DNA of 64,000 nt from Candidatus Omnitrophota bacterium. Its GTDB lineage: Bacteria > Omnitrophota > Omnitrophia > Omnitrophales > JACROU01. This document shows, one piece after another, positions 1 to 64,000 of the stretch (position 1 is the stretch's first letter; each line of letters opens with the position of its first letter). The stretch covers positions 429,126 through 493,125 of the forward strand of contig JAJDCD010000023.1 in the NCBI GenBank assembly GCA_029261035.1. Reading direction: 5' to 3'. A program made the position numbers and the translations under genes. Under the pieces are notes generated by a model. It saw nothing but the letters and a program-made list of their open reading frames with translations, searched no databases and had not been told where the DNA came from.

Positions 1-2
1 GA

Positions 3-1289
3 CGCTTAAAAGCTCAATTCAATCAAGCTTTCTTGGGAAAAAGCATGAAAACCAAAAGTAATATGCTTCTCTCTAGTGAGATGAGGAAAATGCACACTCA
101 TGTGGTGGGATCAACCGGTGCAGGTAAAACAGACTCCATCATCTTGCCCTTGTTTGTTCAAGATATTGAGCGAGGGTATGGTTCCTTGATCATGGATGCC
201 AAAGGCGACTATGAAACACTAAGTAAGATTTATTATCATGTAAAACGAGTTGGACGAGAGAAGGACTTTCTCTTTTTTTCACTCGCCTATCCCGAAAAAT
301 CCAACACCTACAATCCTCTTTTAAGGGGAAACCCCACAGAGTTAAAGGACAAAATTATCAGTGCGAATGTATGGACAGAAGAGTTTTATAAAAAGAAATC
401 TGAAGAGACGTTGCTCTTGCTTATGAAGTGTTTAAAGGAAGCTGATGAAATTGCCACCTTCCAGAAACTCTATGAATTACTATCTGATGAGAAGAAATTA
501 AAAGGACTTGCCAAGAAGGTACAAGACCCTCGTCTCAAAGGCATCATGATCAATATTCTCGCCAAGTTTACGTTATTTCAAAAAGACTTGTCCGGTATGA
601 CAGCAGACTTAGGCATGATAGCTGAAAGCGAGTTTGCTCACCTATTAGTTCAAGAGAAGCCGGAGATTGATCTCTTGGATGCTTATCTCAACAAAAAGAT
701 CGTTTACTTTCAGCTTAACGCGCAAGGTTATGAAGAAACCGCAAGACGTTTTGGGCGTATTGTCCTTCAGGATTTAAAAACTGTTTCCAATTACATTCAG
801 GCATATTTACCGGAAAGTAAACGCGCCTTCTTTCCCATTTATGTGGATGAGTTTTCAAACTTTGCTTATGAGCAATTTATTGAGTTTCTCAATAAAGCTC
901 GCGGTGCGCACCTCGCTATTCTCATTGCGCATCAATCTTTGGGGGATCTGGAAAAGGCTGGCAGTCATTTCGTAAAGCAGGTGCTTGAGAACTGTAATAT
1001 CAAAATCATCATGCGTCAGGATGACCCTGAATCTATTGAGACTTACGCAAGAATCTCAGGGACAGAGACAAAGCTCAAAGACACCTTTCAATTTGAAGAA
1101 GGCCTTTTTGACAAGGGTAAAACAGGGCTTGGAACTGTGCGCGAGGTAGAAGAGTTTCGCATTAAGCCTAATACCATTCGTGAACTCGCGCGAGGAGAAG
1201 GGGCCGTCATTATTAAGCAACCCTTTCTCACAGACATCTTGCAGTTGGATTACATCGGAGAATCGGAACCTATGCAATATATCAAATAA
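3..1289 (+). CDS. type IV coupling protein, TraD/VirD4-like ATPase (5' partial)
   Basis: Inner-membrane-associated ATPase expected to deliver the DNA-relaxase complex to the transfer channel. The visible part has a Walker A (GSTGAGKT, at about 105-130), the phrase 'MDAKGDYE' typical of conjugative coupling proteins, a Walker B (IYVDEF near 838) and 'IAHQS' just after it. The frame is open to the first base of the window. The apparent TTG start at 33 is therefore not the real start, and the N-terminal membrane segments lie outside. It is followed by a strong hairpin terminator, then the transfer operon. Family assignment is confident; the subfamily (TraD versus VirD4) is less so. Confidence 0.9.
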   Translation, partial: RLKAQFNQAFLGKSMKTKSNMLLSSEMRKMHTHVVGSTGAGKTDSIILPLFVQDIERGYGSLIMDAKGDYETLSKIYYHVKRVGREKDFLFFSLAYPEKSNTYNPLLRGNPTELKDKIISANVWTEEFYKKKSEETLLLLMKCLKEADEIATFQKLYELLSDEKKLKGLAKKVQDPRLKGIMINILAKFTLFQKDLSGMTADLGMIAESEFAHLLVQEKPEIDLLDAYLNKKIVYFQLNAQGYEETARRFGRIVLQDLKTVSNYIQAYLPESKRAFFPIYVDEFSNFAYEQFIEFLNKARGAHLAILIAHQSLGDLEKAGSHFVKQVLENCNIKIIMRQDDPESIETYARISGTETKLKDTFQFEEGLFDKGKTGLGTVREVEEFRIKPNTIRELARGEGAVIIKQPFLTDILQLDYIGESEPMQYIK

Positions 1290-1322
1290 ATATTTGTCTT
1301 AATACATTTAGAGACCCAAGAG

Positions 1323-1355
1323 GCCCGAAAGATTGATTTCTTTCGGGCTTTTTTT
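1323..1355 (+). terminator. rho-independent terminator after the coupling protein gene
   Basis: A perfect 10-bp stem (GCCCGAAAGA at 1323-1332 with its complement at 1339-1348), a 6-nt loop and a run of seven T. It should end the coupling-protein transcript and separate it from the regulator gene that starts 21 bases later. Confidence 0.9.
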
Positions 1356-1375
1356 ATTTAAGGAAAGGTTACGTT

Positions 1376-1705
1376 ATGAAAAAAGGAAGAAAGAAACTCA
1401 TTTACATGGATTTATCAGTAGTGGAACAAGGAACATATCTCTCCAAGTTTGAACAACTGACAAGAGAGCGTATGGCAAGTCTTGTGGATTGGGACAAGTT
1501 GATATTCTGGCTTGATCTGGATGCAAGCTTGGAGAGCTTGACGGATTATGAGAGAGATTGCTTTGTCTCTAATTTGTTGGAGGGTTACACAAAAAAAGAA
1601 ATATCAAAGAAGTATCGGGTTACGCCACAAGCAATTCTCAAACAAATCAAAAAAGCTAAGCGGAAAATAAAAGATTTTTTAAAAGAAGGTTACGAAACAC
1701 CCTGA
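1376..1705 (+). CDS. small HTH protein, sigma-70 region 4-like
   Basis: A 109-residue protein. Its C-terminal half reads like a sigma-70 region 4 or LuxR-type helix-turn-helix: 'LTDYERDCFVSNLLEGYTK', then 'EISKKYRVTPQAILKQIKK'. The N-terminal half has no recognisable domain. The start ATG has an AGGAAAGG ribosome site. Lying between the terminator and the pilin gene, it is the obvious candidate for regulating the transfer operon that follows (inference). It ends 33 bases before the pilin gene. Confidence 0.75.
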   Translation: MKKGRKKLIYMDLSVVEQGTYLSKFEQLTRERMASLVDWDKLIFWLDLDASLESLTDYERDCFVSNLLEGYTKKEISKKYRVTPQAILKQIKKAKRKIKDFLKEGYETP

Positions 1706-1738
1706 AAGTGCACCTTATATAGGGAAGGAGTTTTACAA

Positions 1739-2035
1739 ATGAACAAAAAGAAATTATTAATTTTAATCGCGTTAATGTTGCTCAGCACAACTAATGCTTT
1801 TGCTGTTTCTGAATCCGAATCACAGCTTGGAGATTTTCTTGAAGGTGTTGCTGAATTTCTCATTCGCATTATTGGTCCGGCAATCCTTGTGATTGGAGTG
1901 TCCATTGGTGGTATCAGCATGGCAACTGGCAATGAACAAGGTTTACAGAGAGGCATCTTCGCCGCTTTTGGCGGGGCTCTCATTATGATGTCGAAAGCCA
2001 TTCTTGATCTTATTCAAAGATTGACGGGGTTTTAA
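1739..2035 (+). CDS. VirB2/TrbC-like pilin subunit
   Basis: A 98-residue protein with an N-terminal signal segment (MNKKK then a hydrophobic stretch ending near 'NAFA'). It has two further hydrophobic helices flanking a short polar loop ('TGNEQG'), the hallmark layout of VirB2/TrbC pilins. The length is normal for the family. An AGGGAAGGAG ribosome site lies just upstream. It is the first structural gene of the transfer operon and is followed after one base by the VirB3-like gene. Sequence-level similarity within this family is always weak, so the call rests on topology plus position. Confidence 0.8.
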   Translation: MNKKKLLILIALMLLSTTNAFAVSESESQLGDFLEGVAEFLIRIIGPAILVIGVSIGGISMATGNEQGLQRGIFAAFGGALIMMSKAILDLIQRLTGF

Positions 2036-2036
2036 G

Positions 2037-2297
2037 ATGGAGCCCGTTAGAACTTATACTTATCTCGACAAGAAAGAAAAGATGTTGGGCATAGAAGTAA
2101 TGGATTTTTTAATTCTAGCTCTTATCTATGGGCTGGTTTTTAGTTGTTCCAGCAATATCATTTTAAATTTCATAATTGTGTTCTTAACGTATCTGGGATT
2201 ACGCCTTTATAAGCGCAACAAACCACCTCAATACACTGCAATGCTTTTTCGATTTTTATTTACGCCCAAATATTACACCTTAAAAGGAAGTGAATAA
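2037..2297 (+). CDS. VirB3-like type IV secretion membrane protein
   Basis: An 86-residue protein with one long hydrophobic hairpin near the N-terminus and a basic C-terminal half. It sits between the pilin and the VirB4 ATPase, exactly where VirB3/TrbD lies in conjugative operons. VirB3 proteins are inner-membrane partners of VirB4. Its stop overlaps the ribosome-binding region of the next gene, which suggests coupled translation. Confidence 0.75.
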   Translation: MEPVRTYTYLDKKEKMLGIEVMDFLILALIYGLVFSCSSNIILNFIIVFLTYLGLRLYKRNKPPQYTAMLFRFLFTPKYYTLKGSE

Positions 2298-2298
2298 C

Positions 2299-4773
2299 GT
2301 GCCGAATCCGGTTTTAGTCAGAGATATTTTACAATCCCGAAAAGAAGTTCCTTTTTACAATCAGATTGATTTACTTGCGATTGAGAAGGATGTTCTTATT
2401 GGAGCAAGTGGAAACCTCACAATGGGTTTTCGTTTTGAAGGAGATGATCTTTTCCTTAAATCAAAGCAGGAAATCATTTCATCCGTGGATTATTTAAGAA
2501 AAGCTTTTGGGCATCTTCCCGAAAGAACGCAAGTTCAATTTATCCTAAAACGTAAAGCTGGTCCCGGAAAAGCTCTGTATGACTACAGACGTGCAATCAA
2601 TCAAAAGGATCATCTTTCAAGAGAAATTTCAGAGACCAAATTCAACGCGCTTAAAAGAGATATTCTTTTTAATACGGAAGCTTATTGCTTTGTAACGAAG
2701 TTTTGCCATGAAAAGAAAAAGCTTACAGACAAGTTCATTACAAACAACACCAAAGCTATTGAAATTAGTCGGGAAGAGTATGAGAAAAAGAAAACCGAAC
2801 TTCAAAGCGCATTTTCTCATATTGCCGGAATCTTTAACCACCTAAAGATTGAAGCGACTCCACTCAATGAATGGCATTACAAAAAAATATTCTATTCACA
2901 TTTAAATCCGACACGTTCAGCGAAATTCAGATTAGGTAAGGTTCAGATTGATCCGGTCAATAATGTGACTTTGCGTTCTGCACTTCTTTTTTCAGCTCCG
3001 GTTGTAGAGCATGAACATTTTTATCAGGATGGTTATTTCTATCAGGGCATAAACCTACTTTTACCACCTGAGAGTACGGATATCCAAGGGCTTAGCAAAA
3101 TGCTGGATGAATTAGACATTGCTTATGATTTTATGTTGTCTTTCTATATTCCAAACAATGAAGAAGAAATAGAACAGCTCAAGACAAGGGCAAATGTATC
3201 CAAGACCTTTGGATTTATGGGAAGTTCAAAAAATTATGATGCCACCCAAAAGCACGCTGAAATTGATTCTTTAATTACAGAAATCAAATCTTCCACGCAA
3301 AAGCTAGTTCACTATTCCTTGTCTTTTCTCATTCGGGATAAGCATTTTAATTATCTTAAACAGAAGCAAGAAAAGCTTCTCGAAGCCTTTCCTGTCTTGG
3401 GAAGCTCTGAAGGACTTGCTGACCACATGAATCACGATCAGCTCTATCTAAGCTATTTACCCGGACATGCGTGGAAGAATCCACGGAAATACCTCATTCA
3501 ATCAGACGCGCTTGTAAACCTTCTACCATTTCACAAGAAATGGAGTGGTACAGAGAAAGCAAAATCTCTTCTGAAATCACGTAGTCATGAACTTATCAAG
3601 TTGGACTTGTTTGACTCTAGTCTTCCGGCTAAACATGGTCTGATTCTTGGAACAACAGGTTCTGGAAAATCCTTCACAACCAATTATTTGTTAATGAATT
3701 ACCTATTAGAAGATCCAACAAATCAATTAATTATTATTGATGTGGGAAATTCCTACAAGCGATTAGCCTCCATTTTTAAGGGCAATTATTATGATATTGA
3801 TTTGGGGGAGAATTACGCAATCAATCCTCTTATTCCTAAAAGCCTTTTGTTCCCTGATGGAAAACTTGACCATGAGACATTCGCTTACCTTGCTTTGGTT
3901 ATAGAGAAACTCGTTAAAGCACGCAACGACGAAGTCTTAAGCAATGCGCAGAAAAGACTCATTGAAAAAGCACTCCTTCAAACTTATAAGCAGAGTAATG
4001 CACCCATTTTAGGAGACGTGTTGAGAACGCTTCGGCAACATTCTTTTGATGAGGAAGAGAAGGTACTTGCTAAAGCATTTGCAAGCAACCTAGCCATCTG
4101 GGCAGAGGGGCGTTACGGAAAGCTTCTTGGCAGACAAGGTAATCTTGATATTCAAAACCGTTTTGTCGTTTTTGAGCTTGGAAAGTTAGACGGCTATCCT
4201 GATTTACAGTCGATTATTTTCTTTATTATCCGCTCTGCTATCACTAGTAAACTCTATCAGCGCAATACAAAAAAAGTAATTGTGATTGATGAAGGCTGGC
4301 GTTTCTTTAATGACGAAGCTGGATCAAAGCTCATTGAGGACTTATATCGTACCGCAAGAAAGTTTAATGGGCTTGTCTTGAGTATTTCTCAAAGCCCAGA
4401 AGACTTCCTGAATACAAAAGCCGCTAATGCCATTATCAGTAACTCCTTCACAAAATACATTTTGAAACTCAATCGTGATCCACAAATTTTGTCTCGCTTT
4501 GACTTTAATGATTCGGAAATTAATGCAGTTAAAACATTAACTGCTAAACCCGGATACTTTTCCGAAGTGTTTGTGAAATATAACCAACATTCCGCTGTCA
4601 CTCGTATTGAGCCGACACCGCTTGAATATTGGCTAGCAACGACTAGTCCAGAAGACTACAAACTAGAAGCCCAACAACGAAGCCTTTTTCCAAAGGCTTC
4701 TACATTAGAGCTCCTGAAGAATCTTGCAAAGCAGTATCCAAAGGGAGCTCACTATGCCACGCCCCGAAGATGA
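2299..4773 (+). CDS. VirB4/TraC-like type IV secretion ATPase
   Basis: A protein of about 824 residues powering pilus assembly and substrate transfer at the inner membrane. Walker A 'GTTGSGKS' lies near residue 450, and Walker B 'VIVIDEGWRFF' near residue 660 carries the DE-W signature of VirB4/TraC. Two GTG starts are possible, 2290 and 2299. The AAGGAAG sequence at 2284-2290 is correctly spaced only for 2299, so I chose that; 2290 would overlap the ribosome site and the VirB3 stop. The full-length N-terminal domain is present and the length is normal for the family. Confidence 0.93.
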   Translation: MPNPVLVRDILQSRKEVPFYNQIDLLAIEKDVLIGASGNLTMGFRFEGDDLFLKSKQEIISSVDYLRKAFGHLPERTQVQFILKRKAGPGKALYDYRRAINQKDHLSREISETKFNALKRDILFNTEAYCFVTKFCHEKKKLTDKFITNNTKAIEISREEYEKKKTELQSAFSHIAGIFNHLKIEATPLNEWHYKKIFYSHLNPTRSAKFRLGKVQIDPVNNVTLRSALLFSAPVVEHEHFYQDGYFYQGINLLLPPESTDIQGLSKMLDELDIAYDFMLSFYIPNNEEEIEQLKTRANVSKTFGFMGSSKNYDATQKHAEIDSLITEIKSSTQKLVHYSLSFLIRDKHFNYLKQKQEKLLEAFPVLGSSEGLADHMNHDQLYLSYLPGHAWKNPRKYLIQSDALVNLLPFHKKWSGTEKAKSLLKSRSHELIKLDLFDSSLPAKHGLILGTTGSGKSFTTNYLLMNYLLEDPTNQLIIIDVGNSYKRLASIFKGNYYDIDLGENYAINPLIPKSLLFPDGKLDHETFAYLALVIEKLVKARNDEVLSNAQKRLIEKALLQTYKQSNAPILGDVLRTLRQHSFDEEEKVLAKAFASNLAIWAEGRYGKLLGRQGNLDIQNRFVVFELGKLDGYPDLQSIIFFIIRSAITSKLYQRNTKKVIVIDEGWRFFNDEAGSKLIEDLYRTARKFNGLVLSISQSPEDFLNTKAANAIISNSFTKYILKLNRDPQILSRFDFNDSEINAVKTLTAKPGYFSEVFVKYNQHSAVTRIEPTPLEYWLATTSPEDYKLEAQQRSLFPKASTLELLKNLAKQYPKGAHYATPRR

Positions 4774-4855
4774 TGGCGGTTTCCTTGCCATCTTCTGTAT
4801 GTTTTTAACCGTTTGGATGCTTATTCTTTTAATCCTGAGACATGGAGGTATTTGA
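4754..4855 (+). CDS. 33-residue single-membrane-segment peptide of the transfer operon
   Basis: A short reading frame overlaps the last 20 bases of the VirB4 gene and ends one base before the next start at 4857. It has a good ribosome site (AAGGGAG at 4742-4748, followed by ATG at 4754). The peptide has an acidic start (MPRPEDDGG) then one hydrophobic stretch of about 18 residues (FLAIFCMFLTVWMLILLIL) and ends RHGGI. The tight packing supports translation. Its role is unknown; it sits where some systems encode a small VirB7- or TrbH-like accessory, but it has no lipobox. Confidence 0.5.
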   Translation: MPRPEDDGGFLAIFCMFLTVWMLILLILRHGGI

Positions 4856-4856
4856 G

Positions 4857-5615
4857 ATGAACCGACTGAAACAATTTGTGATGACTTTCATCATGGTGAC
4901 GGTGATCTCTGCCTCCGCTCAGGCGTTTACGGTGCATGACCCTATCAATGGCGCATACAACCTTCTTAGAAATACACTGCTGGAACTTCATCAAGTGGAA
5001 AATTTGAGAAACGCATTAGAAAGATTAACAGAACTCAAGAAAACATTTACTGAATTGGAAAGATTTCACAGCGGCATTGATCAAATCAGACAAGTCTTAA
5101 CCGGCGACTACAAAAGACTGCTCTACCGCTTCAACTCTGGTGGGCTTTCTAGTTTGGGGTACGAGCTTAATCGCTCCCAAAGAGACCTATATCAATTAGT
5201 GAATGGTGGTTTTAACTCAACTCAAAACTACCGATCACATCTTAATTCTATATTTGGTGAAGATCCTAACTCCGCGACCAAACCTTACATCACGCAAGAA
5301 GAAGTTTTTGTAGCTGACGGTTTACGCTGGTCGGGTGAAGTAAGAAAGATTATCGAAACCACCTTTGATGCCGGAGATGATATTTCAAGGGCTTCTCAAA
5401 CCGCATCACCCAAAGGAGCCGCTCGGTTGTCAGCCGATGCTCTTGGAAAAATATTGGTAACACAAGCGCAGATTCAGCAAAACCAATCAAAGCAAATTGA
5501 ATTAACCGCTCTTCAAGTGGAACAAAAGACTCGTGAGGAAAAATATTATGAACGTGAACGAATTAAATTTATGCGTGAGTTTAATCAACTCTTAGACGCA
5601 TTACCAAGCAGGTAA
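4857..5615 (+). CDS. VirB5/TrbJ-like conjugal transfer protein
   Basis: About 252 residues with a signal peptide (MNRLKQF then a hydrophobic core, cleavage near 'AQAF'), followed by a helix-rich, Glu/Lys-rich region and glutamine-rich helices at the C-terminus. The layout matches periplasmic VirB5/TrbJ minor-pilus proteins. The ATG at 4842 overlaps the GGAGGT ribosome site itself, so the ATG at 4857, seven bases after that site, is the better start. It is followed after three bases by the VirB6-like gene. Confidence 0.75.
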   Translation: MNRLKQFVMTFIMVTVISASAQAFTVHDPINGAYNLLRNTLLELHQVENLRNALERLTELKKTFTELERFHSGIDQIRQVLTGDYKRLLYRFNSGGLSSLGYELNRSQRDLYQLVNGGFNSTQNYRSHLNSIFGEDPNSATKPYITQEEVFVADGLRWSGEVRKIIETTFDAGDDISRASQTASPKGAARLSADALGKILVTQAQIQQNQSKQIELTALQVEQKTREEKYYERERIKFMREFNQLLDALPSR

Positions 5616-5618
5616 TCT

Positions 5619-6470
5619 ATGACTATATTTACAGACGCACTTCAAATACCGTCGTTATTTTCAGAGCTTTATGTTTCTGCACAACACATCGCTTTCTTGC
5701 TTGTGTTGCCCATGCTCGTCATTGCCATCTTGCATGAAAATATTGTTCAAATGGAAGTTAAAAGTAATTACACAGGGCTGTTTGTTCGTGTATTAATGAT
5801 TATAGGATTACTCATTATCTATGACCGTTTTTTCACGCTAGTTACTTACGGTACCGACTTACTTGGAAAGACTATTATGCCGGAGGGTGAGTTTGAGGCG
5901 GTCTTAGATACGATCTTCAAAGAGGTTAAGGAGAACAAAGATTTTGGCGTCTTTAACCTTCTTAAAGGAGCCTTGATAAATGGAGTTACCTATATCACCT
6001 ATATTATGACTCTCGTTGCCTATACTGTTTTAATTTGGCTACGCTTCATGTTGCTATCTCTTCTTTACGTTGCCGGTCCGATTCTGATTGCTTTCGGAAT
6101 CTATCGTCAAACAGCGAGTGCACTGGGGGCTTGGTTTCGCTCGCTTTTTCAAGTTTCATCATGGGTAGTAACACTATCCTTATTGGTAAGAATTTCGAGC
6201 TATATGAATCTTACGTCCATTTACAACATTGATAATGTCAACGCAATTTCAGTCATTACAGCAAATGTTTTATTTGTAATGTTATTTATTTTCACACCAG
6301 CGATTACATCTAGCCTTATCTCTGATGGAAACATTGGAACGATTGGTTCCACAATGATTGGTATTACAACAGCGACCACTTTGAAACTTGCAAAGAAAAT
6401 GGGAGCGGTAAAGGCCAGCTCAAATTTATTAAACCGTAAGAATCTGCAAGATCAATCTAATTCTATTTAG
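5619..6470 (+). CDS. VirB6/TrbL-like polytopic membrane protein
   Basis: A 283-residue inner-membrane protein with about six hydrophobic segments (for example residues 20-40, 50-70, 125-165, 180-200, 205-235). The arrangement and size fit VirB6/TrbL, the channel component at the inner membrane. It sits between the VirB5- and VirB8-like genes with gaps of 3 and 8 bases. The tail after the last helix is short and basic. The call is by topology and order, as this family is poorly conserved. Confidence 0.8.
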   Translation: MTIFTDALQIPSLFSELYVSAQHIAFLLVLPMLVIAILHENIVQMEVKSNYTGLFVRVLMIIGLLIIYDRFFTLVTYGTDLLGKTIMPEGEFEAVLDTIFKEVKENKDFGVFNLLKGALINGVTYITYIMTLVAYTVLIWLRFMLLSLLYVAGPILIAFGIYRQTASALGAWFRSLFQVSSWVVTLSLLVRISSYMNLTSIYNIDNVNAISVITANVLFVMLFIFTPAITSSLISDGNIGTIGSTMIGITTATTLKLAKKMGAVKASSNLLNRKNLQDQSNSI

Positions 6471-6478
6471 GAGAAATA

Positions 6479-7111
6479 ATGAACGATTTACCTAAACGAA
6501 AATACTTTGAAGTTTGGGGGGATTTAGAAGCTCAGAATAACACTTTAAAGCTTTTATTGATTTGTTTATGTGTTCTCTTGCTGTTATCTCTCTCACTGAC
6601 TTATTTAGCGACAAGAAAACCACCTGTTGTCATTCGCGTAGAGGACATCGGGAAAGCAGAAGGAGTAAAGGACTTCTCAGTTAATAATAACATTACTCAG
6701 ACTGAATACTTTTACTTTGCAAAGTTATTCATTCGGAAATTTACGGAATACAACTCTTACACCGTTTCATCTGAAATTACAGAAGCCTTTTCGTTGATGA
6801 CTTCCAATTATCAGAAGATTGCAAAAAGGGGAGTCATTGATTCAAATCTAATCAGCAAAATCTCACAAGCATCTATCAACACTAAAATCAAAATAAGAGA
6901 AATCAAGCTTGAACGCGAAGACGAAAACTGCGCCGTCATCTCCTTCTTGGGGTTGCGAAGTATTACCAGTTACAACGACCGCGAGTTTATGCAGGACAGC
7001 CTTTTTAAAGGCGACATTGTCTTAAAGAAAATTCCCCGAAGCATGAATCATCCCCAAGGTCTTTTGGTGGATGAATACCGCGAAATCCTTGTTAAACAAT
7101 TAGACGAATAA
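6479..7111 (+). CDS. VirB8/TraE-like bitopic inner-membrane protein
   Basis: 210 residues: a short cytoplasmic N-terminus, one transmembrane helix (about residues 25-45) and a periplasmic domain of mixed alpha/beta character. This is the VirB8/TraE design, a core scaffold that contacts VirB9 and VirB10. An AGGAGA ribosome site sits just before the ATG. It is followed by the VirB9 gene 14 bases later. Confidence 0.78.
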   Translation: MNDLPKRKYFEVWGDLEAQNNTLKLLLICLCVLLLLSLSLTYLATRKPPVVIRVEDIGKAEGVKDFSVNNNITQTEYFYFAKLFIRKFTEYNSYTVSSEITEAFSLMTSNYQKIAKRGVIDSNLISKISQASINTKIKIREIKLEREDENCAVISFLGLRSITSYNDREFMQDSLFKGDIVLKKIPRSMNHPQGLLVDEYREILVKQLDE

Positions 7112-7125
7112 ATGGAGGCTTTAAT

Positions 7126-8067
7126 ATGAAACGAATCCTAATTATCACCGGTCTGCTTATCTTTTCTACACAAATAGCACATGCGGAGAGTACGGATATT
7201 CTCGCAGAAAGGCAAAGAGAAAATAAACTCGCAAAAACAACCCCCAATATCTATAAAGTGACTGCCAAAACAGGTGTGGCTTTTAAAGTGCAAACTGCTA
7301 TTGGCTATATCACAACGATTGATTTACCGGAAACTGCCATGAAGGTATTTGTGGGAGACGCAGAGCTTTTCAAGGTTGAAGTTTATGACAAGCAGATTGT
7401 TGTCAAGCCCTTAACTGATTATCGGGATGCTAGAACCAATCTCACGGTTTATACAAAGACCGGACGCTTGAGCTTTGATGTTTCTGTTGGTCCGGCTGAG
7501 ACCGCAGATTTCGTCATGGACTTCAGATTGCCGGAAGATGATGCATTGGTTGAAAACGCTTTTCAGGATAAGGTTCGCCAGAAGGAGAAGGAACTGGAAA
7601 CACAATATCAGAAAAAAGTATCTCAACAAGAAGAAAAAGTAGCCGAACTCACGCAAGAAAAGTTTGAAGAGGAATTATCTAAAGGGGCATTAACCAAAAG
7701 ATTAAAAATCTCTGAAAAAGAAGATGGCGTTCAGGTCAACCTTTTATCTCTCTCTGAGGTTGGAACGAGAAGCTACATTCGCTTCAGTATTTTGAATTAT
7801 TCTGATAGAGACTACAGAATCCAGAATATTGTTCTGGGTAAAGAAACCATTCGCAGAAAAGGGTTTAACTTACGCAAAGAGGGTTTTGTTCCGGTAGAAG
7901 CTGAGGTTAATACAGAATATCTCATTCTGGCGAATAGCTATCACTATGGTCTGCTTCACTTTGACAAACTTGTCTTAAGAAAAAATGAACGTTTAGTTCT
8001 TAAAGTCTATGAAGAAGGCAATGCCAAGCCTATTCGCTTCTCTAATATTCCTTGGGAGGTGAAATAA
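7126..8067 (+). CDS. VirB9/TrbG-like outer-membrane complex protein
   Basis: 313 residues with a signal peptide ending near 'AHAES'. The N-terminal half has the VirB9 pattern: 'TTIDLPETAMKVFVGD', then 'VKPLTDYRDARTNLTVYT'. A Lys/Glu-rich helical stretch (about residues 145-185), probably coiled coil, separates it from a beta-rich C-terminal half. VirB9 forms the outer-membrane core ring with VirB10 and VirB7. The stop codon overlaps the ATG of the VirB10 gene by one base, so the two are probably translationally coupled. Confidence 0.82.
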   Translation: MKRILIITGLLIFSTQIAHAESTDILAERQRENKLAKTTPNIYKVTAKTGVAFKVQTAIGYITTIDLPETAMKVFVGDAELFKVEVYDKQIVVKPLTDYRDARTNLTVYTKTGRLSFDVSVGPAETADFVMDFRLPEDDALVENAFQDKVRQKEKELETQYQKKVSQQEEKVAELTQEKFEEELSKGALTKRLKISEKEDGVQVNLLSLSEVGTRSYIRFSILNYSDRDYRIQNIVLGKETIRRKGFNLRKEGFVPVEAEVNTEYLILANSYHYGLLHFDKLVLRKNERLVLKVYEEGNAKPIRFSNIPWEVK

Positions 8068-8963
8068 TGGCAAACGAAGAGCCCAAGACGTTTTATCACC
8101 AAACCAAGAAAGCTGTTACAAAACCCAAGCCCCTGACAATTGCTTTTGCTGCCATAGCATTCATCGTGATCCTTTTCATCTTTTACACAGGCACACGCAA
8201 AAATGATCGAAAGCATGAACCTACCAATGTGTCTGAAGAAATGAAATCTATTTACTCTAAAGTAGAGATAGAGAATCTGATTAAAGAACAACTTACAAAG
8301 GAAATTGAAAGCCAGCAAGACGGTCAGCTTTCAAACACACAAGAATCCGTCAAAAGAAAACTTAATTCCAAGATAGCAGTCTTCGTAAAGGAAACCCCCA
8401 AAGAAAGTTTAGCAGAGGTGAATCTGAAGCAAAGCCAAGAGCTGAAAGTTAATACCGGTGTGAAAATTAAAGCACACCTAGCCAACGCTGTTTTTTCTTT
8501 CAATGTTTCCAGTCCAGTCATTGCTGTCTCAGATGAGGAAATGCAAACCCATACGGATATACCCATTCCAAAAGGAACGCAATTTATTGGTGAAGCCAGT
8601 GTGATTAAAAGTCGAGATCGCGTGAATATTCGCTTTTCCACAATGGTATTCCCCGATGGAGAAGAGCACAGAATAAGAGCTATGGCTCTCAGCTTGGATG
8701 GTTCTGGCGGTATTGCTGGAAAAGTCGACAGAGATTTTGACAAGTCGCTTCTCAAAGCTACCGGTGAAACCATTTTGGCAGGAGCTTCCCTTGTGGTCGG
8801 AGCAAGGGATCGGGCAATTACGCTCGAAGATGAACTCCGGCTGAATACTGCAAGAAATCTCACCGAAGATGCAGAGGATGCTTTACGGCAAGTGAAGGTG
8901 GAGAAGTCCATTACGATTGAGTCTCACACCCCAATCCTCATCTTGTTTCTCGAATCAATCTAA
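8067..8963 (+). CDS. VirB10/TrbI-like core complex protein
   Basis: About 298 residues: a cytoplasmic N-terminus rich in lysine, one membrane helix (residues 25-45), a linker with coiled-coil character and the C-terminal VirB10 domain ('IPKGTQFIGEASV', 'VNIRFSTMVFPDGEEHRI', 'GGIAGKVDRDF'). VirB10 spans both membranes and senses ATPase activity. The ATG at 8067 has GGGAGGTG ahead of it; the TTG at 8052 overlaps that site and is rejected. It is the last recognisable transfer gene in this run and is followed after 27 bases by the TolC-like gene. Confidence 0.88.
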   Translation: MANEEPKTFYHQTKKAVTKPKPLTIAFAAIAFIVILFIFYTGTRKNDRKHEPTNVSEEMKSIYSKVEIENLIKEQLTKEIESQQDGQLSNTQESVKRKLNSKIAVFVKETPKESLAEVNLKQSQELKVNTGVKIKAHLANAVFSFNVSSPVIAVSDEEMQTHTDIPIPKGTQFIGEASVIKSRDRVNIRFSTMVFPDGEEHRIRAMALSLDGSGGIAGKVDRDFDKSLLKATGETILAGASLVVGARDRAITLEDELRLNTARNLTEDAEDALRQVKVEKSITIESHTPILILFLESI

Positions 8964-8990
8964 AACTAATCACTGAAAGGAAAACTATTT

Positions 8991-10223
8991 ATGAAAAAAT
9001 GGACTTTCATACTCTGCCTATTTTTATTACCAACACAAATGCTTCATGCCAATGAAATACATCTTCTTACACTCGATGAGTGTGTGGATTCCGCGCTAAC
9101 ATATAACATGCGCGTACAATTGGGTGAATTAGATAACTTTGAGGCAGAAGAAGGAATTCGCTTTTCCACTCGAAGCATGTTCCCAGTACTCTCCACGTCT
9201 TTTTACGGAGCCATTTCTACAGATGACTCTGTTTATGCCTTTGATGTCCGCGCAGATCAACCTCTTTTTATGGGGGGCGAACTGCTTGCTAAAAAGCGAA
9301 AGGCAGAATCAGTATTAGAGCAAAAGAGATATCAAAACAATCTTGATAAATCTGAACTAGCTTTACTCACTTCACAAGTATTTTATGAAATCAAAACTCT
9401 TGAAGCAGAAGTAAAATTACTTGAAGAGCAGGTTGTCTTTTTGAATAAGCAGGCTCTTGTGCAAACGAAGCTTGCAGAGCAGGGTATGAATATTGCCTCT
9501 GAAGTGCTCTCTCACAAAGCAGAAATCAAGGTTAAAGAAATTGAGCTTGAAGACAAACAACGTGAACTGGAACTTCGCTATGACTATTTGCTTCAGCTAA
9601 CAGGAGTTAACCCAGAATATAGCTATGTTTTAGAGGATATTAAAACAAATAGCTTGTCTGGTATGGATGCAAATATCCATTCTTCCTTCGTTCAAATGCT
9701 CGATGCCGAAATCGAACAGTCCAAACAAAATGTGAAAATCGCAAAGGCTAACTTCTTCCCTAAAGCTGGTCTCGTAGCAAGGTATCGCAATGAGGAAGAT
9801 TCGTTTTATGAGAAGGATGCTTTTGAAGCAGGGGTTTTAGTGAAATGGAACATTTGGGACTTTGGACAGACACAATCCGATGTAAAACAAAAGAAAATAA
9901 AACATCAGAAAAGACTCCTTAATAAGGAGATCGTTCTTCAAAGCTACAATTTTGAGTTACAAAAATTGTCTAATAAACTCAAAACAAAAGAAAGCAAGGT
10001 GGAATTGGCTGAAGAACAACTTCGCTTGGAAGAAGAAAATTTTAAGAATGCGAATACCCGAAAAATGCAGGGGGATATTTCTTCACTTACATTCGAGCAA
10101 ATCAAACTAACTCTAAGCAATGCTAAGACAGCGCTCGCCAAAGCGATTATTGATTATCGTATCACTGAATCCAAAATACTCCATCTCTCAGGAAAACTGA
10201 TTAAGGGCACCGTCTATGAATAG
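8991..10223 (+). CDS. TolC-family outer-membrane export protein
   Basis: 410 residues with a signal peptide (MKKWTF to 'LHANE') and two long helix-rich halves typical of outer-membrane efflux proteins: 'LTLDECVDSALTYN' near the N-terminus and a second repeat with 'VKWNIWDFGQT' followed by a long helical hairpin. TolC proteins form the outer-membrane tunnel of tripartite exporters. It follows the VirB10 gene directly and overlaps the glycosyltransferase start by 8 bases, so it belongs with the downstream export module rather than with DNA transfer (inference). Confidence 0.88.
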   Translation: MKKWTFILCLFLLPTQMLHANEIHLLTLDECVDSALTYNMRVQLGELDNFEAEEGIRFSTRSMFPVLSTSFYGAISTDDSVYAFDVRADQPLFMGGELLAKKRKAESVLEQKRYQNNLDKSELALLTSQVFYEIKTLEAEVKLLEEQVVFLNKQALVQTKLAEQGMNIASEVLSHKAEIKVKEIELEDKQRELELRYDYLLQLTGVNPEYSYVLEDIKTNSLSGMDANIHSSFVQMLDAEIEQSKQNVKIAKANFFPKAGLVARYRNEEDSFYEKDAFEAGVLVKWNIWDFGQTQSDVKQKKIKHQKRLLNKEIVLQSYNFELQKLSNKLKTKESKVELAEEQLRLEEENFKNANTRKMQGDISSLTFEQIKLTLSNAKTALAKAIIDYRITESKILHLSGKLIKGTVYE

Positions 10224-11742
10224 CAGAGTTTATTTCTCTTTATTCTTCGGACTCTGGGGCTGGTCTGCATGGTTGGCTTATGACGCTTTTGCCCTGGGTA
10301 TGAGTAATCAGTGGATTGCATGGGCGTGGCTTACAGGATACAGCTTTCTGATTATGAATGTGGTGTATATATTTCTTACGGCATTATCTTATCTTGTTGT
10401 AAAACCATCTCCGCTTGCAGAAACTTATGTTTCTTACATCCCAAAGACTGCAATCATTTACCCCGTTAAGAACGAAGACATTGGTATGTTTGAACGCATT
10501 TCATTCACTTTAGAAAATAATAATCTACCGGGCGTTCATCTCTGGATTCTAAGTGATTCAGATTCAAACTTTCTTGAAAGCGAGCACGCTCTTATTCAGA
10601 AGCTAAGAGAGCAATTTGGAAAAGATAAGATCTATTATCGTCATAGAGAACACCCAAGTGAAAGAAAACAAGGCAATGTTTTAAGTTGGTTAGTAGAGAA
10701 TCTCTATTATAAATATTTCTTTGTGTGCGATGCAGACAGCATGGCTCCGAAAGGAACCTTACTTAAGCTTATTAAGAAAGCGGAACATCCTGACAATGCA
10801 AATGTTTCACTGTTTCAAACATTTATCAAAATCACGCATGCAAAAACCCGGTATTCAAAACTTCAATCCATCGGCTCTCGTCTCTCGCAAGAGCTTTACT
10901 TCAAAACATATCAGCAGGTTTTTGGAACAACAATTTCTTTTGGTCATTTATGTTTAATTCGAAGCAAAGACTTTGCTAAGATCAAAATTCCAAAAGGAAT
11001 ATTAAGTCATGATATCTGGGACACAGCCTATCTTGATCGCATGGGAAAAAAGTTAGCCTTTTGTCATGATGTTAAAACATGGGATGAAGCTCCGGCTAAC
11101 TACTTAGAGGAGAAGGTACGCGCTAAGCGTTGGGCTAAGGGTACGTTGCAATCATGGCCGCTTCTTTTTAAGAAGGGCATTTCGTTTTCCATGAAGTTTT
11201 ATGTGTTTTATGGAATCTATGTTTACATTTCACATCTTGTCTTGTTGGGTTGGTTCATTTTAAATTTACTTTTAGGTTTTGAAACAAATGCCCAATGGTT
11301 ATTTTTAAAATCCAACAACAAACTATTTATCTCACCGTTCATGCGACAAGAATTACTCATAGGTTTATTGCTAACTTTGGGTGTTATTTATCTACATCGA
11401 TTTGTTTTGTTAAAGAGAGCGAAGTTCAAAGACATATTTACCGACATTGTCTTTTCAACGCTGATATCGCTCAACAATATCTATTACCTGAGCCTTGACT
11501 TGATTTTATTCCCCTTTGAAGGGCTTTCTTGGAATCCTATGAAGAAAAACCCTTTCAGCAAAATAAGTCTGAAGCAAGTTATCAAAACCATGTGGCCGAC
11601 AACCATAATTGGCATCATTGGTCTTTATTACGGTTGTCAACATACGGGCTTGGCGCTATGGATATCCATGCCTTTATTGCTCAGTTTTTCTTTTTCAATT
11701 CCGGTTGTTTACTGGACTTCTCAACCGCTTTCAAAGTCTTAA
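10216..11742 (+). CDS. membrane glycosyltransferase, GT2, OpgH-like
   Basis: 508 residues. Two N-terminal membrane helices are followed by a GT2 catalytic domain with 'SDSDSN' (about residue 110), the metal-binding 'CDADS' (about 172), 'LSHDIWDTAYL' with a likely catalytic Asp (about 264) and 'RAKRWAKGT', a variant of the processive Q(R)xxRW motif (about 302). Four or more C-terminal membrane helices follow. The 'ILSHD...' to 'RW.KG' part resembles the OpgH/MdoH glucosyltransferase. It probably polymerises and extrudes a glucan-like chain. It overlaps the TolC gene and precedes an HlyD gene. Confidence 0.8.
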   Translation: MNSRVYFSLFFGLWGWSAWLAYDAFALGMSNQWIAWAWLTGYSFLIMNVVYIFLTALSYLVVKPSPLAETYVSYIPKTAIIYPVKNEDIGMFERISFTLENNNLPGVHLWILSDSDSNFLESEHALIQKLREQFGKDKIYYRHREHPSERKQGNVLSWLVENLYYKYFFVCDADSMAPKGTLLKLIKKAEHPDNANVSLFQTFIKITHAKTRYSKLQSIGSRLSQELYFKTYQQVFGTTISFGHLCLIRSKDFAKIKIPKGILSHDIWDTAYLDRMGKKLAFCHDVKTWDEAPANYLEEKVRAKRWAKGTLQSWPLLFKKGISFSMKFYVFYGIYVYISHLVLLGWFILNLLLGFETNAQWLFLKSNNKLFISPFMRQELLIGLLLTLGVIYLHRFVLLKRAKFKDIFTDIVFSTLISLNNIYYLSLDLILFPFEGLSWNPMKKNPFSKISLKQVIKTMWPTTIIGIIGLYYGCQHTGLALWISMPLLLSFSFSIPVVYWTSQPLSKS

Positions 11743-11758
11743 ATTACGGAGGGCATCC

Positions 11759-12754
11759 ATGAATCAAAATCAACAACGGGCAAAGTCTGTCCGAAACAAG
11801 CCATGCTATGGCAGACCGAGCACACCACCCAACCTTTTTACCGACAAAAAACAAAAACCGGCTATGTCAAAAGCAAAGCGGTTAATGATGCAGTTCGCCT
11901 TTGTAGGAATTTCGCTAACTATTCTCTTGTTGCCTGTTCGGATTACAGTCAAAGCCGATGGGAAAATCATTCCAACGAGCATTTACTCTGTGGATACACC
12001 TGCAACAGGAACGGTTATAAAAGTCTTCAAAGAAGAAGGCTCTGAGATCAAGAAGGGCGATGCTTTGCTTCAACTAAAAAGTGACGAATTGGAACTAAGA
12101 AACAAACAGATTGAAAAGGAAATTGAAATCATTCAATCCGAAATGGCTATTCTGGAAAAAGAAAAAATAATTCAAGGGCAGATTGTTAAAAAGAACCAGC
12201 TCTATTTTGAAACCGGAGGCATTTCAGAATCAGACAAACAGACCGCTGAACAGAGATTACAGCAAATCAATGTCAGGCAAGAATTGCTTCACAAACGAGA
12301 AGAACAAGTTCTTGAACGGAAACTCTATCTGCAACAGCTTTCAGAGGCTTTGCTTATGCGTTCTCCGGCTGACGGGATCGTATTAACTAACTTGCGAGAT
12401 TATGTAGGGCGTACGATTAAAGAAGGCGATCAAGCCGTTCAGATTGCTAATAGAGAATACGCTTTGGAAGTCCTAGTTATCGAAGACCGTGCTTCCGCTT
12501 TGCGCACAGGTATTACAGCTTCTATCCGTTTTCTTTCAGAGCCTTTTATAACTTACCGAGGAACTATTGAAAAAATAGATTCAAAGGTTGATGAGCGAAT
12601 TGAAAGAATTTGGAATAAAAGCAGTGTGATTCGAGTGTTAGTCAAACCCGATACTTCTCTTGACCTTCAATCAGGCATGGAAGCTCGCGTTAAATTTAAG
12701 ACAACTCAAAAAACTAATTTTCTTCAACAAATCGTAAAACAAATCATTCTCTAA
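11759..12754 (+). CDS. HlyD-family periplasmic adaptor
   Basis: 331 residues. A basic cytoplasmic N-terminus and one membrane helix (about residues 43-60) are followed by a biotinyl-lipoyl-like half motif ('GTVIKVFKEEGSEIKKGD'), a coiled-coil hairpin (about 105-205), the second half motif ('RSPADGIVLTN') and a beta-barrel domain. The frame is open further upstream, but GGAGGG at 11748-11753 marks the ATG at 11759. Adaptors of this type link an inner-membrane transporter to TolC; here the partner appears to be a glycosyltransferase rather than an ABC or RND pump. Confidence 0.88.
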   Translation: MNQNQQRAKSVRNKPCYGRPSTPPNLFTDKKQKPAMSKAKRLMMQFAFVGISLTILLLPVRITVKADGKIIPTSIYSVDTPATGTVIKVFKEEGSEIKKGDALLQLKSDELELRNKQIEKEIEIIQSEMAILEKEKIIQGQIVKKNQLYFETGGISESDKQTAEQRLQQINVRQELLHKREEQVLERKLYLQQLSEALLMRSPADGIVLTNLRDYVGRTIKEGDQAVQIANREYALEVLVIEDRASALRTGITASIRFLSEPFITYRGTIEKIDSKVDERIERIWNKSSVIRVLVKPDTSLDLQSGMEARVKFKTTQKTNFLQQIVKQIIL

Positions 12755-12766
12755 GAAAGGAAAACT

Positions 12767-13492
12767 ATGAAAGCAATTATTCTATGTGCCGGTTACGCTA
12801 CCCGTCTTTACCCATTAACAGAAACAAAAGCCAAACCCCTCATTGAAATTAAGGGAAAACCCATTGTGGAACATATTGTTGATCAACTTCTCTATTTAGC
12901 AGTTGTTACGGATATTCAACTTGTCGTAAATAATAAATTCTTCAAAGACTTTGAAGCTTGGAAAGAAAAACAAACATATTCTGAGAGAATTAAAATATTC
13001 AACAATGGCTCAAGTGATGTTTCAGATGCTCGCGGAGCAATTGGAGACTTTTTCTTCGCCTTAGAACAATCACAAGATGATGATGTTCTGCTCATTGCCG
13101 GTGATAATTATTTTGATTTCAACCTCTGCTTTTTCACAACTTACAGCCAGCTTCAGTTCCACCATCCAGTAATTGCCGTCTATTCGCTGAAGGACAAGAG
13201 ACAAGCTTCACAGTTTGGAATCATTTCTACAAATCGCTACGGCAAAGTCACTTGGTTTGAAGAAAAACCACAAAACCCAAAAAGCACACTAGCAAGCATT
13301 GGACTTTACTACATACCCAAACAAGCATTGTCCCTGATCGATCAATACAAAGCCGAGAATAATCCAAAAGATCAAATTGGCCATTTCATCGGCTGGCTCA
13401 CACAAAACACCGATGTCCTTGCATATCCGGTACTTGGAAAATGGTATGACATTGGTAGTAAGGAGATTTTAAAGGCAGCCAACTCATCTTGA
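12767..13492 (+). CDS. sugar nucleotidyltransferase (NDP-sugar pyrophosphorylase family)
   Basis: 241 residues. The N-terminal signature 'ILCAGYATRLYPLTETKAKP' is the nucleotide-binding loop of RmlA/GlmU-type pyrophosphorylases. 'GDNYFDF' supplies the metal-binding Asp, and 'WFEEKP' and 'SIGLYYIP' are further family marks. It activates a sugar 1-phosphate with an NTP, plausibly supplying the donor for the upstream glycosyltransferase. An AGAAAGG site precedes the ATG, 12 bases after the HlyD stop, so it ends the same operon. The exact sugar and nucleotide cannot be read from the sequence. Confidence 0.85.
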   Translation: MKAIILCAGYATRLYPLTETKAKPLIEIKGKPIVEHIVDQLLYLAVVTDIQLVVNNKFFKDFEAWKEKQTYSERIKIFNNGSSDVSDARGAIGDFFFALEQSQDDDVLLIAGDNYFDFNLCFFTTYSQLQFHHPVIAVYSLKDKRQASQFGIISTNRYGKVTWFEEKPQNPKSTLASIGLYYIPKQALSLIDQYKAENNPKDQIGHFIGWLTQNTDVLAYPVLGKWYDIGSKEILKAANSS

Positions 13493-13550
13493 ATTTAAGG
13501 GCCTATTTAATATTGCCATGGAGCATAAAACACTATAAGATGTCATAAAC

Positions 13551-13733
13551 ATGGACACACTTATAGTAAAGCTTGAAAGATACCGACTGGAGAAAAAGAT
13601 CACGCAAGAGCGTCTTGCTAAGAAACTCGGCGTTTCTTTTACAACTGTGAATCGTTGGCTGAACGGTAAGGCGATGCCTAATAAAATACAACAGTATCAC
13701 ATCGAGAAGTTAGTTGGGTTAAAGAAAATTTAA
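13551..13733 (+). CDS. Xre-family HTH protein, possible R-M controller
   Basis: 60 residues, almost all a Cro/C1-type helix-turn-helix: 'YRLEKKITQERLAKKLGVS' then 'TTVNRWLNGKAMPN'. Small proteins of this kind act as controller (C) proteins of restriction-modification systems, and this one lies directly before two methyltransferase genes. It could equally be an unrelated small regulator. No strong ribosome site is seen upstream of the ATG. Confidence 0.7.
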   Translation: MDTLIVKLERYRLEKKITQERLAKKLGVSFTTVNRWLNGKAMPNKIQQYHIEKLVGLKKI

Positions 13734-13811
13734 ACATGGAAACATATTCAACTCTTGAAACCAAAGAAAGTAATTCTAAAAGAAATGGAAAAAACGGCAA
13801 AAGGAATCAGC

Positions 13812-14900
13812 ATGAACAATGAGCGCGTAGGTTTATTTGAGGAAAACATACTCTCAAACAAACTAGAAGGGCAGGCCTTTTTCTATTACAAGAACAAAAA
13901 AAAGAAAATTGTGGCTGATCCTAATTCTCTTAACCAAGAAAGAGCTGAGCAGAGACTCAAGGATTTGTTTGTAGAGTTTCAAACGACGCTACCAAAGAAG
14001 TTCATAGAAAACTGGGCTGATGTAAAACTATATGACCCAAGCGGTAATGTAGAAAAAGCCCACGCTATTATCCTTCAACCGGATCAAGGGGCATATGATC
14101 TAAAGAACAAAATTAATCATATGACTGGGAAAGAATGGACTTTATTCTCATGTAGTTGGTTTATTTTTAATGCGTTGAAAAAAGATTTAGACGAAGAGCG
14201 AAGAATATGCGGGAATTCAGCTGATCATCCTGCCACATACTCTCCAACCATGATGGAAGATTTTATAAAATTCTTCACCAAAGAAGGAATGAGCGTTCTT
14301 GACCCCTTTGCAGGTATTGGTAGCACTCTTGTTGGCTGCGCTAGGACAAATCGAGTAGGCTATGGTATCGAACTCAATGATAAATATTTCAACACAATCC
14401 TTAAAAGGGTACCAGAATTTAAAAAAAATATTGTTTGTGGTGATTCTCGGGACGTTAAAAAACATTTTAAAAAAAGGACTTTTGATTTTTGTATCTCATC
14501 ACCTCCATATTGGGATGTCTTAAACCGAAGTACCGGTAATTTTGAAAATAAAAGGATTGCACGTGGTCTTGATGTTAAGTATTCAGATAATTCTGTAGAT
14601 CTTGGAAACATCAGTGACTATGACGCCTTTCTATCCGAATTACATGCAGTGTATTCTGATATATATGATTTGCTAAGAGACGGAGCCTATCTTGTCATTA
14701 TCGTGAAAAATATAAAAAAAAGCGGTAAGTTATACCCATTAGCTTGGGATCTTGCTTCCAAGCTTTCTCGCAAATACTCTTTGAAGGACGAGAAAATTTG
14801 GATACAAGATAAGGTTGCGCTAGCCCCATATGGATATCCGTATTCTTGGACATCAAATATCTTGCATCATTACTGTATTATCTTGAGAAAAGAAAAATGA
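13812..14900 (+). CDS. DNA methyltransferase 1 of R-M island (amino-MTase, SPPYW type)
   Basis: 362 residues from the ATG at 13812, which has AAAAGGAA at good spacing; the frame is open back to a TTG at 13755. It carries the SAM-binding motif I 'DPFAGIGSTLVGCA' and the catalytic motif IV 'SPPYW', typical of N4-cytosine and some N6-adenine methyltransferases. In the primary sequence motif IV follows motif I. The second methyltransferase starts inside its stop codon (ATGA overlap), so the two are translationally coupled. The methylated base cannot be fixed from the motif alone. Confidence 0.85.
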   Translation: MNNERVGLFEENILSNKLEGQAFFYYKNKKKKIVADPNSLNQERAEQRLKDLFVEFQTTLPKKFIENWADVKLYDPSGNVEKAHAIILQPDQGAYDLKNKINHMTGKEWTLFSCSWFIFNALKKDLDEERRICGNSADHPATYSPTMMEDFIKFFTKEGMSVLDPFAGIGSTLVGCARTNRVGYGIELNDKYFNTILKRVPEFKKNIVCGDSRDVKKHFKKRTFDFCISSPPYWDVLNRSTGNFENKRIARGLDVKYSDNSVDLGNISDYDAFLSELHAVYSDIYDLLRDGAYLVIIVKNIKKSGKLYPLAWDLASKLSRKYSLKDEKIWIQDKVALAPYGYPYSWTSNILHHYCIILRKEK

Positions 14901-16534
14901 CGCCCGAATCAGTCATTGAGATTCCTACGCTCCCAATAAAGAAGAAAAAGATTCTTAATCCAAACGGGAAACCAAACTTATCTGGATACATATCCCCGCC
15001 AACTGATAATCTCAAAGTAAAACGGTATGCCAAAATTTACAACGTCCATAAATACTGGTCGCGCAAACCCTGGTATCCCATTTCTGAGTGCATAAAAAAA
15101 TACTCTAACAAGCAAGACCTAGTCGTAGATATGTTTATGGGCAGTGGCGTTGTCGGACTCGAAGCAAGTATATTAGGGAGAGATTTTGTTGGGTTTGATT
15201 TAAATCCAATGAGCATTTTTATTGCAAGTAATACATTTTCTTGCAACTTTGATGCTGGGGAATTCAAGAAAGACCTTGATATACTAAAAACAAGAATAGA
15301 AGGCATCGCGAGCGAGTATTATTCGGTAAAGGATAAATGTGCGAACTGTAAGAATAATTTAATGATAAAACATTGCAACATTGGTCCTAAACACAAAGGT
15401 AAAGAAACGGTTGCCCTTTATTGTTATTCTTGCTCGTCAAGCCGAACCCAGAGTATTCGCCCGCTTAAAAAGAAAGAACTAAATGATTGCCACAGCACTC
15501 GTTCTCCTAAGATATCAATCCCTGATGCACGATTTCCTGAAAAATTCTACAAGGATCGATTTTCTTATAAAGGGGTGTCAAAAGTTAGTGATATGTACAC
15601 AAGTCGAAATTATTATTTTTTAGGACTTTTGCTTAGAGAAATCCATCAATTAAACTCGAAATATAGAGATCTTTTGTTAACTGCTTTTTCTAATACCGTC
15701 CTACATGCGAGTAAATTAAAAAGTGAAAATGTTCGCCCTCTCAATGTAAACAATTACTGGCTTCCAGATGATTATTTTGAAGAAAATCCTTGGTTCAGAT
15801 ATCTTGAAAGAATTGACCTAATCATCAGTTCAAAAGAGATATTATCTCAGAGAATAAAAGGAAAGCCTTTAGGAAAATATAAATTAAACAATATTTCGTG
15901 TTTTAAAACCAAGCTAGACAGCACCAGCGTAGACTATATATTGACCGATCCACCTTATGGCGATGCAATTCAATATTCCGAATTATCTTTTATGTGGAAT
16001 TCATGGATGGGGTTTAACTTTGACAATGAAAAAGAAGTTGTTATAAATCCAGTTCAAGGAAAAAAGATTGGAGACTATCTTGGTCTCCTTGAAAAAAGTG
16101 TTGTCGAAGCATCTAGGATCCTAAAAAAAGACAAGTTTTATACATTGTGTTTTCACAATAAAGAATTTTCTATTTGGAAAGGCGTTCTGGATATATTTAA
16201 AAACAACAACTTCGTTCTTGAGAATATTGATATCGTAAATACGAAAGGCAATCCATATAATTCCAACTGGGCGCAGTTTTCACCAAAGTCAGATCTCTAC
16301 TTAACCTTTAGGAAAAATCATTACATCGCAAAGTATCATTCGGAACATAGAATCAATGATTTTATTAGAGAGTTATTTACTAATATTACGACCAATGACC
16401 CTGCTTCTTTGTACGATTTTATTGCAGTTAATTTAATAAACGATTTGTATTTTAATGATTATCAAATGAATGTGAATGGGTTGGATTTGAAAACAATATT
16501 TAAAATTTACAAAGAGGTGAAAAATGGAGATTGA
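14897..16534 (+). CDS. DNA methyltransferase 2 of R-M island (DPPYGD type, zinc-binding insert)
   Basis: 545 residues. An N-terminal 'KYWSRKPWYPISECI' block precedes the SAM motif 'DMFMGSGVVGLEA' (about residue 77) and 'GFDLNP'. A likely zinc ribbon (CANC, then CYSC, about residues 150-180) follows, and the catalytic 'TDPPYGD' lies near residue 351. It is an amino-methyltransferase that modifies adenine N6 or cytosine N4. Two different methyltransferases side by side suggest an asymmetric target with one enzyme per strand. The TTG at 14846 inside the previous gene is rejected in favour of the ATG at 14897. Confidence 0.83.
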   Translation: MTPESVIEIPTLPIKKKKILNPNGKPNLSGYISPPTDNLKVKRYAKIYNVHKYWSRKPWYPISECIKKYSNKQDLVVDMFMGSGVVGLEASILGRDFVGFDLNPMSIFIASNTFSCNFDAGEFKKDLDILKTRIEGIASEYYSVKDKCANCKNNLMIKHCNIGPKHKGKETVALYCYSCSSSRTQSIRPLKKKELNDCHSTRSPKISIPDARFPEKFYKDRFSYKGVSKVSDMYTSRNYYFLGLLLREIHQLNSKYRDLLLTAFSNTVLHASKLKSENVRPLNVNNYWLPDDYFEENPWFRYLERIDLIISSKEILSQRIKGKPLGKYKLNNISCFKTKLDSTSVDYILTDPPYGDAIQYSELSFMWNSWMGFNFDNEKEVVINPVQGKKIGDYLGLLEKSVVEASRILKKDKFYTLCFHNKEFSIWKGVLDIFKNNNFVLENIDIVNTKGNPYNSNWAQFSPKSDLYLTFRKNHYIAKYHSEHRINDFIRELFTNITTNDPASLYDFIAVNLINDLYFNDYQMNVNGLDLKTIFKIYKEVKNGD

Positions 16535-17597
16535 TGCGAAAACATTGATCAATATTTTAAACCAGAACTACGGACATCCTATTATAGAGACCCAACTAGG
16601 TCAGGGTGTTCAGGTGGACTGTCGTACTGCTTTTTTATACTCCATAGTAACCGGCTCTGGATACTTAGATAACCCACTTTACCCATTTACCGCCAAAGGT
16701 CTAATGAAAGTGTTTTACACAGCTATGGATTACAAATTTGTAACAGGCTTGTTTGATAACACGACCCTAAAAAACACGCCTTATATTCTCTCCAAAGCAA
16801 AGCCCTATTTATTCGACAGTGACAAGATCATAATTCCTGTGGAGTTTAATACAGAAATCGAATTACAAGATAAGTTAAAACATTTTTCAAAGAACACGGC
16901 TAACTCTACGAATTATTTAATTCAAAGAATAGAATGTTCTAAAAAAGGTAATGGAATGGAACCTTTTATGGAATACTTAGCTTGTGAGACGATGAAAAGA
17001 CAGGGGTATATCGTTGAGAACCAAATACCGCTTAGTCATGCCACCGGCTCGCCAGATTTTGGAGGGTATTCGTTAGCTAAATATTTACCCTCTTACTTAA
17101 ATAGTATCCACTTAATTGAATTGTCGCTTATACGGTTAGGCTTTGAAATTAAGGGAGCATCATCTATATCTAAAATGTGGAATATTGTAGGTGAAGCAAA
17201 AACTAGTTCGTTTGAGATGAAAAAGCAATTAGATAAGTACCTGTCATCTCATTACTTTGACGAAGGATTTGAGATACACCCTTTCAAACGAAAGCCCTCT
17301 TCTGATTATTTAGGACTTATTACAATCGATGATCTATTGAAAATTAAAGTTATTGTGTGTAAGGCCCCCAAAAAATTATCTGCAGCTTGCCAACAAGATT
17401 ATTTCTCATGGTTGGCAAATTATATAAAGTATTATTTAATTGCAAATTTTACAAACGATGAGTTTATAGATTTCTATCAAAAAAAAATGACGAGTCCTAT
17501 ATCATCGAAAGAAGATATAGTTGGCTTCGTAAACAATTTGACGTTTGAGGAAATACTAACCGTAATAGGCAAGGTATCACAAAATGGCGCAATCTAG
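16524..17597 (+). CDS. putative restriction endonuclease subunit, PD-(D/E)xK-like
   Basis: 357 residues of no family I can name. The middle holds a plausible nuclease core: a helix with Glu ('GMEPFMEYLACETM'), then 'GSPDFGG' with Asp178, and 'VGEAKTSSFE' with Glu224 and Lys226 on a predicted strand. This is the PD-(D/E)xK order seen in many restriction enzymes. The gene starts 11 bases inside methyltransferase 2 with a GAGGTG site, and overlaps the next gene by 14 bases. Position and motif make it the best candidate for a cleavage subunit. Confidence 0.6.
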   Translation: MEIDAKTLINILNQNYGHPIIETQLGQGVQVDCRTAFLYSIVTGSGYLDNPLYPFTAKGLMKVFYTAMDYKFVTGLFDNTTLKNTPYILSKAKPYLFDSDKIIIPVEFNTEIELQDKLKHFSKNTANSTNYLIQRIECSKKGNGMEPFMEYLACETMKRQGYIVENQIPLSHATGSPDFGGYSLAKYLPSYLNSIHLIELSLIRLGFEIKGASSISKMWNIVGEAKTSSFEMKKQLDKYLSSHYFDEGFEIHPFKRKPSSDYLGLITIDDLLKIKVIVCKAPKKLSAACQQDYFSWLANYIKYYLIANFTNDEFIDFYQKKMTSPISSKEDIVGFVNNLTFEEILTVIGKVSQNGAI

Positions 17598-18639
17598 TGA
17601 TGAGATAATAAAAAGAGAGCTCATAGATGAATTTGGCACAGATTATAATGGGCTTTCCTTAAGGGTATTTCCCGAATCTAGTAACGCAGATCAATTGATA
17701 TTTAGCGACTTGGGCGGTTTGACATTTGGCGTATGTGGGATTCCTTATGGCTCATGTGATGCATGTTGGGTAAAAAAAGAACCTTGGATTAATCCATTTA
17801 ATAATGAGCGAGTTTCCCACACACCCGTAATTGCCCTGGAAGGCACCGACGCTCTAAACCGAGGGTCCTCTGGCAACGCTCAATATCAGCGCTTTCATCA
17901 CGCGCTAGGTGCAGTGAAGTCAGGAATAATTGGTGTTTATTATTTAAAAAAAGGCGCGCATAAAGTTCAAGAAGACTTGTATGGCATGGCGTATTATGCA
18001 TCGAAAGTGGAGAAAGGGACTTATTTAATAATAGACGATTTACAAGATCTAAGAGCTTTATTAAATGCTGTTTCATGCAAAGACAGCCTCACAAAATATT
18101 TAGAATCATATCAAGACCGTATGTATGCAATTTTTAAAAAACGTTTTGATAGCAGCTATGGTAGTTGGGATAAATTTTCACAAAAGAGATCCACCATTAT
18201 AAAAGACAATTTCATCATTAAGCATTCTGGCAGGATGAAGCGTAATTTTACAGACGGTTCGCAGAGGGCTGGGCACATTGCTGTTGGTGAAATGTACTTA
18301 ACCAAATATTTTTTTTATGACAAACATTTTTTTTATTTGTGGCCAAAAATGACGGGTGAAGATAGGGAGTATCTAGATAAGCATAAAAAAACGGATAAAG
18401 AGTGGGCCCTGCTACGAAATGAACCCAGCGTCACAATTTTAACCATCGATGATTTGAATGGCGTGCCACTAGATGTTGTAAATACGTTAAAGAAAATTAG
18501 AAATGAGCCACTGAAAGGGAATGTCCTATCAACCTATCGTAAATGTGTTGAAATAATTGAACGGGGCTTTAAGTGCGATGAGATTATAATTAATAAAAAA
18601 ATGTTCACGAACTTAAATATTCAACTCAAAGATAATTAA
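17584..18639 (+). CDS. putative second restriction subunit, unknown fold
   Basis: 351 residues, not recognised with certainty. A conserved-looking block (about residues 80-125) reads 'PVIALEGTDALNRGSSGNAQ' followed by 'YQRFHHALGAV' and 'GIIGVYYL'. The E-G-T step after a hydrophobic strand could be a variant nuclease active site lacking the usual lysine, or a partner binding site. The 14-base overlap with the preceding gene argues for a two-subunit enzyme. Heterodimeric type II enzymes with two methyltransferases (BbvCI, Bpu10I) offer a precedent, but I cannot show homology. Confidence 0.5.
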   Translation: MAQSSDEIIKRELIDEFGTDYNGLSLRVFPESSNADQLIFSDLGGLTFGVCGIPYGSCDACWVKKEPWINPFNNERVSHTPVIALEGTDALNRGSSGNAQYQRFHHALGAVKSGIIGVYYLKKGAHKVQEDLYGMAYYASKVEKGTYLIIDDLQDLRALLNAVSCKDSLTKYLESYQDRMYAIFKKRFDSSYGSWDKFSQKRSTIIKDNFIIKHSGRMKRNFTDGSQRAGHIAVGEMYLTKYFFYDKHFFYLWPKMTGEDREYLDKHKKTDKEWALLRNEPSVTILTIDDLNGVPLDVVNTLKKIRNEPLKGNVLSTYRKCVEIIERGFKCDEIIINKKMFTNLNIQLKDN

Positions 18640-18664
18640 TTAGCTTCCATGAAACCAGTAGCAA

Positions 18665-19321
18665 ATGAAAAATACACAATCACCCATTTCGTTTAGACTC
18701 AAACAATATTATGTAGACGAAGCAAGGCATAATAAAAAAAATCCGCTAGATGAATTAATATTTATTATTTGTAGTATTAAACGAAGTGAAAAAGTTTATC
18801 TTCAAGCTTTCAACGCTCTCAACAGAAAATTTCCATCTTACGCTAAAATGTCGGCAGCTACATTTTTAGATATACGAGACACCCTCGCTCCGTTTGGTCT
18901 TCAGAATGAAAAAGCAAAAACCATAAAAGATATTCTTTCGTCAATTAGCAAGCACTTCGGAAAGCTTTCGTTAGCTCCGCTTAAGAATTGGAACGATCAA
19001 GAATGTGAAGAGTTTCTGATGAGTTTGCGAGGGGTTGGTAAGAAGGTTGCCCGTTGTGTCATGATGTATTCTTTAGGGCGAAATGTTTTCCCAGTGGATT
19101 CAAATTGTTGGAGAGTTGGCTACCGGCTAGGGTGGGTTAACTGGACTTCATGGAAAACGACAATAAGTGCCAACGATATGGATTTGCTTCAAAATAAGAT
19201 TCCCGCAAGATTGCGATACAGTTTGCATGAAAATATGGTATTTCATGGAAGAAAGATATGCACACCCATTAATCCCAAATGTAATATTTGCCCTATAAGT
19301 ACTTACTGTCCATCATTTTGA
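18665..19321 (+). CDS. HhH-GPD DNA glycosylase, endonuclease III-like
   Basis: 218 residues. The helix-hairpin-helix 'LRGVGKKVA' carries Lys127 at the place of the catalytic Lys120 of endonuclease III, and 'PVDSN' carries Asp145. The spacing of 18 residues equals that between Lys120 and Asp138. The C-terminus has the iron-sulfur pattern C-x6-C-x2-C-x5-C ('CTPINPKCNICPISTYC'). It should be a bifunctional glycosylase/AP lyase with a [4Fe-4S] cluster. It closes the R-M island, 25 bases after the second putative nuclease subunit. R-M-linked glycosylases usually repair deaminated methylcytosine, but neither methyltransferase here is of the C5 type. Confidence 0.85.
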   Translation: MKNTQSPISFRLKQYYVDEARHNKKNPLDELIFIICSIKRSEKVYLQAFNALNRKFPSYAKMSAATFLDIRDTLAPFGLQNEKAKTIKDILSSISKHFGKLSLAPLKNWNDQECEEFLMSLRGVGKKVARCVMMYSLGRNVFPVDSNCWRVGYRLGWVNWTSWKTTISANDMDLLQNKIPARLRYSLHENMVFHGRKICTPINPKCNICPISTYCPSF

Positions 19322-19328
19322 ATCTACC

Positions 19329-19357
19329 TTGAATACCATAAATATTTATGGTATATT
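19329..19357 (+). promoter_or_regulatory. promoter with embedded palindromic operator of the LexA-like gene
   Basis: TTGAAT (19329-19334), a 17-base spacer and TATATT (19352-19357) form a near-ideal sigma-70 promoter. A perfect 22-bp palindrome (19333-19354; half-site ATACCATAAAT) fills the spacer, the right place for a repressor to block polymerase. Transcription would start near 19363-19365, immediately before the ATG at 19366. Confidence 0.7.
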
Positions 19358-19365
19358 TCCCTATT

Positions 19366-20001
19366 ATGGGAAATGCGACTTTAACATCCAATCAAAAGCA
19401 GGTTCTGGCCTTTATTATCAAGGATAAGGCTAAGAATGTCTCTACACCTTCTCTTCAGGAGATACAGGCTCATTTTGGCTTTAAGGCTATTGGAACTGTT
19501 CAAGACTACCTAAAGGTTTTAGAGAAAAAGGGTTACATCGAAAGAAGCTCTAAGGCGCGAGATATTGAGATTCTGGATAACGCCGGAATCAAAGTGCCCG
19601 ACAAGGATACCATTTGTTTACCTATCGTAGGGCAAGTAGCTGCCGGTTCCCCGATTCTTGCAGAAGAAAATGTGGAAGGTTACTTTCATGTAGACCGTTC
19701 TGTTGCGAAGACAAAGAACTCTTTTCTTCTCCGCGTGCGAGGGGACAGTATGGTAAACGCACATATCCTTAATGGAGATATGGTTGTTGTTCGGCCACAA
19801 AGAGTTTGTGATAACGGAGAGATTGCTGTTTGCTTAATTAAAGATGAAGCAACCGTCAAAAGATTTTATAAAAAGCGAAACCATATCGAGCTTGTCGCAG
19901 AGAATAAGAATTATGAGCCAATTATTGTTGGGCGAGATCACCCTTTCTCCATCGTTGGAAAAGTGGTTGGCGTGATAAGGATTATTAATTACAATATATA
20001 A
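19366..20001 (+). CDS. LexA-like self-cleaving repressor
   Basis: 211 residues. The N-terminal winged helix ('TPSLQEIQAHFGFKAIGTVQ') is of LexA type. The C-terminal S24 domain has the Ala-Gly cleavage site in 'GQVAAGSP', the Ser nucleophile in 'RGDSMV' and the Lys in 'DEATVKRF'. RecA-activated self-cleavage would release repression after DNA damage, a common way to induce mobile elements. The ATG at 19348 lies inside the operator palindrome and upstream of the predicted transcription start. I therefore take the ATG at 19366, which makes the message leaderless or nearly so. Confidence 0.9.
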   Translation: MGNATLTSNQKQVLAFIIKDKAKNVSTPSLQEIQAHFGFKAIGTVQDYLKVLEKKGYIERSSKARDIEILDNAGIKVPDKDTICLPIVGQVAAGSPILAEENVEGYFHVDRSVAKTKNSFLLRVRGDSMVNAHILNGDMVVVRPQRVCDNGEIAVCLIKDEATVKRFYKKRNHIELVAENKNYEPIIVGRDHPFSIVGKVVGVIRIINYNI

Positions 20002-20153
20002 TTATTTATCATAATTTATTTGATATTATTTAAATTATAAATATAATGCTAGCTATAGAAGATTCAGCAGAAACAGTCACTCTTGAACCATTAAAGAGAT
20101 GCTATCCCCCAGCGCGCGGAATCTTTTATGATAAATACTTAGGGGGTCAAACT

Positions 20154-20756
20154 ATGAATGCTGAACTATTACGATATTTAGGAGTCAATAACACAATCAT
20201 AAATGCGATACAAAAAAGCTATGGTGAAGAACTCGAAGAACTTGAGATACAGCAAGATCAAAGTGATCTGAAACTTATTCTTCGTAAAACTGGCCCAGTA
20301 GGTTTTAAACCGCATGTTCTGACGATTCAAAGTTTCTTTGAGAAAAAGACTTACGCACAGATCAAAGAAGCAGAGATTCAGTATGGGGTTACGAAGTATA
20401 ATTGCAGAGATGTTTTAGAGTTTATGCCGGACGGCATTTCTTCCGGTGAGAACCTTGTGATTAACGGTGCAAAGTTAAAGCTTTGTGATTCCCTGTATAA
20501 GCTTTTAAGTTATTTAGCAAAAGAACTAAAAAAAACGGAAGTTGGTTGGGTTTATATACAGGATTTGAAAGAAGCTAAAATTATTCCGTCTGATGGATAT
20601 CAGCCTTTCAGCCGGTTACGAAGTGCGATTGCTGGATATCTTCTGGAAAAGAACCCTAAAGACTTCTTAGAATCTAACGGAAGAAAGCAGTATCGGCTCT
20701 CAATTGATCCAAAGAATATAATTTTTAGAACAGAGGTTAAAACAGTATGCGAGTAA
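20154..20756 (+). CDS. hypothetical protein of mobile element
   Basis: About 200 residues with no domain I recognise. The N-terminus is 'MNAELLRYLGVNNTI', the middle has 'TYAQIKEAEIQYGVTKYN' suggesting an HTH-like segment, and the C-terminal third ('LCDSLYKLLSYLAKEL') may be a winged helix. The frame is open back to 20046. The only good ribosome site (AGGGGG at 20141-20146) fits the ATG at 20154, so I use that. It overlaps the next gene by 10 bases. A DNA-binding regulator is possible but unproven. Confidence 0.6.
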   Translation: MNAELLRYLGVNNTIINAIQKSYGEELEELEIQQDQSDLKLILRKTGPVGFKPHVLTIQSFFEKKTYAQIKEAEIQYGVTKYNCRDVLEFMPDGISSGENLVINGAKLKLCDSLYKLLSYLAKELKKTEVGWVYIQDLKEAKIIPSDGYQPFSRLRSAIAGYLLEKNPKDFLESNGRKQYRLSIDPKNIIFRTEVKTVCE

Positions 20757-20968
20757 TTATTTTAATAGCGTTGATTGGAATCACCATCGGCTACCTTTAT
20801 GGTGTGGAAACATCAATGAAGGCGACCGAAAAGATGCTTATCTTGGCTATTCTGGGTGGATTAGTCATTACGATCATAAGTCCTTTCATTAGGCTGTATC
20901 AATTTCTCCGCAACTTAGTCATGCGCTTGATTAGTTTGTTTTGTCCGAAGCAACGAAGTGATTCCTGA
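20747..20968 (+). CDS. small membrane protein
   Basis: 73 residues with two hydrophobic helices (about 3-18 and 32-50) and a basic C-terminus ('LCPKQRSDS' region, also holding a single Cys). It starts inside the preceding gene, so the two are probably coupled. It is not a family I recognise. Confidence 0.55.
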   Translation: MRVIILIALIGITIGYLYGVETSMKATEKMLILAILGGLVITIISPFIRLYQFLRNLVMRLISLFCPKQRSDS

Positions 20969-21223
20969 GTTTTTCAAATTCCTTTCTTAAGAGTTAGTCT
21001 CCATTTTAATTTACCACCTTTTGTCTTTCTGGCGGTCGGCTACGAAAATCATCTCAAATAATTTACGAAATCTGCTATTCCTTTCGGGACAGATTTAGAC
21101 GTATGCTTAAATTTTTTGAGACCCCTCATCCTGTCAGTTGATTTCCTATGTCTCCCTAAAGACAAAACCCTTTCGGGCAGGGCAAATAAATTAAAATTTC
21201 AACAAACCGAAAGGAATAAAACA

Positions 21224-21736
21224 ATGAAAAACTCAATCCAAAATCACAACAACGAATTAGGTTCACGACAATTACCGATTAAAGAAATTAATGGTAAATC
21301 CTACTATGTGGATGAAAGGCTAAGGCAGTATCGTAACGTAAATAATCCACATGACTTCATCACCTTTGAGGGCGAACACGTTGTGCTCTACTCATACACT
21401 CGTGAACAAGCCTTAGAAGACGGACAGCTTATAGATATCTCAGAACTTGCTAAAGAAGCAGGCTTTAAGTTTCCTGTGGCTGTAACTTGTGGGGTATATA
21501 CATTATTGAATGATACCGAACAACCCGGACAAAGCTTCGATGGGCGTGCATGGGACTTACTTACGATTCTCCGCTATGAAATACGCAAAACGACCAGCTC
21601 TGATGTGATTCATTTTGAACCATACTTCAATGCTAAATCACACCAAAAACCTAAGCAATATAAGCTCTGGGCAAAGTGCCACGGTGGTGACAATCATGAA
21701 CCCGTCATAACCGTCATGTTCCCAGATGAGGATTAA
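21224..21736 (+). CDS. plasmid-type protein, DUF6573-like
   Basis: 170 residues. The block 'GQLIDISELAKEAGFKFPVA' followed by 'VTCGVYTLL' matches what I know of DUF6573, a family found almost only on conjugative plasmids and integrative elements and of unknown function. The ATG at 21224 has AAAGGAA in front; the open frame back to 21116 has no good start. The 255-base gap upstream holds two short look-alike stretches (CCTTTCGGGACAG near 21082 and CCCTTTCGGGCAG near 21169) but no gene I can support. A hairpin follows the stop. Confidence 0.7.
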   Translation: MKNSIQNHNNELGSRQLPIKEINGKSYYVDERLRQYRNVNNPHDFITFEGEHVVLYSYTREQALEDGQLIDISELAKEAGFKFPVAVTCGVYTLLNDTEQPGQSFDGRAWDLLTILRYEIRKTTSSDVIHFEPYFNAKSHQKPKQYKLWAKCHGGDNHEPVITVMFPDED

Positions 21737-21746
21737 CATCCTCATC

Positions 21747-21774
21747 AAAGGCAGGTCGAAAGACCTGCCTTTGA
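21747..21774 (+). terminator. hairpin terminator
   Basis: A perfect 11-bp stem (AAAGGCAGGTC at 21747-21757 with its complement at 21762-21772) closed by a GAAA tetraloop. The T-tract after it is short (TTT), so termination may be partial. The hairpin lies just after the DUF6573-like gene. Confidence 0.6.
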
Positions 21775-21836
21775 ATCACTTCTTCAGAGTTAACTACGAA
21801 TATAGTAAAATGCTTAAATGTATTGAAAGGAGCCTC

Positions 21837-22706
21837 ATGAAGAAGCCTAAAACAATTAAATTATATCTCGTGGATGGAGAACCCACAGGGATCAGGACGG
21901 CAGAGCTATCGAATTGGGATGGTAAAGCAATTGTAATTCCTCGAAATCGTATGAAGAGCGCAAAAGACCGAGAAGAGGTACAATCTCCAGCGGTGTATTT
22001 ATTAGTAGGAGCAGAAGATAATGATGAACTCTTGAAAGTTTATGTTGGCGAAGCTGAAACTGTTATGACTCGATTAGCTCAGCATGAAACCAATAAGGAC
22101 TTTTGGCAATATGCTGTGGCTTTTATTTCTAAAAGCAATAACCTAACCAAAGCCCATGTGAAATTCTTGGAAAGTCACATCATTGAAACCCTTTCAAAAT
22201 CTGGTCGATGTCGATTAGAGAATCATGTGTCGCCAAACAAGGTCAATTTACCGGAGTCTGATCAGTCGGATATGATCGAGTTTATTGAGAACTTGGAACT
22301 TCTTACCGGAGCTCTTGGCTGGAACTTTTTCCGGCAATCGTCTTCGGTGACTACAGCTGAAAAAATAAAATATTATTGTTCAGGTCCTTCCGCAAAAGCA
22401 GAAGGGTTTATGGATGATGAAGGTTTTATTGTTCTTAAAGATTCTTATGCTCGATCTAAATTGGTTGAGAGTGCCAAAGCCGGCTGGGTTCCAAACATTC
22501 ACCAAAAGTTATTGTCAAACAACATTCTGAGAAAAGAAGGTGATTCTTATTATTTTACACAAGACTACCTTTTTAATAGCCCTAGCGCAGCAGCAGCTGC
22601 AATATTGGCGTGTCATGCCAATGGTTGGACGGTGTGGAAAACAAAAGACGGGCAAACGCTAAGCCAAATTGAGCGTGAAGAACTTAAGGAGGGTAATGAT
22701 CAATAA
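21837..22706 (+). CDS. GIY-YIG nuclease with DUF4357 domain
   Basis: 289 residues from the ATG at 21837 (AAAGGAG at 21827-21833). The N-terminal part holds a GIY-YIG-like fold: 'AVYLLVGAED', then 'VYVGEAETVMTRLAQH' and the Glu in 'VKFLESHIIE'. The C-terminus ('YYCSGPSAKAEGFMDDEGF') is typical of DUF4357. Proteins of this build are common in mobile elements and phage-like islands. They are believed to be DNA nucleases, but their physiological role is not established. It overlaps the next gene by 11 bases. Confidence 0.82.
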   Translation: MKKPKTIKLYLVDGEPTGIRTAELSNWDGKAIVIPRNRMKSAKDREEVQSPAVYLLVGAEDNDELLKVYVGEAETVMTRLAQHETNKDFWQYAVAFISKSNNLTKAHVKFLESHIIETLSKSGRCRLENHVSPNKVNLPESDQSDMIEFIENLELLTGALGWNFFRQSSSVTTAEKIKYYCSGPSAKAEGFMDDEGFIVLKDSYARSKLVESAKAGWVPNIHQKLLSNNILRKEGDSYYFTQDYLFNSPSAAAAAILACHANGWTVWKTKDGQTLSQIEREELKEGNDQ

Positions 22707-24177
22707 GAATCGTTGTTTTAAAATCAGCGCATCCACTTTTTACAACCTCTCTCAATGCAAGAGACGTGTTTATATGGACGAGCATTGGGATATTTCAGAA
22801 CGTGGCGAAGAGTCTGATTTTGCACGAATGCTTTGGGAAAAGGGTGTTCAAATAGAAGAAGAAATCATCCAAAAGGTTAAGAAAGAAGCATCCTTTGAAT
22901 CTATTGAAGGTCCAGCAAATGAAGATTTATTTCATGCGACTTTAGAGCTAATGAAAAAAGGGGTCGAGTTTATTTATCAAGGTGTGCTTATCCATGAGGA
23001 TAAAATTGGGCGCCCAGATCTACTAGAGAAGGTTCCCGGGAAATCTGTTTTTGGGGATTATCACTATCTACCTTCGGATATCAAATCTGGTAGAGCCACA
23101 ATTCGTGAAGACTCATCTCAAATAAAAAAGCATTACGCTAACCAAATGGTTTTTTATTGTGAACTCCTTGAAAAGATTCAAGGCACCCGTCCCTCTCATG
23201 CGCGGATCATTGATGTTACAGCTGATGTGACAGAATTTGATATTGCTGACTATCAACAAGCCTACATCGATAGCAATGAACTAGTGAACGCTATTGTTTA
23301 TCATAAGAAAGAAGTTCAGCCGGTAATAAGTGCCACTTGCAAGCAATGTGTTTGGCATGACCCATGTTACAAATGGGCAAAAGAGAGAAGCGACCCTACG
23401 CTGCTTTTTTATTTAGGCGCAAAGGTTGATGAGTTTAAGCAAAGAGGGATTGCCACAATTGCTGATGTTAGAGATATCGATGTTTCCGAATTTTCTGGAA
23501 AGAAGAAAATTAAAGGTGTTGGTGATAAAATTCTTCTCCAACTTAAGAGAAGAGCCGAAGTTTTCTTAAATGGAAAACCTATCATATTTGAAAAGCCACA
23601 ACTTCGCAAAGCGTCCTTGGAAGTTTATTACGATATTGAAGACGACCCTTCAATCGATCACATCTATTTGCATGGTTTTATTGAAGTTCAGAATGGCAAG
23701 CAACGTGATTACTCGTACTTTTTGGCTCCAGAGCGTAATGATGAAAAAAAAGCAGCTCTTGAATTCTGGAATTATATTGAAAAGCTTCCAGATGATGCGG
23801 TTATCTACCACTATGGGAACCACGAAAAAACAAAAGCTAATCTTCTTATGAGAAAATATGATCTCGATTCTGCCATGGTAGAAAAGTTTGATCGATTAAG
23901 AGTTGACTTGTATGAAGTTGTCAAGAAATGTAGTGATTGGCCTCTGACATCGTATGGCATCAAACCCATTGCAAAGTATTTAGGCTTTAATTGGGAGGCA
24001 GAAGATGCTTCTGGTGCAAACTCGATTGCATGGTACAGCGAATATCGAAAAGACCCTCAAGGAAAAAAGGATTTGCTCGATAAAATTATCACCTATAACA
24101 AAGATGATTGTGAAGCGACCATTGTTGTAAAGGAGTGGCTTGAAAATCAGTATAAAAAACAAACAATGAAAGGATGA
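22696..24177 (+). CDS. TM0106-type RecB-like nuclease
   Basis: 493 residues. The N-terminal half has a RecB-type PD-(D/E)xK core ('GRPDLLEKV', then 'PSDIKSGRATI') and a cysteine set ('CKQCVWHDPC') that may bind an iron-sulfur cluster. A helix-hairpin-helix-like 'IKGVGDKILLQL' follows. The C-terminal half has an RNase H-like exonuclease fold ('LEVYYDIEDDP' to 'YNKDDCEATIVV'). This is the TM0106 'RecB family nuclease' layout. The ATG at 22696 lies close to AAGGAGGG; a GTG at 22669 is an alternative. It probably acts in DNA processing or defence within the element. Confidence 0.82.
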   Translation: MINKNRCFKISASTFYNLSQCKRRVYMDEHWDISERGEESDFARMLWEKGVQIEEEIIQKVKKEASFESIEGPANEDLFHATLELMKKGVEFIYQGVLIHEDKIGRPDLLEKVPGKSVFGDYHYLPSDIKSGRATIREDSSQIKKHYANQMVFYCELLEKIQGTRPSHARIIDVTADVTEFDIADYQQAYIDSNELVNAIVYHKKEVQPVISATCKQCVWHDPCYKWAKERSDPTLLFYLGAKVDEFKQRGIATIADVRDIDVSEFSGKKKIKGVGDKILLQLKRRAEVFLNGKPIIFEKPQLRKASLEVYYDIEDDPSIDHIYLHGFIEVQNGKQRDYSYFLAPERNDEKKAALEFWNYIEKLPDDAVIYHYGNHEKTKANLLMRKYDLDSAMVEKFDRLRVDLYEVVKKCSDWPLTSYGIKPIAKYLGFNWEAEDASGANSIAWYSEYRKDPQGKKDLLDKIITYNKDDCEATIVVKEWLENQYKKQTMKG

Positions 24178-24178
24178 A

Positions 24179-24532
24179 ATGCAACCACACTACTCCCAAA
24201 TGTCTTCGGATAAGCGTTGGGAGAAAGTCGGAGAACTTCTATACAAAGCCATCCATCGCTTATTACTTGAAGAACAACAAAATAAAGATGTCCCGATGAA
24301 GCAATACTTAAGCCCTCAAGAAACAGCGAAATTTCTTAATGTGTCTCACCGGACCCTTCAACGCTGGATCTCAAGAGGACAGATTTCTATTCATCGCAAA
24401 GAAAATGGTTATATTCTCTTTTCTCAAGACGACCTTAATAAGATCAAGCTATTGAAATCAAAACCTATTGGAAAGCAAATTACTCACGCCGGTAATCGTT
24501 TAAAGTCCCGCCCAGCCACGACCGTTTTTTAA
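24179..24532 (+). CDS. excisionase-like HTH protein, C-terminus replaced by transposon sequence
   Basis: 117 residues. 'YLSPQETAKFLNVSHRTLQR' followed by 'WISRGQISIHRKENGYILFS' is a MerR/excisionase-type winged helix (HTH_17). Such proteins act as Xis directionality factors or regulators. The last 17 or so codons (from about 24480) lie antisense to the end of the transposase gene. The original C-terminus was therefore probably cut off by insertion and replaced with transposon-derived residues. It starts one base after the RecB-like nuclease stop. Confidence 0.75.
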   Translation: MQPHYSQMSSDKRWEKVGELLYKAIHRLLLEEQQNKDVPMKQYLSPQETAKFLNVSHRTLQRWISRGQISIHRKENGYILFSQDDLNKIKLLKSKPIGKQITHAGNRLKSRPATTVF

Positions 24533-25534
24533 TATTTGCTTGCTCATTATTCTCTAAGGGCATATTTCCCATAGCTGAATGGGGGCGAACAGTGTTGTAA
24601 TATTTGACGTATTCGCTGATTAAATGATCCAGATGCTTCTCGCCAAAAACAACGAACTTGTTTAGACATTCGCGTTTGATTGTACCGACCCAGCCCTCGG
24701 CATACGGATTGAGATTTGGAGATCGATAAGGGATAGGTCTTATTTCATAACCAATCTGTTTGAAGACTTCATCAAATTCCTTAGTGAATTTTGTATCTCT
24801 GTCTCTAACGAGTAAATGCTTTCCTTTTCCTTCTTTGAAAACAAAAGAAAGAGATTTAGTGTGATCTGTAACCCATTCTTTATTAGGGTGTTGTGTCATA
24901 CCAGCAATATGAACTTTTCTTGTACGGACATTGATAAAGAACAAGACATGCAAAGTTATTGGTCCTAGAAGCGTCCAGATAGTTTTTGTAAAAAAGTCAC
25001 ATGCCCATAGAGTTTGGAATTCTCTTTTGATAAAGGCATCCCAAGTGTCTTCATAACGCTTGGGGCAGGGTCGAGCCCATGCTCTTTGAGGATATTTTTG
25101 ATGGTATTTCGCGATAGACTTTTTATGCGAAGCTTTTTGAGTTCTCCGAGGATGCGCGTATATCCCCAATCATTCTCACGCGCCATCTTAAGAACAAGTT
25201 CACATATTTCAGCCTTTGTGCGAGGACGACCTCTATTTGTTTTTGGAAACTTAAAAGATATCTTTTCCGTTGCCCATCTTCGGAAGGTGGAATAGCTGAC
25301 AATAGATAATACTTTTTTGATTTCACCTTTGAGGGGCAATCCAAATTTGAGAAGTCTTCTTTTTTCAACAGGGCTGACGGTGACTCTTTTTCCAGCCTTA
25401 GTTCTGAGAATCTCATTTTCAGCTTTGAGGTACTCAATTTGTCGAACAAGATCACTTTGTGTAACCTTGCCAATCAAATAAAAGAATTCTTTGAAGATGC
25501 CGTTATTTACTTCATGGACTCCTGTTTGTATCAT
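24480..25534 (-). pseudogene. DDE transposase (rve-type integrase core), frameshifted
   Basis: The N-terminal half (25534 down to about 25060) has an HTH region with '[20 protein letters not shown]' and '[14 protein letters not shown]'. The C-terminal half, in another frame, has the catalytic core: 'WACDFFTKT', 'RDRDTKF' and 'AEGWVGTIKRECLNKF' with the final Glu. The junction falls at CTTGGGG (25059-25065), where a one-base slip would restore '[11 protein letters not shown]', the usual family continuation. The start has AAGGAG upstream. It is either a decayed element or one using frameshifting. I could not identify clear terminal inverted repeats. Confidence 0.85.
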
Positions 25535-25610
25535 GGTATTTTATTCTCCTTCTTTGTTCTTTTGGTACGGTCTCATCTTTTTTGCACCCCACTGAACAGG
25601 CAGAATAAGG

Positions 25611-25711
25611 AAAACCTACGACACTTACGACAAATTCAGCTATTTTTCGGAGCGAAAGTTTCCCTAGTGGAATGTTGGGTGGGATGCTTGAAGAAAACAA
25701 AACCTACGACA
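25611..25711. repeat. 13-bp direct repeats between transposase and ParB-like gene
   Basis: AAAACCTACGACA occurs at 25611-25623 and again at 25699-25711. The second copy contains the stop codon of the ParB-like gene. The pair may mark the outer edge of the inserted transposon or an old recombination site. Confidence 0.45.
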
Positions 25712-26120
25712 AGGAACTCTTGAGCAGTTGCTCAAATTCCATAGTCAATGCTCTCTTGTTTTGAATGCCAATGAGAGGTCTGAGAGAGCGTTCAGACAAC
25801 CCTTTGGTTTCTAGAATTCTTCCCTGAATATCTTCCGGTAGTTTAAGTAATCCAAGAAGTTGAGTAACGCGTACTCTGGATGTGCCTAACTTCTGAGCCA
25901 GCTTTGACTTATTTAATGTGGGATCTTCATCAAGAAGGGCTTGGTAACGGATAGCTCTTCTGAGAGGGTTTACGTAGTGTTTTTTCCTACCTAATTTGGC
26001 GCGTCTTTTCTTAATAAATTTGATGATATCTTCGGGGAATAAAAGGCGATATCGGAGGTCGTCGGGACGGATACAGAAGAAATGCCCAAAGCTCAATTTC
26101 TTCGCAATTATTTTTTGCAC
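25704..26120 (-). CDS. ParB-like HTH protein
   Basis: 138 residues. 'LRRAIRYQALLDEDPTLNKS' followed by 'KLAQKLGTSRVRVTQLLGLL' and 'KLPEDIQGRI' is the KorB/ParB-type helix-turn-helix block. The N-terminal ParB nuclease/CTPase domain is missing. Short ParB-like proteins of this type are seen near site-specific recombinases on mobile elements; no recombinase is adjacent here. The start is GTG at 26120 without a clear ribosome site, and 5' truncation is possible. The stop lies inside a 13-bp sequence that is repeated 88 bases away. Confidence 0.65.
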   Translation of the reverse strand: MQKIIAKKLSFGHFFCIRPDDLRYRLLFPEDIIKFIKKRRAKLGRKKHYVNPLRRAIRYQALLDEDPTLNKSKLAQKLGTSRVRVTQLLGLLKLPEDIQGRILETKGLSERSLRPLIGIQNKRALTMEFEQLLKSSLS

Positions 26121-26138
26121 GGGGAGCCATTTATAAAG

Positions 26139-26167
26139 AAAGCCAGGTCAAGTGACCTGGCTTTTTT
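26139..26167 (+). terminator. hairpin with T-tract upstream of the ParB-like gene
   Basis: A perfect 12-bp stem (AAAGCCAGGTCA at 26139-26150 and its complement at 26153-26164) with a 2-nt loop, running into TTTTTT on the + strand. It would end any + strand transcript arriving here, and it sits just beside the structured element that follows. Confidence 0.65.
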
Positions 26168-26174
26168 ATTTTAT

Positions 26175-26322
26175 GCCTCCCCGGGTAGGACTCGAAACAA
26201 GTGAACGGCCCGAGGGTATCCGAGGTCAAAAGTTTCCGGACGAAACTTTTAGTGAACGGGGAGGGCCTGCGCAACAAAATCCCGGAAGGATTTTGTGTAG
26301 TAGGCGAGTCCTGCCCTTTTTT
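26175..26322 (+). other. highly structured element, possible ncRNA or recombination site
   Basis: A 12-bp closing stem joins GGGTAGGACTCG (26183-26194) to CGAGTCCTGCCC (26305-26316, one G-U pair) and is followed by TTTTTT. Inside are two clean hairpins: AAAAGTTTC/GAAACTTTT (26228-26250) and ACAAAATCC/GGATTTTGT (26274-26296). A competing 8-bp pairing, CCTCCCCG (26176-26183) with CGGGGAGG (26257-26264), shares the first stem's edge. No coding frame explains the region. It could be a terminated structured RNA or a folded recombination site at the end of the mobile element. Confidence 0.5.
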
Positions 26323-26401
26323 ATTTCCAGATATTAGGTTAGAATATAAACAGTTAGGAATTCCCTAATATTTCTAATAAGCTAGATAGAAAGGTTTAAC
26401 G

Positions 26402-26533
26402 ATGAAATGCGAAGCTTGTGATAAAGAAGAAATTTCAGCTCATCCACGAGGTGGATTTGGTAACCCTGGCGAAAATAGTGAGGAAACCTTTTGTGATGAG
26501 TGTTATGAAAAAATACGTATAAAAGGTGAGGTA
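26402..26533 (+). CDS. 43-residue zinc-ribbon-like peptide
   Basis: Starts ATG with AAAGG seven bases upstream. Two CxxC pairs (CEAC near the N-terminus, CDEC near residue 31) are separated by 24 residues including 'HPRGGFGNPGE', which looks like a minimal zinc-binding domain. No family is recognised. It is the first small gene to the right of the structured element. Confidence 0.5.
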
Positions 26534-26644
26534 AGTAATCAATGATTTAGATCTTTCAACATTAAATGATAGGACTCTTATATAAGTGCCGCTATTGTGT
26601 ATGGAGTGCATCAGTAGTAATGACATCTGGTATTAGGAGTGTAT

Positions 26645-27337
26645 ATGAAACAATGTGTGTATTGTTTAAGGAAAGCAAAAAAGATGACCAAGGATCACGT
26701 CTTTCCTAAATCCTGGTATCCCCGTAATACTCCTAAACAGATTGAAAGATGGACAGTCCCCTCTTGTTATTCTTGTAATCAAAAATTTAAGGAAATAGAA
26801 GAAGATCTTAAGCTAAGGATTGGTCTTACATTGGCACCAGATGATTTTAATGCACTAGGAATAGCAGATGATGTCAGAAGGTCATACGATCCTTCTTGCG
26901 CAAGAAATAAGAAAGATGCAGACAATAGAAAGATGAAAAAAGAAAAAATTCTTAAAAATTTTATAAGAGAAGCTTCTCTTGAGAATAAAAGATTTATGCC
27001 TAATTTTGGCCCCCAACGTTCGGGTAAAATAAAAGTCTATTCAATGGTTGAAATTAGTCCAGAGAGTGTAAGGAGGATAGGAGGTAAAATAATTTTAGGG
27101 GCGTATTATAAAATTTTAGGTAAACTAGTTGAATCAGATATGAGTTTAGATATTTATACTGATGATGCAGGAGCTGATGATTTTGAATCTCTAATGAGTA
27201 AATATGGTAAGAAAAACTATTTTGGACCGGGTATTAATTTGGTTACAGCAATTCCAGCAGATGAAAAGAGTGCATTTGTGGCAAAAGTTACTATTTGGGG
27301 CCGATTTATTTTTAGAGGTTTTGTATTGACACAATAA
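26645..27337 (+). CDS. HNH endonuclease family protein
   Basis: 230 residues. 'CVYCLRKAKKMTKDHVFPKS' followed by 'VPSCYSCNQKF' gives the CxxC...DH...CxxCN arrangement of HNH nucleases. The rest ('LGAYYKILGKLV' and onwards) resembles no domain I know. AGGAG lies five bases before the ATG at 26645; the GTG at 26639 overlaps that site. Lone HNH proteins of this type occur in defence and mobile loci, but the target is unknown. Confidence 0.75.
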   Translation: MKQCVYCLRKAKKMTKDHVFPKSWYPRNTPKQIERWTVPSCYSCNQKFKEIEEDLKLRIGLTLAPDDFNALGIADDVRRSYDPSCARNKKDADNRKMKKEKILKNFIREASLENKRFMPNFGPQRSGKIKVYSMVEISPESVRRIGGKIILGAYYKILGKLVESDMSLDIYTDDAGADDFESLMSKYGKKNYFGPGINLVTAIPADEKSAFVAKVTIWGRFIFRGFVLTQ

Positions 27338-27403
27338 TGTCTTGTGCAGTTACAACGTCTGACCCCATAATGAGATGTTGGTTTTAAATTCAGGAGATGA
27401 TTT

Positions 27404-27676
27404 GTGAATAAAAAACAAGAAGTCCTATTGTGGATTGCAGGGATGCTCCTTTCAGCGTGGGTGTATCTAAGATTTAATTCATATATTGAAGCTAAGGAAT
27501 ATATTTATTACAATCATTTAATTGAAAATGAAGTGAACAGTCTTATAGCTTGGAGGCAGTTGATAGGAAGTGATTCGGGGTATGCTCTTATTCAAGTTCT
27601 TCAGTATGCTATACCATTTCTGATTGCTTCCTTCCTTCTTATTGTATCTCTAAGAACGAGAAATAGAAAAAGCTAA
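27404..27676 (+). CDS. small membrane protein
   Basis: 90 residues starting at GTG with AGGAG seven bases upstream. Two hydrophobic helices (about residues 8-25 and 62-82) flank a polar loop. No family is recognised. The 66-base gap before it contains a CTGACCCCA stretch also found near 38212. Confidence 0.5.
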   Translation: MNKKQEVLLWIAGMLLSAWVYLRFNSYIEAKEYIYYNHLIENEVNSLIAWRQLIGSDSGYALIQVLQYAIPFLIASFLLIVSLRTRNRKS

Positions 27677-27772
27677 CAAGTTAGAATTATGCAGTTTAGG
27701 CGCCAGATACCTTGGCTATTAGTGAAGAAAAAAGCATGACTGTTTTATTTAATATTAAGGAATCATTTATAA

Positions 27773-28792
27773 ATGAAGCTTTCTGATAAATATAAATATT
27801 TATATCACTATACAACTTATTTGGGCCTTGAAGGAATATTGAATAGCAATATTTTGTGGGCGACGCATTACCAACACCTTAATGATTCCGAAGAACTGTT
27901 GCATGCAAAGAAAATAATAGTGGATTTAATCTTCCCCAAAATAAAGGGAATCATTGAAGCAAGATTAGATGCCAGTACGATATCACAAGAATCTTTGAAA
28001 AAACTTAATATTCTTTTGGATATTTTTAGTGGCGTTGAGCCCTTTGCAAAAAATCAAGCAGAGCAATTTGTGGGTTTGATGTATGCAAATGTGCTATCAG
28101 AAGAGCAAGAACAGCCTACAGTAGGGCCATTTATTTTTTCGTTTTGTGCTGAAAGCAAAGATGCTTTCACAGACAAGAATGGATTATTGAGTCAATGGCG
28201 TGGTTATGGTGGTGATGGTGGTTATTGCATAGAATTTCTAACAGAAGACATAGAGAATTTGTTTCGTGAGGAGCTGGGGCAATGTTTTTATCCTGTTCGA
28301 ATATTTGACGAAGTTGCATATGGACAAAATCTAATTAAAATGCCTTGTAGTTTTCAGAATGATCTGGAAGTTTTGGAAGAAAAGATTCCTGATTTTATAG
28401 ACAATCTTAACAATCCTCAAAAGGCCTATGAGGCAATTAGCAAAGCTGCAGATGAATTCGTTAGTGTGATTTCAAGGAGTAAGCATTATGGGTTTCGAGA
28501 AGAGAATGAGGTGAGGATGGTTTTCTTTTCTGGGACGGAGTCTTTTAAAATTAATGGAGAGCACAATCCTTTAGAGAAGAATAAGCGAACCAAAAAAATT
28601 TTTGTTAGAAACGTTGATGATGGAGCAGTGCCTTATATTAAATTATTTGATAATGAAAATCCTTTACCTATTAAGCGTATTATAGTTGGCCCTCATAGAG
28701 ATAAGTTGCTTAGAAAAAAATCCCTAGAAATGATGTTAAATAGTTCTGGTATTAAGGTTGATTATTCGGATATTCCATTTCTTGGTTTTTGA
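27773..28792 (+). CDS. DUF2971 family protein
   Basis: 339 residues. 'YLYHYTTYLGLEGILNSNIL' at the N-terminus and 'LLSQWRGYGGDGGYCIEF' in the middle, with 'RFE.NEVRMVF'-like 'FREENEVRMVFF', are the marks of DUF2971. The family is widespread in variable genome islands and its 'HYT' start recalls ADP-ribosyltransferase-like folds, but the activity is not established. It stands alone on its strand, followed by a repeat cluster. Confidence 0.75.
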   Translation: MKLSDKYKYLYHYTTYLGLEGILNSNILWATHYQHLNDSEELLHAKKIIVDLIFPKIKGIIEARLDASTISQESLKKLNILLDIFSGVEPFAKNQAEQFVGLMYANVLSEEQEQPTVGPFIFSFCAESKDAFTDKNGLLSQWRGYGGDGGYCIEFLTEDIENLFREELGQCFYPVRIFDEVAYGQNLIKMPCSFQNDLEVLEEKIPDFIDNLNNPQKAYEAISKAADEFVSVISRSKHYGFREENEVRMVFFSGTESFKINGEHNPLEKNKRTKKIFVRNVDDGAVPYIKLFDNENPLPIKRIIVGPHRDKLLRKKSLEMMLNSSGIKVDYSDIPFLGF

Positions 28793-28804
28793 AAAAATAA
28801 AGGC

Positions 28805-28977
28805 CAAGTTCCTATAGAGGACAGGCCACATAAAAGCATTCAATTGTTCTCCAGCTATGGTGTCTAGTGCCTTAATATTTATTAAAATAATGAGAGATGG
28901 AAATAATTTTCAATATGTGGAACACATCGAAAGGTACCGTTACTGTGTGTGCCTGGCACCTATAGTAACGGTGCCGA
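28805..28977. repeat. composite interspersed repeat, copy 1
   Basis: Begins with a GGACAG-type end (28818) and 'CATTCAATTGTTCTC' and ends in an inverted pair, GGTACCGTTACT (28933-28944) and AGTAACGGTGCC (28964-28975), around a GTGTGCCTGGCACC core. The same two ends at a similar distance are seen at 29645-29810 and 38027-38170, and the left part alone near 40590. Confidence 0.65.
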
Positions 28978-29011
28978 TTATTTTTATTTAATCAACCTTG
29001 GAAGGATCGCC

Positions 29012-29070
29012 GTGATTAAGATTAGGGAAGAAAAAAAAGAAGATATTGAAAACATTAGAGCTCTTACCGC
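29012..29070 (+). pseudogene. remnant of a GNAT acetyltransferase N-terminus
   Basis: After a GGAAGGA site and a GTG, the reading 'VIKIREEKKEDIENIRALTA' is the classic first strand and helix of GNAT N-acetyltransferases. It then runs straight into a repeat hairpin (29071-29089) and the enzyme does not continue. Only about 20 codons survive. Confidence 0.5.
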
Positions 29071-29089
29071 TAAGGTGCCAGGCACCTTA
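29071..29089. repeat. TAAGGTGCC palindromic repeat
   Basis: TAAGGTGCC and GGCACCTTA form a near-perfect hairpin that interrupts the acetyltransferase remnant. It lies just ahead of the TGGAGGTG ribosome site of the next gene. Related copies are at 38233-38263 and 43354-43372. Confidence 0.6.
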
Positions 29090-29104
29090 ATGTTGGAGGT
29101 GAAA

Positions 29105-29617
29105 ATGAAACAGATAATAGCTTCTCTTATAATAGTAGCATTTATGGTGCCAGATGTTTTTGGGTACGTCGTATTATCGAAAGATGAGGCGAGAGATTAT
29201 AAGTTGCAGAGAGTAAGTCCTAAAGATGTTAAAAGTGTCCTTTTCAATGTTTTTAAAGCAGGCCCTAAAAGTAGACATGATTACGAAGGGTATATAGTTT
29301 TTCGCAATGAAGGTGGTGATGCTTGTACTTTAAACTCCTCAAATATGGTAATGGTTTGGGCTGGCAATTCAAATAATCCTCCAAAATTTTCTTCTGAGAA
29401 AAGAGAGACAGTCTATTATAAAGAAATAATTGTTTCAAGTTCCAGGTTTGAACTTATTAGGACTCGGACTGGGAAAGTAATGCCAGCGATTCCACTAAGT
29501 CCATTTTCTATCAAAAAGAGCAAGGAATACATAGTTCCTCAGATTCGCTTTTACTGGAAAGTAGATGGAACTAATAGGGTTGTGAAAAGAAAAGCTAAGC
29601 CTACAGAAATGTATTAA
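29105..29617 (+). CDS. secreted hypothetical protein
   Basis: 170 residues with a signal peptide (MKQIIA, hydrophobic core, cleavage near 'VFGY'). The mature part is beta-rich with no motif I recognise ('GYIVFRNEGGDACTLNSS' in the middle). TGGAGGTG lies five bases before the ATG at 29105. The longer open frame upstream is made of repeat and gene-remnant sequence and is rejected. Confidence 0.6.
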   Translation: MKQIIASLIIVAFMVPDVFGYVVLSKDEARDYKLQRVSPKDVKSVLFNVFKAGPKSRHDYEGYIVFRNEGGDACTLNSSNMVMVWAGNSNNPPKFSSEKRETVYYKEIIVSSSRFELIRTRTGKVMPAIPLSPFSIKKSKEYIVPQIRFYWKVDGTNRVVKRKAKPTEMY

Positions 29618-29644
29618 AGCCACAGCGAATATGTCCACCAGAAA

Positions 29645-29810
29645 AGTAAGGGACAGTCCCCATGGGGGACAGGTCATAAAATAACATTCCTATATGAAAA
29701 AATGGGGTCAAGTTTTTAATAGTTAATTTAAATTGTTTTTAATGATGATTTTGATATTTGAATAACAGGTACCGTTACTGAGTGTGCCGGGCACCTGCAG
29801 TAACGGTACC
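29645..29810. repeat. composite interspersed repeat, copy 2
   Basis: Left end GGGACAGTCCCCATGGGGGA (29650-29669). Right end is a perfect 13-bp inverted repeat, GGTACCGTTACTG (29768-29780) and its complement (29798-29810), around GTGTGCCGGGCACC. The hairpin ends 19 bases before the start codon of the next gene. A GGGGACAGTCCCC copy also occurs at 30660-30672. Confidence 0.7.
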
Positions 29811-29829
29811 TAAAATATTGGGAGGATGT

Positions 29830-30060
29830 ATGAAGAATTTTGGTGTAATGATTCTGTGTGTTTCTTTAGCGGTAGCAGCCTTTTTATTTGCACTAAATGG
29901 TAGATATCAAGTCTCAACTTATGAGGGTAGTCGCGTGGGTTTGATGCCGTGGGTGAAATATGACAGCATAACCGGAAAGACCTGGTTGATGTCAGACAAA
30001 GGTGTACACTGGATAGAGATAAAGGATTATGGGTATGTTTATACCAAACCAGAGGAGTAA
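29830..30060 (+). CDS. small membrane-anchored hypothetical protein
   Basis: 76 residues with one N-terminal hydrophobic helix (about 5-22) then a polar part ('YDSITGKTWLMSDKGVHWIE'). GGAGG lies four bases before the ATG, so the open frame further upstream is not used. The upstream repeat hairpin could influence translation. No family is recognised. It overlaps the next gene by 32 bases. Confidence 0.55.
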   Translation: MKNFGVMILCVSLAVAAFLFALNGRYQVSTYEGSRVGLMPWVKYDSITGKTWLMSDKGVHWIEIKDYGYVYTKPEE

Positions 30061-30658
30061 AAACATTAAGAAAAATAAACTTATGTGGTTGGGGGTATTG
30101 CTGAAGGCCATTTTGGGGATAATCTTATCTCTTGTGATAATAATTTCATTGTTCTTTGCTTGGATTCAATTTGGGGACAACAGACAAAAAGCTGTAGATT
30201 TTTTTGATAAATTGACTGCTTATGGTCTTATATATATGTTGGAGGAAAAGGCTCCTGAAGAACTTACTTTAAATGATAAATTTGTTCTCTTTCATTCTTA
30301 TTATCTTAACTTAAATAAAGAAAATCTGATTAAACTATTTGAATTAGTACCTGTGTTTGAGCAAGAGGTAGGTCAGCTAGAATCAAAGATGAGGATTGCC
30401 ATTGCTGGCATAACAGGAAGTTTATTACGAGCAGATAATCAGTATGGCCTCGAATTTGAAATATATGAGAAGTTTCTTAAAGATAGGAATCCAGTATTTT
30501 ACCGGTTGTTCAGAGCTGAATCCTATAAAGCACAAGATGATTTTGAGTTAGCTGAAAAAGAGCATGAAGAAGCAACCGTATTTGTAAGCAAAGACCCAGC
30601 GTTATTAGAACAATGGGAAGTGATGCGGGTTAAATTTTTCGAGAGGAAGCAATTATAA
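30029..30658 (+). CDS. membrane-anchored helical protein, possibly TPR-like
   Basis: Up to 209 residues. A hydrophobic helix (about residues 18-45) precedes an all-helical part with paired helices ('KFVLFHSYYLNLNKENLIKL', 'FRAESYKAQDDFELAEKEH') that resembles tetratricopeptide-type repeats. The start is uncertain. The ATG at 30029 lies inside the previous gene and has a poorly spaced AAAGG. AGAGGAG (30051-30057) is ideally placed for a rare ATT start at 30065, and an ATG at 30083 is also in frame. Confidence 0.55.
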   Translation: MGMFIPNQRSKNIKKNKLMWLGVLLKAILGIILSLVIIISLFFAWIQFGDNRQKAVDFFDKLTAYGLIYMLEEKAPEELTLNDKFVLFHSYYLNLNKENLIKLFELVPVFEQEVGQLESKMRIAIAGITGSLLRADNQYGLEFEIYEKFLKDRNPVFYRLFRAESYKAQDDFELAEKEHEEATVFVSKDPALLEQWEVMRVKFFERKQL

Positions 30659-30699
30659 TAGGGGACAGTCCCCATGGGGGGCAGGACACATTATATATC

Positions 30700-31018
30700 C
30701 GCAATATAATTGGCGCTTGGTATTTTTCTGAGTCCAATCCGCCGAGCCATTTAGTACGGACAAGCCCTTTAGCCAAAAAGCTGAAGGGCTTTCTGTATAT
30801 AGGACTTACGTATCCGTCGTTGTAGATATAGTTCGAGGATTTGATAGCCATCTTTTTAGTGGTTTGGATTAGTTTTTTCTAACTTCACAACTTTACGTTC
30901 TGAAAGCCTAGGATAAAGGCCTACATAGAACCTATTCATATGCAAATTTTCCCAAATAGCTTGAAGAACTTCATCACGAATGCTTTACTCTGCCTTGTAA
31001 GTCCAACAAGTGGAACCT
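30700..31018 (-). pseudogene. degenerate coding fragment of unknown origin
   Basis: The minus strand carries protein-like stretches in shifting frames: 'VKKQVPLVGLTRQSKAF' near 31015-30965, then 'IRDEVLQAIWENLHMNRFYV' and 'GLYPRLSERKVVKLEK', then 'KDGYQILELYLQRR'. The frames are broken by stops and shifts, which suggests a decayed gene. I cannot name the family. Confidence 0.35.
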
Positions 31019-31027
31019 GTTTCTTCA

Positions 31028-31834
31028 CTAGCTATTTTTTCTTTTGAGCTCACGAAATTTCATGAAGGTAATAAGCTGATAGAGAGAATGAAAACAAGAC
31101 ATGACAAAGCCGGTGTAACCCGTCTTGATCCCTCCTTTTTGAAAATAGAACTTTAGAAAACGACTGACGGCTTTACGGTAAACGCGCCACGGGCCAATTT
31201 TTTGATTTCTTAAAACCCATTTCTCAGCTTCAAGTGTGGTCTCGCGATTAAACTTGGAAAGCCAATGTTCAAAGTCGCGGCTGGTGTAATGAAGAAGGTC
31301 GCCGTCTAGACGGCCGCAAGAACCTTCGTAACGGACAGGCGGATGAACTTTCTCTTCGCCGTACTTAAGCTGGCCTTTTCGGAAGATCTTGCAACGAAAC
31401 GCCGGATAATAGCCCGCGCCCGTGATCCATTCGTCCCCGATATAGTTTTTCATCTTCACGGCATAACAAACATTGGAGTCTTCGGTTTTCTCAGTCATTT
31501 GTCGAATGAGTACAGCAAGCTCGGGGGTTACGCGTTCATCAGCGTCAATGGAAAGCACCCAGGGCTGAGTGACCAGCGTATTGGCGTAATTGCGTTGAAT
31601 ACCTTCATTGTCCATCTTGCTGTTATAGACTTTAGCACCAAAAGATTCAGCGACGCTGACCGTGTTATCGGTGCTTTCATCATTAAGGACGAGAATTTCT
31701 TCGGCCCACTTCACGCTTTCAAGGCAATCGGGAAGTCGTTTTTCTTCATTTTTGGCGAGTACCACCACCGAGATCGGCACTTTCTTTTCTGTCGTTTGTA
31801 TATTCACGCTTGTCCCCTGTTCTTTAGTATGCAT
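31028..31834 (-). CDS. GT2 glycosyltransferase, WaaE/KdtX-like
   Basis: 268 residues from the ATG at 31834; a GTG at 31807 with AGGGGA ahead of it is an alternative start. 'PISVVVLAKNEEKRLPDCL' opens the GT2 fold, 'VLNDESTDNT' and 'LSIDADERVTPEL' give the nucleotide- and metal-binding acids, and 'WLSKFNRETTLEAEKW' is typical of the lipopolysaccharide core enzymes of the WaaE type. It probably adds a sugar to an LPS-like or other envelope glycan on the cytoplasmic side. It is isolated from other glycan genes. Confidence 0.82.
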   Translation of the reverse strand: MHTKEQGTSVNIQTTEKKVPISVVVLAKNEEKRLPDCLESVKWAEEILVLNDESTDNTVSVAESFGAKVYNSKMDNEGIQRNYANTLVTQPWVLSIDADERVTPELAVLIRQMTEKTEDSNVCYAVKMKNYIGDEWITGAGYYPAFRCKIFRKGQLKYGEEKVHPPVRYEGSCGRLDGDLLHYTSRDFEHWLSKFNRETTLEAEKWVLRNQKIGPWRVYRKAVSRFLKFYFQKGGIKTGYTGFVMSCFHSLYQLITFMKFRELKRKNS

Positions 31835-32053
31835 TTTTGAATGCAAAAAATTTCATGGCCCGTATCTCAATGTCAATTAGAAGTGGCCCATTCTCTATGT
31901 AGTAAAAATTGTATTTAATTCGTTCTTAAATGGAAGTAGCCGGTAAGCTCCGATTTAATTCGGTGGCGTACCCTATGACAGTCGTCATTATAGCACTTAT
32001 AATTATGTCCTGAGTAACTAATGCCTGGCTTTCAAGAAGTTATGCCTACTAAA

Positions 32054-32081
32054 TTGCTATTATTCTATAACAAAGTATACT
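32054..32081 (+). promoter_or_regulatory. sigma-70-like promoter of the lysine-rich peptide gene
   Basis: TTGCTA (32054-32059), a 16-base spacer and TATACT (32076-32081), about 65 bases before the ATG at 32147. The rest of the 300-base gap (31847-32146) shows no gene or repeat I can support. Confidence 0.5.
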
Positions 32082-32146
32082 ATTGTAAACAAGCAGCGAC
32101 ATATTTGATCTTGGAAAAGCTAACTCAAAAAGAAGGAGGATCAATC

Positions 32147-32257
32147 ATGGGCGATAAAGGTGGTAAAAAAAATAAGGAAAAGCAGAACAAACAAGCGAAC
32201 AGAGCAAAAAACTTAAAAAAAGAGGCGAACAAGAAAAAACAAGAAAAAACACGCTAG
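32147..32257 (+). CDS. lysine-rich small protein
   Basis: 36 residues, almost half of them Lys, Arg, Asn or Gln ('MGDKGGKKNKEKQNKQANRA'). AAGGAGGA lies seven bases before the ATG. The family of very short 'MGDKGxKKxK' basic proteins is familiar from many bacterial genomes, with no known function; nucleic-acid or ribosome association is a guess. Confidence 0.6.
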   Translation: MGDKGGKKNKEKQNKQANRAKNLKKEANKKKQEKTR

Positions 32258-32344
32258 ATTAAGAGGTTAACTTAAGGGTGTCCCTTTAGTAACTCCTCCT
32301 AATCTATTTGAGATTCGCATTGAAGCTATTGAATTAGGGGATAT

Positions 32345-32575
32345 ATGAGTGAAAACAACTTAGGTGTGCAACCACTAGACCAAGTAATGACGAACCAAGG
32401 GTTGTCGAATGCAGACTTGGTGAAAGCCTCTACGGAACAACTCACATTTAAGGTGGTTCAAAAGGCCCGCAATGGACGCCGTGTGTCAGCAAACTTACAA
32501 CACAAAATTCTGAATGCTCTCAAAGCAGCTGTGCGGGATAAAGATTTCCAGTTAAACCAACTTTTTAATTATTGA
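32345..32575 (+). CDS. small HTH-like conserved hypothetical
   Basis: 76 residues: 'PLDQVMTNQGLSNADLVKAS', then 'TEQLTFKVVQKARNGRRVS' and 'NLQHKILNALKAA'. The pattern of helices resembles a Cro-type DNA-binding fold. Proteins with the phrase 'STEQLTFK' occur as stand-alone hypotheticals in several Gram-negative groups. Function unknown. It is followed after 42 bases by the YaiI gene. Confidence 0.6.
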   Translation: MSENNLGVQPLDQVMTNQGLSNADLVKASTEQLTFKVVQKARNGRRVSANLQHKILNALKAAVRDKDFQLNQLFNY

Positions 32576-32617
32576 AGCTACTATAAGAACTGTAAATGGG
32601 ATGTATCCATATTACCT

Positions 32618-33070
32618 ATGATTACAATCTATGTGGACTCAGATGCCTGCCCAATTAAAGATGAAGTGATGCGAGTTGCACGGCGACATAAGCTGAAAGT
32701 GATCTTTGTGGCTAACACCAGGATGCGTTTACCTCCTGAGTGGGATGCTCAGCTAGTCGTGGTGGATGATCAGCTTGATGCAGCAGATAATTGGATTGTG
32801 GAACACGTCTCTAAAGAGGATGTGGTTATTACCGACGACATACCTCTGGCTGATCGCTCGATCAAAGCGGGGGCTAGGGTGATTGAGCATCGGGGACGAA
32901 TTCTCTCCGAGGACAATATTGGAAGCATTTTAGCCACAAGGAATTTAATGCAGGAACTTCGTAGTACGGGAGAAGTGACTGGCGGCCCCGCACCTTTTCA
33001 ACGAAAAGATCGATCAAATTTTCTTCAGGAGCTAGAGAAGTTACTTCAACAAATTAATCACTCAACTTGA
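32618..33070 (+). CDS. YaiI/YqxD family protein (UPF0178, DUF188)
   Basis: 150 residues, normal length. 'ITIYVDSDACPIKDEVMRVA' at the start, 'DAADNWIVEH' and 'DVVITDDIPLADRSI' in the middle, and 'GGPAPFQRKDRSNFLQELE' at the end are diagnostic for the family. The acidic residues sit as in PIN-domain nucleases, so an RNase role is suspected, but no activity has been settled. Confidence 0.9.
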   Translation: MITIYVDSDACPIKDEVMRVARRHKLKVIFVANTRMRLPPEWDAQLVVVDDQLDAADNWIVEHVSKEDVVITDDIPLADRSIKAGARVIEHRGRILSEDNIGSILATRNLMQELRSTGEVTGGPAPFQRKDRSNFLQELEKLLQQINHST

Positions 33071-33299
33071 AGGAATTTTGATATCAATTTAAGTAAGGCG
33101 ATGGTATTGTTGCGCATCAGCCAGTTGCTGCAATTTCACACATCTGATAAGAGTTTAGTAGTTTAAAAGTGGCCCCTTCAACATTCAATGTTTGCCTCCA
33201 AATTTGACCTTAAAATTTTCAATTACCATTACTGTAGGACTCTGCCCTCTTAGCAGGTTTAAATTCTTTTGTGGTATACTTTTTTTAGAGGTGGAAAAC

Positions 33300-33437
33300 A
33301 TGTTTAGAGTATTATTTGTACTATTATTTTTTGTTTTAGTGTGTATTGGTAACGTGTCTGCGCATTCTGGTGGTACTGATAGTAGTGGAGGACATCATAA
33401 TTGGGCAGATGGCAGTGGAAGTTATCATTACCATTGA
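33300..33437 (+). CDS. secreted YHYH-motif peptide
   Basis: 45 residues: a signal peptide (MFRVLF... 'GNVSA') and a 25-residue mature part 'HSGGTDSSGGHHNWADGSGS' ending YHYH. This His-rich 'HSGGTDxxGGHHN...YHYH' unit is known as a small secreted domain that may bind metal. AGAGGTGG precedes the ATG, and an extended -10 (TGGTATACT, 33272-33280) lies about 20 bases upstream. The 229-base gap before this gene is otherwise empty apart from that promoter. Confidence 0.65.
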   Translation: MFRVLFVLLFFVLVCIGNVSAHSGGTDSSGGHHNWADGSGSYHYH

Positions 33438-33535
33438 TGCGTTTTTTAAGTACTGGGTTTACTCTTATTTGTCGCAATAAATGAGTACAGGAGAGGTTTG
33501 TTTTTGGATATTAAATAGCATACAGTTAAGTAAGG

Positions 33536-33787
33536 GTGAAATGGCTAATGAAAACTGGCTTTATTGTGTTTCTATTTCTAATTGTTTTAACACTCCCTAA
33601 AAACACCTATTCTAAGACTAGTTTGAGCGACATGTTTGTTTCTGAAATTAAAAGGTATGAGAATAGAGCTTTTGATATTGTAGAATTAAACTCGTTTGAA
33701 GGCGTTGATCATAAATTTTATTATCAAAATTATAATAAAAGAGGAAAAGAAGATAGGTTTTTTAATGTATTCAAACAACTAAGGTGA
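33536..33787 (+). CDS. small exported hypothetical protein
   Basis: 83 residues with an N-terminal hydrophobic helix and probable signal cleavage near 'TYSKT', then a charged tail ('SEIKRYENRAFDIVEL', 'YNKRGKEDRFF'). Starts at GTG 33536 or ATG 33548; the ribosome site (TAAGG) does not decide. No family is recognised. Confidence 0.45.
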   Translation: MKWLMKTGFIVFLFLIVLTLPKNTYSKTSLSDMFVSEIKRYENRAFDIVELNSFEGVDHKFYYQNYNKRGKEDRFFNVFKQLR

Positions 33788-33813
33788 CGGGCTCTTTAGT
33801 ATAGAAGAAATAA

Positions 33814-33860
33814 CCGGTACCATTACTGTGTGTGCCGGGCACCTGCAGTAATGGCACCGG
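33814..33860. repeat. CCGGTACCATTACTG palindrome repeat
   Basis: A 15-bp inverted pair (33814-33828 and 33846-33860, one mismatch) around GTGTGCCGGGCACC. It is the same right-hand module as at 28933-28975 and 29768-29810, here without the left half. The remaining gap to 34065 shows nothing else I can support. Confidence 0.65.
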
Positions 33861-34065
33861 ATTATTTGCAAATTGTTTTAACCAATGTTTAATTTTCCCT
33901 TAAAGTTTTTTTTGTTCCTGTCGTTAAGTACATCCCAGTATCTTTCGTTTTTGTGACCCTCGCTTTTTTAGGGCCCTCCTGTAAGTGATCTGCTGGAATT
34001 AAAATAATAGACCATTCACACGCACGGAGTCTCTCTCAGACTTCGTCAAAGAAAGGAAACCACTT

Positions 34066-34794
34066 ATGAAAAAGACGCTTTTAGCCATTACCATTACTGT
34101 CATTTTGTGTGGAACATTTATGTGGGCCACCGTTATTGGCTCGAACACCATTCTAACCGTTAAGAACAAGGGTTATGTCAGTGTGAAAGGCTTTGCCAAG
34201 CAAAAGATTGTGTCCGACCTGGGTATTTTTAAAGTTAAGATATTGGCTAAAAATGAAGATCTTTCTCTTGCTTATGAAAAGCTGGCAAAAGACCGTGAAG
34301 CTATTGAAGAATTTCTCTCCAAGTATAACTTCAGAAAAAAAGAGATCCGAAAATCCGCTGTGGACATCATGGAGCAATTTAAAATAAATGAAAAAGGGCA
34401 TAGAACTCCTGAACTGGATCATGTGATTGTGGGGCAAGTCTTCGAGGTTCGAAGTGACAATGTTTATGAAATATCAAGAATGTGCTCTGAAGTGGGGGAA
34501 TTGATAGGCTTAGGAATAGAGGCGCGTGCCTATGATCCTGACTTTATATACAAGGACCTTGAAGCGCTTAAAATTGAGATGATTGGTAAAGCAACAGCGA
34601 ATGCTAGCAAAAGAGCTGAAACTCTGGCTAAGCATGGCAAGTTTAAATTAGGCAATATTGCGGATGTGAGGGTGGGCGTCTTCCAAATTACCCCTGAGTT
34701 TTCCACAGAAGTTTCAGGGTGGGGTATCAACGATACCACGAGCATCAATAAGGAAATTAAAAGCGTTGTTGAGGTAAAGTATTTTGTAAGATAA
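34066..34794 (+). CDS. SIMPL domain (DUF541) periplasmic protein
   Basis: 242 residues with an N-terminal membrane anchor or signal (MKKTLL... 'MWATV'). 'NKGYVSVKGFAKQKIVSDLG' is the typical opening of SIMPL domains, and 'YKDLEALKIEMIGKATANAS' followed by 'KRAETLAKHGKFKLG' is the conserved late helix. The family forms oligomeric shells in the periplasm or outer-membrane area and has been linked to oxidative stress and signalling; its function here is not readable. AAAGGAAA precedes the ATG. Confidence 0.88.
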   Translation: MKKTLLAITITVILCGTFMWATVIGSNTILTVKNKGYVSVKGFAKQKIVSDLGIFKVKILAKNEDLSLAYEKLAKDREAIEEFLSKYNFRKKEIRKSAVDIMEQFKINEKGHRTPELDHVIVGQVFEVRSDNVYEISRMCSEVGELIGLGIEARAYDPDFIYKDLEALKIEMIGKATANASKRAETLAKHGKFKLGNIADVRVGVFQITPEFSTEVSGWGINDTTSINKEIKSVVEVKYFVR

Positions 34795-34909
34795 ACAGGG
34801 TGCCGGTAAGGGGCCTGAGATTTTCAATAACCATTAATATTGGGGGTCCGTTGTTGAGTGTTGAATAGAGGTTTTGTGAATTTATATACTTAACAGCAGG
34901 CCCTAAAGA

Positions 34910-35539
34910 TCAACCCTTCTTCTTATCTTTATCCTCATCATCATCCTCATCGTGCTTACCGGTGCCGGAGACGGCGTTGTTTTCGAAGTGTTTGGTTGAG
35001 ACCCGTTCGACATAAGAGAAGTCGTCGGTTCGGATGATGACGGATTCACCTTCCTGGACAAAGTGGGGGACCAATACCGTTAGGTCATTTTCTAAAGTAA
35101 CTTCTTTGTCTGTATCTTTGACCCCTTCAGGGGAGGAAGTTACTTTAAGTTGAACTGTTTCTGGAAACTCGATTGACTTTAAAGTATCCTCTACAAATAA
35201 GCCGTCGATTATTTCGTTTTCCTTTAAAAACACTTTTTGTTCTCCAATCACTTCTTCGCTGACAGGATGCTGCTCGTAGTTTTCCTGATCAATAAAAACA
35301 TAACTGTCGCCGTCTTTGTACGAGTATTCCAATTTTAATTTTTTGGACTCGGGTTCTTCAAAAGGTTCGTCGGATTTAAAGTTGTTTTCAACAACTTCGG
35401 ATGTGTCTAAATTTTTTAACTTTAAAAAAACGTTTTGGCCGGCATGTCCAGATCCGGAAACACTTTTTTCTAGAACTGTCCAGTACTGATCTTTCCACTG
35501 AACAATCGATTTTTTTTGAACATCGGTCGCCTGAATCAT
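34910..35539 (-). CDS. elongation factor P-like protein with acidic-basic tail
   Basis: 209 residues against about 188 for EF-P. All three beta-barrel domains are recognisable: 'KKSIVQWKDQYWTVLEKSVS', 'YKDGDSYVFIDQENYEQHPV' and the final 'TDDFSYVERV'. EF-P relieves ribosomes stalled at prolines. The tip loop that normally carries the modified residue reads 'GSGHAGQNV', with no Lys or Arg. After 'YVERV' there is an added tail of about 30 residues ending in Asp/Glu/Lys repeats ('HDEDDDEDKDKKKG'). AAGGAG lies before the ATG. It may be a paralogue rather than the housekeeping factor. Confidence 0.8.
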   Translation of the reverse strand: MIQATDVQKKSIVQWKDQYWTVLEKSVSGSGHAGQNVFLKLKNLDTSEVVENNFKSDEPFEEPESKKLKLEYSYKDGDSYVFIDQENYEQHPVSEEVIGEQKVFLKENEIIDGLFVEDTLKSIEFPETVQLKVTSSPEGVKDTDKEVTLENDLTVLVPHFVQEGESVIIRTDDFSYVERVSTKHFENNAVSGTGKHDEDDDEDKDKKKG

Positions 35540-35686
35540 AGAGCTCTCCTTTATTATTAACTCCTATGATAAGTATATCGGATCAAAAGTAGTTGTGCAT
35601 AAATAGTATATTTCCATTATATACGCATAAGAGTATAATCATGTATATTCAATATTTGATAATTGACCCTGGATGGATGGAATACG

Positions 35687-36994
35687 ATGACAGATTTACT
35701 CTTTGCACGTTCTCAGATGGCTATATCATTAGGTTTTCATATTGTCTTTGCCTGTATTGGCATGACAATGCCGTTTTTTATGGCGATGTCTCATTGGAAA
35801 TGGTTAAAGACTAAAGATGAAGTGTATCTTAAGCTTACAAAAGCCTGGGCGAAGGGTGTTGCCATTCTTTTTGCGACAGGGGCTGTTTCTGGGACAATGC
35901 TTTCCTTTGAGTTGGGTCTTCTTTGGCCTAAATTTATGGAGCATGCCGGGCCTATCTTTGGGATGCCATTTTCCTTAGAAGGAACGGCATTTTTCTTGGA
36001 AGCGATTTGTCTGGGTATTTATTTATATGGCTGGAATCGTTTCCCCCCTTATGTTCATTGGTTTTGCGGTTTGCTCGTCGGACTTTCGGGAGTGGCTTCC
36101 GGTATTTTTGTAGTGGCGGCCAATGCCTGGATGAATAGTCCGACAGGATTTGATTGGGTTAATGGGCAGGCCATTAATGTGGATCCGATAAAAGCGATGT
36201 TTAATGATGCTTGGTTTACGCAGGCGTTGCATATGATTCTTGCCGCATTCGTAGCGACGGCTTTTGGTGTCGCTGGCGTACATGCCTTTTTCTTAAGAAA
36301 AAATCCGAATAGTTCATTTCATCAAAAAGCGTTGGGTATTGTGATTTGGTTTGCTGTGATCTCGGCTTTGCTGCAGCCGATAAGCGGGGATTTAAGTGCT
36401 AAAGATATTGCCAAACGACAGCCGGCAAAACTGGCAGCAGCAGAGGCTTTGTTCGAGACACAAACGAGCGCCCCTCTTTTAATCGGAGGTATTCCGGATG
36501 AGAAAAACAAAACAGTCCGTTATGGATTAGAAATTCCGGGAGCTTTAAGTTTGTTAGTGCATGGTAATTTTAAGGATGAGGTGATCGGACTGGACCAAAT
36601 CCCTGAAGACGAGCAGCCGCCGGTTGCTGTTGTTCATTATGCTTTTCAGATTATGGTGGGGATTGGTATTTTTCTATTTTTAATTGCCTGTTATTTTTTA
36701 TTTTCTCGATGGGTGCTGAAAAGACAAGAGTTTTCTTCTTTATTGCTTCGCCTTTTAGTGATAGCGGCTCCGTTGGGATTTGTTGCGGTACAGGCCGGGT
36801 GGGTTGTAACCGAAGTGGGAAGACAGCCGTGGATTATCTATGGGATTTTGAAAACGAAAGATTCGCTGACTCCGATGCCTGGACTGATTTATCCTTTTAT
36901 ACTCACAACCAGTGTTTATGTGTTTCTGGCAGTCATTGTCAGCTGGCTGATGATTCGACAATTTAAAGCTGTGGCCGGAGAATTTAAATCATGA
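35687..36994 (+). CDS. cydA: cytochrome bd ubiquinol oxidase subunit I
   Basis: 435 residues. 'LGFHIVFACIGMTMP' contains the heme b595 ligand His near residue 18. Family features include 'GMPFSLEGTAFFLEAI', 'NAWMNSPTGF', 'LQPISGD' and 'EVGRQPW'. The periplasmic Q-loop is short, as in the cyanide-insensitive (CIO-like) branch. Reduces oxygen with quinol electrons at high affinity in the inner membrane. The ATG at 35687 follows GGATGG; the longer frame to 35663 has no better site. It overlaps cydB by the ATGA arrangement. Confidence 0.95.
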   Translation: MTDLLFARSQMAISLGFHIVFACIGMTMPFFMAMSHWKWLKTKDEVYLKLTKAWAKGVAILFATGAVSGTMLSFELGLLWPKFMEHAGPIFGMPFSLEGTAFFLEAICLGIYLYGWNRFPPYVHWFCGLLVGLSGVASGIFVVAANAWMNSPTGFDWVNGQAINVDPIKAMFNDAWFTQALHMILAAFVATAFGVAGVHAFFLRKNPNSSFHQKALGIVIWFAVISALLQPISGDLSAKDIAKRQPAKLAAAEALFETQTSAPLLIGGIPDEKNKTVRYGLEIPGALSLLVHGNFKDEVIGLDQIPEDEQPPVAVVHYAFQIMVGIGIFLFLIACYFLFSRWVLKRQEFSSLLLRLLVIAAPLGFVAVQAGWVVTEVGRQPWIIYGILKTKDSLTPMPGLIYPFILTTSVYVFLAVIVSWLMIRQFKAVAGEFKS

Positions 36995-38004
36995 TTTGGA
37001 TTGTTCTTACCTTTTTAGCGTTGTCTGTTTATCTTTATTGTCTATTAGGGGGTGCTGACTTTGGTGTGGGTGTGCATGAGCTTTTTGTGAGCAAAAAGAA
37101 AAAGAGACAACATGAAGAGGTGGTGAGGGTCGCGATGGGACCTGTTTGGGAAGCGAATCATATGTGGATTATTATTACCATTGTGATTTTGTTTGTGGGT
37201 TTTCCACGGGTTTATGCAGAGGTTTCGACTTATTTGCATATTCCCATTACGTTGATGCTCGTGGGGATTATTATGCGTGGTTGTGCCTTTTCGTTTCGTC
37301 ATTATGACGCTGTGGAAGATGGTTCGCGAAAATACTATTCTCTGATTTTTTCTCTTTCCAGTATTTTAACGCCGATTACTTTTGGAATGATTGTGGGCGC
37401 TTTGATGTTGGGAAAAATAAATCCTGAAGGGTTGGATTATTATTCTGTGTATGTGGCCCCTTGGCTGAATTTATTTACTTTAGCAACGGGCTTTTTTATT
37501 CTGAGCATTTTTACTTTTATTGCCAGTATTTTTATGATCGGGGAAGAGACGATCGGGGATTTAAAGAAAAGTTATATTCGACGCGCCAAAATAGTTCATT
37601 TGATTATGATTGCTATGGGGGGACTGGTATTTTTGACGGCGCAGATGGAAGGTTTTCCCTTAGCCATTCAGTTTTTGAAAAACCCGATTGCTTTAACCTC
37701 TGTGGCTTTGGCAACCATCTCACACTTTTTGCTGTGGAAGTGGCTGGCAAGCGCAAAGGCATGGCCTCTTCGATTTGTGGCAGGCTTTCAACTTTTAATG
37801 GTGGTGACGGCCTGGATGGAATTTTCCTTTCCGAATGCAATTACTTATGCTGACGGCAGTGTTTTATCCTTTCTGGCAGAGGCCGGTCCAGATAAAACGC
37901 TGTGGATGCTGGGCCTAACTCTTATCATTGGAGCCATTATCTTTCTCCCCATTCTGGGCTATTTATTTTTTGTCTTTAAAAAAGGGACGATTAAATCTAT
38001 TTAA
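36991..38004 (+). CDS. cydB: cytochrome bd ubiquinol oxidase subunit II
   Basis: 337 residues with about eight hydrophobic helices. 'CLLGGADFGVGVHEL' and 'GPVWEANHMWIIITIVILFV' are the standard CydB marks, and the length is normal. It pairs with CydA to form the oxidase. Start and stop codons of the two genes overlap, so they are made together. No CydX-like small subunit is obvious after it; instead a 384-base gap holds interspersed repeats. Confidence 0.95.
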   Translation: MIWIVLTFLALSVYLYCLLGGADFGVGVHELFVSKKKKRQHEEVVRVAMGPVWEANHMWIIITIVILFVGFPRVYAEVSTYLHIPITLMLVGIIMRGCAFSFRHYDAVEDGSRKYYSLIFSLSSILTPITFGMIVGALMLGKINPEGLDYYSVYVAPWLNLFTLATGFFILSIFTFIASIFMIGEETIGDLKKSYIRRAKIVHLIMIAMGGLVFLTAQMEGFPLAIQFLKNPIALTSVALATISHFLLWKWLASAKAWPLRFVAGFQLLMVVTAWMEFSFPNAITYADGSVLSFLAEAGPDKTLWMLGLTLIIGAIIFLPILGYLFFVFKKGTIKSI

Positions 38005-38026
38005 TGGGTGAGAACTAGGGACAGGC

Positions 38027-38170
38027 AAACAAAAGCATTCAATCATTTCTCATATACGTTGTTGATGCATAATGTCTTTTTTGTTGAACTTCTCAGAGTT
38101 GATGGATTGTAATGTGCGAAGAAATAATAAATAACAGGTGCCGTTACTGTCAGTGCCAGTCATAGAATAT
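38027..38170. repeat. composite interspersed repeat, copy 3
   Basis: Starts ACTAGGGACAGG, continues CATTCAATCATTTCTCATAT and TACGTTGTTGATG, and ends with GGTGCCGTTACTG but without a clear second arm. The first 110 bases align with 40596-40712. Together with the TAAGGTGCC repeat it occupies most of the 384-base gap after cydB; I see no gene there. Confidence 0.6.
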
Positions 38171-38232
38171 AAGGTTAGCATTGCACTAGCAGTCCGTTTT
38201 CAACATTCAAGAACTGACCCCAAATCTCTACA

Positions 38233-38263
38233 GCTAAGGTGCCAAACAGCTTAATATTTGAGG
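38233..38263. repeat. TAAGGTGCC repeat, diverged copy
   Basis: GCTAAGGTGCCAAACAGCTTA followed by ATATTTGAGG resembles the copy at 29070-29099, with the palindrome partly decayed. Confidence 0.45.
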
Positions 38264-38388
38264 CTGTTATTGGATTGGTAGTAATACCTGAAGTGATTAT
38301 TTATGCTAAATTTGCAGTATGTCAGTAATGAACAACCAGTACCGGTATCGATTATTCTTTTTTGTAAAAATAAATAAAAGGAGGATTT

Positions 38389-38793
38389 ATGAATATGGAT
38401 ATGACGTTAGTATCTCTTGTTTTTGCGGCGGGTTGTATTGGTGGTCTCGCCAACAGCTTGGCTGTTTGGGGTATGGGCAAATCAGGTATCACGGGTGCTA
38501 TGGGTGTAAGTGTTACTCCTGATTGGTCGCCTGGATGGCTTTATCCTCGTATTGTATGGGGAGGTTTATGGGGTTTTTTGTTCTTGTTGCCTTATTTGCC
38601 GGACTCCATCTTTTTTAGGGGAATCGTATATAGTTTAGGGCCGACTTTAGTAGTGCTTTTTATCGTATTTCCTTTCCAAGCAAAGAAGGGGATTATGGGA
38701 TTAGAACTTGGTAGGATGACCCCTGTCTTTGCATTCATTGTAAATGCTGTTTGGGGAATTTGTACCGCTTGGTGGATGACACTCATTACCTAG
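38389..38793 (+). CDS. conserved-looking integral membrane protein
   Basis: 134 residues with four hydrophobic helices (about 5-30, 50-68, 76-95, 108-130) and conserved-looking Gly/Trp-rich loops ('TPDWSPGWLYPRIVWGGLWG'). AAAGGAGG lies before the ATG. The pattern is known to me from stand-alone hypothetical membrane proteins, but no function can be given. Confidence 0.6.
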   Translation: MNMDMTLVSLVFAAGCIGGLANSLAVWGMGKSGITGAMGVSVTPDWSPGWLYPRIVWGGLWGFLFLLPYLPDSIFFRGIVYSLGPTLVVLFIVFPFQAKKGIMGLELGRMTPVFAFIVNAVWGICTAWWMTLIT

Positions 38794-38857
38794 AAAAAAA
38801 TGGAAGTGATGCTGAAAAAACATAGGTCACTAAATGCTCAAGCTGTCTGTTTTTTTA

Positions 38858-40441
38858 TTACGTAAAATTGGCTTCGGTGATGGGTTGGTCGTTATCTCTG
38901 TCTACATAGATTGTTGCGGGTATGGGGCCTGGGATTGGGGGTTGTCCTAAGTTGGTAAATGAGGTAACCGAAGCTGCTTGTTTTCCCGTTAAGGTATCGA
39001 CTAGATTTTTTGTGCCAGTAGCAATGAGTATTGGATTAGCGCCTGTAGCAATTTGAGCATTTAAATTAAGGTTGTTTGCTCTGTGTGATGCAATATTATC
39101 AGCATTAGCGCCACTAAAAGGTGTTTGAGTTTTAAACTTAAGTTCTTGATTGGCACCACCGCTGATATTGTAGTTTACCGTTCCTTGAACGGTGACTTCC
39201 CCTGTAAGTACGCTTGTAATCGTTCCCGCACTTCCGCTGGTGAACAAAATGTTTAAGAGATTAAAGATTCCTCCAGTGGCTTGAGGTGTTGGAGCAGCGG
39301 TAGTGGTTCCTGTAAGAACGGCATTCCCAGCCCCTCCGTCAATGGCGGGGTCTAGAGTTGCTGCCATATAAGCCCCTGTAAACATCGAAGCTCCAAATGA
39401 GGCTGGAATTAAAATTAGACGGCCTGGCACATTCATTTCTTGGTCAATGGTTAAGTCAAAATTGTTATTGTTGCCCCAGATGCTATTAGGAACTACTGAA
39501 ATTTCTTTGAAGCTTTTTGTCTCTATTGTTACCGTAACAATAGAACCTTTCGTTTCTATTAGTTTGATGATGTCTTGAGGATAATTGTCGATAGATAAGA
39601 TTTCATCAACCACGCTATCCACCTCAGGAAGTTGAGGGTCGCCATCCTCTACGCCTCCAAAGGTAGAGTATTTTCCAAAAGGTTTAATATCCTCATAAGT
39701 AATAATCTCATTGCTAAGAAAAGGATCTTCATGAATGTTTGTGAAGGTAGTTCTTTCCGAACCAGAAAGTTGGATACCGCCACCCTCTCCCCCTTCCAAA
39801 GTAGTAGTTTCCCCGCCATAAAGATTTAAACCTTCACCTGAAAATCTTTCTGTAGGTGTAGTAAGAAGATATAAAGATGGGGGGGTGTTGCGGTTTAACT
39901 CATCAGGTCTCGAGCTAGGGTTATTATCATCGAGTGATATAAATTCGGGTTTTGCTGGTGTGTAAGCGGTTGTGGTAGAAGATGTGTTTTCGTCTTGATT
40001 GGTTCCTCCGGTAGAAGGTTCATCAAAAACTCTACCAAGCACTATACCACTATCAAGCGTTTCATCAACAACACTATCAATCTCATAGTCTTTGGGATTA
40101 TATGTTTCTCCTAATGTGACTACAGGGTTTTTTTGTGTGTAAGTCAATGGGTTAAAAGGCTTAGTTTCGTCTTGAGGTGTCTTCCCAATGTCTTTGCTGC
40201 TGTGTGTGTTTTCATAACTGAAGAAATCACTTCCTTCTCCGGTTAATACAGCACCAACTAATTTACCTGATTCTTTTCCAAATCCAGAGGGATATGTGTT
40301 AATTTTTGGGGGTGCTACTGTAGAGGTGCTGGTTTGAGAGATTTGATTTTTGTTTTTATTAGAGTTTTCCTGAGCAAAGCTATGGCTTTCGAGGTAAAGA
40401 GTTAAACCTAGTATGAGGGTAAAAACAAAAAATATACGCAT
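38858..40441 (-). CDS. large secreted low-complexity protein
   Basis: About 527 residues from the ATG at 40441; a TTG 12 bases earlier is less likely. It has a signal peptide (MRIFFVF... 'SFAQE') followed by a long Ser/Thr/Asn/Gly-rich region with little hydrophobic core. 'EIDSVVDETL' and 'EVDSVVDEIL' are two copies of one short motif about 160 residues apart. The C-terminal third is rich in Ala, Thr and Gly with alternating patterns, suggesting beta-structure. Surface or extracellular matrix protein is an inference; there is no recognised domain. Confidence 0.6.
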   Translation of the reverse strand: MRIFFVFTLILGLTLYLESHSFAQENSNKNKNQISQTSTSTVAPPKINTYPSGFGKESGKLVGAVLTGEGSDFFSYENTHSSKDIGKTPQDETKPFNPLTYTQKNPVVTLGETYNPKDYEIDSVVDETLDSGIVLGRVFDEPSTGGTNQDENTSSTTTAYTPAKPEFISLDDNNPSSRPDELNRNTPPSLYLLTTPTERFSGEGLNLYGGETTTLEGGEGGGIQLSGSERTTFTNIHEDPFLSNEIITYEDIKPFGKYSTFGGVEDGDPQLPEVDSVVDEILSIDNYPQDIIKLIETKGSIVTVTIETKSFKEISVVPNSIWGNNNNFDLTIDQEMNVPGRLILIPASFGASMFTGAYMAATLDPAIDGGAGNAVLTGTTTAAPTPQATGGIFNLLNILFTSGSAGTITSVLTGEVTVQGTVNYNISGGANQELKFKTQTPFSGANADNIASHRANNLNLNAQIATGANPILIATGTKNLVDTLTGKQAASVTSFTNLGQPPIPGPIPATIYVDRDNDQPITEANFT

Positions 40442-40589
40442 TTTTTCTCTCAATCTCTATAAAGGTTAATACAAAATAAGTGTAACTCGTCAGTGGGTAA
40501 GAAGCAAACGGGGTGGCCTAGAGGTAGATCCCATTGAAAGGCGTCTTTATAAATACAAGCTGCAGTTACTGTGAGTGCCAGGCAAAGAA

Positions 40590-40712
40590 CTAGGGACAGG
40601 TCGCACAAAACCATTCAATTATTCCTCACGTACGTTGTTGATGTATAATACTGTAATATCTTTTTTGTTGAATCTCTTAGAGTTGCTGGGTTGTATTGTG
40701 CAAAGAAAAAAT
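40590..40712. repeat. composite interspersed repeat, copy 4 (left part)
   Basis: ACTAGGGACAGG, CATTCAATTATTCCTC, ACGTACGTTGTTGATG, CTTTTTTGTTGAA and AGAGTTG match the copy at 38027-38140 in order, with one insertion of about 8 bases. A decayed GCAGTTACTGTGAGTGCCAGGC module lies just before it (40562-40583). The bacterioferritin-like gene starts 38 bases after. Confidence 0.6.
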
Positions 40713-40749
40713 GTGCCAAAAGTAAAATTATAAAATAAGGAGATTAGCT

Positions 40750-41205
40750 GTGAATGATAATGAGAAAAAGCAAGCGATTGAGATTTTGAATGAAATTATG
40801 GAGTATGAACTTGCGGGTGTGGTTCGATACACGCATTATTCTTTAATGGTTTATGGGTATAATCGTATTCCGATTGTTTCTTGGCTAAAGGGCAATGCTG
40901 CTGAAGGCCTTAACCATGCTTATAAGGCCGGAGAACTAGCCACTATGCTTGGCGGTCATCCATCACTTAAGATTGGTAAGTTGCTAGAAACAGAAAAGCA
41001 TGACATTGGGGATATTCTTCGAGAGAGCTTGGATCATGAAAGAATGACGGTTAAGAGTTATTATAAACTTCTAGACCTTGCTGAGGGCAAATCGGTGGCG
41101 CTCGAAGAATATGCCCGCGAAATGATTTATCTCGAAGAGCTTCATCAGGACGAAGTTAACAAAATGCTTAGAAACCCCGGCGACCTTTCTCCTTTTGAGG
41201 GTTAA
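40750..41205 (+). CDS. bacterioferritin-like diiron protein
   Basis: 151 residues of four-helix-bundle type. Likely iron ligands are Glu in 'MEYELAGVVRYTHYS', Glu and His in 'EGLNHAYKAGE', Glu in 'LDHERMTVKSYY' and Glu/His in 'LEELHQDEV'. Proteins of this kind oxidise and store iron and protect against peroxide. Start GTG with AGGAG seven bases upstream. It lies 41 bases before the multicopper oxidase gene, so both may answer to metal or redox stress. Confidence 0.85.
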   Translation: MNDNEKKQAIEILNEIMEYELAGVVRYTHYSLMVYGYNRIPIVSWLKGNAAEGLNHAYKAGELATMLGGHPSLKIGKLLETEKHDIGDILRESLDHERMTVKSYYKLLDLAEGKSVALEEYAREMIYLEELHQDEVNKMLRNPGDLSPFEG

Positions 41206-41246
41206 TCCATAACAGTCTCTGTTTCCTTACCGGAAGGTTGGAGAAA

Positions 41247-43340
41247 ATGAAACCTGTATTTATTTCTGCTCTTCTCAGGCTTGTTGTCAGTACGTTTTTT
41301 ATATTTCTTATCAACTGTAGTGTTCTTGAGGCTAAGGTTGTTACATACGACATTGATATTGACTACAAGACGGTTAATTTTACTGGAAAAGATGTTCAGG
41401 CTATGGCTGTTGGAGGAACTATTCCTGCAACTACCATTGAAGCAACCGAGGGAGATATTTTAAAAGTTTCTTTCCATAATAAAATGGATGTGGATACTTC
41501 AATCCATTGGCACGGCATTATCCTTCCAAATGATCAAGACGGAGTTCCTTATGTAACGACGATGCCTATTCGAGCAGGAGGATCGCTTGATTATGAGTAT
41601 CCGGTTGCTCAGTCGGGCACTTATTGGTATCACGCGCACACAGGGCTTCAAGAGCAGCGGGGTATTTATGGAGCTCTTATCTTTCATCCTCAAAATAAAA
41701 CGCTAAAGTATGATCAAGAGTATGTAGTTGTTCTATCTGATTGGAATGACGAAAACCCGGATCAAGTTTTGCGTAATCTCAAAAAAGATGGCGATTATTA
41801 CGCCTTAAAAAAAGACATGGTTCAATCTTGGTATAAAGTGTTCAAATACAAGGCGCTTTGGAACCGCTTAAAACAATCTTGGACACGCATGGGACCGATG
41901 GATCTCTCGGATGTGGGTTACGACGTGTTTTTAATGAATGGACAATCTCAAACCAAGATAGGGGATGCTAAGCCGGGAGAGAGGATTCTTCTACGAATTA
42001 TTAATACGGCTTCTTCATCATATTTTAATGTCGAATTTGCAGGTGGAGATATGGAGGTGGTTTCAGCAGACGGTATTAATGTTGAGCCTTTTAAGACCAA
42101 GCGAATGCTTATAGCAGTTGCAGAAACCTATGACGTCCTTGTTACACTCCCTAAAGATCAAGCCTATGAACTCCGTGCTACAGCACAAGACGGAACGGGA
42201 TATGCGTCAGGGACTCTCGGAGATGGAGAACTTGTAACAGCTGCTGATATTGTAAAACCTAATCCGATGCTGATGGATCATTCAAAGATGGATCCTAGTG
42301 CCCATCAAGAAATGGACCATTCCATGATGAGGCATAAGGTGCCATTAAATGAAATGGATGATTACAAACAACTTCGGGCGACTCAGTCGACAAAGTTACC
42401 CCCTGAGAATCCAGTCCATGAAGTTATTCTAGAACTTACAGGCAATATGGAACGTTATGTTTGGTCTTTTAATGGAAAAACGCTTTCCGAGGAAGATACC
42501 ATTTTGATTCGTAAAGGAGAAAATGTCCGATTTATCATGCCAAACAAAACCATGATGCATCATCCCATTCATTTGCATGGACATTTTTTTAGAGTGCTGA
42601 ACGGACAAGGGGATTATAGCCCCCTAAAACATACCGTTGATGTAAAACCGATGGAAACAACCATCATTGAATTTGAAGCTGATCAGGAAAAGGATTGGCT
42701 TTTTCATTGTCATAATCTTTATCACATGAAAACGGGGATGACGCGAATTGTTCGTTATAAAGGGAGTGAACGTGATCCCAAACTCATGAAAGCTATGAGA
42801 GAAGATAAACCAGGGTTTTTTCATGATTGGTATTTAAAAGCTTATGTAAGCCCTCAGTCTAATAAGGTTGATGGTTATATTAATTATTCCGATGTTCGCA
42901 ATATCCTTGAAGTGGAGTGGGATAACAACTATACGGGCGAGTACGAGGTTGAACCTGTTTATGAAAGGAATATCACACGTTTCTTCAGTCTTTTTGCAGG
43001 TGGAGATTTTGAAAGAGATGATGACGATGAAGTTACTAATCATGCCATATGGGGTTTTCGATATGTGTTACCCCTCCTGATCGATTTTGAATATCGAATG
43101 GACCATAGAGGAAATATACAGCTTGGATTTGAAACGACCTTACAACTTACAGATCGACTTCAGTTTAATGGAGAATACGAAATTGAATTTGAATTGGAAG
43201 ATCGTTGGAATTATGACGATGCACACATTGAACACGATTATGTTGTCGAATTAGAATATCGAGTAACAAAAAACTTTTCACTTATTGGAAATTACGATTC
43301 GGACTATCGGGGCGGCGGAGGTGTAAGGCTTAGATTTTAA
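41247..43340 (+). CDS. exported multicopper oxidase (CopA-like) fused to a beta-rich C-terminal domain
   Basis: 697 residues with a signal peptide (to about 'VLEAK'). Copper ligands are complete: 'HWHG' (about residue 87), 'YWYHAHTG' (about 128), 'HPIHLHGHFF' (about 440) and 'HCHNLYHMKTGM' (about 487). A Met/His-rich segment ('MLMDHSKMDPSAHQEMDHSM') fits copper tolerance oxidases. Beyond the usual end near residue 515, about 180 residues of alternating polar/hydrophobic, acidic strands follow, ending in 'RLRF' with a C-terminal Phe as in outer-membrane barrels. Presumably oxidises Cu(I) outside the cytoplasm, perhaps anchored in the outer membrane. Confidence 0.9.
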   Translation: MKPVFISALLRLVVSTFFIFLINCSVLEAKVVTYDIDIDYKTVNFTGKDVQAMAVGGTIPATTIEATEGDILKVSFHNKMDVDTSIHWHGIILPNDQDGVPYVTTMPIRAGGSLDYEYPVAQSGTYWYHAHTGLQEQRGIYGALIFHPQNKTLKYDQEYVVVLSDWNDENPDQVLRNLKKDGDYYALKKDMVQSWYKVFKYKALWNRLKQSWTRMGPMDLSDVGYDVFLMNGQSQTKIGDAKPGERILLRIINTASSSYFNVEFAGGDMEVVSADGINVEPFKTKRMLIAVAETYDVLVTLPKDQAYELRATAQDGTGYASGTLGDGELVTAADIVKPNPMLMDHSKMDPSAHQEMDHSMMRHKVPLNEMDDYKQLRATQSTKLPPENPVHEVILELTGNMERYVWSFNGKTLSEEDTILIRKGENVRFIMPNKTMMHHPIHLHGHFFRVLNGQGDYSPLKHTVDVKPMETTIIEFEADQEKDWLFHCHNLYHMKTGMTRIVRYKGSERDPKLMKAMREDKPGFFHDWYLKAYVSPQSNKVDGYINYSDVRNILEVEWDNNYTGEYEVEPVYERNITRFFSLFAGGDFERDDDDEVTNHAIWGFRYVLPLLIDFEYRMDHRGNIQLGFETTLQLTDRLQFNGEYEIEFELEDRWNYDDAHIEHDYVVELEYRVTKNFSLIGNYDSDYRGGGGVRLRF

Positions 43341-43353
43341 CTATTGTTGCAGG

Positions 43354-43372
43354 TAAGGTGCCTAGCACCTTA
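43354..43372. repeat. TAAGGTGCC palindromic repeat
   Basis: TAAGGTGCC, T, AGCACCTTA: a short hairpin just after the oxidase gene, related to 29071-29089. Confidence 0.55.
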
Positions 43373-43421
43373 GTGCTGTAACTCCTTTTTTATTTAATTT
43401 ATACATCGAACGGAGGGTGGA

Positions 43422-44204
43422 ATGTCAAAAGTTGCACTCATTACTGGAGCATCATCGGGAATCGGAGAAGAGTTAGCCCGTATTCATGCAGAAAAAGGCG
43501 GAGATTTAGTCATAGTAGCCCGAAGAAAAGACAAGCTCATCCAGTTGAAAGAAGAACTCGAAAAAAAACACTCTGTTCAAGTAACGGTAATCGAAAAAAA
43601 TCTTGCTAATACTCATGCGGCAAAAGAAATTTACGATGAAGTTAAAAATGCGGGCATTGAAGTTAATTATTTAATCAATAACGCTGGTTTTGGTGGACGA
43701 GGCAAATTTCATGAAAGGGCTTGGGAAGAGGACCTTTCGATGATTAACCTTAATGTGGTTGCGTTGACTGCTTTAACAAGGTATTTCTTACCGGATTTTT
43801 TCAAAAGAAATGAAGGAAGAATACTTAATGTTTCTTCAACAGCATCGTTTATGCCGGGGCCATTGCAGGCTGTTTATTATGCGACAAAGTCATACGTAAC
43901 ATTTTTTAGTAATGCCATTGCTGAAGAATTGCATGACACGGATATCACGGTTACGGCTCTTTTACCCGGAGCAACGGAAACAGAATTTGCTCAGGTATCC
44001 GGGATGGACAAAACAAGCTTGTTTAACAAAATGGTTAGTGCAAGAAGTGTTGCTGAAGATGGCTATAACGGAATGCTTGATGGAAAACTTGATGTTATTT
44101 CTGGTTTAAAATTTGTGCAACATATGATGATTCGTGCTATTCCATTTATGCCGAAAAGAATGGTTCTGAAACAAGTACGGGAAATGCAAGAAGAAGTAAA
44201 ATGA
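43422..44204 (+). CDS. short-chain dehydrogenase/reductase
   Basis: 260 residues. The NAD(P)-binding 'TGASSGIGEELA', 'NNAGFGGRG', the catalytic Ser in 'NVSSTASF' and the 'YYATKSY' Tyr/Lys pair are all present, so it should be active. This subgroup (DltE/YqjQ-like classical SDRs) is often annotated as acting on fatty or carbonyl compounds; the substrate is unknown. GGAGGGTGGA precedes the ATG. It converges with the OxyR gene, with only seven bases between the stops. Confidence 0.9.
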   Translation: MSKVALITGASSGIGEELARIHAEKGGDLVIVARRKDKLIQLKEELEKKHSVQVTVIEKNLANTHAAKEIYDEVKNAGIEVNYLINNAGFGGRGKFHERAWEEDLSMINLNVVALTALTRYFLPDFFKRNEGRILNVSSTASFMPGPLQAVYYATKSYVTFFSNAIAEELHDTDITVTALLPGATETEFAQVSGMDKTSLFNKMVSARSVAEDGYNGMLDGKLDVISGLKFVQHMMIRAIPFMPKRMVLKQVREMQEEVK

Positions 44205-44211
44205 GAATAGA

Positions 44212-45102
44212 TTAGGTAAGATCCTCAAATAGCGAACTGATTGTATCCATTAAATAACGATGAGAAGGTCCTAGAGGAGCTGTGACGCGCCAAACGATGC
44301 CGATCTCACGGCTTGGTTTGGGTTTGCTGAATGGGATAAAAGCAAGGTTAGGATTTTCTTTTTCGTTGACTGCCATTTTTGGAACCAGAGTAAGGCCTTC
44401 CCCAACAGAGGCTAATTTCATCACAGAAGTAAGGCTGCTCCCTTGAAATATAATTTGAGTATCTTGACGCAGACGTTTACAGAATTCAAGTGCTTGATCT
44501 GAAAAACAATGCCCTTCCTGTAAGATTAAAAGTTTTTCTTCCTTAATTATTTTTGAAGTTACTTGTTTCTTCTTTGAAAGAGGGTGCTTCTTAGATACCG
44601 CTAATAAAAACTCTTCCTTCCCAACACTGCGGCTGACAATGCCAGGATCATGTATTGGAAGAGATAAGATGCCGATATCAATCTTTCCTGCCTTGAGGGA
44701 TTCTAGTAATGTAGAAGTTGTTTCTTCATAAAGCTCAAGGGATAAAAGAGGAGCTTCTTTTTTAAGTTTTATCAGGATATCGGGAATTAAATAAGGGCTA
44801 ATTGTGGGAATGGCGCCGATAGCGATTTTTCCAGAAATGTTTTTTGTTTCTTCTTGCAGTTCCGAAAGACCTCTCTCAAGAGTGTCTATTGTAGAAATGG
44901 CGTAGGGGATAAATTTCTCGCCAGCAGGAGTGAGTCGAACTCCGTGCGAAGATCTTTCAAACAGTGGCGTTCCTATCTCTTCCTCCAATTTTTTTATTTG
45001 GTGGCTTAGAGTAGGTTGTGTGATATGTGCTCGCTTTGCTGCACGAAGAAAATTACGTTCTTGAGAAAGTGCGACAATATAGCGTAATTGTTGTAGTTCC
45101 AT
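44212..45102 (-). CDS. oxyR: hydrogen peroxide sensor regulator OxyR
   Basis: 296 residues: a LysR-type winged helix ('LRYIVALSQERNFLRAAKRA') and a substrate-domain-like sensor. Its two redox cysteines sit in 'QEGHCFSDQ' and 'LEFCKRL' at residues 199 and 208, exactly the numbering of Escherichia coli OxyR. Disulfide formation by peroxide would switch on target genes. It is divergent from katG, the classic arrangement, so the 165-base gap should contain shared control sites. Confidence 0.93.
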   Translation of the reverse strand: MELQQLRYIVALSQERNFLRAAKRAHITQPTLSHQIKKLEEEIGTPLFERSSHGVRLTPAGEKFIPYAISTIDTLERGLSELQEETKNISGKIAIGAIPTISPYLIPDILIKLKKEAPLLSLELYEETTSTLLESLKAGKIDIGILSLPIHDPGIVSRSVGKEEFLLAVSKKHPLSKKKQVTSKIIKEEKLLILQEGHCFSDQALEFCKRLRQDTQIIFQGSSLTSVMKLASVGEGLTLVPKMAVNEKENPNLAFIPFSKPKPSREIGIVWRVTAPLGPSHRYLMDTISSLFEDLT

Positions 45103-45132
45103 TATAGACTCCTTCTATAAGAGTAATATATA

Positions 45133-45172
45133 AAATCGATTTGATCAATGATTTAAATAGTGCGATAGTATT
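45133..45172. promoter_or_regulatory. candidate OxyR binding region between oxyR and katG
   Basis: A near-palindrome, AAATCGATTTG/ATCAATGATTT (45133-45154), is followed by AATAGTGCGATAG (45156-45168) with two ATAG tetranucleotides, the half-site core of OxyR boxes. It is central in the gap between the divergent genes. The match to the known spaced ATAG/CTAT consensus is partial. Confidence 0.4.
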
Positions 45173-45267
45173 AATAAGAAGAGTTTAGTTGTTCTTAAGC
45201 ATTTGCTATGGGTAAGGATCCAAATTAGACTTTATATAGGAACTCAATTAAGAAAGGAATCAAACTT

Positions 45268-47505
45268 ATGAAGAAACCTAACCTTTTTATTACACTAGTC
45301 ATGGCGGGTTTGTTGGCTTTTTCGCCAATGACGGTAGCTGTTGCAGATTCTGTTGCAGGAACTGAAGAAGCAAAACCAAATCAATTTTGGTGGCCGGAAC
45401 AGTTGAATCTTGGACCGCTCCGAGCGCATGATGTTGCGTCGAATCCTTATGGTGGAAATTTTAATTATGCTAAGGAATTTCAAAGTTTGGATTTTGAGGC
45501 AGTGAAGAAGGATGTTAATGATGTCTTAACCACATCGCAAGATTGGTGGCCTGCAGACTATGGTAATTATGGGCCGTTGTTTATCCGTATGGCTTGGCAT
45601 AGTGCGGGAACATATCGAACGATTGATGGTCGTGGAGGAGCCGGTGGGGGGCAACAACGATTTGACCCACTTAATAGTTGGCCAGATAATGCAAATCTCG
45701 ATAAAGCTCGCCGTTTGCTTTGGCCGGTGAAACAAAAATATGGAAAAAAACTTTCGTGGGCGGATTTAATCATTCTAGCTGGAAATGTAGCAATGGAAAA
45801 TATGGGTTTTAAGACGCTTGGTTTTGCTGGTGGTCGAGCAGACGATTGGGAAGCAGACCTTGTATATTGGGGTCCTGAAACCAAATGGCTTGAAGGGAAG
45901 CGTCGCGGCAAAGATGGAAAGTTGAAGAAGCCTTTGGGTGCCGTTCAGATGGGACTCATCTATGTGAACCCTGAAGGCCCTGGAGGAAATCCAGATCCAC
46001 TTTTAGCAGCCAAATCAATTCGTGAGTCTTTTGGACGTATGGCCATGGATGATGAAGAAACAGTAGCACTTATTGCAGGTGGACATAGTTTTGGTAAAGC
46101 TCATGGCGCTCATTCTCCATCCAAATATGTTGGAGCAGAGCCGGGTGGTGCGGCTATTGAAGAACAGGGGTTCGGTTGGAAAAACTCGTATGGTAAAGGA
46201 AATGCAGAAGATACCGTTACCAGTGGGTTGGAAGGTGCCTGGACATCGACTCCAGCTAAGTGGTCACATATGTTTTTTCATAATTTATTTACACATGAAT
46301 GGGTCCAAACCAAAAGCCCTGCGGGTGCGACTCAGTGGATTCCAGCGAATGATGTGGCCTCCAAATCGGTACCAGATGCACACATTGAAGGTAAGTATCA
46401 TGCTCCTATTATGCTTACCACGGACCTTGCGTTGAAAGAGGATCCAATATACAGAAAGATTTCGAAGCGCTTCTACGAAAATCCAGCTGAGTTTGCAGAC
46501 GCATTTGCTCGTGCTTGGTTTAAATTGACGCATCGGGATATGGGTCCTTTGGCTCGTTATGTGGGCTCAGAAGTTCCGAACTTGGAACTTATTTGGCAAG
46601 ACCCTGTCCCAGCAGTGGATTATAATTTAGTGAGCGAAGAGGATGTGGCAAACCTTAAAGGACATATCTTGGCATCTGAACTAAGCGTTCCAGAATTGGT
46701 GCGAACGGCTTGGGCCTCTGCGGCGAGTTTCCGTGCCAGTGATATGCGTGGAGGAGCGAATGGAGCACGCATTCGTTTGGAACCACAAAAAAATTGGGAG
46801 TCCAACAATCCAGAGGAGCTCGCGAATGTTCTCAGTGTTTTAGAGAAAATTCAGACCGAGTTTAATGAGTCGCGTACGGATAATACACAAATATCTTTAG
46901 CCGATATGATTATCTTGGGTGGAGCTGCTGCTATTGAAATGGCAGCAAAGAATACGGGATACGATATTGAAGTTCCGTTTGCACCAGGCCGTGCAGATGC
47001 CTCTCAAGAAAAGACGGATGTCGAATCGTTTGCTTTTTTAGAGCCTAAAGCTGATGGGTTCCGCAATTACTTTGGAGAAAATAATTACCGATCGCCAGCG
47101 GAGATGCTCGTAAATAAAGCGGATCAACTTAGCCTAACGGTCCCTCAGATGACCGTGCTCGTAGGTGGGATGCGTGCGCTGGATGCGAACTCTGGAGATT
47201 CTAAACACGGCATCTTTACCGATCAAGCCGGAGTGTTAAGTAATGATTTCTTTGTAAACTTGCTCGATATGTCTACCCAGTGGAAAAAATCTTCAGAGGT
47301 AGAGGGGGTTTATGAAGGGTATGATCGCGAAACAGACGAGCTCAAATGGACTGCCACTACAGTGGATTTAATCTTTGGTTCAAATTCTGAATTGCGTGCG
47401 GTATCAGAAGTGTATGCTTTTGATGAATCGCAAGAAAAGTTTGTGCAAGATTTCATTGATGCTTGGGTTAAGGTAATGAGACTCGACCGTTTTGATCTTC
47501 GGTAG
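45268..47505 (+). CDS. katG: catalase-peroxidase with export signal
   Basis: 745 residues with both KatG halves. Distal Arg107, Trp110 and His111 are in 'IRMAWHSAG', the adduct Tyr is in '[12 protein letters not shown]', and the proximal His273 is in '[12 protein letters not shown]'. It destroys hydrogen peroxide and oxidises phenolic donors. Unlike most KatG it starts with a clear signal peptide (MKKPNLF, hydrophobic core, cleavage near 'AVADS'), so it should act in the periplasm. AAGAAAGGAA precedes the ATG. The divergent OxyR probably regulates it. Confidence 0.95.
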
Positions 47506-47511
47506 TTAAAT

Positions 47512-47550
47512 AAAGACAGGTCTTTAGTGATCTGGCTTTATATTTTTTCT
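47512..47550 (+). terminator. terminator after katG
   Basis: AAAGACAGGTC (47512-47522) pairs with GATCTGGCTTT (47529-47539) with one mismatch and one G-T pair, followed by ATATTTTTT. The rest of the gap to 47751 contains a decayed TTTATTACTATGAGTGTCAGGC repeat module (near 47586) and no gene. Confidence 0.6.
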
Positions 47551-47751
47551 GTTTAAATTGTAATGACTAATTACTTAGAACAATGTTTATTACTATGAGT
47601 GTCAGGCAGAGAGTAGGCTGTCCCCACCTTTTTGTTTTTGGAATAAATAACCTATTTAGACTTCAATGCTGTAGTATCTATCGATGACAAACAGCTTTAT
47701 AGTACATAATCGAAAATCGAGAGTTATTTTCTTTAAGCCAGGTTCTTGGGT

Positions 47752-48612
47752 ATGAGTTATCACCCGATCGAGGGTAAGCGCTTTAACCGATGGCCTAGCA
47801 TTTATTTTTTAGGTGGAATTACTGTAATAACTCTTATTGGGTGTCCTCTGTATCTGTATTTTCAGGGGATTACATTGGTTGGATTTCTTATTTTTTTTGG
47901 AATGTCTGTTTTAACACTTTTTTCAGTTACCTCAGGCTACCATAGGTTCTACTCTCATAAATCCTATCAGGCCGGCTGGCTTTATCATTTCCTAGCTCTG
48001 GGTTTTGGAGCGGCGTCTTTGCAACAATCAGCCCTAAAATGGGCTTCTCTTCATCGATCTCATCATCAATATGTGGATACAGAGAAAGATCCTTATAACA
48101 TTAAGAAGGGATTTTTTTACGCCCATGTTGGGTGGATCTTATTCTGGATTCGTTCCGTCGATCTTACGAACGTCAAAGATTTAAAGCAGAATAAGCTTCT
48201 CATGCATCAACACCGTCATTTTCAACTTTGGGCAACTGGATTCGGAGTGGTTTTACCGCTCATGGTTGGCTTTGCTTGCGGGGAGTTATTTGAGGCGGCT
48301 TTATTTGGAATTGTGGCAAGGCTTTTTATTGTCTTTCAATTTACCTTTTTTATTAATTCTTTCGTCCATACTTTTGGTAGTCGAAAATATGGAGAGACGA
48401 TTAGTGCTCGAGACAATTGGTTAGGGTCTCTCCTTACTTTTGGAGAAGGTAATCACAGTTTTCATCATCGATTTCCCAATGACTACCGTAATGGTATTCG
48501 TTGGTATCATTACGATCCCGGCAAGTGGGTTATTTGCACACTCTCACGGGTGGGGCTTACTTGGGACTTAAAGAGGACTTCCAAACAGGACTTGGCTTTA
48601 TTCGAGCATTAA
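47752..48612 (+). CDS. membrane fatty acid desaturase (acyl-CoA/acyl-lipid type)
   Basis: 286 residues with four or more membrane helices and the three histidine boxes of stearoyl-CoA-type desaturases: 'HRFYSH', 'HRSHH' and 'EGNHSFHHRF'. A diiron centre bound by these boxes inserts a cis double bond (usually delta-9) into a fatty chain, keeping the membrane fluid. The ATG at 47752 is preferred to the TTG at 47746; the ribosome site is weak. It stands alone between repeats. Confidence 0.9.
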   Translation: MSYHPIEGKRFNRWPSIYFLGGITVITLIGCPLYLYFQGITLVGFLIFFGMSVLTLFSVTSGYHRFYSHKSYQAGWLYHFLALGFGAASLQQSALKWASLHRSHHQYVDTEKDPYNIKKGFFYAHVGWILFWIRSVDLTNVKDLKQNKLLMHQHRHFQLWATGFGVVLPLMVGFACGELFEAALFGIVARLFIVFQFTFFINSFVHTFGSRKYGETISARDNWLGSLLTFGEGNHSFHHRFPNDYRNGIRWYHYDPGKWVICTLSRVGLTWDLKRTSKQDLALFEH

Positions 48613-48673
48613 TTCTTTATGAATGTGATATCTTGAAAAACGGATTCCTTTTCCTAAAAAGAATACTAAGTCC

Positions 48674-48729
48674 CGTTACTGCGAGTACTAGGTGTAGAGT
48701 GGAAAGTTAGTATGGGACTCACAGTAACG
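48674..48729. repeat. CGTTACTG inverted repeat
   Basis: CGTTACTGCGAGT (48674-48686) and ACTCACAGTAACG (48717-48729) form a 13-bp inverted pair with one mismatch. It is a variant of the GGTACCGTTACTG module, here with a longer, different centre. Confidence 0.55.
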
Positions 48730-48791
48730 CCTCCGGTTATTTCTCCTAGTCAAACCTAGCACTTTCAAAGTTATTCCGTTAGAATACGACA

Positions 48792-49391
48792 ATGAAGAAT
48801 ATTCAACTTTCCTTACTCATTTTAATTATTAGCATTTCTGTTTTAGCCGTAGCTTCTTTCTTTATGGTATGGGTGAAAGGGGCGGGGGTTGTCAGTAAGC
48901 CTATGACAGAATCGTCGAAGAATATTCAGCATAAGCAGTCATCTGCTATTGCTCAGAAGATGGCTCGGACGGTGGGTTCTGTGATTGATTCGACTACGGA
49001 AGCGGTCGGTAAGGTTGCTAAAATTGAATTAAAAAAGACGTTAACGGGTTATCAAATCCCTTTCTCTAAAAGTAAGGAAACAAAAACAATCGGGAAGGCC
49101 GTTTATTCCCTTTTTGCTTTGCCGATCCTTGCTCTTCTTTGTGCTATGGTAAGTTTCTTTGGAAGTAAAAGTAAGATATTCGATTTACTTAGTTTGTTAA
49201 TGGCAGTTATTGGTTTCGTTATTTTATATGTTACCTATACCAGCTTAACTTCAAGTAGAATGTTTATTGTTAAAGAAATCAGTATAGGTTTTTGGCTGTG
49301 TTTTTACTCTTTTATAGCTTTAATGGTTCTTTCATTGACGAAGTTTATCCTTTCTTTTTTTAATAGAGGAAACTTGAAGTCGTTATTGTAG
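48792..49391 (+). CDS. hypothetical integral membrane protein
   Basis: 199 residues. One N-terminal helix (about 7-27), a polar Lys/Ser-rich stretch (30-95) and three closely packed C-terminal helices (about 100-120, 128-148, 165-188). No conserved motif is recognised. The ribosome site is weak. The layout might suit an envelope sensor, but that is speculation. Confidence 0.5.
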   Translation: MKNIQLSLLILIISISVLAVASFFMVWVKGAGVVSKPMTESSKNIQHKQSSAIAQKMARTVGSVIDSTTEAVGKVAKIELKKTLTGYQIPFSKSKETKTIGKAVYSLFALPILALLCAMVSFFGSKSKIFDLLSLLMAVIGFVILYVTYTSLTSSRMFIVKEISIGFWLCFYSFIALMVLSLTKFILSFFNRGNLKSLL

Positions 49392-49423
49392 GTCGATAGG
49401 CTTATTCTAATAGCTTAGAAGGG

Positions 49424-49957
49424 ATGGGAGTATTCCCAACTTTAATTATGCTAAATCAGAAATTGCGTTTTTTATTTTTAAACAGTGAGTCAGCTTTTAT
49501 TACTGTTGCAACAAGTAATAACGCTGGAGAGCCTAATGCGGCACCCAAAATAATTTTTAAATGTGCGCGAGGGTCTGTTTTTCTGGTAGATGTGCCTCGC
49601 GGACAAACTTGGCTGAATCTCAAGGAAAATCCAAAGCTAGCTGTGTCTGTTATAGACGAAGAGAAGTTGACAGCCTACCATTTAAAGGGAAGCGTCACGA
49701 TTTTGGATGATGATGTTTCTAGGGATAAATATTTTAAAGAAATCGATAAAACGCTGAATAGGATGATTGTTAATCGAATTGTTGAAGGGGAGCACCGGGG
49801 CAGAGGTTTTGGTAACTTTATTGCTCGAGTACCCAAAGATTTTATTGTTTTTAAAGTTAAAATATTAGAAATTGTAGAATACGGCCTTGAAGATATCAAA
49901 ACCCGGAAATCGACGAAGAAAAAAATCACCATTGATCAATCAACAGCAAAAAAGTAA
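49424..49957 (+). CDS. pyridoxamine 5'-phosphate oxidase-like flavin protein
   Basis: 177 residues. 'SESAFITVATSNNAGEPNAA' followed by 'PKIIFKCARGSVFLVDV' and 'TWLNLKENPKLAVSVIDEE' is the split-barrel FMN-binding pattern of the PNPOx-like family. Most such proteins reduce small substrates with flavin; the actual substrate is unknown. An in-frame ATG at 49448 is an alternative start. The C-terminal tail is basic. Confidence 0.75.
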   Translation: MGVFPTLIMLNQKLRFLFLNSESAFITVATSNNAGEPNAAPKIIFKCARGSVFLVDVPRGQTWLNLKENPKLAVSVIDEEKLTAYHLKGSVTILDDDVSRDKYFKEIDKTLNRMIVNRIVEGEHRGRGFGNFIARVPKDFIVFKVKILEIVEYGLEDIKTRKSTKKKITIDQSTAKK

Positions 49958-50106
49958 TGTTCGCATCACACCGGTAGTAGTTACCCCACCTAGTTATAGT
50001 AATGGTGCTGTTTTTATGAGATTTTGTTGTTTTTATTGATAATTTAAGTATCTACATTAAAGCATTACTATAGAACAACTTAAGCTATAACTTTCAATTT
50101 CAATTA

Positions 50107-50200
50107 TTGACAAATGTAATTTATAGTTATATTCTTTACATATAAATATTCATATATAAACTTAATCAATTAAAATGATATATGGAAATCTATATGTAAA
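50107..50200 (+). promoter_or_regulatory. promoter and inverted-repeat operator of the Fic gene
   Basis: TTGACA (50107-50112) is a perfect -35, with TATTCT 17 bases on (50130-50135). The 10-mer TTTACATATA at 50135-50144 overlaps the start region, and its exact complement TATATGTAAA lies at 50191-50200, just before the Fic start codon. Paired sites of this kind suggest binding of a dimeric regulator, possibly the Fic protein's own winged-helix domain. Confidence 0.5.
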
Positions 50201-50223
50201 CCTAAGGTTAGGGAACTAATTTC

Positions 50224-51357
50224 ATGGAAAAAGAAGATTTTAATTCTGGGACATTAAAACAACAATATGAATATAAGAGCTTTTCTCCGAGTTTGATTAA
50301 TATCCAATATAAGTGGTCAGATAGACGTATTGATACGTTACTAGAAGAAGCGAACCAGAAATTAGGAGAGTTAAATGCTTATTCTCAACTAGTTCCGGAT
50401 GTTAATTTTTTTATTCATATGCATGTTATAAAAGAAGCTACTGCATCCAGTAGGATAGAGGGAACAAAAACTCAAATTGATGAAGCAGTATTACCTGAAG
50501 AAGAAATTACTCCAGAAAAAAAAGATGATTGGCAAGAGGTTCAAAATTATACTAAAGCCATGAATTATGCTATTGAAAAACTTCAGCAGCTGCCATTATC
50601 AATGCGTCTTTTGAATGAAACACATCAAATTCTTCTATCAGGCGTTCGTGGAACAGGTAAAACGCCAGGGGAAATAAGAAAAAGTCAAAATTGGATAGGA
50701 CCTTCATTAAAGGATGCTTTTTATGTTCCTCCTCATCAAAATGAATTGCCAGATTTATTGACGGATCTCGAAAAGTTTTGGAATTTTCAAGATGTAAATC
50801 ATTTACCTCATCTTATTCGTATTGCATTTAGCCACTATCAATTTGAAACTATTCATCCATACCAAGATGGGAATGGTCGGCTTGGCCGATTATTAATAAC
50901 CCTTTACCTTGTTAAGGAAGGGATTTTAAAAAAACCAACGTTATATTTATCAGATTTTTTTGAAAGAAATAAAGGTGGTTATTATGATGCGCTCCAGTTT
51001 GTGCGAACTAAAAATGATTTAGATCAATGGTTAAAGTTTTTTCTGATAGGAGTGAAGGAGACTGCCAATAAGGGAAAAGATACATTTGAAAAAATTATCA
51101 AACTAAGACACCAGACAGAAGAAAAAATTATAACGTTAGGAAAAAAATCTAAGTTAGGGCAAAAACTGTTATTGCAGCTTTTTTCAGAGCCATTTATTTC
51201 AGTAAATAGAGTTAAAAAACTGGTTGAAATTAAAACTCATCAATCGGCTAATGCTTTGGTTTCAGACTTCCAAAGATTGAATATTTTGACAGAAGTTACA
51301 GGGTATAAAAGAAATAGAATATTTGAGTTTAAGGAATATTTTGACCTTTTTATTTAA
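50224..51357 (+). CDS. Fic-domain protein with N-terminal inhibitory motif and C-terminal wHTH
   Basis: 377 residues. The Fic core motif '[14 protein letters not shown]' (about residue 211) is complete, so AMP or another nucleotide group could be transferred from NTP to a target hydroxyl. 'SSRIEGT' near residue 75 matches the (S/T)xxxE(G/N) autoinhibition motif, placing it in class II with the inhibitory helix before the Fic domain. The C-terminal 90 residues resemble a winged helix ('[20 protein letters not shown]'), common in stand-alone Fic regulators. Confidence 0.92.
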
Positions 51358-51368
51358 GGATTTGTTTT

Positions 51369-52904
51369 ATGGGATGTAAAAGAATATTGTTAAAGATGCC
51401 TACGGATTATTCCGAGGACGAGTTAAGAAAAGCGATTGAGAAACAGTTGGGAATTAAAGAGTTTTCCTATGCGCTGGATAAAAAAAGTTTGGATGCGCGG
51501 AAAAAGGGAAATATTCATTGGCAGATTTGGGTGGGTGTTGTTTCTGAGGAAGTGAAGGGAGAGGCTCCTGAAGTTTCTCAAGAATTAACGATTCCTTATG
51601 AGAAAAGAAATAAGAAGGTGTTAGTGGTCGGCAGTGGGCCTGCTGGATTTTTCTCGGCGTTCGTTCTCCAAAAGGCAGGTTTCCAGACGACGATTATTGA
51701 AAGAGGAACTGAGGTTCGGAAACGTACTAGTGGCATTAGCGTCTTTGAAAAGACGGGAGTGTTCGATCCTATCAGTAACTATACTTTTGGAGAGGGTGGC
51801 GCGGGCACTTTTTCTGACGGAAAGCTGACTTCAAGATCCAAGCATATTGGAAAAGAAAAACAGTTTATACTCCATAGTTATATCGAAGCTGGTGCTCCGG
51901 AAGAAATTGGACATTTGGCGCATCCTCATTTGGGCAGTGATAATCTAAAAAAAATTATAAAAAAATTAAGAGAAGAATTTCTGGAGCTTGGCGGGAAGAT
52001 TCTTTTTGAAACTTTGTTGGAAGATTTAAAGATTGAAAACGGTGTGGTGCAAGAAGCGTTAACAACGGCAGGCCCTATACATGCCGATTATTTTATTATT
52101 GCTCCCGGACATTCGGCTTACGAAACTTATCGCATGTTAATTCATCGGGGTATAAATTTTAAGACAAAGAATTTCGCTATTGGGTCTCGAGTGGAACATC
52201 CACAGCCAATGATTAATGATGCTCAATGGGGAAAAGAAAGTTTGCCAGGTGTTTTGGCAGCAGAGTACCGTCTAACTTCTCCTGGAGATGGAAAGCTGCC
52301 GGTTTATACTTTTTGTATGTGTCCCGGTGGTATTGTGGTGCCGTCCGGTTCTTATGAAAATACCAGTGTTGTGAATGGGATGAGTTACTATAGTCGACGA
52401 GCGAAATTTGCGAATGCGGGAGTTGTTGCTGGTGTGCACCCCAATGAGCTGATGGGCAAAGAAGCCACGCCTTTGGAAGCCCTTCAATGGTTGGAAAATC
52501 TCGAGCAGGCATTTTATCAATACTCGAATGGATATCAGGTGCCCTTTTGTGGCATCCAAGATTTTATTAACAAAAAAGAACCTTCTCAAAACGCAGAGGA
52601 AACCAGTTACCCTCTTGGATTGAAACCAGCACCGTTGTGGGAGTTGTTACCGAATGAGGTGAGCAACACAATGAGAGAAGCTCTTAAGGGTTTCGGTAGA
52701 AAAATAAGAGGCTATGAAAAAGGAAATATTATGGGACTTGAAAGTAAGACATCAGCGCCTATTCAGGCGCTTCGAGAAGAAAATAATTTATGTTCTGGAT
52801 TTCAAAATCTTTACCTTGTAGGAGAAGGTAGTGGTTATTCCGGAGGGATTGTCTCTAGTGGAGCGGACGGAATAAAAGCTGCGATGACCATAGTCTTAAG
52901 TTAG
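51369..52904 (+). CDS. FAD-dependent oxidoreductase (COG2509-like)
   Basis: 511 residues. An N-terminal ferredoxin-like portion ('YSEDELRKAIEKQLGIKEFS') leads to the dinucleotide fold 'VLVVGSGPAGFFSAFVLQKA'. 'FGEGGAGTFSDGKLTSR', 'CMCPGGIVVPSG' and the closing 'GEGSGYSGGIVSSGADGIKA' are the marks of the widespread, uncharacterised FAD proteins grouped as COG2509. Full length. AAGGAT precedes the ATG by seven bases. The reaction is not known. Confidence 0.85.
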   Translation: MGCKRILLKMPTDYSEDELRKAIEKQLGIKEFSYALDKKSLDARKKGNIHWQIWVGVVSEEVKGEAPEVSQELTIPYEKRNKKVLVVGSGPAGFFSAFVLQKAGFQTTIIERGTEVRKRTSGISVFEKTGVFDPISNYTFGEGGAGTFSDGKLTSRSKHIGKEKQFILHSYIEAGAPEEIGHLAHPHLGSDNLKKIIKKLREEFLELGGKILFETLLEDLKIENGVVQEALTTAGPIHADYFIIAPGHSAYETYRMLIHRGINFKTKNFAIGSRVEHPQPMINDAQWGKESLPGVLAAEYRLTSPGDGKLPVYTFCMCPGGIVVPSGSYENTSVVNGMSYYSRRAKFANAGVVAGVHPNELMGKEATPLEALQWLENLEQAFYQYSNGYQVPFCGIQDFINKKEPSQNAEETSYPLGLKPAPLWELLPNEVSNTMREALKGFGRKIRGYEKGNIMGLESKTSAPIQALREENNLCSGFQNLYLVGEGSGYSGGIVSSGADGIKAAMTIVLS

Positions 52905-53060
52905 GACACAGTTAGATTCAAATTGACCAACTTGTTTGTTGTTCATTAGTTATGTGCCAAGTGTGCCGGGTCTTTAGACCTGGCATACAAAAACTGTTAT
53001 TGGGTTGTATTTCTTATAATTTTCAAAGTATCTGTATTCATCGCAACTGGAGTAAAAGTT

Positions 53061-54260
53061 ATGGTAAAAAAATCTGTGCTTATTGTTGGGGGTGGAGGAG
53101 CTGGTATTATGGCGGCTATCAGTGCTTCGAAATCAGGAGCTTGTCCAATTCTTTTAGAAAAAAATCCGAAATTGGGAAGAAAAGTTTTAATTGCTGGAGC
53201 AGGAAGATGCAATATCTCGAATGACGAGTTGAATCCTTCTTTTTATAATCCCGATGGAAGAGATTTGTTGACCGGTGTGCTGAAGCGATTCGGAAAAAAG
53301 GAGATTCTCGATTTTTTTCAAGAGTTGGGGCTTTGGACTTATGTGGCTCCAGATGGGCGTGTATTTCCTCTGACGAATCAAGCAACGAGTGTGATGGATG
53401 TTCTTAAGAATGAGTTAGCACGACTTAAAGTTTCTGTTGAGTTGGAAGTCGAAATTAAAAGTATTCATGCAAAAGGAAATGGTTTTGAGTTGAAAACAAA
53501 GTCAGGAGAAACAAAATTTGGAGATCGAGTTATTTTGTGTTCCGGAGGAAAATCCTTTCCAGCTTTAGGTGCAGATGGGAGTGGTTATCAGATCGCTGCT
53601 TCTTTTGGGCATACGATTATTCATCCAGTTCCGGCTACTGTTGCTCTAGTGATTGAAGACTCTTGGTGTCATCCACTGCAGGGACAAAAAATTAAGGCAA
53701 GAGCAGCCGCGCGGGTTGGCTCTAAGATGGGCGAATGGATTGAAGGGGATGTTTTATTCACAAAGTATGGACTTTCCGGAACTGCGATTCTTGATGTCAG
53801 TGATGGGCTCTCTATTGCTTCAAACCGAAATCAAAATTCTGATATTTCGGTTGTGGTTGATTTAGTTCCGTTCATGACCGAAGAAGAACTTCTAGAGGAG
53901 TTGAAGCGGAAAGTAGGAAAAGGTCTTACGGGAGAAGCTTTGTTAGCTGGAATTTTACCCCCCAAATTTGCAGGCCCCCTCAAAGAATATTTAAATCCAA
54001 AAAAAATAGAACAGCTTGCGACATTATTAAAAATGAGAATTTTTTCTGTAGAATCAACCCGAGGTTGGAACGAAGCAGAGTTTACTTCCGGAGGTGTTGA
54101 TTTAAGGGAAGTAGATAGTCAAACCCTGGAGTCCAAACGACAAAAGGGCCTTTACCTCGCCGGTGAAATCCTCGATGTACAAGCCCGTCGCGGTGGCTAC
54201 AACCTTGCCTGGGCCTGGGCATCCGGTTATATTACTGGAATTGCTTCTGCAACAGATTAA
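53061..54260 (+). CDS. HI0933/YhiN-like flavoprotein
   Basis: 399 residues. 'VLIVGGGGAGIMAAISAS' binds FAD, and 'NPKLGRKVLIAGAGRCNISN' is the hallmark of the HI0933/YhiN family. 'CSGGKSFPALGADGSGY' and the C-terminal 'AGEILDVQARRGGYNLAWAW' complete it. Members are NAD(P)/FAD oxidoreductases of mostly unknown substrate; one clostridial relative (BaiN) acts on bile acids. CTGGAGT precedes the ATG. It may form a pair with the upstream flavoprotein. Confidence 0.9.
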   Translation: MVKKSVLIVGGGGAGIMAAISASKSGACPILLEKNPKLGRKVLIAGAGRCNISNDELNPSFYNPDGRDLLTGVLKRFGKKEILDFFQELGLWTYVAPDGRVFPLTNQATSVMDVLKNELARLKVSVELEVEIKSIHAKGNGFELKTKSGETKFGDRVILCSGGKSFPALGADGSGYQIAASFGHTIIHPVPATVALVIEDSWCHPLQGQKIKARAAARVGSKMGEWIEGDVLFTKYGLSGTAILDVSDGLSIASNRNQNSDISVVVDLVPFMTEEELLEELKRKVGKGLTGEALLAGILPPKFAGPLKEYLNPKKIEQLATLLKMRIFSVESTRGWNEAEFTSGGVDLREVDSQTLESKRQKGLYLAGEILDVQARRGGYNLAWAWASGYITGIASATD

Positions 54261-54390
54261 CGATTAGGCGGAAACCTTTACTTACCATACTGTTAAAACT
54301 TTTTTTATCCGTTCCTGCAGGAAGGCTTCAGTGTTATATTGGTATGTTTTTGAAATGGGGTATAGGCCTCATTTTTAGAGAGGGGGTAGG

Positions 54391-57300
54391 ATGCGTATTT
54401 TTTCAAAAATACTGCGTAAGTATCGTGGAATTAAAAAGTTAAATAAAAAACCTGCAGATCCTATCCGTGCCGAACTTTTTAGTATTGAGCGACTAGAAGA
54501 GCATGCAATTCACCTTGCGAAAAAACATCGTGTTATTCGCAAGCCTACGAAGGGAAGGTCTATACTTCCTAGAGTTAAAAAAAATCGACAGCTTTTAAGA
54601 AGTTGTTACCATAACATTGAACAATCCATGAGAGATAAGGATGTAATCACTCCTGCGGCTGAATGGCTTATTGATAACTTTCATGTCATCGAAACCCAAA
54701 TTTTAGAAATCCTCGATTTTTTACCTCCAAAGTTTTATTACGAACTTCCCAAGCTTGATAATGGCCCTCTCAAAGGTTTTCCGAGAATTTATGGTTTGGC
54801 CTGGGCATTTATCGCACATACGGATAGTAATTTCGACCCTGAAAGATTGAAGCGTTTTGTTAATGCCTATCAAAGCGTTGTCCCGCTTTCTATTGGTGAA
54901 TTATGGGCTCTTTCAATAAGCTTACGTATTATTTTTGTTGAAAATTTGCGACGACTTGGAAATCGCATTGTTTATAGTAAAAAAGGACAGATGAAGGCGG
55001 ATGAAATATCAGATGCTTTGCTGGGCTTAAAAGTAAAGAAACCAGCAGATCCTTCTATTGCTTACAAATGTTATTCGGGAGAAAGGATGCCGAAAGCTTT
55101 TGCTGTTCAGTTGTTATTACGTCTTCGTGATCAAGGGGAAAGGGTGGAGGAAGTTCTTGAGTGGCTTGATAAAAGACTTGAACAACGGGATTCCACAATT
55201 GAAGAGATTGTACGATTGGAGCATCAAGAGCAAACAGCAATGAATACCACGGTTCAAAATATTATTACGAGTATGCGTTTGGTTTCTTCTTTAGATTGGG
55301 CTGAATTTTTTGAGGAAGTGTCTGTTGTTGATAAGGTTTTTCGTGAAGGAAGCCGTTTTGCAGAAATGGATTTTTTAACACGGGATACTTACCGGAATGC
55401 AGTAGAAGAGCTTGCTCGAGGCTGTTGGATTTCTGAAGTTGATATTGCACGTTTAGCTGTTGAGAAGACTCGCAAAGCAAGTTTGAAACAATCTGATTTG
55501 AAACAATCCTCACCTGTTGAATATGAGCGCCAATGTGATCCTGGATATTATTTAATTTCCAAAGGCCGTAAGGAATTTGAAAAAGAAATTCATAGTAAAC
55601 CTTCGTTCCGACTGAGACTTTTTCGTGCTTATACTGCTGGGGCGGTACCAGCCTATTTAGGGAGTGTTTTCTTGGTTACCCTTGCGGTTTTGTCCTTTCC
55701 ATTAATGTTGAGCTATAAACTAGCGACACCTCTTTGGGCTATCCTTTCTTTTGGGCTTATGGCCCTTATTCCGACATCGGATTTTGCTATTTCTGTGATT
55801 AACCGAATTGTAACTAAAACGACAGGTCCTCGCAGGTTGGCAAAGCTTGATTTTAATAAGAAGGGTATTCCAGAAGAATACAGTACCTTAGTTGTTATCC
55901 CAACAATGCTGACTCAAAAAGAAACCATTGTTGAACAGATTAATCAATTGGAAATACATTATCTGGGTAATTCAAAGGGTTATATTAAATTTGCTTTGAT
56001 TACGGACTGGGCAGATGCAGATACGGAGAAAACGGAAAAGGATGATGCTTTATTAAAAACGGCTCTTGAAGGTGTTGAGAAATTAAATAAACGTTATGGG
56101 CCTACTTCGGATGGGGGGGCTCGCTTTTTTATTTTTCATCGCAAACGTGTTTTTAATGAAAAAGCAAATGCTTGGATGGGTTGGGAAAGAAAGCGTGGGA
56201 AATTACATGAACTCAACCTTCTTCTTCTTGGGGATAAGAGTACAAATTTTATTGAACCTTCTCCTGAAAATAGCGATACTCCCAAAAACATTACTTATGT
56301 GGTCACTCTTGATTCAGATACACGTATGTCTTATGGTACGGCCTATCGTCTAGTGGGAACGATGGCGCATCCATTAAACCGTGCTTTTTTTGATAAAGAC
56401 TCTGGACGAGTGACTCGGGGTTATGGGGTTTTGCAGCCACGCATTACACCCACATTGCCAGAAACTCAAAATGGGTCTTTATATCAAAAGGCTTATTCTT
56501 CCGCAGCAGGTATTGATCCGTATGCGTTCGCAGTATCGGATGTTTATCAGGATTTATTTAAAGAAGGTTCTTATATTGGGAAAGGCATCTATGATCTTGA
56601 TATGTTTGAGGCCTCTCTTAAAGACAGAGTTCCTGAGAATTCTGTTTTAAGTCATGACCTTTTTGAAGGTTTGTTTGCGCGTACTGCGCTTGTTACAGAT
56701 ATAGAGTTTTTTGAGGAATTTCCGCCTTCATATGAAATGGATGCAGCAAGAATTCATCGTTGGGTTCGAGGAGATTGGCAGTTGCTTCCTTGGATTTTTG
56801 GAAAAATTAAAAATCCAAAAAAAAGCAAAGCTTGGCATTCACTTCCACTTATGCATCGATGGAAAATGGCGGATAATCTAAGACGCTCTTTGTCGGTGCC
56901 CACTTTTTTCGCGAGCATTGTATTAGGTCTTACATTAAATTTCCCAGTGGCCTCGGCATGGGTTGCCTATATGCTGGCTCTGCTTAGTTTTAATCCGTTG
57001 CTCCACTTTGCGGAAGGTTTTTTGCCTAGAAGTAAACCCGTTACGATAAAACCGCATTTACGGCTGCTTGCTTCAGATTTCCGTGCGATGATTGCTTTAA
57101 TCGGGCTGTCTTTAACTTTTATTGCGCACCAAACCTGGATGATGGTCGATGCTATTGTGAGAACGATTTATCGTCTTTTTATAAGCCATAAAAATTTGTT
57201 GGAATGGACAACGAGTGCTACCCAAGCAGGGAATCTCAAGGATAAAAGTTTGGGCTCATTTTACAAAAGAATGAATAAAGCTGTGGTTCTTTCTGTCCTG

Positions 57301-60300
57301 GTTCCGATCCCAGTTTTGCTTTGGGGCTCAGAAGAACAGTTGTGGATTATGCTCCCCATTACTTTTTTTTGGGTTTTATCGCCTTGGATTGCGCAGCAAA
57401 TTAGTTTAACGAGAAGTCGGGTTTTTACTCCGCCGGCAACGCCAGAAAATCTTGTTTATTTTAGAAAAATTGCTAGAAAAACATGGCGGTTTTTTGAGAC
57501 TTTTGTTGATGAAAAAAGCAACTTTCTTCCACCGGATAATTTTCAAGAAATTCCTAAACCCGTTCTGGCACATCGAACATCCCCAACAAATATAGGTCTT
57601 TACCTTATTGCCATTACGAATGCACATGATTTTGGCTGGATAGGGCTGCATGAAGCTACTCAAAAACTTGAAGACACTTTTCAAACGCTTCAATCACTCA
57701 AACTTTATCGAGGACATTTGTTTAATTGGTATGACACCAAAACAGTAACCCCATTACCTCCTTCATACATCTCAACGGTAGATAGTGGGAATCTGGCAGG
57801 GCATTTATGGGCTGTCTCAAATACATGTAAACAGATAGGACTAAAGTCTTATGATTGGAAGGCGGGGTTTAATGGCTTTCGAGATACTGTAAGAATCTTG
57901 GAAGAGACGGTGGATGCAATAAAGGAATTTAGGAGTGAAACTGTAACACGTATTCAGCTGGATCAAAATATTAATTCCATTAATTTAATTATTGAGCGGG
58001 TTCCAGAAAATATTTCAGAATACAAAAAAATATTAGATCTCTTGGACACGGAAAGTATGGTTTTAAAAGATATGACTGAAGCTCTTTGTCATAATTCTGC
58101 GGATGTTTTCAAGCGAGACCTCTTTGAATGGGCACGATTGCTTTGTAATCAAATAAAAAGCCACTTAATGGATGTTTCAAATATTTCAGAAGAAGAGAAT
58201 TGTAAATTTAATTCAAATATTCAACAGCGCTTGATGAAAATTTCAGACGATTGTGATGATTTTGTTAATAAAATGGATTTTAGTTTTCTTTTTAATCCTG
58301 TAAAAAAGATTTTTTCAATCGGTTTTAGAACGGATACAGAAAAGTTAGATGAAAGCTCTTATGACTTGTTGGCATCAGAAGCTCGATTAGCCAGTTTTGT
58401 TGCCATTGCTAAAGGAGACGTTCCTCCTGAGCATTGGTTTCATATGACTCGCTCACTTCTTGCCGTTGAAAACGGACTCGCTTTAGTCTCTTGGGCGGGG
58501 TCGATGTTTGAATATCTTATGCCTTCGCTAGTGATGAGGTCCCCTAACCTGAGCCTGCTTGATCAGACCTGTTATTATGTTGTTCGGCGTCATATAAGCT
58601 ATGGCAAAGAAAGAAATGTCCCATGGGGCATTTCAGAGTCTGCTTATAATGTTCAAAACCTTGAAATGGATTATCAGTATTTAAATTTTGGAGTTCCGGA
58701 CCTTGGTCTTAAGAGACAGTCTTCGACTGATCTTTTGGTTGCTCCTTATGCAACGGGTCTTGCCGCTATGCTTCATCCCCGTGCAGCTGCAAAAAATTTT
58801 AAGAAACTGACAGGCTTTGGCGCCAGTAGTCGTTACGGATTTTATGAAGCGCTTGATTTTTCGCCTCAACGTCTTCCGGAAGGTAAAAAAGTTGCTGTAG
58901 TGCAATCTTATATGGCGCATCACCAAGGGATGCTTCTGGTGTCTTTGGCGAATGTTCTTTTCGATGGGGTTGTACGCAACAGATTTCATAGTGAACCACG
59001 CGTTCAAACGGGTGAATTACTTTTACAAGAGCGAATCCCTCGCAGTATAACAACCGCACGTATAAGGTCCCCTGAAGTTAAAAGTGATGTTAAAAAACCC
59101 ACGCCTTTTGTTCTTCGTCGTTATGAGACGCCCCATGATGTGAATCCAAGAACTCATTTGCTTTCGAATGGACATTACAGTGTTATGGTTACAACCGCGG
59201 GGTCGGGTTTTTCTCGTTGGGGATCTGCGTCTGTCACACGTTGGCGGGAAGATGCTGTTCGGGATAATTACGGAACGTATATTTTTATTCGAGATGTTCA
59301 AAAAGATCATGTGTGGTCAGCGGGATACCAACCCACAGGGAGTGAGCCTGATAATTATGAAGTGGATTTTTCAGAGGATCGAGCGCAGTTCCTTCGAAGA
59401 GATAGGGATATTGAAACAAAGTATGAAGTGGTGGTTTCTCCTGAAGATGATGCTGAGATTCGACAAGTCACGATTAAAAATAATGGAGACGAACCTGTTG
59501 TCATTGATGTTACTTCTTATGCCGAAATGGTACTAGCTCCTCTTGCTGCAGATATGGCTCACCCTGCTTTTTCAAATCTTTTTGTTAAAACAGAGTTTAT
59601 TCCCCAAGTGAATGGGTTGTTATGTACGCGACGTAATCGTTTTCCTGAAGATCTTGAACTTTGGGCTGCTCATGTTGTTGTTGTGGAGGGAAATGTTATA
59701 GGAGAGGTTCAGTATGAAACGAATCGAGCGCATTTCTTGGGTCGAGGAAGAGGTGTTCGTACACCTATTTGTGTTATTGACGGGAAACCTTTATCCAATA
59801 ATGTTGGATCCGTGCTTGACCCCATAGTGAGCTTACGTCGTCGTGTCAGGATTGATGCGGGTAAGTCAGCTAAAGTAACATTTTCAACTTTGATCACATC
59901 TTCTCGTGAGCAAACACTTGAATTGGCAGATAAATATCATGACGTTACAATTTTTGAACGTACCGTTACTTTGGCTTGGACGCATGCGCATATTCAACAT
60001 CATCATTTAAATATTACTCCGAGTGAAGCACATATATATCAAGATTTGGCCAGCCGACTTATTTATGCCACCAATGCGATACGGCCTCAAAAAGAAGTTC
60101 TTGAATCCAATCAATTAGGCTTGCCTGACCTGTGGGCGCAGGGCATATCAGGAGATTTTCCTATTCTCTTGGTGCGTGTTAGAGAAACAGATGATTTCAG
60201 TTTAATTCGAGAAATTTTAAAAGCTCAAGAATATTGGCATACAAAAAACTTTGCTGTTGATTTAGTGATACTCAACGAACGGGAACCTTCTTATTCTTCG

Positions 60301-63000
60301 GAGTATCAAGGGGATCTTGAAGGACTTATTCATGCTTATGAAACAATGCATCAGCACAAAACATTTTCTTCAAAAGGAAAAATATTTATTTTTAGACAAG
60401 ATCAGTTATCTTCTGAACAATGGATTTTATTACGTACTGCTGCGCGAGTGACTTTGGAAAGCGGACTTAGAAACCTTCTTCAACAGCTCGAGCGCCTTGA
60501 AGTTGTAAGCGCTTATGAAACACCTCATTTTACGGCACGTAAGAAAAATATAGAGGCTATTAAAGAAACGCCTCTAAGCCAATCGCATCTTGATTTTTTT
60601 AATGGGCTTGGCGGATTTTCAAAAGATGGGAAGGAGTATGTCACTGTATTAGGGGCGGGACAATGGACTCCAGCTCCTTGGATTAATGTTGTATCCAATC
60701 AAGATTTTGGTTTTCAAGCTTCGGAGTCAGGTTCTGGTTACACCTGGTTTATGAATAGTCGCGAAAATCAAATCACTCCATGGTCTAATGATCCTGTCAG
60801 TGATCCTTCGGGAGAAGTTTTTTATATTCAAGATGATGATACCGGAGAATTATGGACACCAACCCTCCTTCCGATTCGTGAGGAAGCATGGCCTTATATT
60901 TGTCGTCATGGGCAAGGTTATAGTATCTATGAACATGAATCACACGACATCAAACTTGAGTTGTTGCAATTTGTGCCTACTCAAGATCCAATTAAAATCT
61001 CTAGACTCAGTATTACAAACACTTCAAACTCAGTACGGAATCTTACGGTTAGCGCCTACGTCGAATGGGTCTTAGGGCGTTCTCGTATTGAATCAGCTCC
61101 TTTTATTATTACAGAGATGGACAAAGAAACCGGAGCGATGATGGCACGCAATCCTTGGAATATCGAGTTTTCAGAACGTGTTGCTTTTGCAGATATGTGT
61201 GGAGAGCATACTTCTTGGACGGCAGACAGAAATGAATTTATAGGGCGTAACGGAGCCTTAAATCATCCTGCGGCACTTGAAAACAGAGTCGAGTTATCTG
61301 GAAAAACTGGAGCTAAATTAAATCCATGTGCGGCCCTACAAAAAAATATTTCTTTAAAGCCGGGTGCTTTTGTGGAGGTTGTATTTTTCTTAGGAGAAGA
61401 TAAGGATCAACCGTCTGCGGTAAATCTTATCAAACGATGGCGTAAAGCTGATATTTCATCGGAGCTGGATGCGGTGAAGAATGAATGGGAAAATGTTTTG
61501 GGTGCTATTCAAGTTCGAACGCCTGATAAATCTATGGATATTATGCTTAATCGTTGGCTTCTTTATCAGACATTGGTTTGTCGTATTTGGGCGCGTTGCG
61601 GATTTTATCAAGCGGGAGGGGCTTATGGTTTTCGCGATCAATTACAAGATGTGCTTGCGGTTATAGTTCAGAAACCCAACATAGCAAGAGAGCAAATTTT
61701 ACTGGCAGCTTCCAGACAATTTCCTGAAGGGGATGTCCAACATTGGTGGCACCCTCCTTCGGGGAGAGGTGTTCGAACACATATTTCAGACGATCTTATT
61801 TGGTTGCCTTACGTGGTGGCTCATTATTTACAGGTTACTGGAGATACACAAATTCTTTCTGAAGAAATTCCGTTTCTTGAAGCGCGCCCGATTCCTGAAG
61901 GAAAAGAAGATATGTATTACCAACCCTCCATATTAGATACGAAGGCAACGCTTTATGAACATTGTGCTAGAGCGTTGGATCGTAGCCTTAAAACAGGAAA
62001 AAATGGGTTACCTCTGATGGGAACGGGTGACTGGAACGATGGTATGAATCGTGTGGGGTGTGAGGGTGAGGGGGAAAGTGTTTGGTTGGCTTGGTTTCTA
62101 CACATGACACTTTGGGAGTTTTCTCAGGTTGCAGAAACTCAAGGTGATTGCGCTCGTGCAGAAAAATGGCGGCTTCATGTAGGGGAGCTTAAGACAGCGG
62201 TTGAAAGAAATGGATGGGACGGAGAGTGGTATAAACGGGCTTATTTCGATGATGGCACCGAACTTGGAACGCATAAGAATAAAGAATGCCAAATTGATTC
62301 CATTGCGCAAACATGGGGAGTTATTTCAGGGGCTGCTGATCCTGCTCGTGCGATGCGTGCAATGGATTCGCTTCATAAACATTTAATCAAACGCAATGAA
62401 GGCATTATTCTTCTTTTGACACCTCCTTTTGATCAAATGGAACCCAGCCCAGGTTATATACGCTCTTATCTTCCAGGTGTTCGAGAAAATGGCGGGCAAT
62501 ATTCCCATGCTGCGTCCTGGACTATCATCGCTTCTGCATGTCTTAGAGACGGGGATACTGCTGGAGAGCTTTTTTCTATTCTTAACCCTATCAATCATGG
62601 GAGTTCGCGGACAGATATTAATCGTTATAAAATAGAGCCTTATGTAATGGCTGGTGATGTGTATTCAAATCCAACACATCTAGGTCGGGGTGGTTGGTCT
62701 TGGTATACAGGTTCATCCGGTTGGATGTATCGGGCTGGAGTTGAATGGATTTTGGGATTTAGAATTAGAGAGGATAAGCTCTTTTTGGACCCATGCATCC
62801 CATCCACTTGGCCAGAGTATGAGATTACGTATAAGTACCATACTGCGACTTACCTCATTACTGTAAAGAATCCAAATGCGGTTTGCTCTGGCATTCGCGA
62901 AGCTTGGTTTGACGAAAAACTCATTCGTTGCGAAGAAGGGATTCCTCTTAGTGATGATGGATCAACGCATATCTTAAGTATCATTCTTGGAAAGAAATAG
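54391..63000 (+). CDS. cyclic beta-glucan synthase, NdvB/Cgs-like
   Basis: 2869 residues, nearly the size of Brucella Cgs. Order: cytoplasmic N-terminus (1-410); membrane helices (about 415-475); GT84 glucosyltransferase with 'LDSDTRMSYG' (about 640) and 'HRWVRGDWQ' (about 788); further helices (about 830-1000); glucoamylase-like domain (about 1060-1550, 'SSTDLLVAPYATG'); two GH94-type beta-sandwich modules; and the phosphorylase domain with 'GTGDWNDGMNRVG' (about 2545). It should start, extend and cyclise a beta-1,2-glucan whose length the GH94 domain limits. AGAGGGGG precedes the ATG. Confidence 0.95.
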   Translation: MRIFSKILRKYRGIKKLNKKPADPIRAELFSIERLEEHAIHLAKKHRVIRKPTKGRSILPRVKKNRQLLRSCYHNIEQSMRDKDVITPAAEWLIDNFHVIETQILEILDFLPPKFYYELPKLDNGPLKGFPRIYGLAWAFIAHTDSNFDPERLKRFVNAYQSVVPLSIGELWALSISLRIIFVENLRRLGNRIVYSKKGQMKADEISDALLGLKVKKPADPSIAYKCYSGERMPKAFAVQLLLRLRDQGERVEEVLEWLDKRLEQRDSTIEEIVRLEHQEQTAMNTTVQNIITSMRLVSSLDWAEFFEEVSVVDKVFREGSRFAEMDFLTRDTYRNAVEELARGCWISEVDIARLAVEKTRKASLKQSDLKQSSPVEYERQCDPGYYLISKGRKEFEKEIHSKPSFRLRLFRAYTAGAVPAYLGSVFLVTLAVLSFPLMLSYKLATPLWAILSFGLMALIPTSDFAISVINRIVTKTTGPRRLAKLDFNKKGIPEEYSTLVVIPTMLTQKETIVEQINQLEIHYLGNSKGYIKFALITDWADADTEKTEKDDALLKTALEGVEKLNKRYGPTSDGGARFFIFHRKRVFNEKANAWMGWERKRGKLHELNLLLLGDKSTNFIEPSPENSDTPKNITYVVTLDSDTRMSYGTAYRLVGTMAHPLNRAFFDKDSGRVTRGYGVLQPRITPTLPETQNGSLYQKAYSSAAGIDPYAFAVSDVYQDLFKEGSYIGKGIYDLDMFEASLKDRVPENSVLSHDLFEGLFARTALVTDIEFFEEFPPSYEMDAARIHRWVRGDWQLLPWIFGKIKNPKKSKAWHSLPLMHRWKMADNLRRSLSVPTFFASIVLGLTLNFPVASAWVAYMLALLSFNPLLHFAEGFLPRSKPVTIKPHLRLLASDFRAMIALIGLSLTFIAHQTWMMVDAIVRTIYRLFISHKNLLEWTTSATQAGNLKDKSLGSFYKRMNKAVVLSVLVPIPVLLWGSEEQLWIMLPITFFWVLSPWIAQQISLTRSRVFTPPATPENLVYFRKIARKTWRFFETFVDEKSNFLPPDNFQEIPKPVLAHRTSPTNIGLYLIAITNAHDFGWIGLHEATQKLEDTFQTLQSLKLYRGHLFNWYDTKTVTPLPPSYISTVDSGNLAGHLWAVSNTCKQIGLKSYDWKAGFNGFRDTVRILEETVDAIKEFRSETVTRIQLDQNINSINLIIERVPENISEYKKILDLLDTESMVLKDMTEALCHNSADVFKRDLFEWARLLCNQIKSHLMDVSNISEEENCKFNSNIQQRLMKISDDCDDFVNKMDFSFLFNPVKKIFSIGFRTDTEKLDESSYDLLASEARLASFVAIAKGDVPPEHWFHMTRSLLAVENGLALVSWAGSMFEYLMPSLVMRSPNLSLLDQTCYYVVRRHISYGKERNVPWGISESAYNVQNLEMDYQYLNFGVPDLGLKRQSSTDLLVAPYATGLAAMLHPRAAAKNFKKLTGFGASSRYGFYEALDFSPQRLPEGKKVAVVQSYMAHHQGMLLVSLANVLFDGVVRNRFHSEPRVQTGELLLQERIPRSITTARIRSPEVKSDVKKPTPFVLRRYETPHDVNPRTHLLSNGHYSVMVTTAGSGFSRWGSASVTRWREDAVRDNYGTYIFIRDVQKDHVWSAGYQPTGSEPDNYEVDFSEDRAQFLRRDRDIETKYEVVVSPEDDAEIRQVTIKNNGDEPVVIDVTSYAEMVLAPLAADMAHPAFSNLFVKTEFIPQVNGLLCTRRNRFPEDLELWAAHVVVVEGNVIGEVQYETNRAHFLGRGRGVRTPICVIDGKPLSNNVGSVLDPIVSLRRRVRIDAGKSAKVTFSTLITSSREQTLELADKYHDVTIFERTVTLAWTHAHIQHHHLNITPSEAHIYQDLASRLIYATNAIRPQKEVLESNQLGLPDLWAQGISGDFPILLVRVRETDDFSLIREILKAQEYWHTKNFAVDLVILNEREPSYSSEYQGDLEGLIHAYETMHQHKTFSSKGKIFIFRQDQLSSEQWILLRTAARVTLESGLRNLLQQLERLEVVSAYETPHFTARKKNIEAIKETPLSQSHLDFFNGLGGFSKDGKEYVTVLGAGQWTPAPWINVVSNQDFGFQASESGSGYTWFMNSRENQITPWSNDPVSDPSGEVFYIQDDDTGELWTPTLLPIREEAWPYICRHGQGYSIYEHESHDIKLELLQFVPTQDPIKISRLSITNTSNSVRNLTVSAYVEWVLGRSRIESAPFIITEMDKETGAMMARNPWNIEFSERVAFADMCGEHTSWTADRNEFIGRNGALNHPAALENRVELSGKTGAKLNPCAALQKNISLKPGAFVEVVFFLGEDKDQPSAVNLIKRWRKADISSELDAVKNEWENVLGAIQVRTPDKSMDIMLNRWLLYQTLVCRIWARCGFYQAGGAYGFRDQLQDVLAVIVQKPNIAREQILLAASRQFPEGDVQHWWHPPSGRGVRTHISDDLIWLPYVVAHYLQVTGDTQILSEEIPFLEARPIPEGKEDMYYQPSILDTKATLYEHCARALDRSLKTGKNGLPLMGTGDWNDGMNRVGCEGEGESVWLAWFLHMTLWEFSQVAETQGDCARAEKWRLHVGELKTAVERNGWDGEWYKRAYFDDGTELGTHKNKECQIDSIAQTWGVISGAADPARAMRAMDSLHKHLIKRNEGIILLLTPPFDQMEPSPGYIRSYLPGVRENGGQYSHAASWTIIASACLRDGDTAGELFSILNPINHGSSRTDINRYKIEPYVMAGDVYSNPTHLGRGGWSWYTGSSGWMYRAGVEWILGFRIREDKLFLDPCIPSTWPEYEITYKYHTATYLITVKNPNAVCSGIREAWFDEKLIRCEEGIPLSDDGSTHILSIILGKK

Positions 63001-63112
63001 TTCATCTATTTACGAAAGATCTTGTTTAATTAAGATTAAATTGTCAGCAATAAAATATGAGGTAGTATCGGCAGTGCCAGAGGTAGAAATGGCAGCCTGT
63101 GCTCCAAATATC

Positions 63113-63149
63113 AAAAAAGCCACAGACTTTTAGGTCGGTGGCTTTTTTT
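63113..63149 (+). terminator. terminator after the cyclic glucan synthase gene
   Basis: AAAAAAGCCAC (63113-63123) and GTGGCTTTTTT (63138-63148) form the stem with a 14-nt loop, and the T-tract continues. It separates the glucan synthase gene from the GH15 gene. Confidence 0.8.
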
Positions 63150-63190
63150 GTGATAGAATTTCTTACATAAAAATATTCGAGGATGCTTGC

Positions 63191-64000
63191 ATGGAAAATC
63201 TAGATTATGGTGTTATAGGAAATTGTAGAAGTGCTGCTCTTGTCAGTCGAGAAGGGTCTATTGATTGGTGTTGTTTGCCTAACTTTGATTCGAGTTCTGT
63301 TTTTGCTTTGCTTCTAGATAAGGAGAAGGGAGGAAACTATCAGATTACGGGTGTATCCACTCAGAGTATTCAGCAAAAATATCTTCGTAAAACCAATATT
63401 TTAAAAACTTCCTTTGAATGTGAAGATGGGAGTTTTGAAGTTCTTGATTTTATGCCTCGGTATATGGACTCTCAGGGCATTTATCATACACCCCCCGAAC
63501 TCATTCGAATTGTTCGTCCGACCAAAGGAACTCCAAAAATAAAAGTGATTTATAATCCAAAATTGGATTATGCGGAATTTCCTACCGAATCAGAAATTAT
63601 GGACTCTTATATTAAAAGCACGGCTCAAAGTAAAGAGCATGAGTCTTACGAGTCTATTTATCTTTATTCCAGCTTACCGTTGGAGGATGTTTTTCATGCG
63701 AAGGAAATCACTCTTGAGAAACCCGAGTATTTGTTGTTGAATTACAATCAAAAAATTGGCCCTATCCATATGGACAAAATAGAATTGGAATTTGAAAAAA
63801 CAAAAGTTTATTGGATGAACTGGAGTGCGAAGACCAATCAATTTAATAAATATCAAGATGAGATTGATCGAAGTGCTTTAGCTTTGAAGTTGCTAACGCA
63901 TCAAAAGACAGGCGCTATTTTAGCGGCGATCACTACAAGCCTTCCTGAAGAGATCGGTGAGGTTCGGAACTGGGATTATCGTTTTTGCTGGTTGAGAGAT
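63191..64000 (+). CDS. GH15 glycoside hydrolase, glucoamylase/trehalase-like (3' partial)
   Basis: The first 270 codons are visible and the frame is still open at the right edge. 'DYGVIGNCRSAALVSREGSI' followed by 'DWCCLPNFDSSSVFALLL' is the N-terminal beta-sandwich of bacterial GH15 enzymes, and 'NWDYRFCWLRD' at the edge is the start of the (alpha/alpha)6 catalytic barrel. Substrates in this group include trehalose and alpha-glucans, not decided here. GAGGA precedes the ATG. It follows the glucan synthase gene after a terminator, so it probably has its own promoter. Confidence 0.92.
   Translation, partial: MENLDYGVIGNCRSAALVSREGSIDWCCLPNFDSSSVFALLLDKEKGGNYQITGVSTQSIQQKYLRKTNILKTSFECEDGSFEVLDFMPRYMDSQGIYHTPPELIRIVRPTKGTPKIKVIYNPKLDYAEFPTESEIMDSYIKSTAQSKEHESYESIYLYSSLPLEDVFHAKEITLEKPEYLLLNYNQKIGPIHMDKIELEFEKTKVYWMNWSAKTNQFNKYQDEIDRSALALKLLTHQKTGAILAAITTSLPEEIGEVRNWDYRFCWLRD

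Follow-up and report, generated by a model that had tools for sequence, protein, structure and literature searches.

Why should a set of genes for making and exporting a polysaccharide follow, almost without a gap, the genes of a type IV secretion system (T4SS), and does its product have any part in transfer? The question is raised by a locus in a 2.7 Mb genome of the Omnitrophota, a group of uncultured bacteria, contained in a 64,000-nucleotide stretch (C16:429126-493125) that is referred to here as the window. The genes concerned all lie on the + strand, in the order virD4, virB2, virB3, virB4, virB5, virB6, virB8, virB9, virB10, TolC, GT2, HlyD, and nucleotidyltransferase, and domains were assigned to them with Pfam and NCBIfam models.

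The T4SS portion begins with the gene for the coupling protein, virD4, whose start lies ~390 bases 5′ of the ORF start at 33 and therefore beyond the window edge. Its C-terminal part (33-1289) matches TraG-D_C (8.3e-10), TrwB_AAD_bind, and T4SS-DNA_transf. The virB2-like and virB3-like genes (1739-2035 and 2037-2297) have homologues at the equivalent position in two other loci (L027 and L036), and are followed by a virB4/traC ATPase gene (2290-4773; P-loop_TraG, 4e-36; TraC-F-type, 3.4e-74). Next are virB5 (4842-5615), virB6 (5619-6470; Pfam TrbL, below its cut-off), virB8 (6479-7111), virB9 (7126-8067; Pfam CagX), and virB10 (8067-8963; Pfam TrbI). For virB5 and virB8, the names were given from gene order and from what relatives conserve. 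No VirB11 was seen in this T4SS gene set.

Directly after virB10 is the gene for an outer membrane channel of the TolC family, whose N-terminus resembles a signal peptide (8991-10223; OEP, 1.5e-39; type_I_sec_TolC, 6.4e-17). It is followed by genes for an OpgH-like GT2 glucan synthase (10216-11742), recognized by its conserved motifs and by MdoH/OpgH models, a HlyD/EmrA-type periplasmic adaptor (11759-12754; HlyD_D23, 4.1e-11; HlyD_3, 1.4e-9; also its structural model), and an RmlA/GalU-like sugar-1-phosphate nucleotidyltransferase (12767-13492; NTP_transferase, 1.4e-32). The HlyD gene starts with the ATG at 11759; the ORF list offers an earlier TTG at 11609, within the GT2 gene. Counted from the end of virB10 (8963), the successive gaps between these genes are 27, -8, 16, and 12 bases. 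The sequence-only reading, which placed the same four families immediately behind virB10 with short gaps or overlaps, is thus borne out in coordinates, strand, and family. It had also reported that the cassette lacks a transporter, and Pfam and NCBIfam scans indeed found no ABC, RND, or MFS gene within the window operon; the sole polytopic inner-membrane protein of the cassette is GT2, and the RND pumps that the genome does encode all lie outside the integrative element described below. A promoter or terminator break between virB10 and TolC, combined with a separate transporter partner, had been named as what would overturn that reading; it was looked for and not found. No terminator-like site occurs in the virB10-TolC gap (8964-8990), and terminator-like matches in the region are about as numerous as expected from shuffled sequence. 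Directly 3′ of the cassette (13551-16534) are an XRE-type small regulator (13551-13733) and DNA methyltransferase-like genes, and a very long ORF of 2869 codons spans 54391-63000.

The whole unit is carried by an element of ~31 kb, located at tRNA-Asn, which encodes VirD4 and VirB2-6/8-10. On the left it is bounded by the tRNA-Asn gene, which lies ~5.1 kb before the window beside a serine recombinase gene (named from sequence alone) that runs into the tRNA-Asn 3′ end; the gene immediately upstream of tRNA-Asn is presumably recR, as judged from an unaided reading. The probable right end is an exact 14-base repeat of the tRNA-Asn 3′ end, CGGGGAGCCATTTA (26120-26133, + strand), which consists of the last ten bases of the tRNA gene plus TTTA, and it is these two ends that give the element its size. 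The stretch that leads up to the proposed right end (24480-26120) contains fragments of IS-type integrase cores and a ParB-like gene that is truncated. In locus L024 (~6804-6834), the 5′ part of tRNA-Asn is present a second time, over at least 30 bases, directly 5′ of the intact gene; an older insertion may have left it behind.

With a T4SS that includes VirB4 and a coupling protein, and with an integrase and an attachment site, the element shares these features with ICEs. A different use of the T4SS, in place of DNA transfer, would be effector delivery or attachment to a host or prey, with the glucan serving attachment. Such a role would suit the host-dependent traits described for Omnitrophota (PMC10066038), and a scan of a subset of the ORFs recovered no canonical relaxase, only a Replic_Relax protein encoded just before VirD4. 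This protein has a homologue in the second copy of the window's genome, where a virD4 homologue (E=1.2e-108) also adjoins the cassette. Effector delivery or attachment is nevertheless quite unlikely, as VirD4 has a TraG/TraD C-terminal domain, a serine recombinase sits at the tRNA end, and genomes can hold more than one copy, of different lineages. Also at odds with it is a small gene that most relatives carry in the virB10-TolC interval (L045:8257-8505, L049:8180-8458, and at six other loci), and whose profile hits PC4 (3.4e-9), a fold that binds single-stranded DNA. The gene is missing from the window's own copy, and its presence in relatives fits a DNA-transfer operon that runs on into the cassette.

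How firmly, then, is the cassette tied to the transfer genes? The order virB10-(PC4-like ORF)-TolC-GT2 is kept in 17/17 loci from 14 genomes, as found by tblastn and profile searches; a locus was testable if its contig extends upstream of GT2. The loci came from two largely overlapping sets, and each contig was counted once. In T4SS loci, HlyD is next after GT2 wherever the contig reaches, and the TolC and GT2 genes share ~4 bases at the majority of loci (8 in the window). Chance adjacency of virB10 and the cassette was rejected on the strength of this constant order. The window's VirB4 subtype, comprising genes scoring >1100 bits plus one gene split in two pieces (all others score <390 bits), is present in 11/384 sampled genomes of the phylum, ten of which also have GT2. 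In the eleventh (G042), VirB4 is 2.2 kb from the contig end and the contig stops before the cassette position; among the sampled genomes, the subtype occurs only where the cassette is present or the contig is cut.

The genes of the unit also appear to share a history. Patristic distances across nine loci correlate at r=0.99 for VirB4-GT2, 0.93 for VirB10-GT2, 0.96 for TolC-GT2, and 0.90 for GT2-HlyD, and at 0.98, 0.85, 0.95, and 0.91, respectively, when the long-branch locus L056 is left out. For VirB4, VirB10, and TolC, none of 5000 permutations gave an agreement with GT2 as high as that observed. The window's genome holds two lineages of the whole unit, the window copy and L021, and these fall on different branches in both the VirB4 and GT2 trees, which suggests that the unit moves whole. 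The earlier claim that the cassette belongs to the transfer operon is accordingly upheld by its invariant position and by the agreement of gene trees. The nucleotidyltransferase is less tightly tied to the cassette, being absent directly after HlyD in L046 and remote in L056, and no conserved extra gene was seen inside the relatives' cassettes.

The named relatives of GT2 are all from Omnitrophota save for one Desulfobacterales MAG contig, and a search of a plasmid collection with GT2 returned only distant MdoH proteins of ~24-30% identity. In the Desulfobacterales MAG, the whole unit is carried on two contigs, L046 and L106, that share end sequence. This may reflect horizontal transfer or mis-binning; 0/115 searched relatives of the MAG have the unit at a comparable score, which makes a mis-binned contig plausible.

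Integrative elements often carry fitness genes, and the cassette might be ordinary cargo of this kind, specifying a host surface polysaccharide for biofilm formation, stress, or phage protection that is irrelevant to transfer. The GT2-HlyD-TolC triad is also found in T4SS-free chromosomal loci, as expected of such cargo, and secreted CBM11-like proteins adjoin some cassettes. Cargo, however, differs between related elements, whereas the cassette is fixed after virB10 at every testable locus and is co-inherited with VirB4; the genes after the nucleotidyltransferase, by contrast, do vary between elements. We therefore regard the cargo explanation as unlikely, and the conserved gene order indicates that the polymer is probably part of the spread of the element rather than a passenger. 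The CBM11-like genes lie at L021:4401-5084 and 6677-7327, L056:18513-19217 and 20005-20604, L062:5437-6060, and L045:15313-15912, and in the window's genome the second cassette is flanked by two of that genome's three strongest copies. They were found with a purpose-built profile; a CBM11 family search gave no match, controls included, and a PDB search with the profile also gave none.

What might the cassette make? The GT2 protein matches NF003958 (MdoH/OpgH) at 1.8e-44 over residues 30-504, nearly its full length, with similarity in both the GT2 core and the C-terminal membrane part, but falls below the OpgH/MdoH equivalog cut-off (152 vs 419 bits), and is therefore a relative of OpgH and not OpgH itself. 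It retains the motifs NE, SDS, ERKQGN, DAD, SHDxWDT, and RxxRWxxGTLQ, and in an alignment of 16 sequences the nucleotide-binding, DxD, HD acceptor-site, and RxxRW motifs are invariant. A GT-A domain, DxD, HD/TED-like, and RW motifs, and several TM helices are thus combined in one chain, as in processive GT2 enzymes of the BcsA/HAS/CGS type. The GT2 model is nearest to CGS and BcsA (Foldseek); a PDB search with the sequence alone gave no match, and one with the GT2 profile gave only weak matches to cyclic glucan synthase at 0.08. From the fold and from operon context, the product is probably a beta-glucan, most likely beta-1,2-linked. The best PDB match of the nucleotidyltransferase is a glucose-1-phosphate thymidylyltransferase (1.6e-16), and no GalU above its cut-off was found in the window's genome.

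The adaptor has all the parts expected of the HlyD/MFP family, namely a lipoyl domain, an alpha-hairpin, a barrel, and an N-terminal anchor. In its AlphaFold2 model (pLDDT 81.6), an N-terminal TM helix (38-57) precedes a hairpin (109-151/157-196) of ~40 residues per arm and the lipoyl and barrel domains. The best fold matches of the model are MacA (1.4e-17) and EmrA (1.1e-16; Foldseek), both adaptors of TolC pumps. Adaptors meet TolC at the RLS motif. The hairpin-tip motif of this family, RxxxLxENGVIG in the alignment and KNQLYFETGGIS in the window protein, is close to that motif.

The occurrence of these genes apart from transfer genes bears on whether they work together. The sequence-only reading had proposed looking for the same four genes in order in other genomes, with and without transfer genes, and GT2-HlyD-TolC was found in both settings, each time with no transporter in the unit. 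The T4SS-free sets, in other Omnitrophota, are GT2-HlyD-[TolC::GH144::TPR] in L093 and TolC-HlyD-GT2 in L095, while in L029 a stop-interrupted GT2 stands together with HlyD. GT2, HlyD, and TolC can thus associate independently of a T4SS. The L093 fusion (4335-7895, − strand) combines TolC and PF10091 domains with TPRs in a chain of 1186 residues. Its PF10091/GH144 part matches the endo-beta-1,2-glucanase 5gzh at 2.6e-32, which ties TolC to glucan. The fusion is followed by a 1441-residue protein that is RHS-like by eye.

These loci also bear on the idea that GT2 makes a periplasmic, OPG-like glucan and that HlyD-TolC is an unrelated exporter sharing the operon, serving a pump encoded elsewhere or the T4SS. 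OpgH of E. coli releases its glucan into the periplasm, and the RND pumps elsewhere in the genome would be candidate partners. This arrangement is very unlikely, given that GT2 and HlyD are adjacent in T4SS loci and in L029, L093, and L095 (a more distant GT2, in L094, stands without HlyD or TolC), that TolC is fused to a glucanase domain in L093, and that the window's genome has no OpgG/MdoG homologue, nor OpgG/OpgD. An export role for GT2-HlyD-TolC is likely on present sequence comparisons. Some points still weigh against it: other transporters in the genome could in principle use the HlyD-TolC pair, the linkage of the product is assigned by homology, and E. coli OpgH itself delivers its glucan to the periplasm.

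Comparable arrangements have been described. A tripartite line of XcsA, XcsB, and TolC was proposed, without validation, for cyanobacterial cellulose (Maeda 2018, reviewed in PMC12430437), and has been questioned since its genes are not in one operon (PMC12430437). Like that system, the cassette combines a GT2 synthase, a HlyD-like adaptor, and a TolC-like channel with no separate pump; here, however, all three are encoded together in one operon, the GT2 is OpgH-like and lacks PilZ, and the whole is linked to a T4SS. In the rhizobial mixed-linkage beta-glucan system, a GT2 glucan synthase (BgsA) likewise adjoins a HlyD-domain protein (BgsB), which is thought to form the exit channel (PMC9495663), but the operon is c-di-GMP-regulated, bicistronic, and without TolC or transfer genes. 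The resemblance to OpgGH lies in the match of GT2 to MdoH/OpgH models, and the differences in its shorter protein and in HlyD and TolC, which take the place of OpgG/OpgD. The structure that the GT2 model matches best is CGS, and a related operon also encodes a GH144-type domain, yet the window protein corresponds to the GT2 part only and no Cgt-type ABC exporter accompanies it. As for VirB/Tra T4SSs with mating-pair formation genes, VirD4, VirB2-6, and VirB8-10 are present in order; what differs, besides the missing VirB11, is the glucan synthase-export set fixed after virB10. The sequence-only reading had held that glycan synthases use partners other than HlyD-TolC. The lack of a transporter in the unit agrees with its argument, but the statement was too strong, as the HlyD-type adaptors BgsB and XcsB were already known or proposed. 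Novelty thus resides in the operon and its tie to transfer. No paper linking a GT2-HlyD-TolC set to a T4SS, or describing the set in Omnitrophota, was found in the open-access literature, a scope that makes this weak evidence of novelty, and the text of the main comparative genome paper of Omnitrophota is silent on both conjugation and type IV secretion.

Taken together, the explanation we favor, and hold to be somewhat more probable than an even chance, is that this family of DNA-transfer operons has, as a permanent component, a dedicated glucan synthesis-export line, whose surface glucan aids transfer. In this scheme, the nucleotidyltransferase would supply the sugar nucleotide, and the OpgH-like GT2 would polymerize a beta-glucan and thread the chain through a membrane channel of its own. 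From there, the HlyD adaptor would carry the chain across the periplasm, and TolC would pass it through the outer membrane. Once at the surface, the glucan would promote transfer of the element; the simplest way would be to keep donor and recipient in contact. Gene identities, linkage and co-inheritance with the T4SS, catalytic motifs, and the T4SS-free association can be read directly from the genomes; the conduit, the glucan linkage, and above all the mating-contact role are what we infer from them. Coupling of the glucan line to transfer is likely, given its invariance and co-inheritance; the suggestion of the sequence-only reading that a sticky glycan stabilizes mating contacts is a reasonable guess and no more. 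A stronger version, in which the exported beta-glucan is built into the mating apparatus as an indispensable component (glue, sheath, or recipient contact) and does the job performed elsewhere by protein mating-pair stabilization factors, is possible but rather doubtful.

As the three genes are found together in T4SS loci and in two T4SS-free loci, the synthase-HlyD-TolC route becomes testable. If the glucan is needed for transfer, the structural parts of a conjugation machine would include a polysaccharide in addition to proteins.

What the first reader, a model, noticed from the sequence alone, without database searches (positions are those of the whole stretch)
13551..19321. Six-gene restriction-modification island with two methyltransferases, two putative nuclease subunits and an endonuclease III-like glycosylase
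Seen: HTH controller, SPPYW methyltransferase, DPPYGD methyltransferase with zinc insert, a PD-(D/E)xK-like protein (Asp178, Glu224, Lys226), an unclassified partner overlapping it by 14 bases, and an HhH-GPD enzyme with Lys127/Asp145 and an iron-sulfur cluster motif. Genes 2-5 overlap one another. Known: heterodimeric type II enzymes such as BbvCI use two R and two M subunits, and T/G-mismatch glycosylases accompany 5-methylcytosine systems. Odd: neither methyltransferase is a C5 type, so the glycosylase has no obvious repair job. It might take part in cleavage by base excision plus AP lyase, or protect against some other lesion.
Basis: partly seen in the sequence, partly recalled or inferred. 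Interest (0 to 1): 0.7.

Follow-up and report, generated by a model that had tools for sequence, protein, structure and literature searches.

The report
Two-subunit restriction system, unlinked DNA glycosylase
This is a four-gene bacterial anti-phage restriction system with two DNA-marking and two probable DNA-cutting proteins, found scattered across unrelated bacteria. The neighbouring DNA-repair-like gene is a local extra that other copies of the system do without.

Summary
The six genes exist as described, with the stated motifs and overlaps. Comparison with eight other loci (Omnitrophota, Verrucomicrobia, Patescibacteria, Staphylococcus, one IMG/VR contig) shows that the unit is four genes, M1-M2-R1-R2. 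R1 and R2 are adjacent in all eight. M2 is next to them in all eight, and M1 in all six not truncated by a contig end. R1 keeps SPD178...GE224xK226 at 41% identity. R2 has no sequence relatives in Pfam, NCBIfam, PADLOC or the PDB. Its AlphaFold model (pLDDT 88.6) significantly matches only BsmI among solved structures, an enzyme I take to be a single chain with two different catalytic sites. The best reading is a Type IIT-like system: two methyltransferases mark an asymmetric site, one strand each, and an R1-R2 heteromer cuts it. The endonuclease III-like gene is found near none of the other loci, and three genomes carrying the system show no HhH-GPD gene at all. It is therefore not a core part. 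It keeps the catalytic Lys, Asp and Fe-S cysteines but has diverged in two specificity-linked motifs, so it is probably a cargo repair gene. The block follows conjugation genes, suggesting an integrative element. This is a new member of a known kind.

The parts
13551..13733 (+). XRE/Cro-type HTH protein, 60 aa, possible controller; not conserved in the other loci
   Evidence: PF01381 E=5.9e-12; no blastp match in the other loci
13755..14900 (+). M1: amino-methyltransferase with SPPYW motif IV (probably N4C type); true start may lie further in
   Evidence: N6_N4_Mtase E=2.6e-19; 57-65% blastp identity to orthologues in 6 loci; DPF.GIG and SSPPYW invariant
14846..16534 (+). M2: amino-methyltransferase with HKYWSRKPW and DPPYGD motifs and a Cys4 insert; likely start ATG 14897
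   Evidence: N6_N4_Mtase E=6.8e-20; about 40% identity to orthologues, both motifs invariant, insert absent from the five aligned
16524..17597 (+). R1: putative PD-(D/E)xK nuclease subunit (E146, E150, SPD178, GE224xK226)
   Evidence: 41-53% identity, residues invariant in 8 sequences; not in Pfam/NCBIfam/PADLOC/PDB; low-confidence fold model
17584..18639 (+). R2: second putative endonuclease subunit, BsmI-like fold, candidate D59...E86-x-T88 active site
   Evidence: 52-59% identity in 8 sequences; AF2 pLDDT 88.6; only PDB fold matches with E<1e-3 are three BsmI entries
18665..19321 (+). HhH-GPD glycosylase with K127, D145 and 4Fe-4S cysteines; local accessory, not part of the conserved system
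   Evidence: PF00730 and PF10576; absent from all other loci; PVDSN and SIKRS replace PVDTH and SQNT
19333..19354 (.). 22-bp perfect palindrome before the next gene, probable operator of a second LexA-like repressor; suggests a separate unit downstream of the glycosylase
   Evidence: no other copy in the genome with fewer than 3 mismatches

Best explanation
Genes M1-M2-R1-R2 form a mobile Type IIT-like restriction-modification system. M1 (SPPYW, probably N4-methylcytosine) and M2 (DPPYGD, N6-adenine or N4-cytosine) each methylate one strand of an asymmetric target. R1 (PD-(D/E)xK) and R2 (BsmI-like fold) assemble into one heteromeric endonuclease with two different catalytic sites, each cutting one strand of the unmethylated target, like a two-chain counterpart of BsmI. 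Shown: the genes, their linkage across phyla, the conserved R1 signature, and R2's fold match. Inferred: complex formation, strand assignment, target and bases modified. The downstream glycosylase is a cargo repair gene of the same mobile region, perhaps read through from the operon but not required.
For: R1 and R2 homologues occur only as an adjacent pair, next to M2 in 8/8 loci and M1 in 6/6 not truncated upstream. Their spread over Omnitrophota, Verrucomicrobia, Patescibacteria, Staphylococcus and a viral-collection contig, while only 1 of 193 phylum relatives besides the host has R2, fits horizontal transfer of a unit. R1 active-site residues are invariant at 41% identity. R2's fold matches BsmI at E=1.5e-4 and probability 1.00 in three entries, with the next hit at 1.9e-2. 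Type IIT enzymes have two different catalytic sites, may be two chains or one, and are generally accompanied by two MTases (PMC4081073). The glycosylase is missing from all other loci, and three genomes carrying the system show no HhH-GPD gene.
Against: R1's model is poor (pLDDT 60) and gave no fold match, so its nuclease fold rests on motifs. R2 has a Thr where the catalytic Lys would be, so its activity is uncertain; it could instead be a recognition subunit. The R2-BsmI match is multi-domain with TM 0.40-0.43 and large rmsd. No target or activity is known. M2 of the Staphylococcus copy is interrupted.
Confidence: 0.72

Rival explanations
1. The glycosylase is a functional sixth component in this lineage: it excises a base (modified foreign, or unmethylated target) and with AP lyase action adds to restriction, or repairs a lesion caused by the system.
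For: It lies 25 nt after R2 on the same strand with no convincing promoter between. It keeps catalytic Lys and Asp but carries PVDSN, like ROS1's PVDTN and unlike the PVDTH of Nth-type relatives, and lost the SQNT loop, so its substrate may be special. Base-excision restriction exists (PabI, PMC4357717).
Against: Absent from all eight other loci and from three whole genomes with the system. PabI has an unrelated half-pipe fold. Neither M is a C5 type, so there is no 5mC deamination product to repair.
Confidence: 0.1
2. The glycosylase belongs with the downstream LexA-like repressor as a stress-linked repair pair of the mobile element, independent of the restriction genes.
For: 26 nt separate it from a second LexA-like gene with its own 22-bp palindrome. 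The phylum relatives whose surroundings were read are chromosomal genes with no R-M nearby.
Against: The palindrome lies after the glycosylase, so it probably controls only the LexA-like gene; no copy lies upstream of the glycosylase. The pair was not looked for elsewhere.
Confidence: 0.35
3. R2 is not a nuclease but the recognition/assembly subunit, and R1 dimerises to cut both strands.
For: R2's candidate site is D59...ExT without the Lys; only R1 has a canonical (D/E)xK.
Against: R2's only significant structural relative is BsmI, and D59, E86, Q102, R103 and K112 are invariant, as expected of a catalytic core.
Confidence: 0.2

Closest known systems
BsmI / Mva1269I (single-chain enzyme with two catalytic domains)
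   Same: R2's only significant PDB fold match; R1+R2 (708 aa) is about as long as the BsmI chain in the hit (674)
   Different: Two separate chains; no detectable sequence similarity; catalytic Lys of R2 not in the usual place; R1's fold unconfirmed
BbvCI / Bpu10I (Type IIT heterodimers)
   Same: Two R genes and two M genes; two chains presumed to cut one strand each
   Different: BbvCI R1 and R2 resemble each other (about 27% identity, NgoMIV-like; PMC6326814). Here R1 and R2 show no resemblance noted, and the M proteins are amino-MTases
BtsI / BsrDI (Type IIT, large and small subunit, two MTases)
   Same: Two R subunits and two MTases (PMC2909958)
   Different: Subunits here are of equal size; no sequence match found
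PabI-type base-excision restriction
   Same: A glycosylase with AP lyase activity acting as a restriction enzyme
   Different: PabI has a half-pipe fold; the HhH-GPD protein here is not conserved with the methyltransferases
DrEndoIII1 (DR2438)-type and other Nth-like HhH-GPD glycosylases
   Same: HhH-GPD fold, Lys/Asp, 4Fe-4S; best NCBIfam match (80 bits)
   Different: Far below the family's cut-off (400 bits); PVDSN and SIKRS motif changes

Membership tests
Type IIT restriction-modification | Two MTases accompany the endonuclease | tested here: met
   M1 and M2 both PF01555 and linked to R1-R2
Type IIT restriction-modification | Two different endonuclease subunits or domains | tested here: met
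   R1 and R2 always adjacent, different sequences, 8/8 loci
Type IIT restriction-modification | Two different catalytic sites | tested here: inconclusive
   R1 canonical motif; R2 BsmI-like fold but D...ExT
Type IIT restriction-modification | Asymmetric target, each strand cut by its own site | not testable with these tools
   needs methylome or cleavage assay
BsmI-like endonucleases | Fold similarity | tested here: met
   R2 versus 9ez5/9ez7/9ezd, E 1.5e-4 to 3.2e-4, probability 1.00
BsmI-like endonucleases | Sequence similarity | tested here: not met
   profile search of PDB sequences gave no BsmI
BsmI-like endonucleases | Single chain holding both catalytic domains | tested here: not met
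   two ORFs in all loci
HhH-GPD/EndoIII glycosylases (gene 6) | HhH-GPD domain, catalytic Lys and Asp, 4Fe-4S loop | tested here: met
Housekeeping Nth orthologue (gene 6) | Is the genome's Nth | tested here: not met
   own Nth-like gene at G000:C20:193370 is separate; gene 6 scores 70 bits against an nth cut-off of 211.7
PabI base-excision restriction | PabI fold | tested here: not met
   gene 6 is HhH-GPD
T/G-mismatch (MIG/V.MthTI-like) glycosylase with a C5 methyltransferase | Partner C5 methyltransferase | tested here: not met
   no C5 MTase match for M1 or M2

The most novel reading that the evidence does not exclude
In this lineage the HhH-GPD protein, with ROS1-like PVD(S/T)N instead of PVDTH, has been recruited as a base-excising arm of the restriction system. 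It would remove modified bases from foreign DNA that R1-R2 cannot cut, making a combined Type II plus modification-dependent system.
Probability: 0.07. Interest if true: 0.75.

Novelty: new member of a known kind. Interest (0 to 1): 0.35.

Why it matters
R1 and R2 are two sequence families absent from Pfam, NCBIfam, PADLOC and the PDB sequences, in a compact unit spread across unrelated phyla including reduced Patescibacteria. If R1+R2 is a two-chain counterpart of BsmI, it bears on how single-chain two-site enzymes arose from heterodimers and could supply strand-specific nicking enzymes. It also removes a tempting but unsupported story about a glycosylase in restriction.

Tried and rejected
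- Plasmid and phage collections: no R2 match in either; no R1 match in plasmids. First genome-contig scan with the single R2 found nothing; the two-sequence alignment found six loci.
- R1 fold search: model too weak, hits meaningless.
- Glycosylase in viral contigs: none. Plasmid hits were ordinary endonuclease III genes.
- First glycosylase tree used wrong strands (discarded). The second is weakly resolved with a very long glycosylase branch; it only places the gene away from the host's own Nth.
- Neighbours of M1/M2 homologues on plasmids and a phage: other contexts, no R1/R2 annotated; M1 and M2 relatives are shared among different systems.
- RadC as a core partner: upstream of M1 in four loci, but absent next to the system in the window, the Staphylococcus locus and the IMG/VR contig, so at most an accessory.

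Full report
Observation. The six ORFs lie on the + strand at the stated coordinates and carry the stated motifs. M1 and M2 are PF01555 amino-methyltransferases. R1 and R2 have no usable family match in Pfam, NCBIfam, PADLOC or PHROGs and no sequence match in the PDB. Gene 6 is an HhH-GPD glycosylase with a 4Fe-4S loop. M2 probably starts at ATG 14897 with an ATGA overlap with M1.

Origin. The window lies in a 2.7 Mb genome. G110, from the same phylum, matches an Omnitrophota contig (L011; same 16,752-base length and R2 position), so the host is taken to be an Omnitrophota bacterium. The restriction block follows type IV secretion genes (VirB4/TraC, VirB6/TrbL-like, CagX/VirB9, TrbI/VirB10), which suggests cargo of an integrative conjugative element. 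The element's ends were not mapped.

What is conserved. R2 was found in one other Omnitrophota genome among 193 relatives, and R1 in the same one among 384. Alignment-based scans added Verrucomicrobia, three Patescibacteria, Staphylococcus and an IMG/VR contig; a class search added another genome, G647. In all eight loci R1 and R2 are neighbours with M2 beside them. M1 is present in the six loci not cut off upstream by a contig end. In the Staphylococcus locus M1 and M2 are on the opposite strand and the M2 frame is interrupted. R2 identity to the window copy is 52-59% and R1 41-53%. Such similarity across phyla with sporadic occurrence indicates horizontal transfer of a four-gene unit.

Nuclease evidence. 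R1 keeps E146, E150, SPD178 and GE224xK226 in all eight sequences, a normal PD-(D/E)xK layout, but its model is weak (pLDDT 60). R2 models well (pLDDT 88.6). Foldseek against the PDB gives three BsmI entries as the only matches below 1e-3 (1.5e-4 to 3.2e-4, probability 1.00). From the predicted strand order and conservation I infer a core with D59 and E86-x-T88 followed by the QRFHHALG helix. The usual lysine position holds threonine, so R2 may use a displaced lysine or may not be catalytic. That BsmI is a single chain with two different catalytic domains is from my own knowledge of its isoschizomer Mva1269I, described in PMC4081073. The same review states that Type IIT enzymes may be two chains or one and are generally accompanied by two methyltransferases.

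The glycosylase. No other locus has it (L051 ORFs). A genome-wide search with PF00730 found no HhH-GPD gene in three Patescibacteria genomes that carry the system, while all 14 control genomes were positive; these are metagenome assemblies and may be incomplete. In the host it is the fourth HhH-GPD gene and not the Nth. Its best relatives in the phylum (30-38%) are chromosomal genes; those whose surroundings were read lie among biosynthesis and transport genes, away from restriction genes. It keeps K127, D145 and the four cysteines, but has PVDSN where host Nth and chromosomal relatives have VDTH, and SIKRS where they have SAQCT/SQNT. ROS1, the top solved-structure match, has PVDTN. This hints at altered specificity but does not tie the gene to restriction. 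A second LexA-like gene with its own perfect palindrome follows, so the glycosylase is the last gene before a separate unit.

Conclusion. The island is a Type IIT-like restriction-modification system with a neighbouring cargo glycosylase. Family linkage and the two-subunit gene layout are shown; fold and activity of R1, catalysis by R2, complex formation, target and modified bases are inferred. Type IIT membership is likely but not proven, because the two catalytic sites and the asymmetric target are untested. Membership in a BsmI family is not claimed: the fold of R2 matches, but sequence and chain organisation do not.

Noticed in passing
L007:398-1084, L012:3547-4275, L013:3580-4263, L014:3601-4263: A RadC (PF04002) gene lies directly upstream of M1, overlapping by 4 nt or within 11 nt, in four loci from two phyla; in three of these genomes it is the only RadC found. 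Function of the pairing unknown.
   Followed up: partly
19333-19354: Perfect 22-bp palindrome ATACCATAAATATTTATGGTAT before a second LexA-like gene (likely start ATG 19366); no other copy in the genome with fewer than 3 mismatches.
   Followed up: yes
2290-8963: Type IV secretion genes (VirB4/TraC, VirB6/TrbL-like, CagX/VirB9, TrbI/VirB10) upstream of the island: probable integrative conjugative element.
   Followed up: partly
22669-24177: 502-aa protein with an RNase_H_2 domain and a weak PD-(D/E)xK match; function unclear.
   Followed up: no
L015:4145-5753: In Staphylococcus sp. Marseille-Q5304 the M2 frame is interrupted while R1, R2 and M1 are open; sequencing error or real decay not distinguished.
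   Followed up: no
L007:9809-11731: A second, ordinary Type II restriction-modification pair (PADLOC REase_II E=1.6e-129 with an MTase) lies near the R1-R2 system in the other Omnitrophota genome.
   Followed up: no
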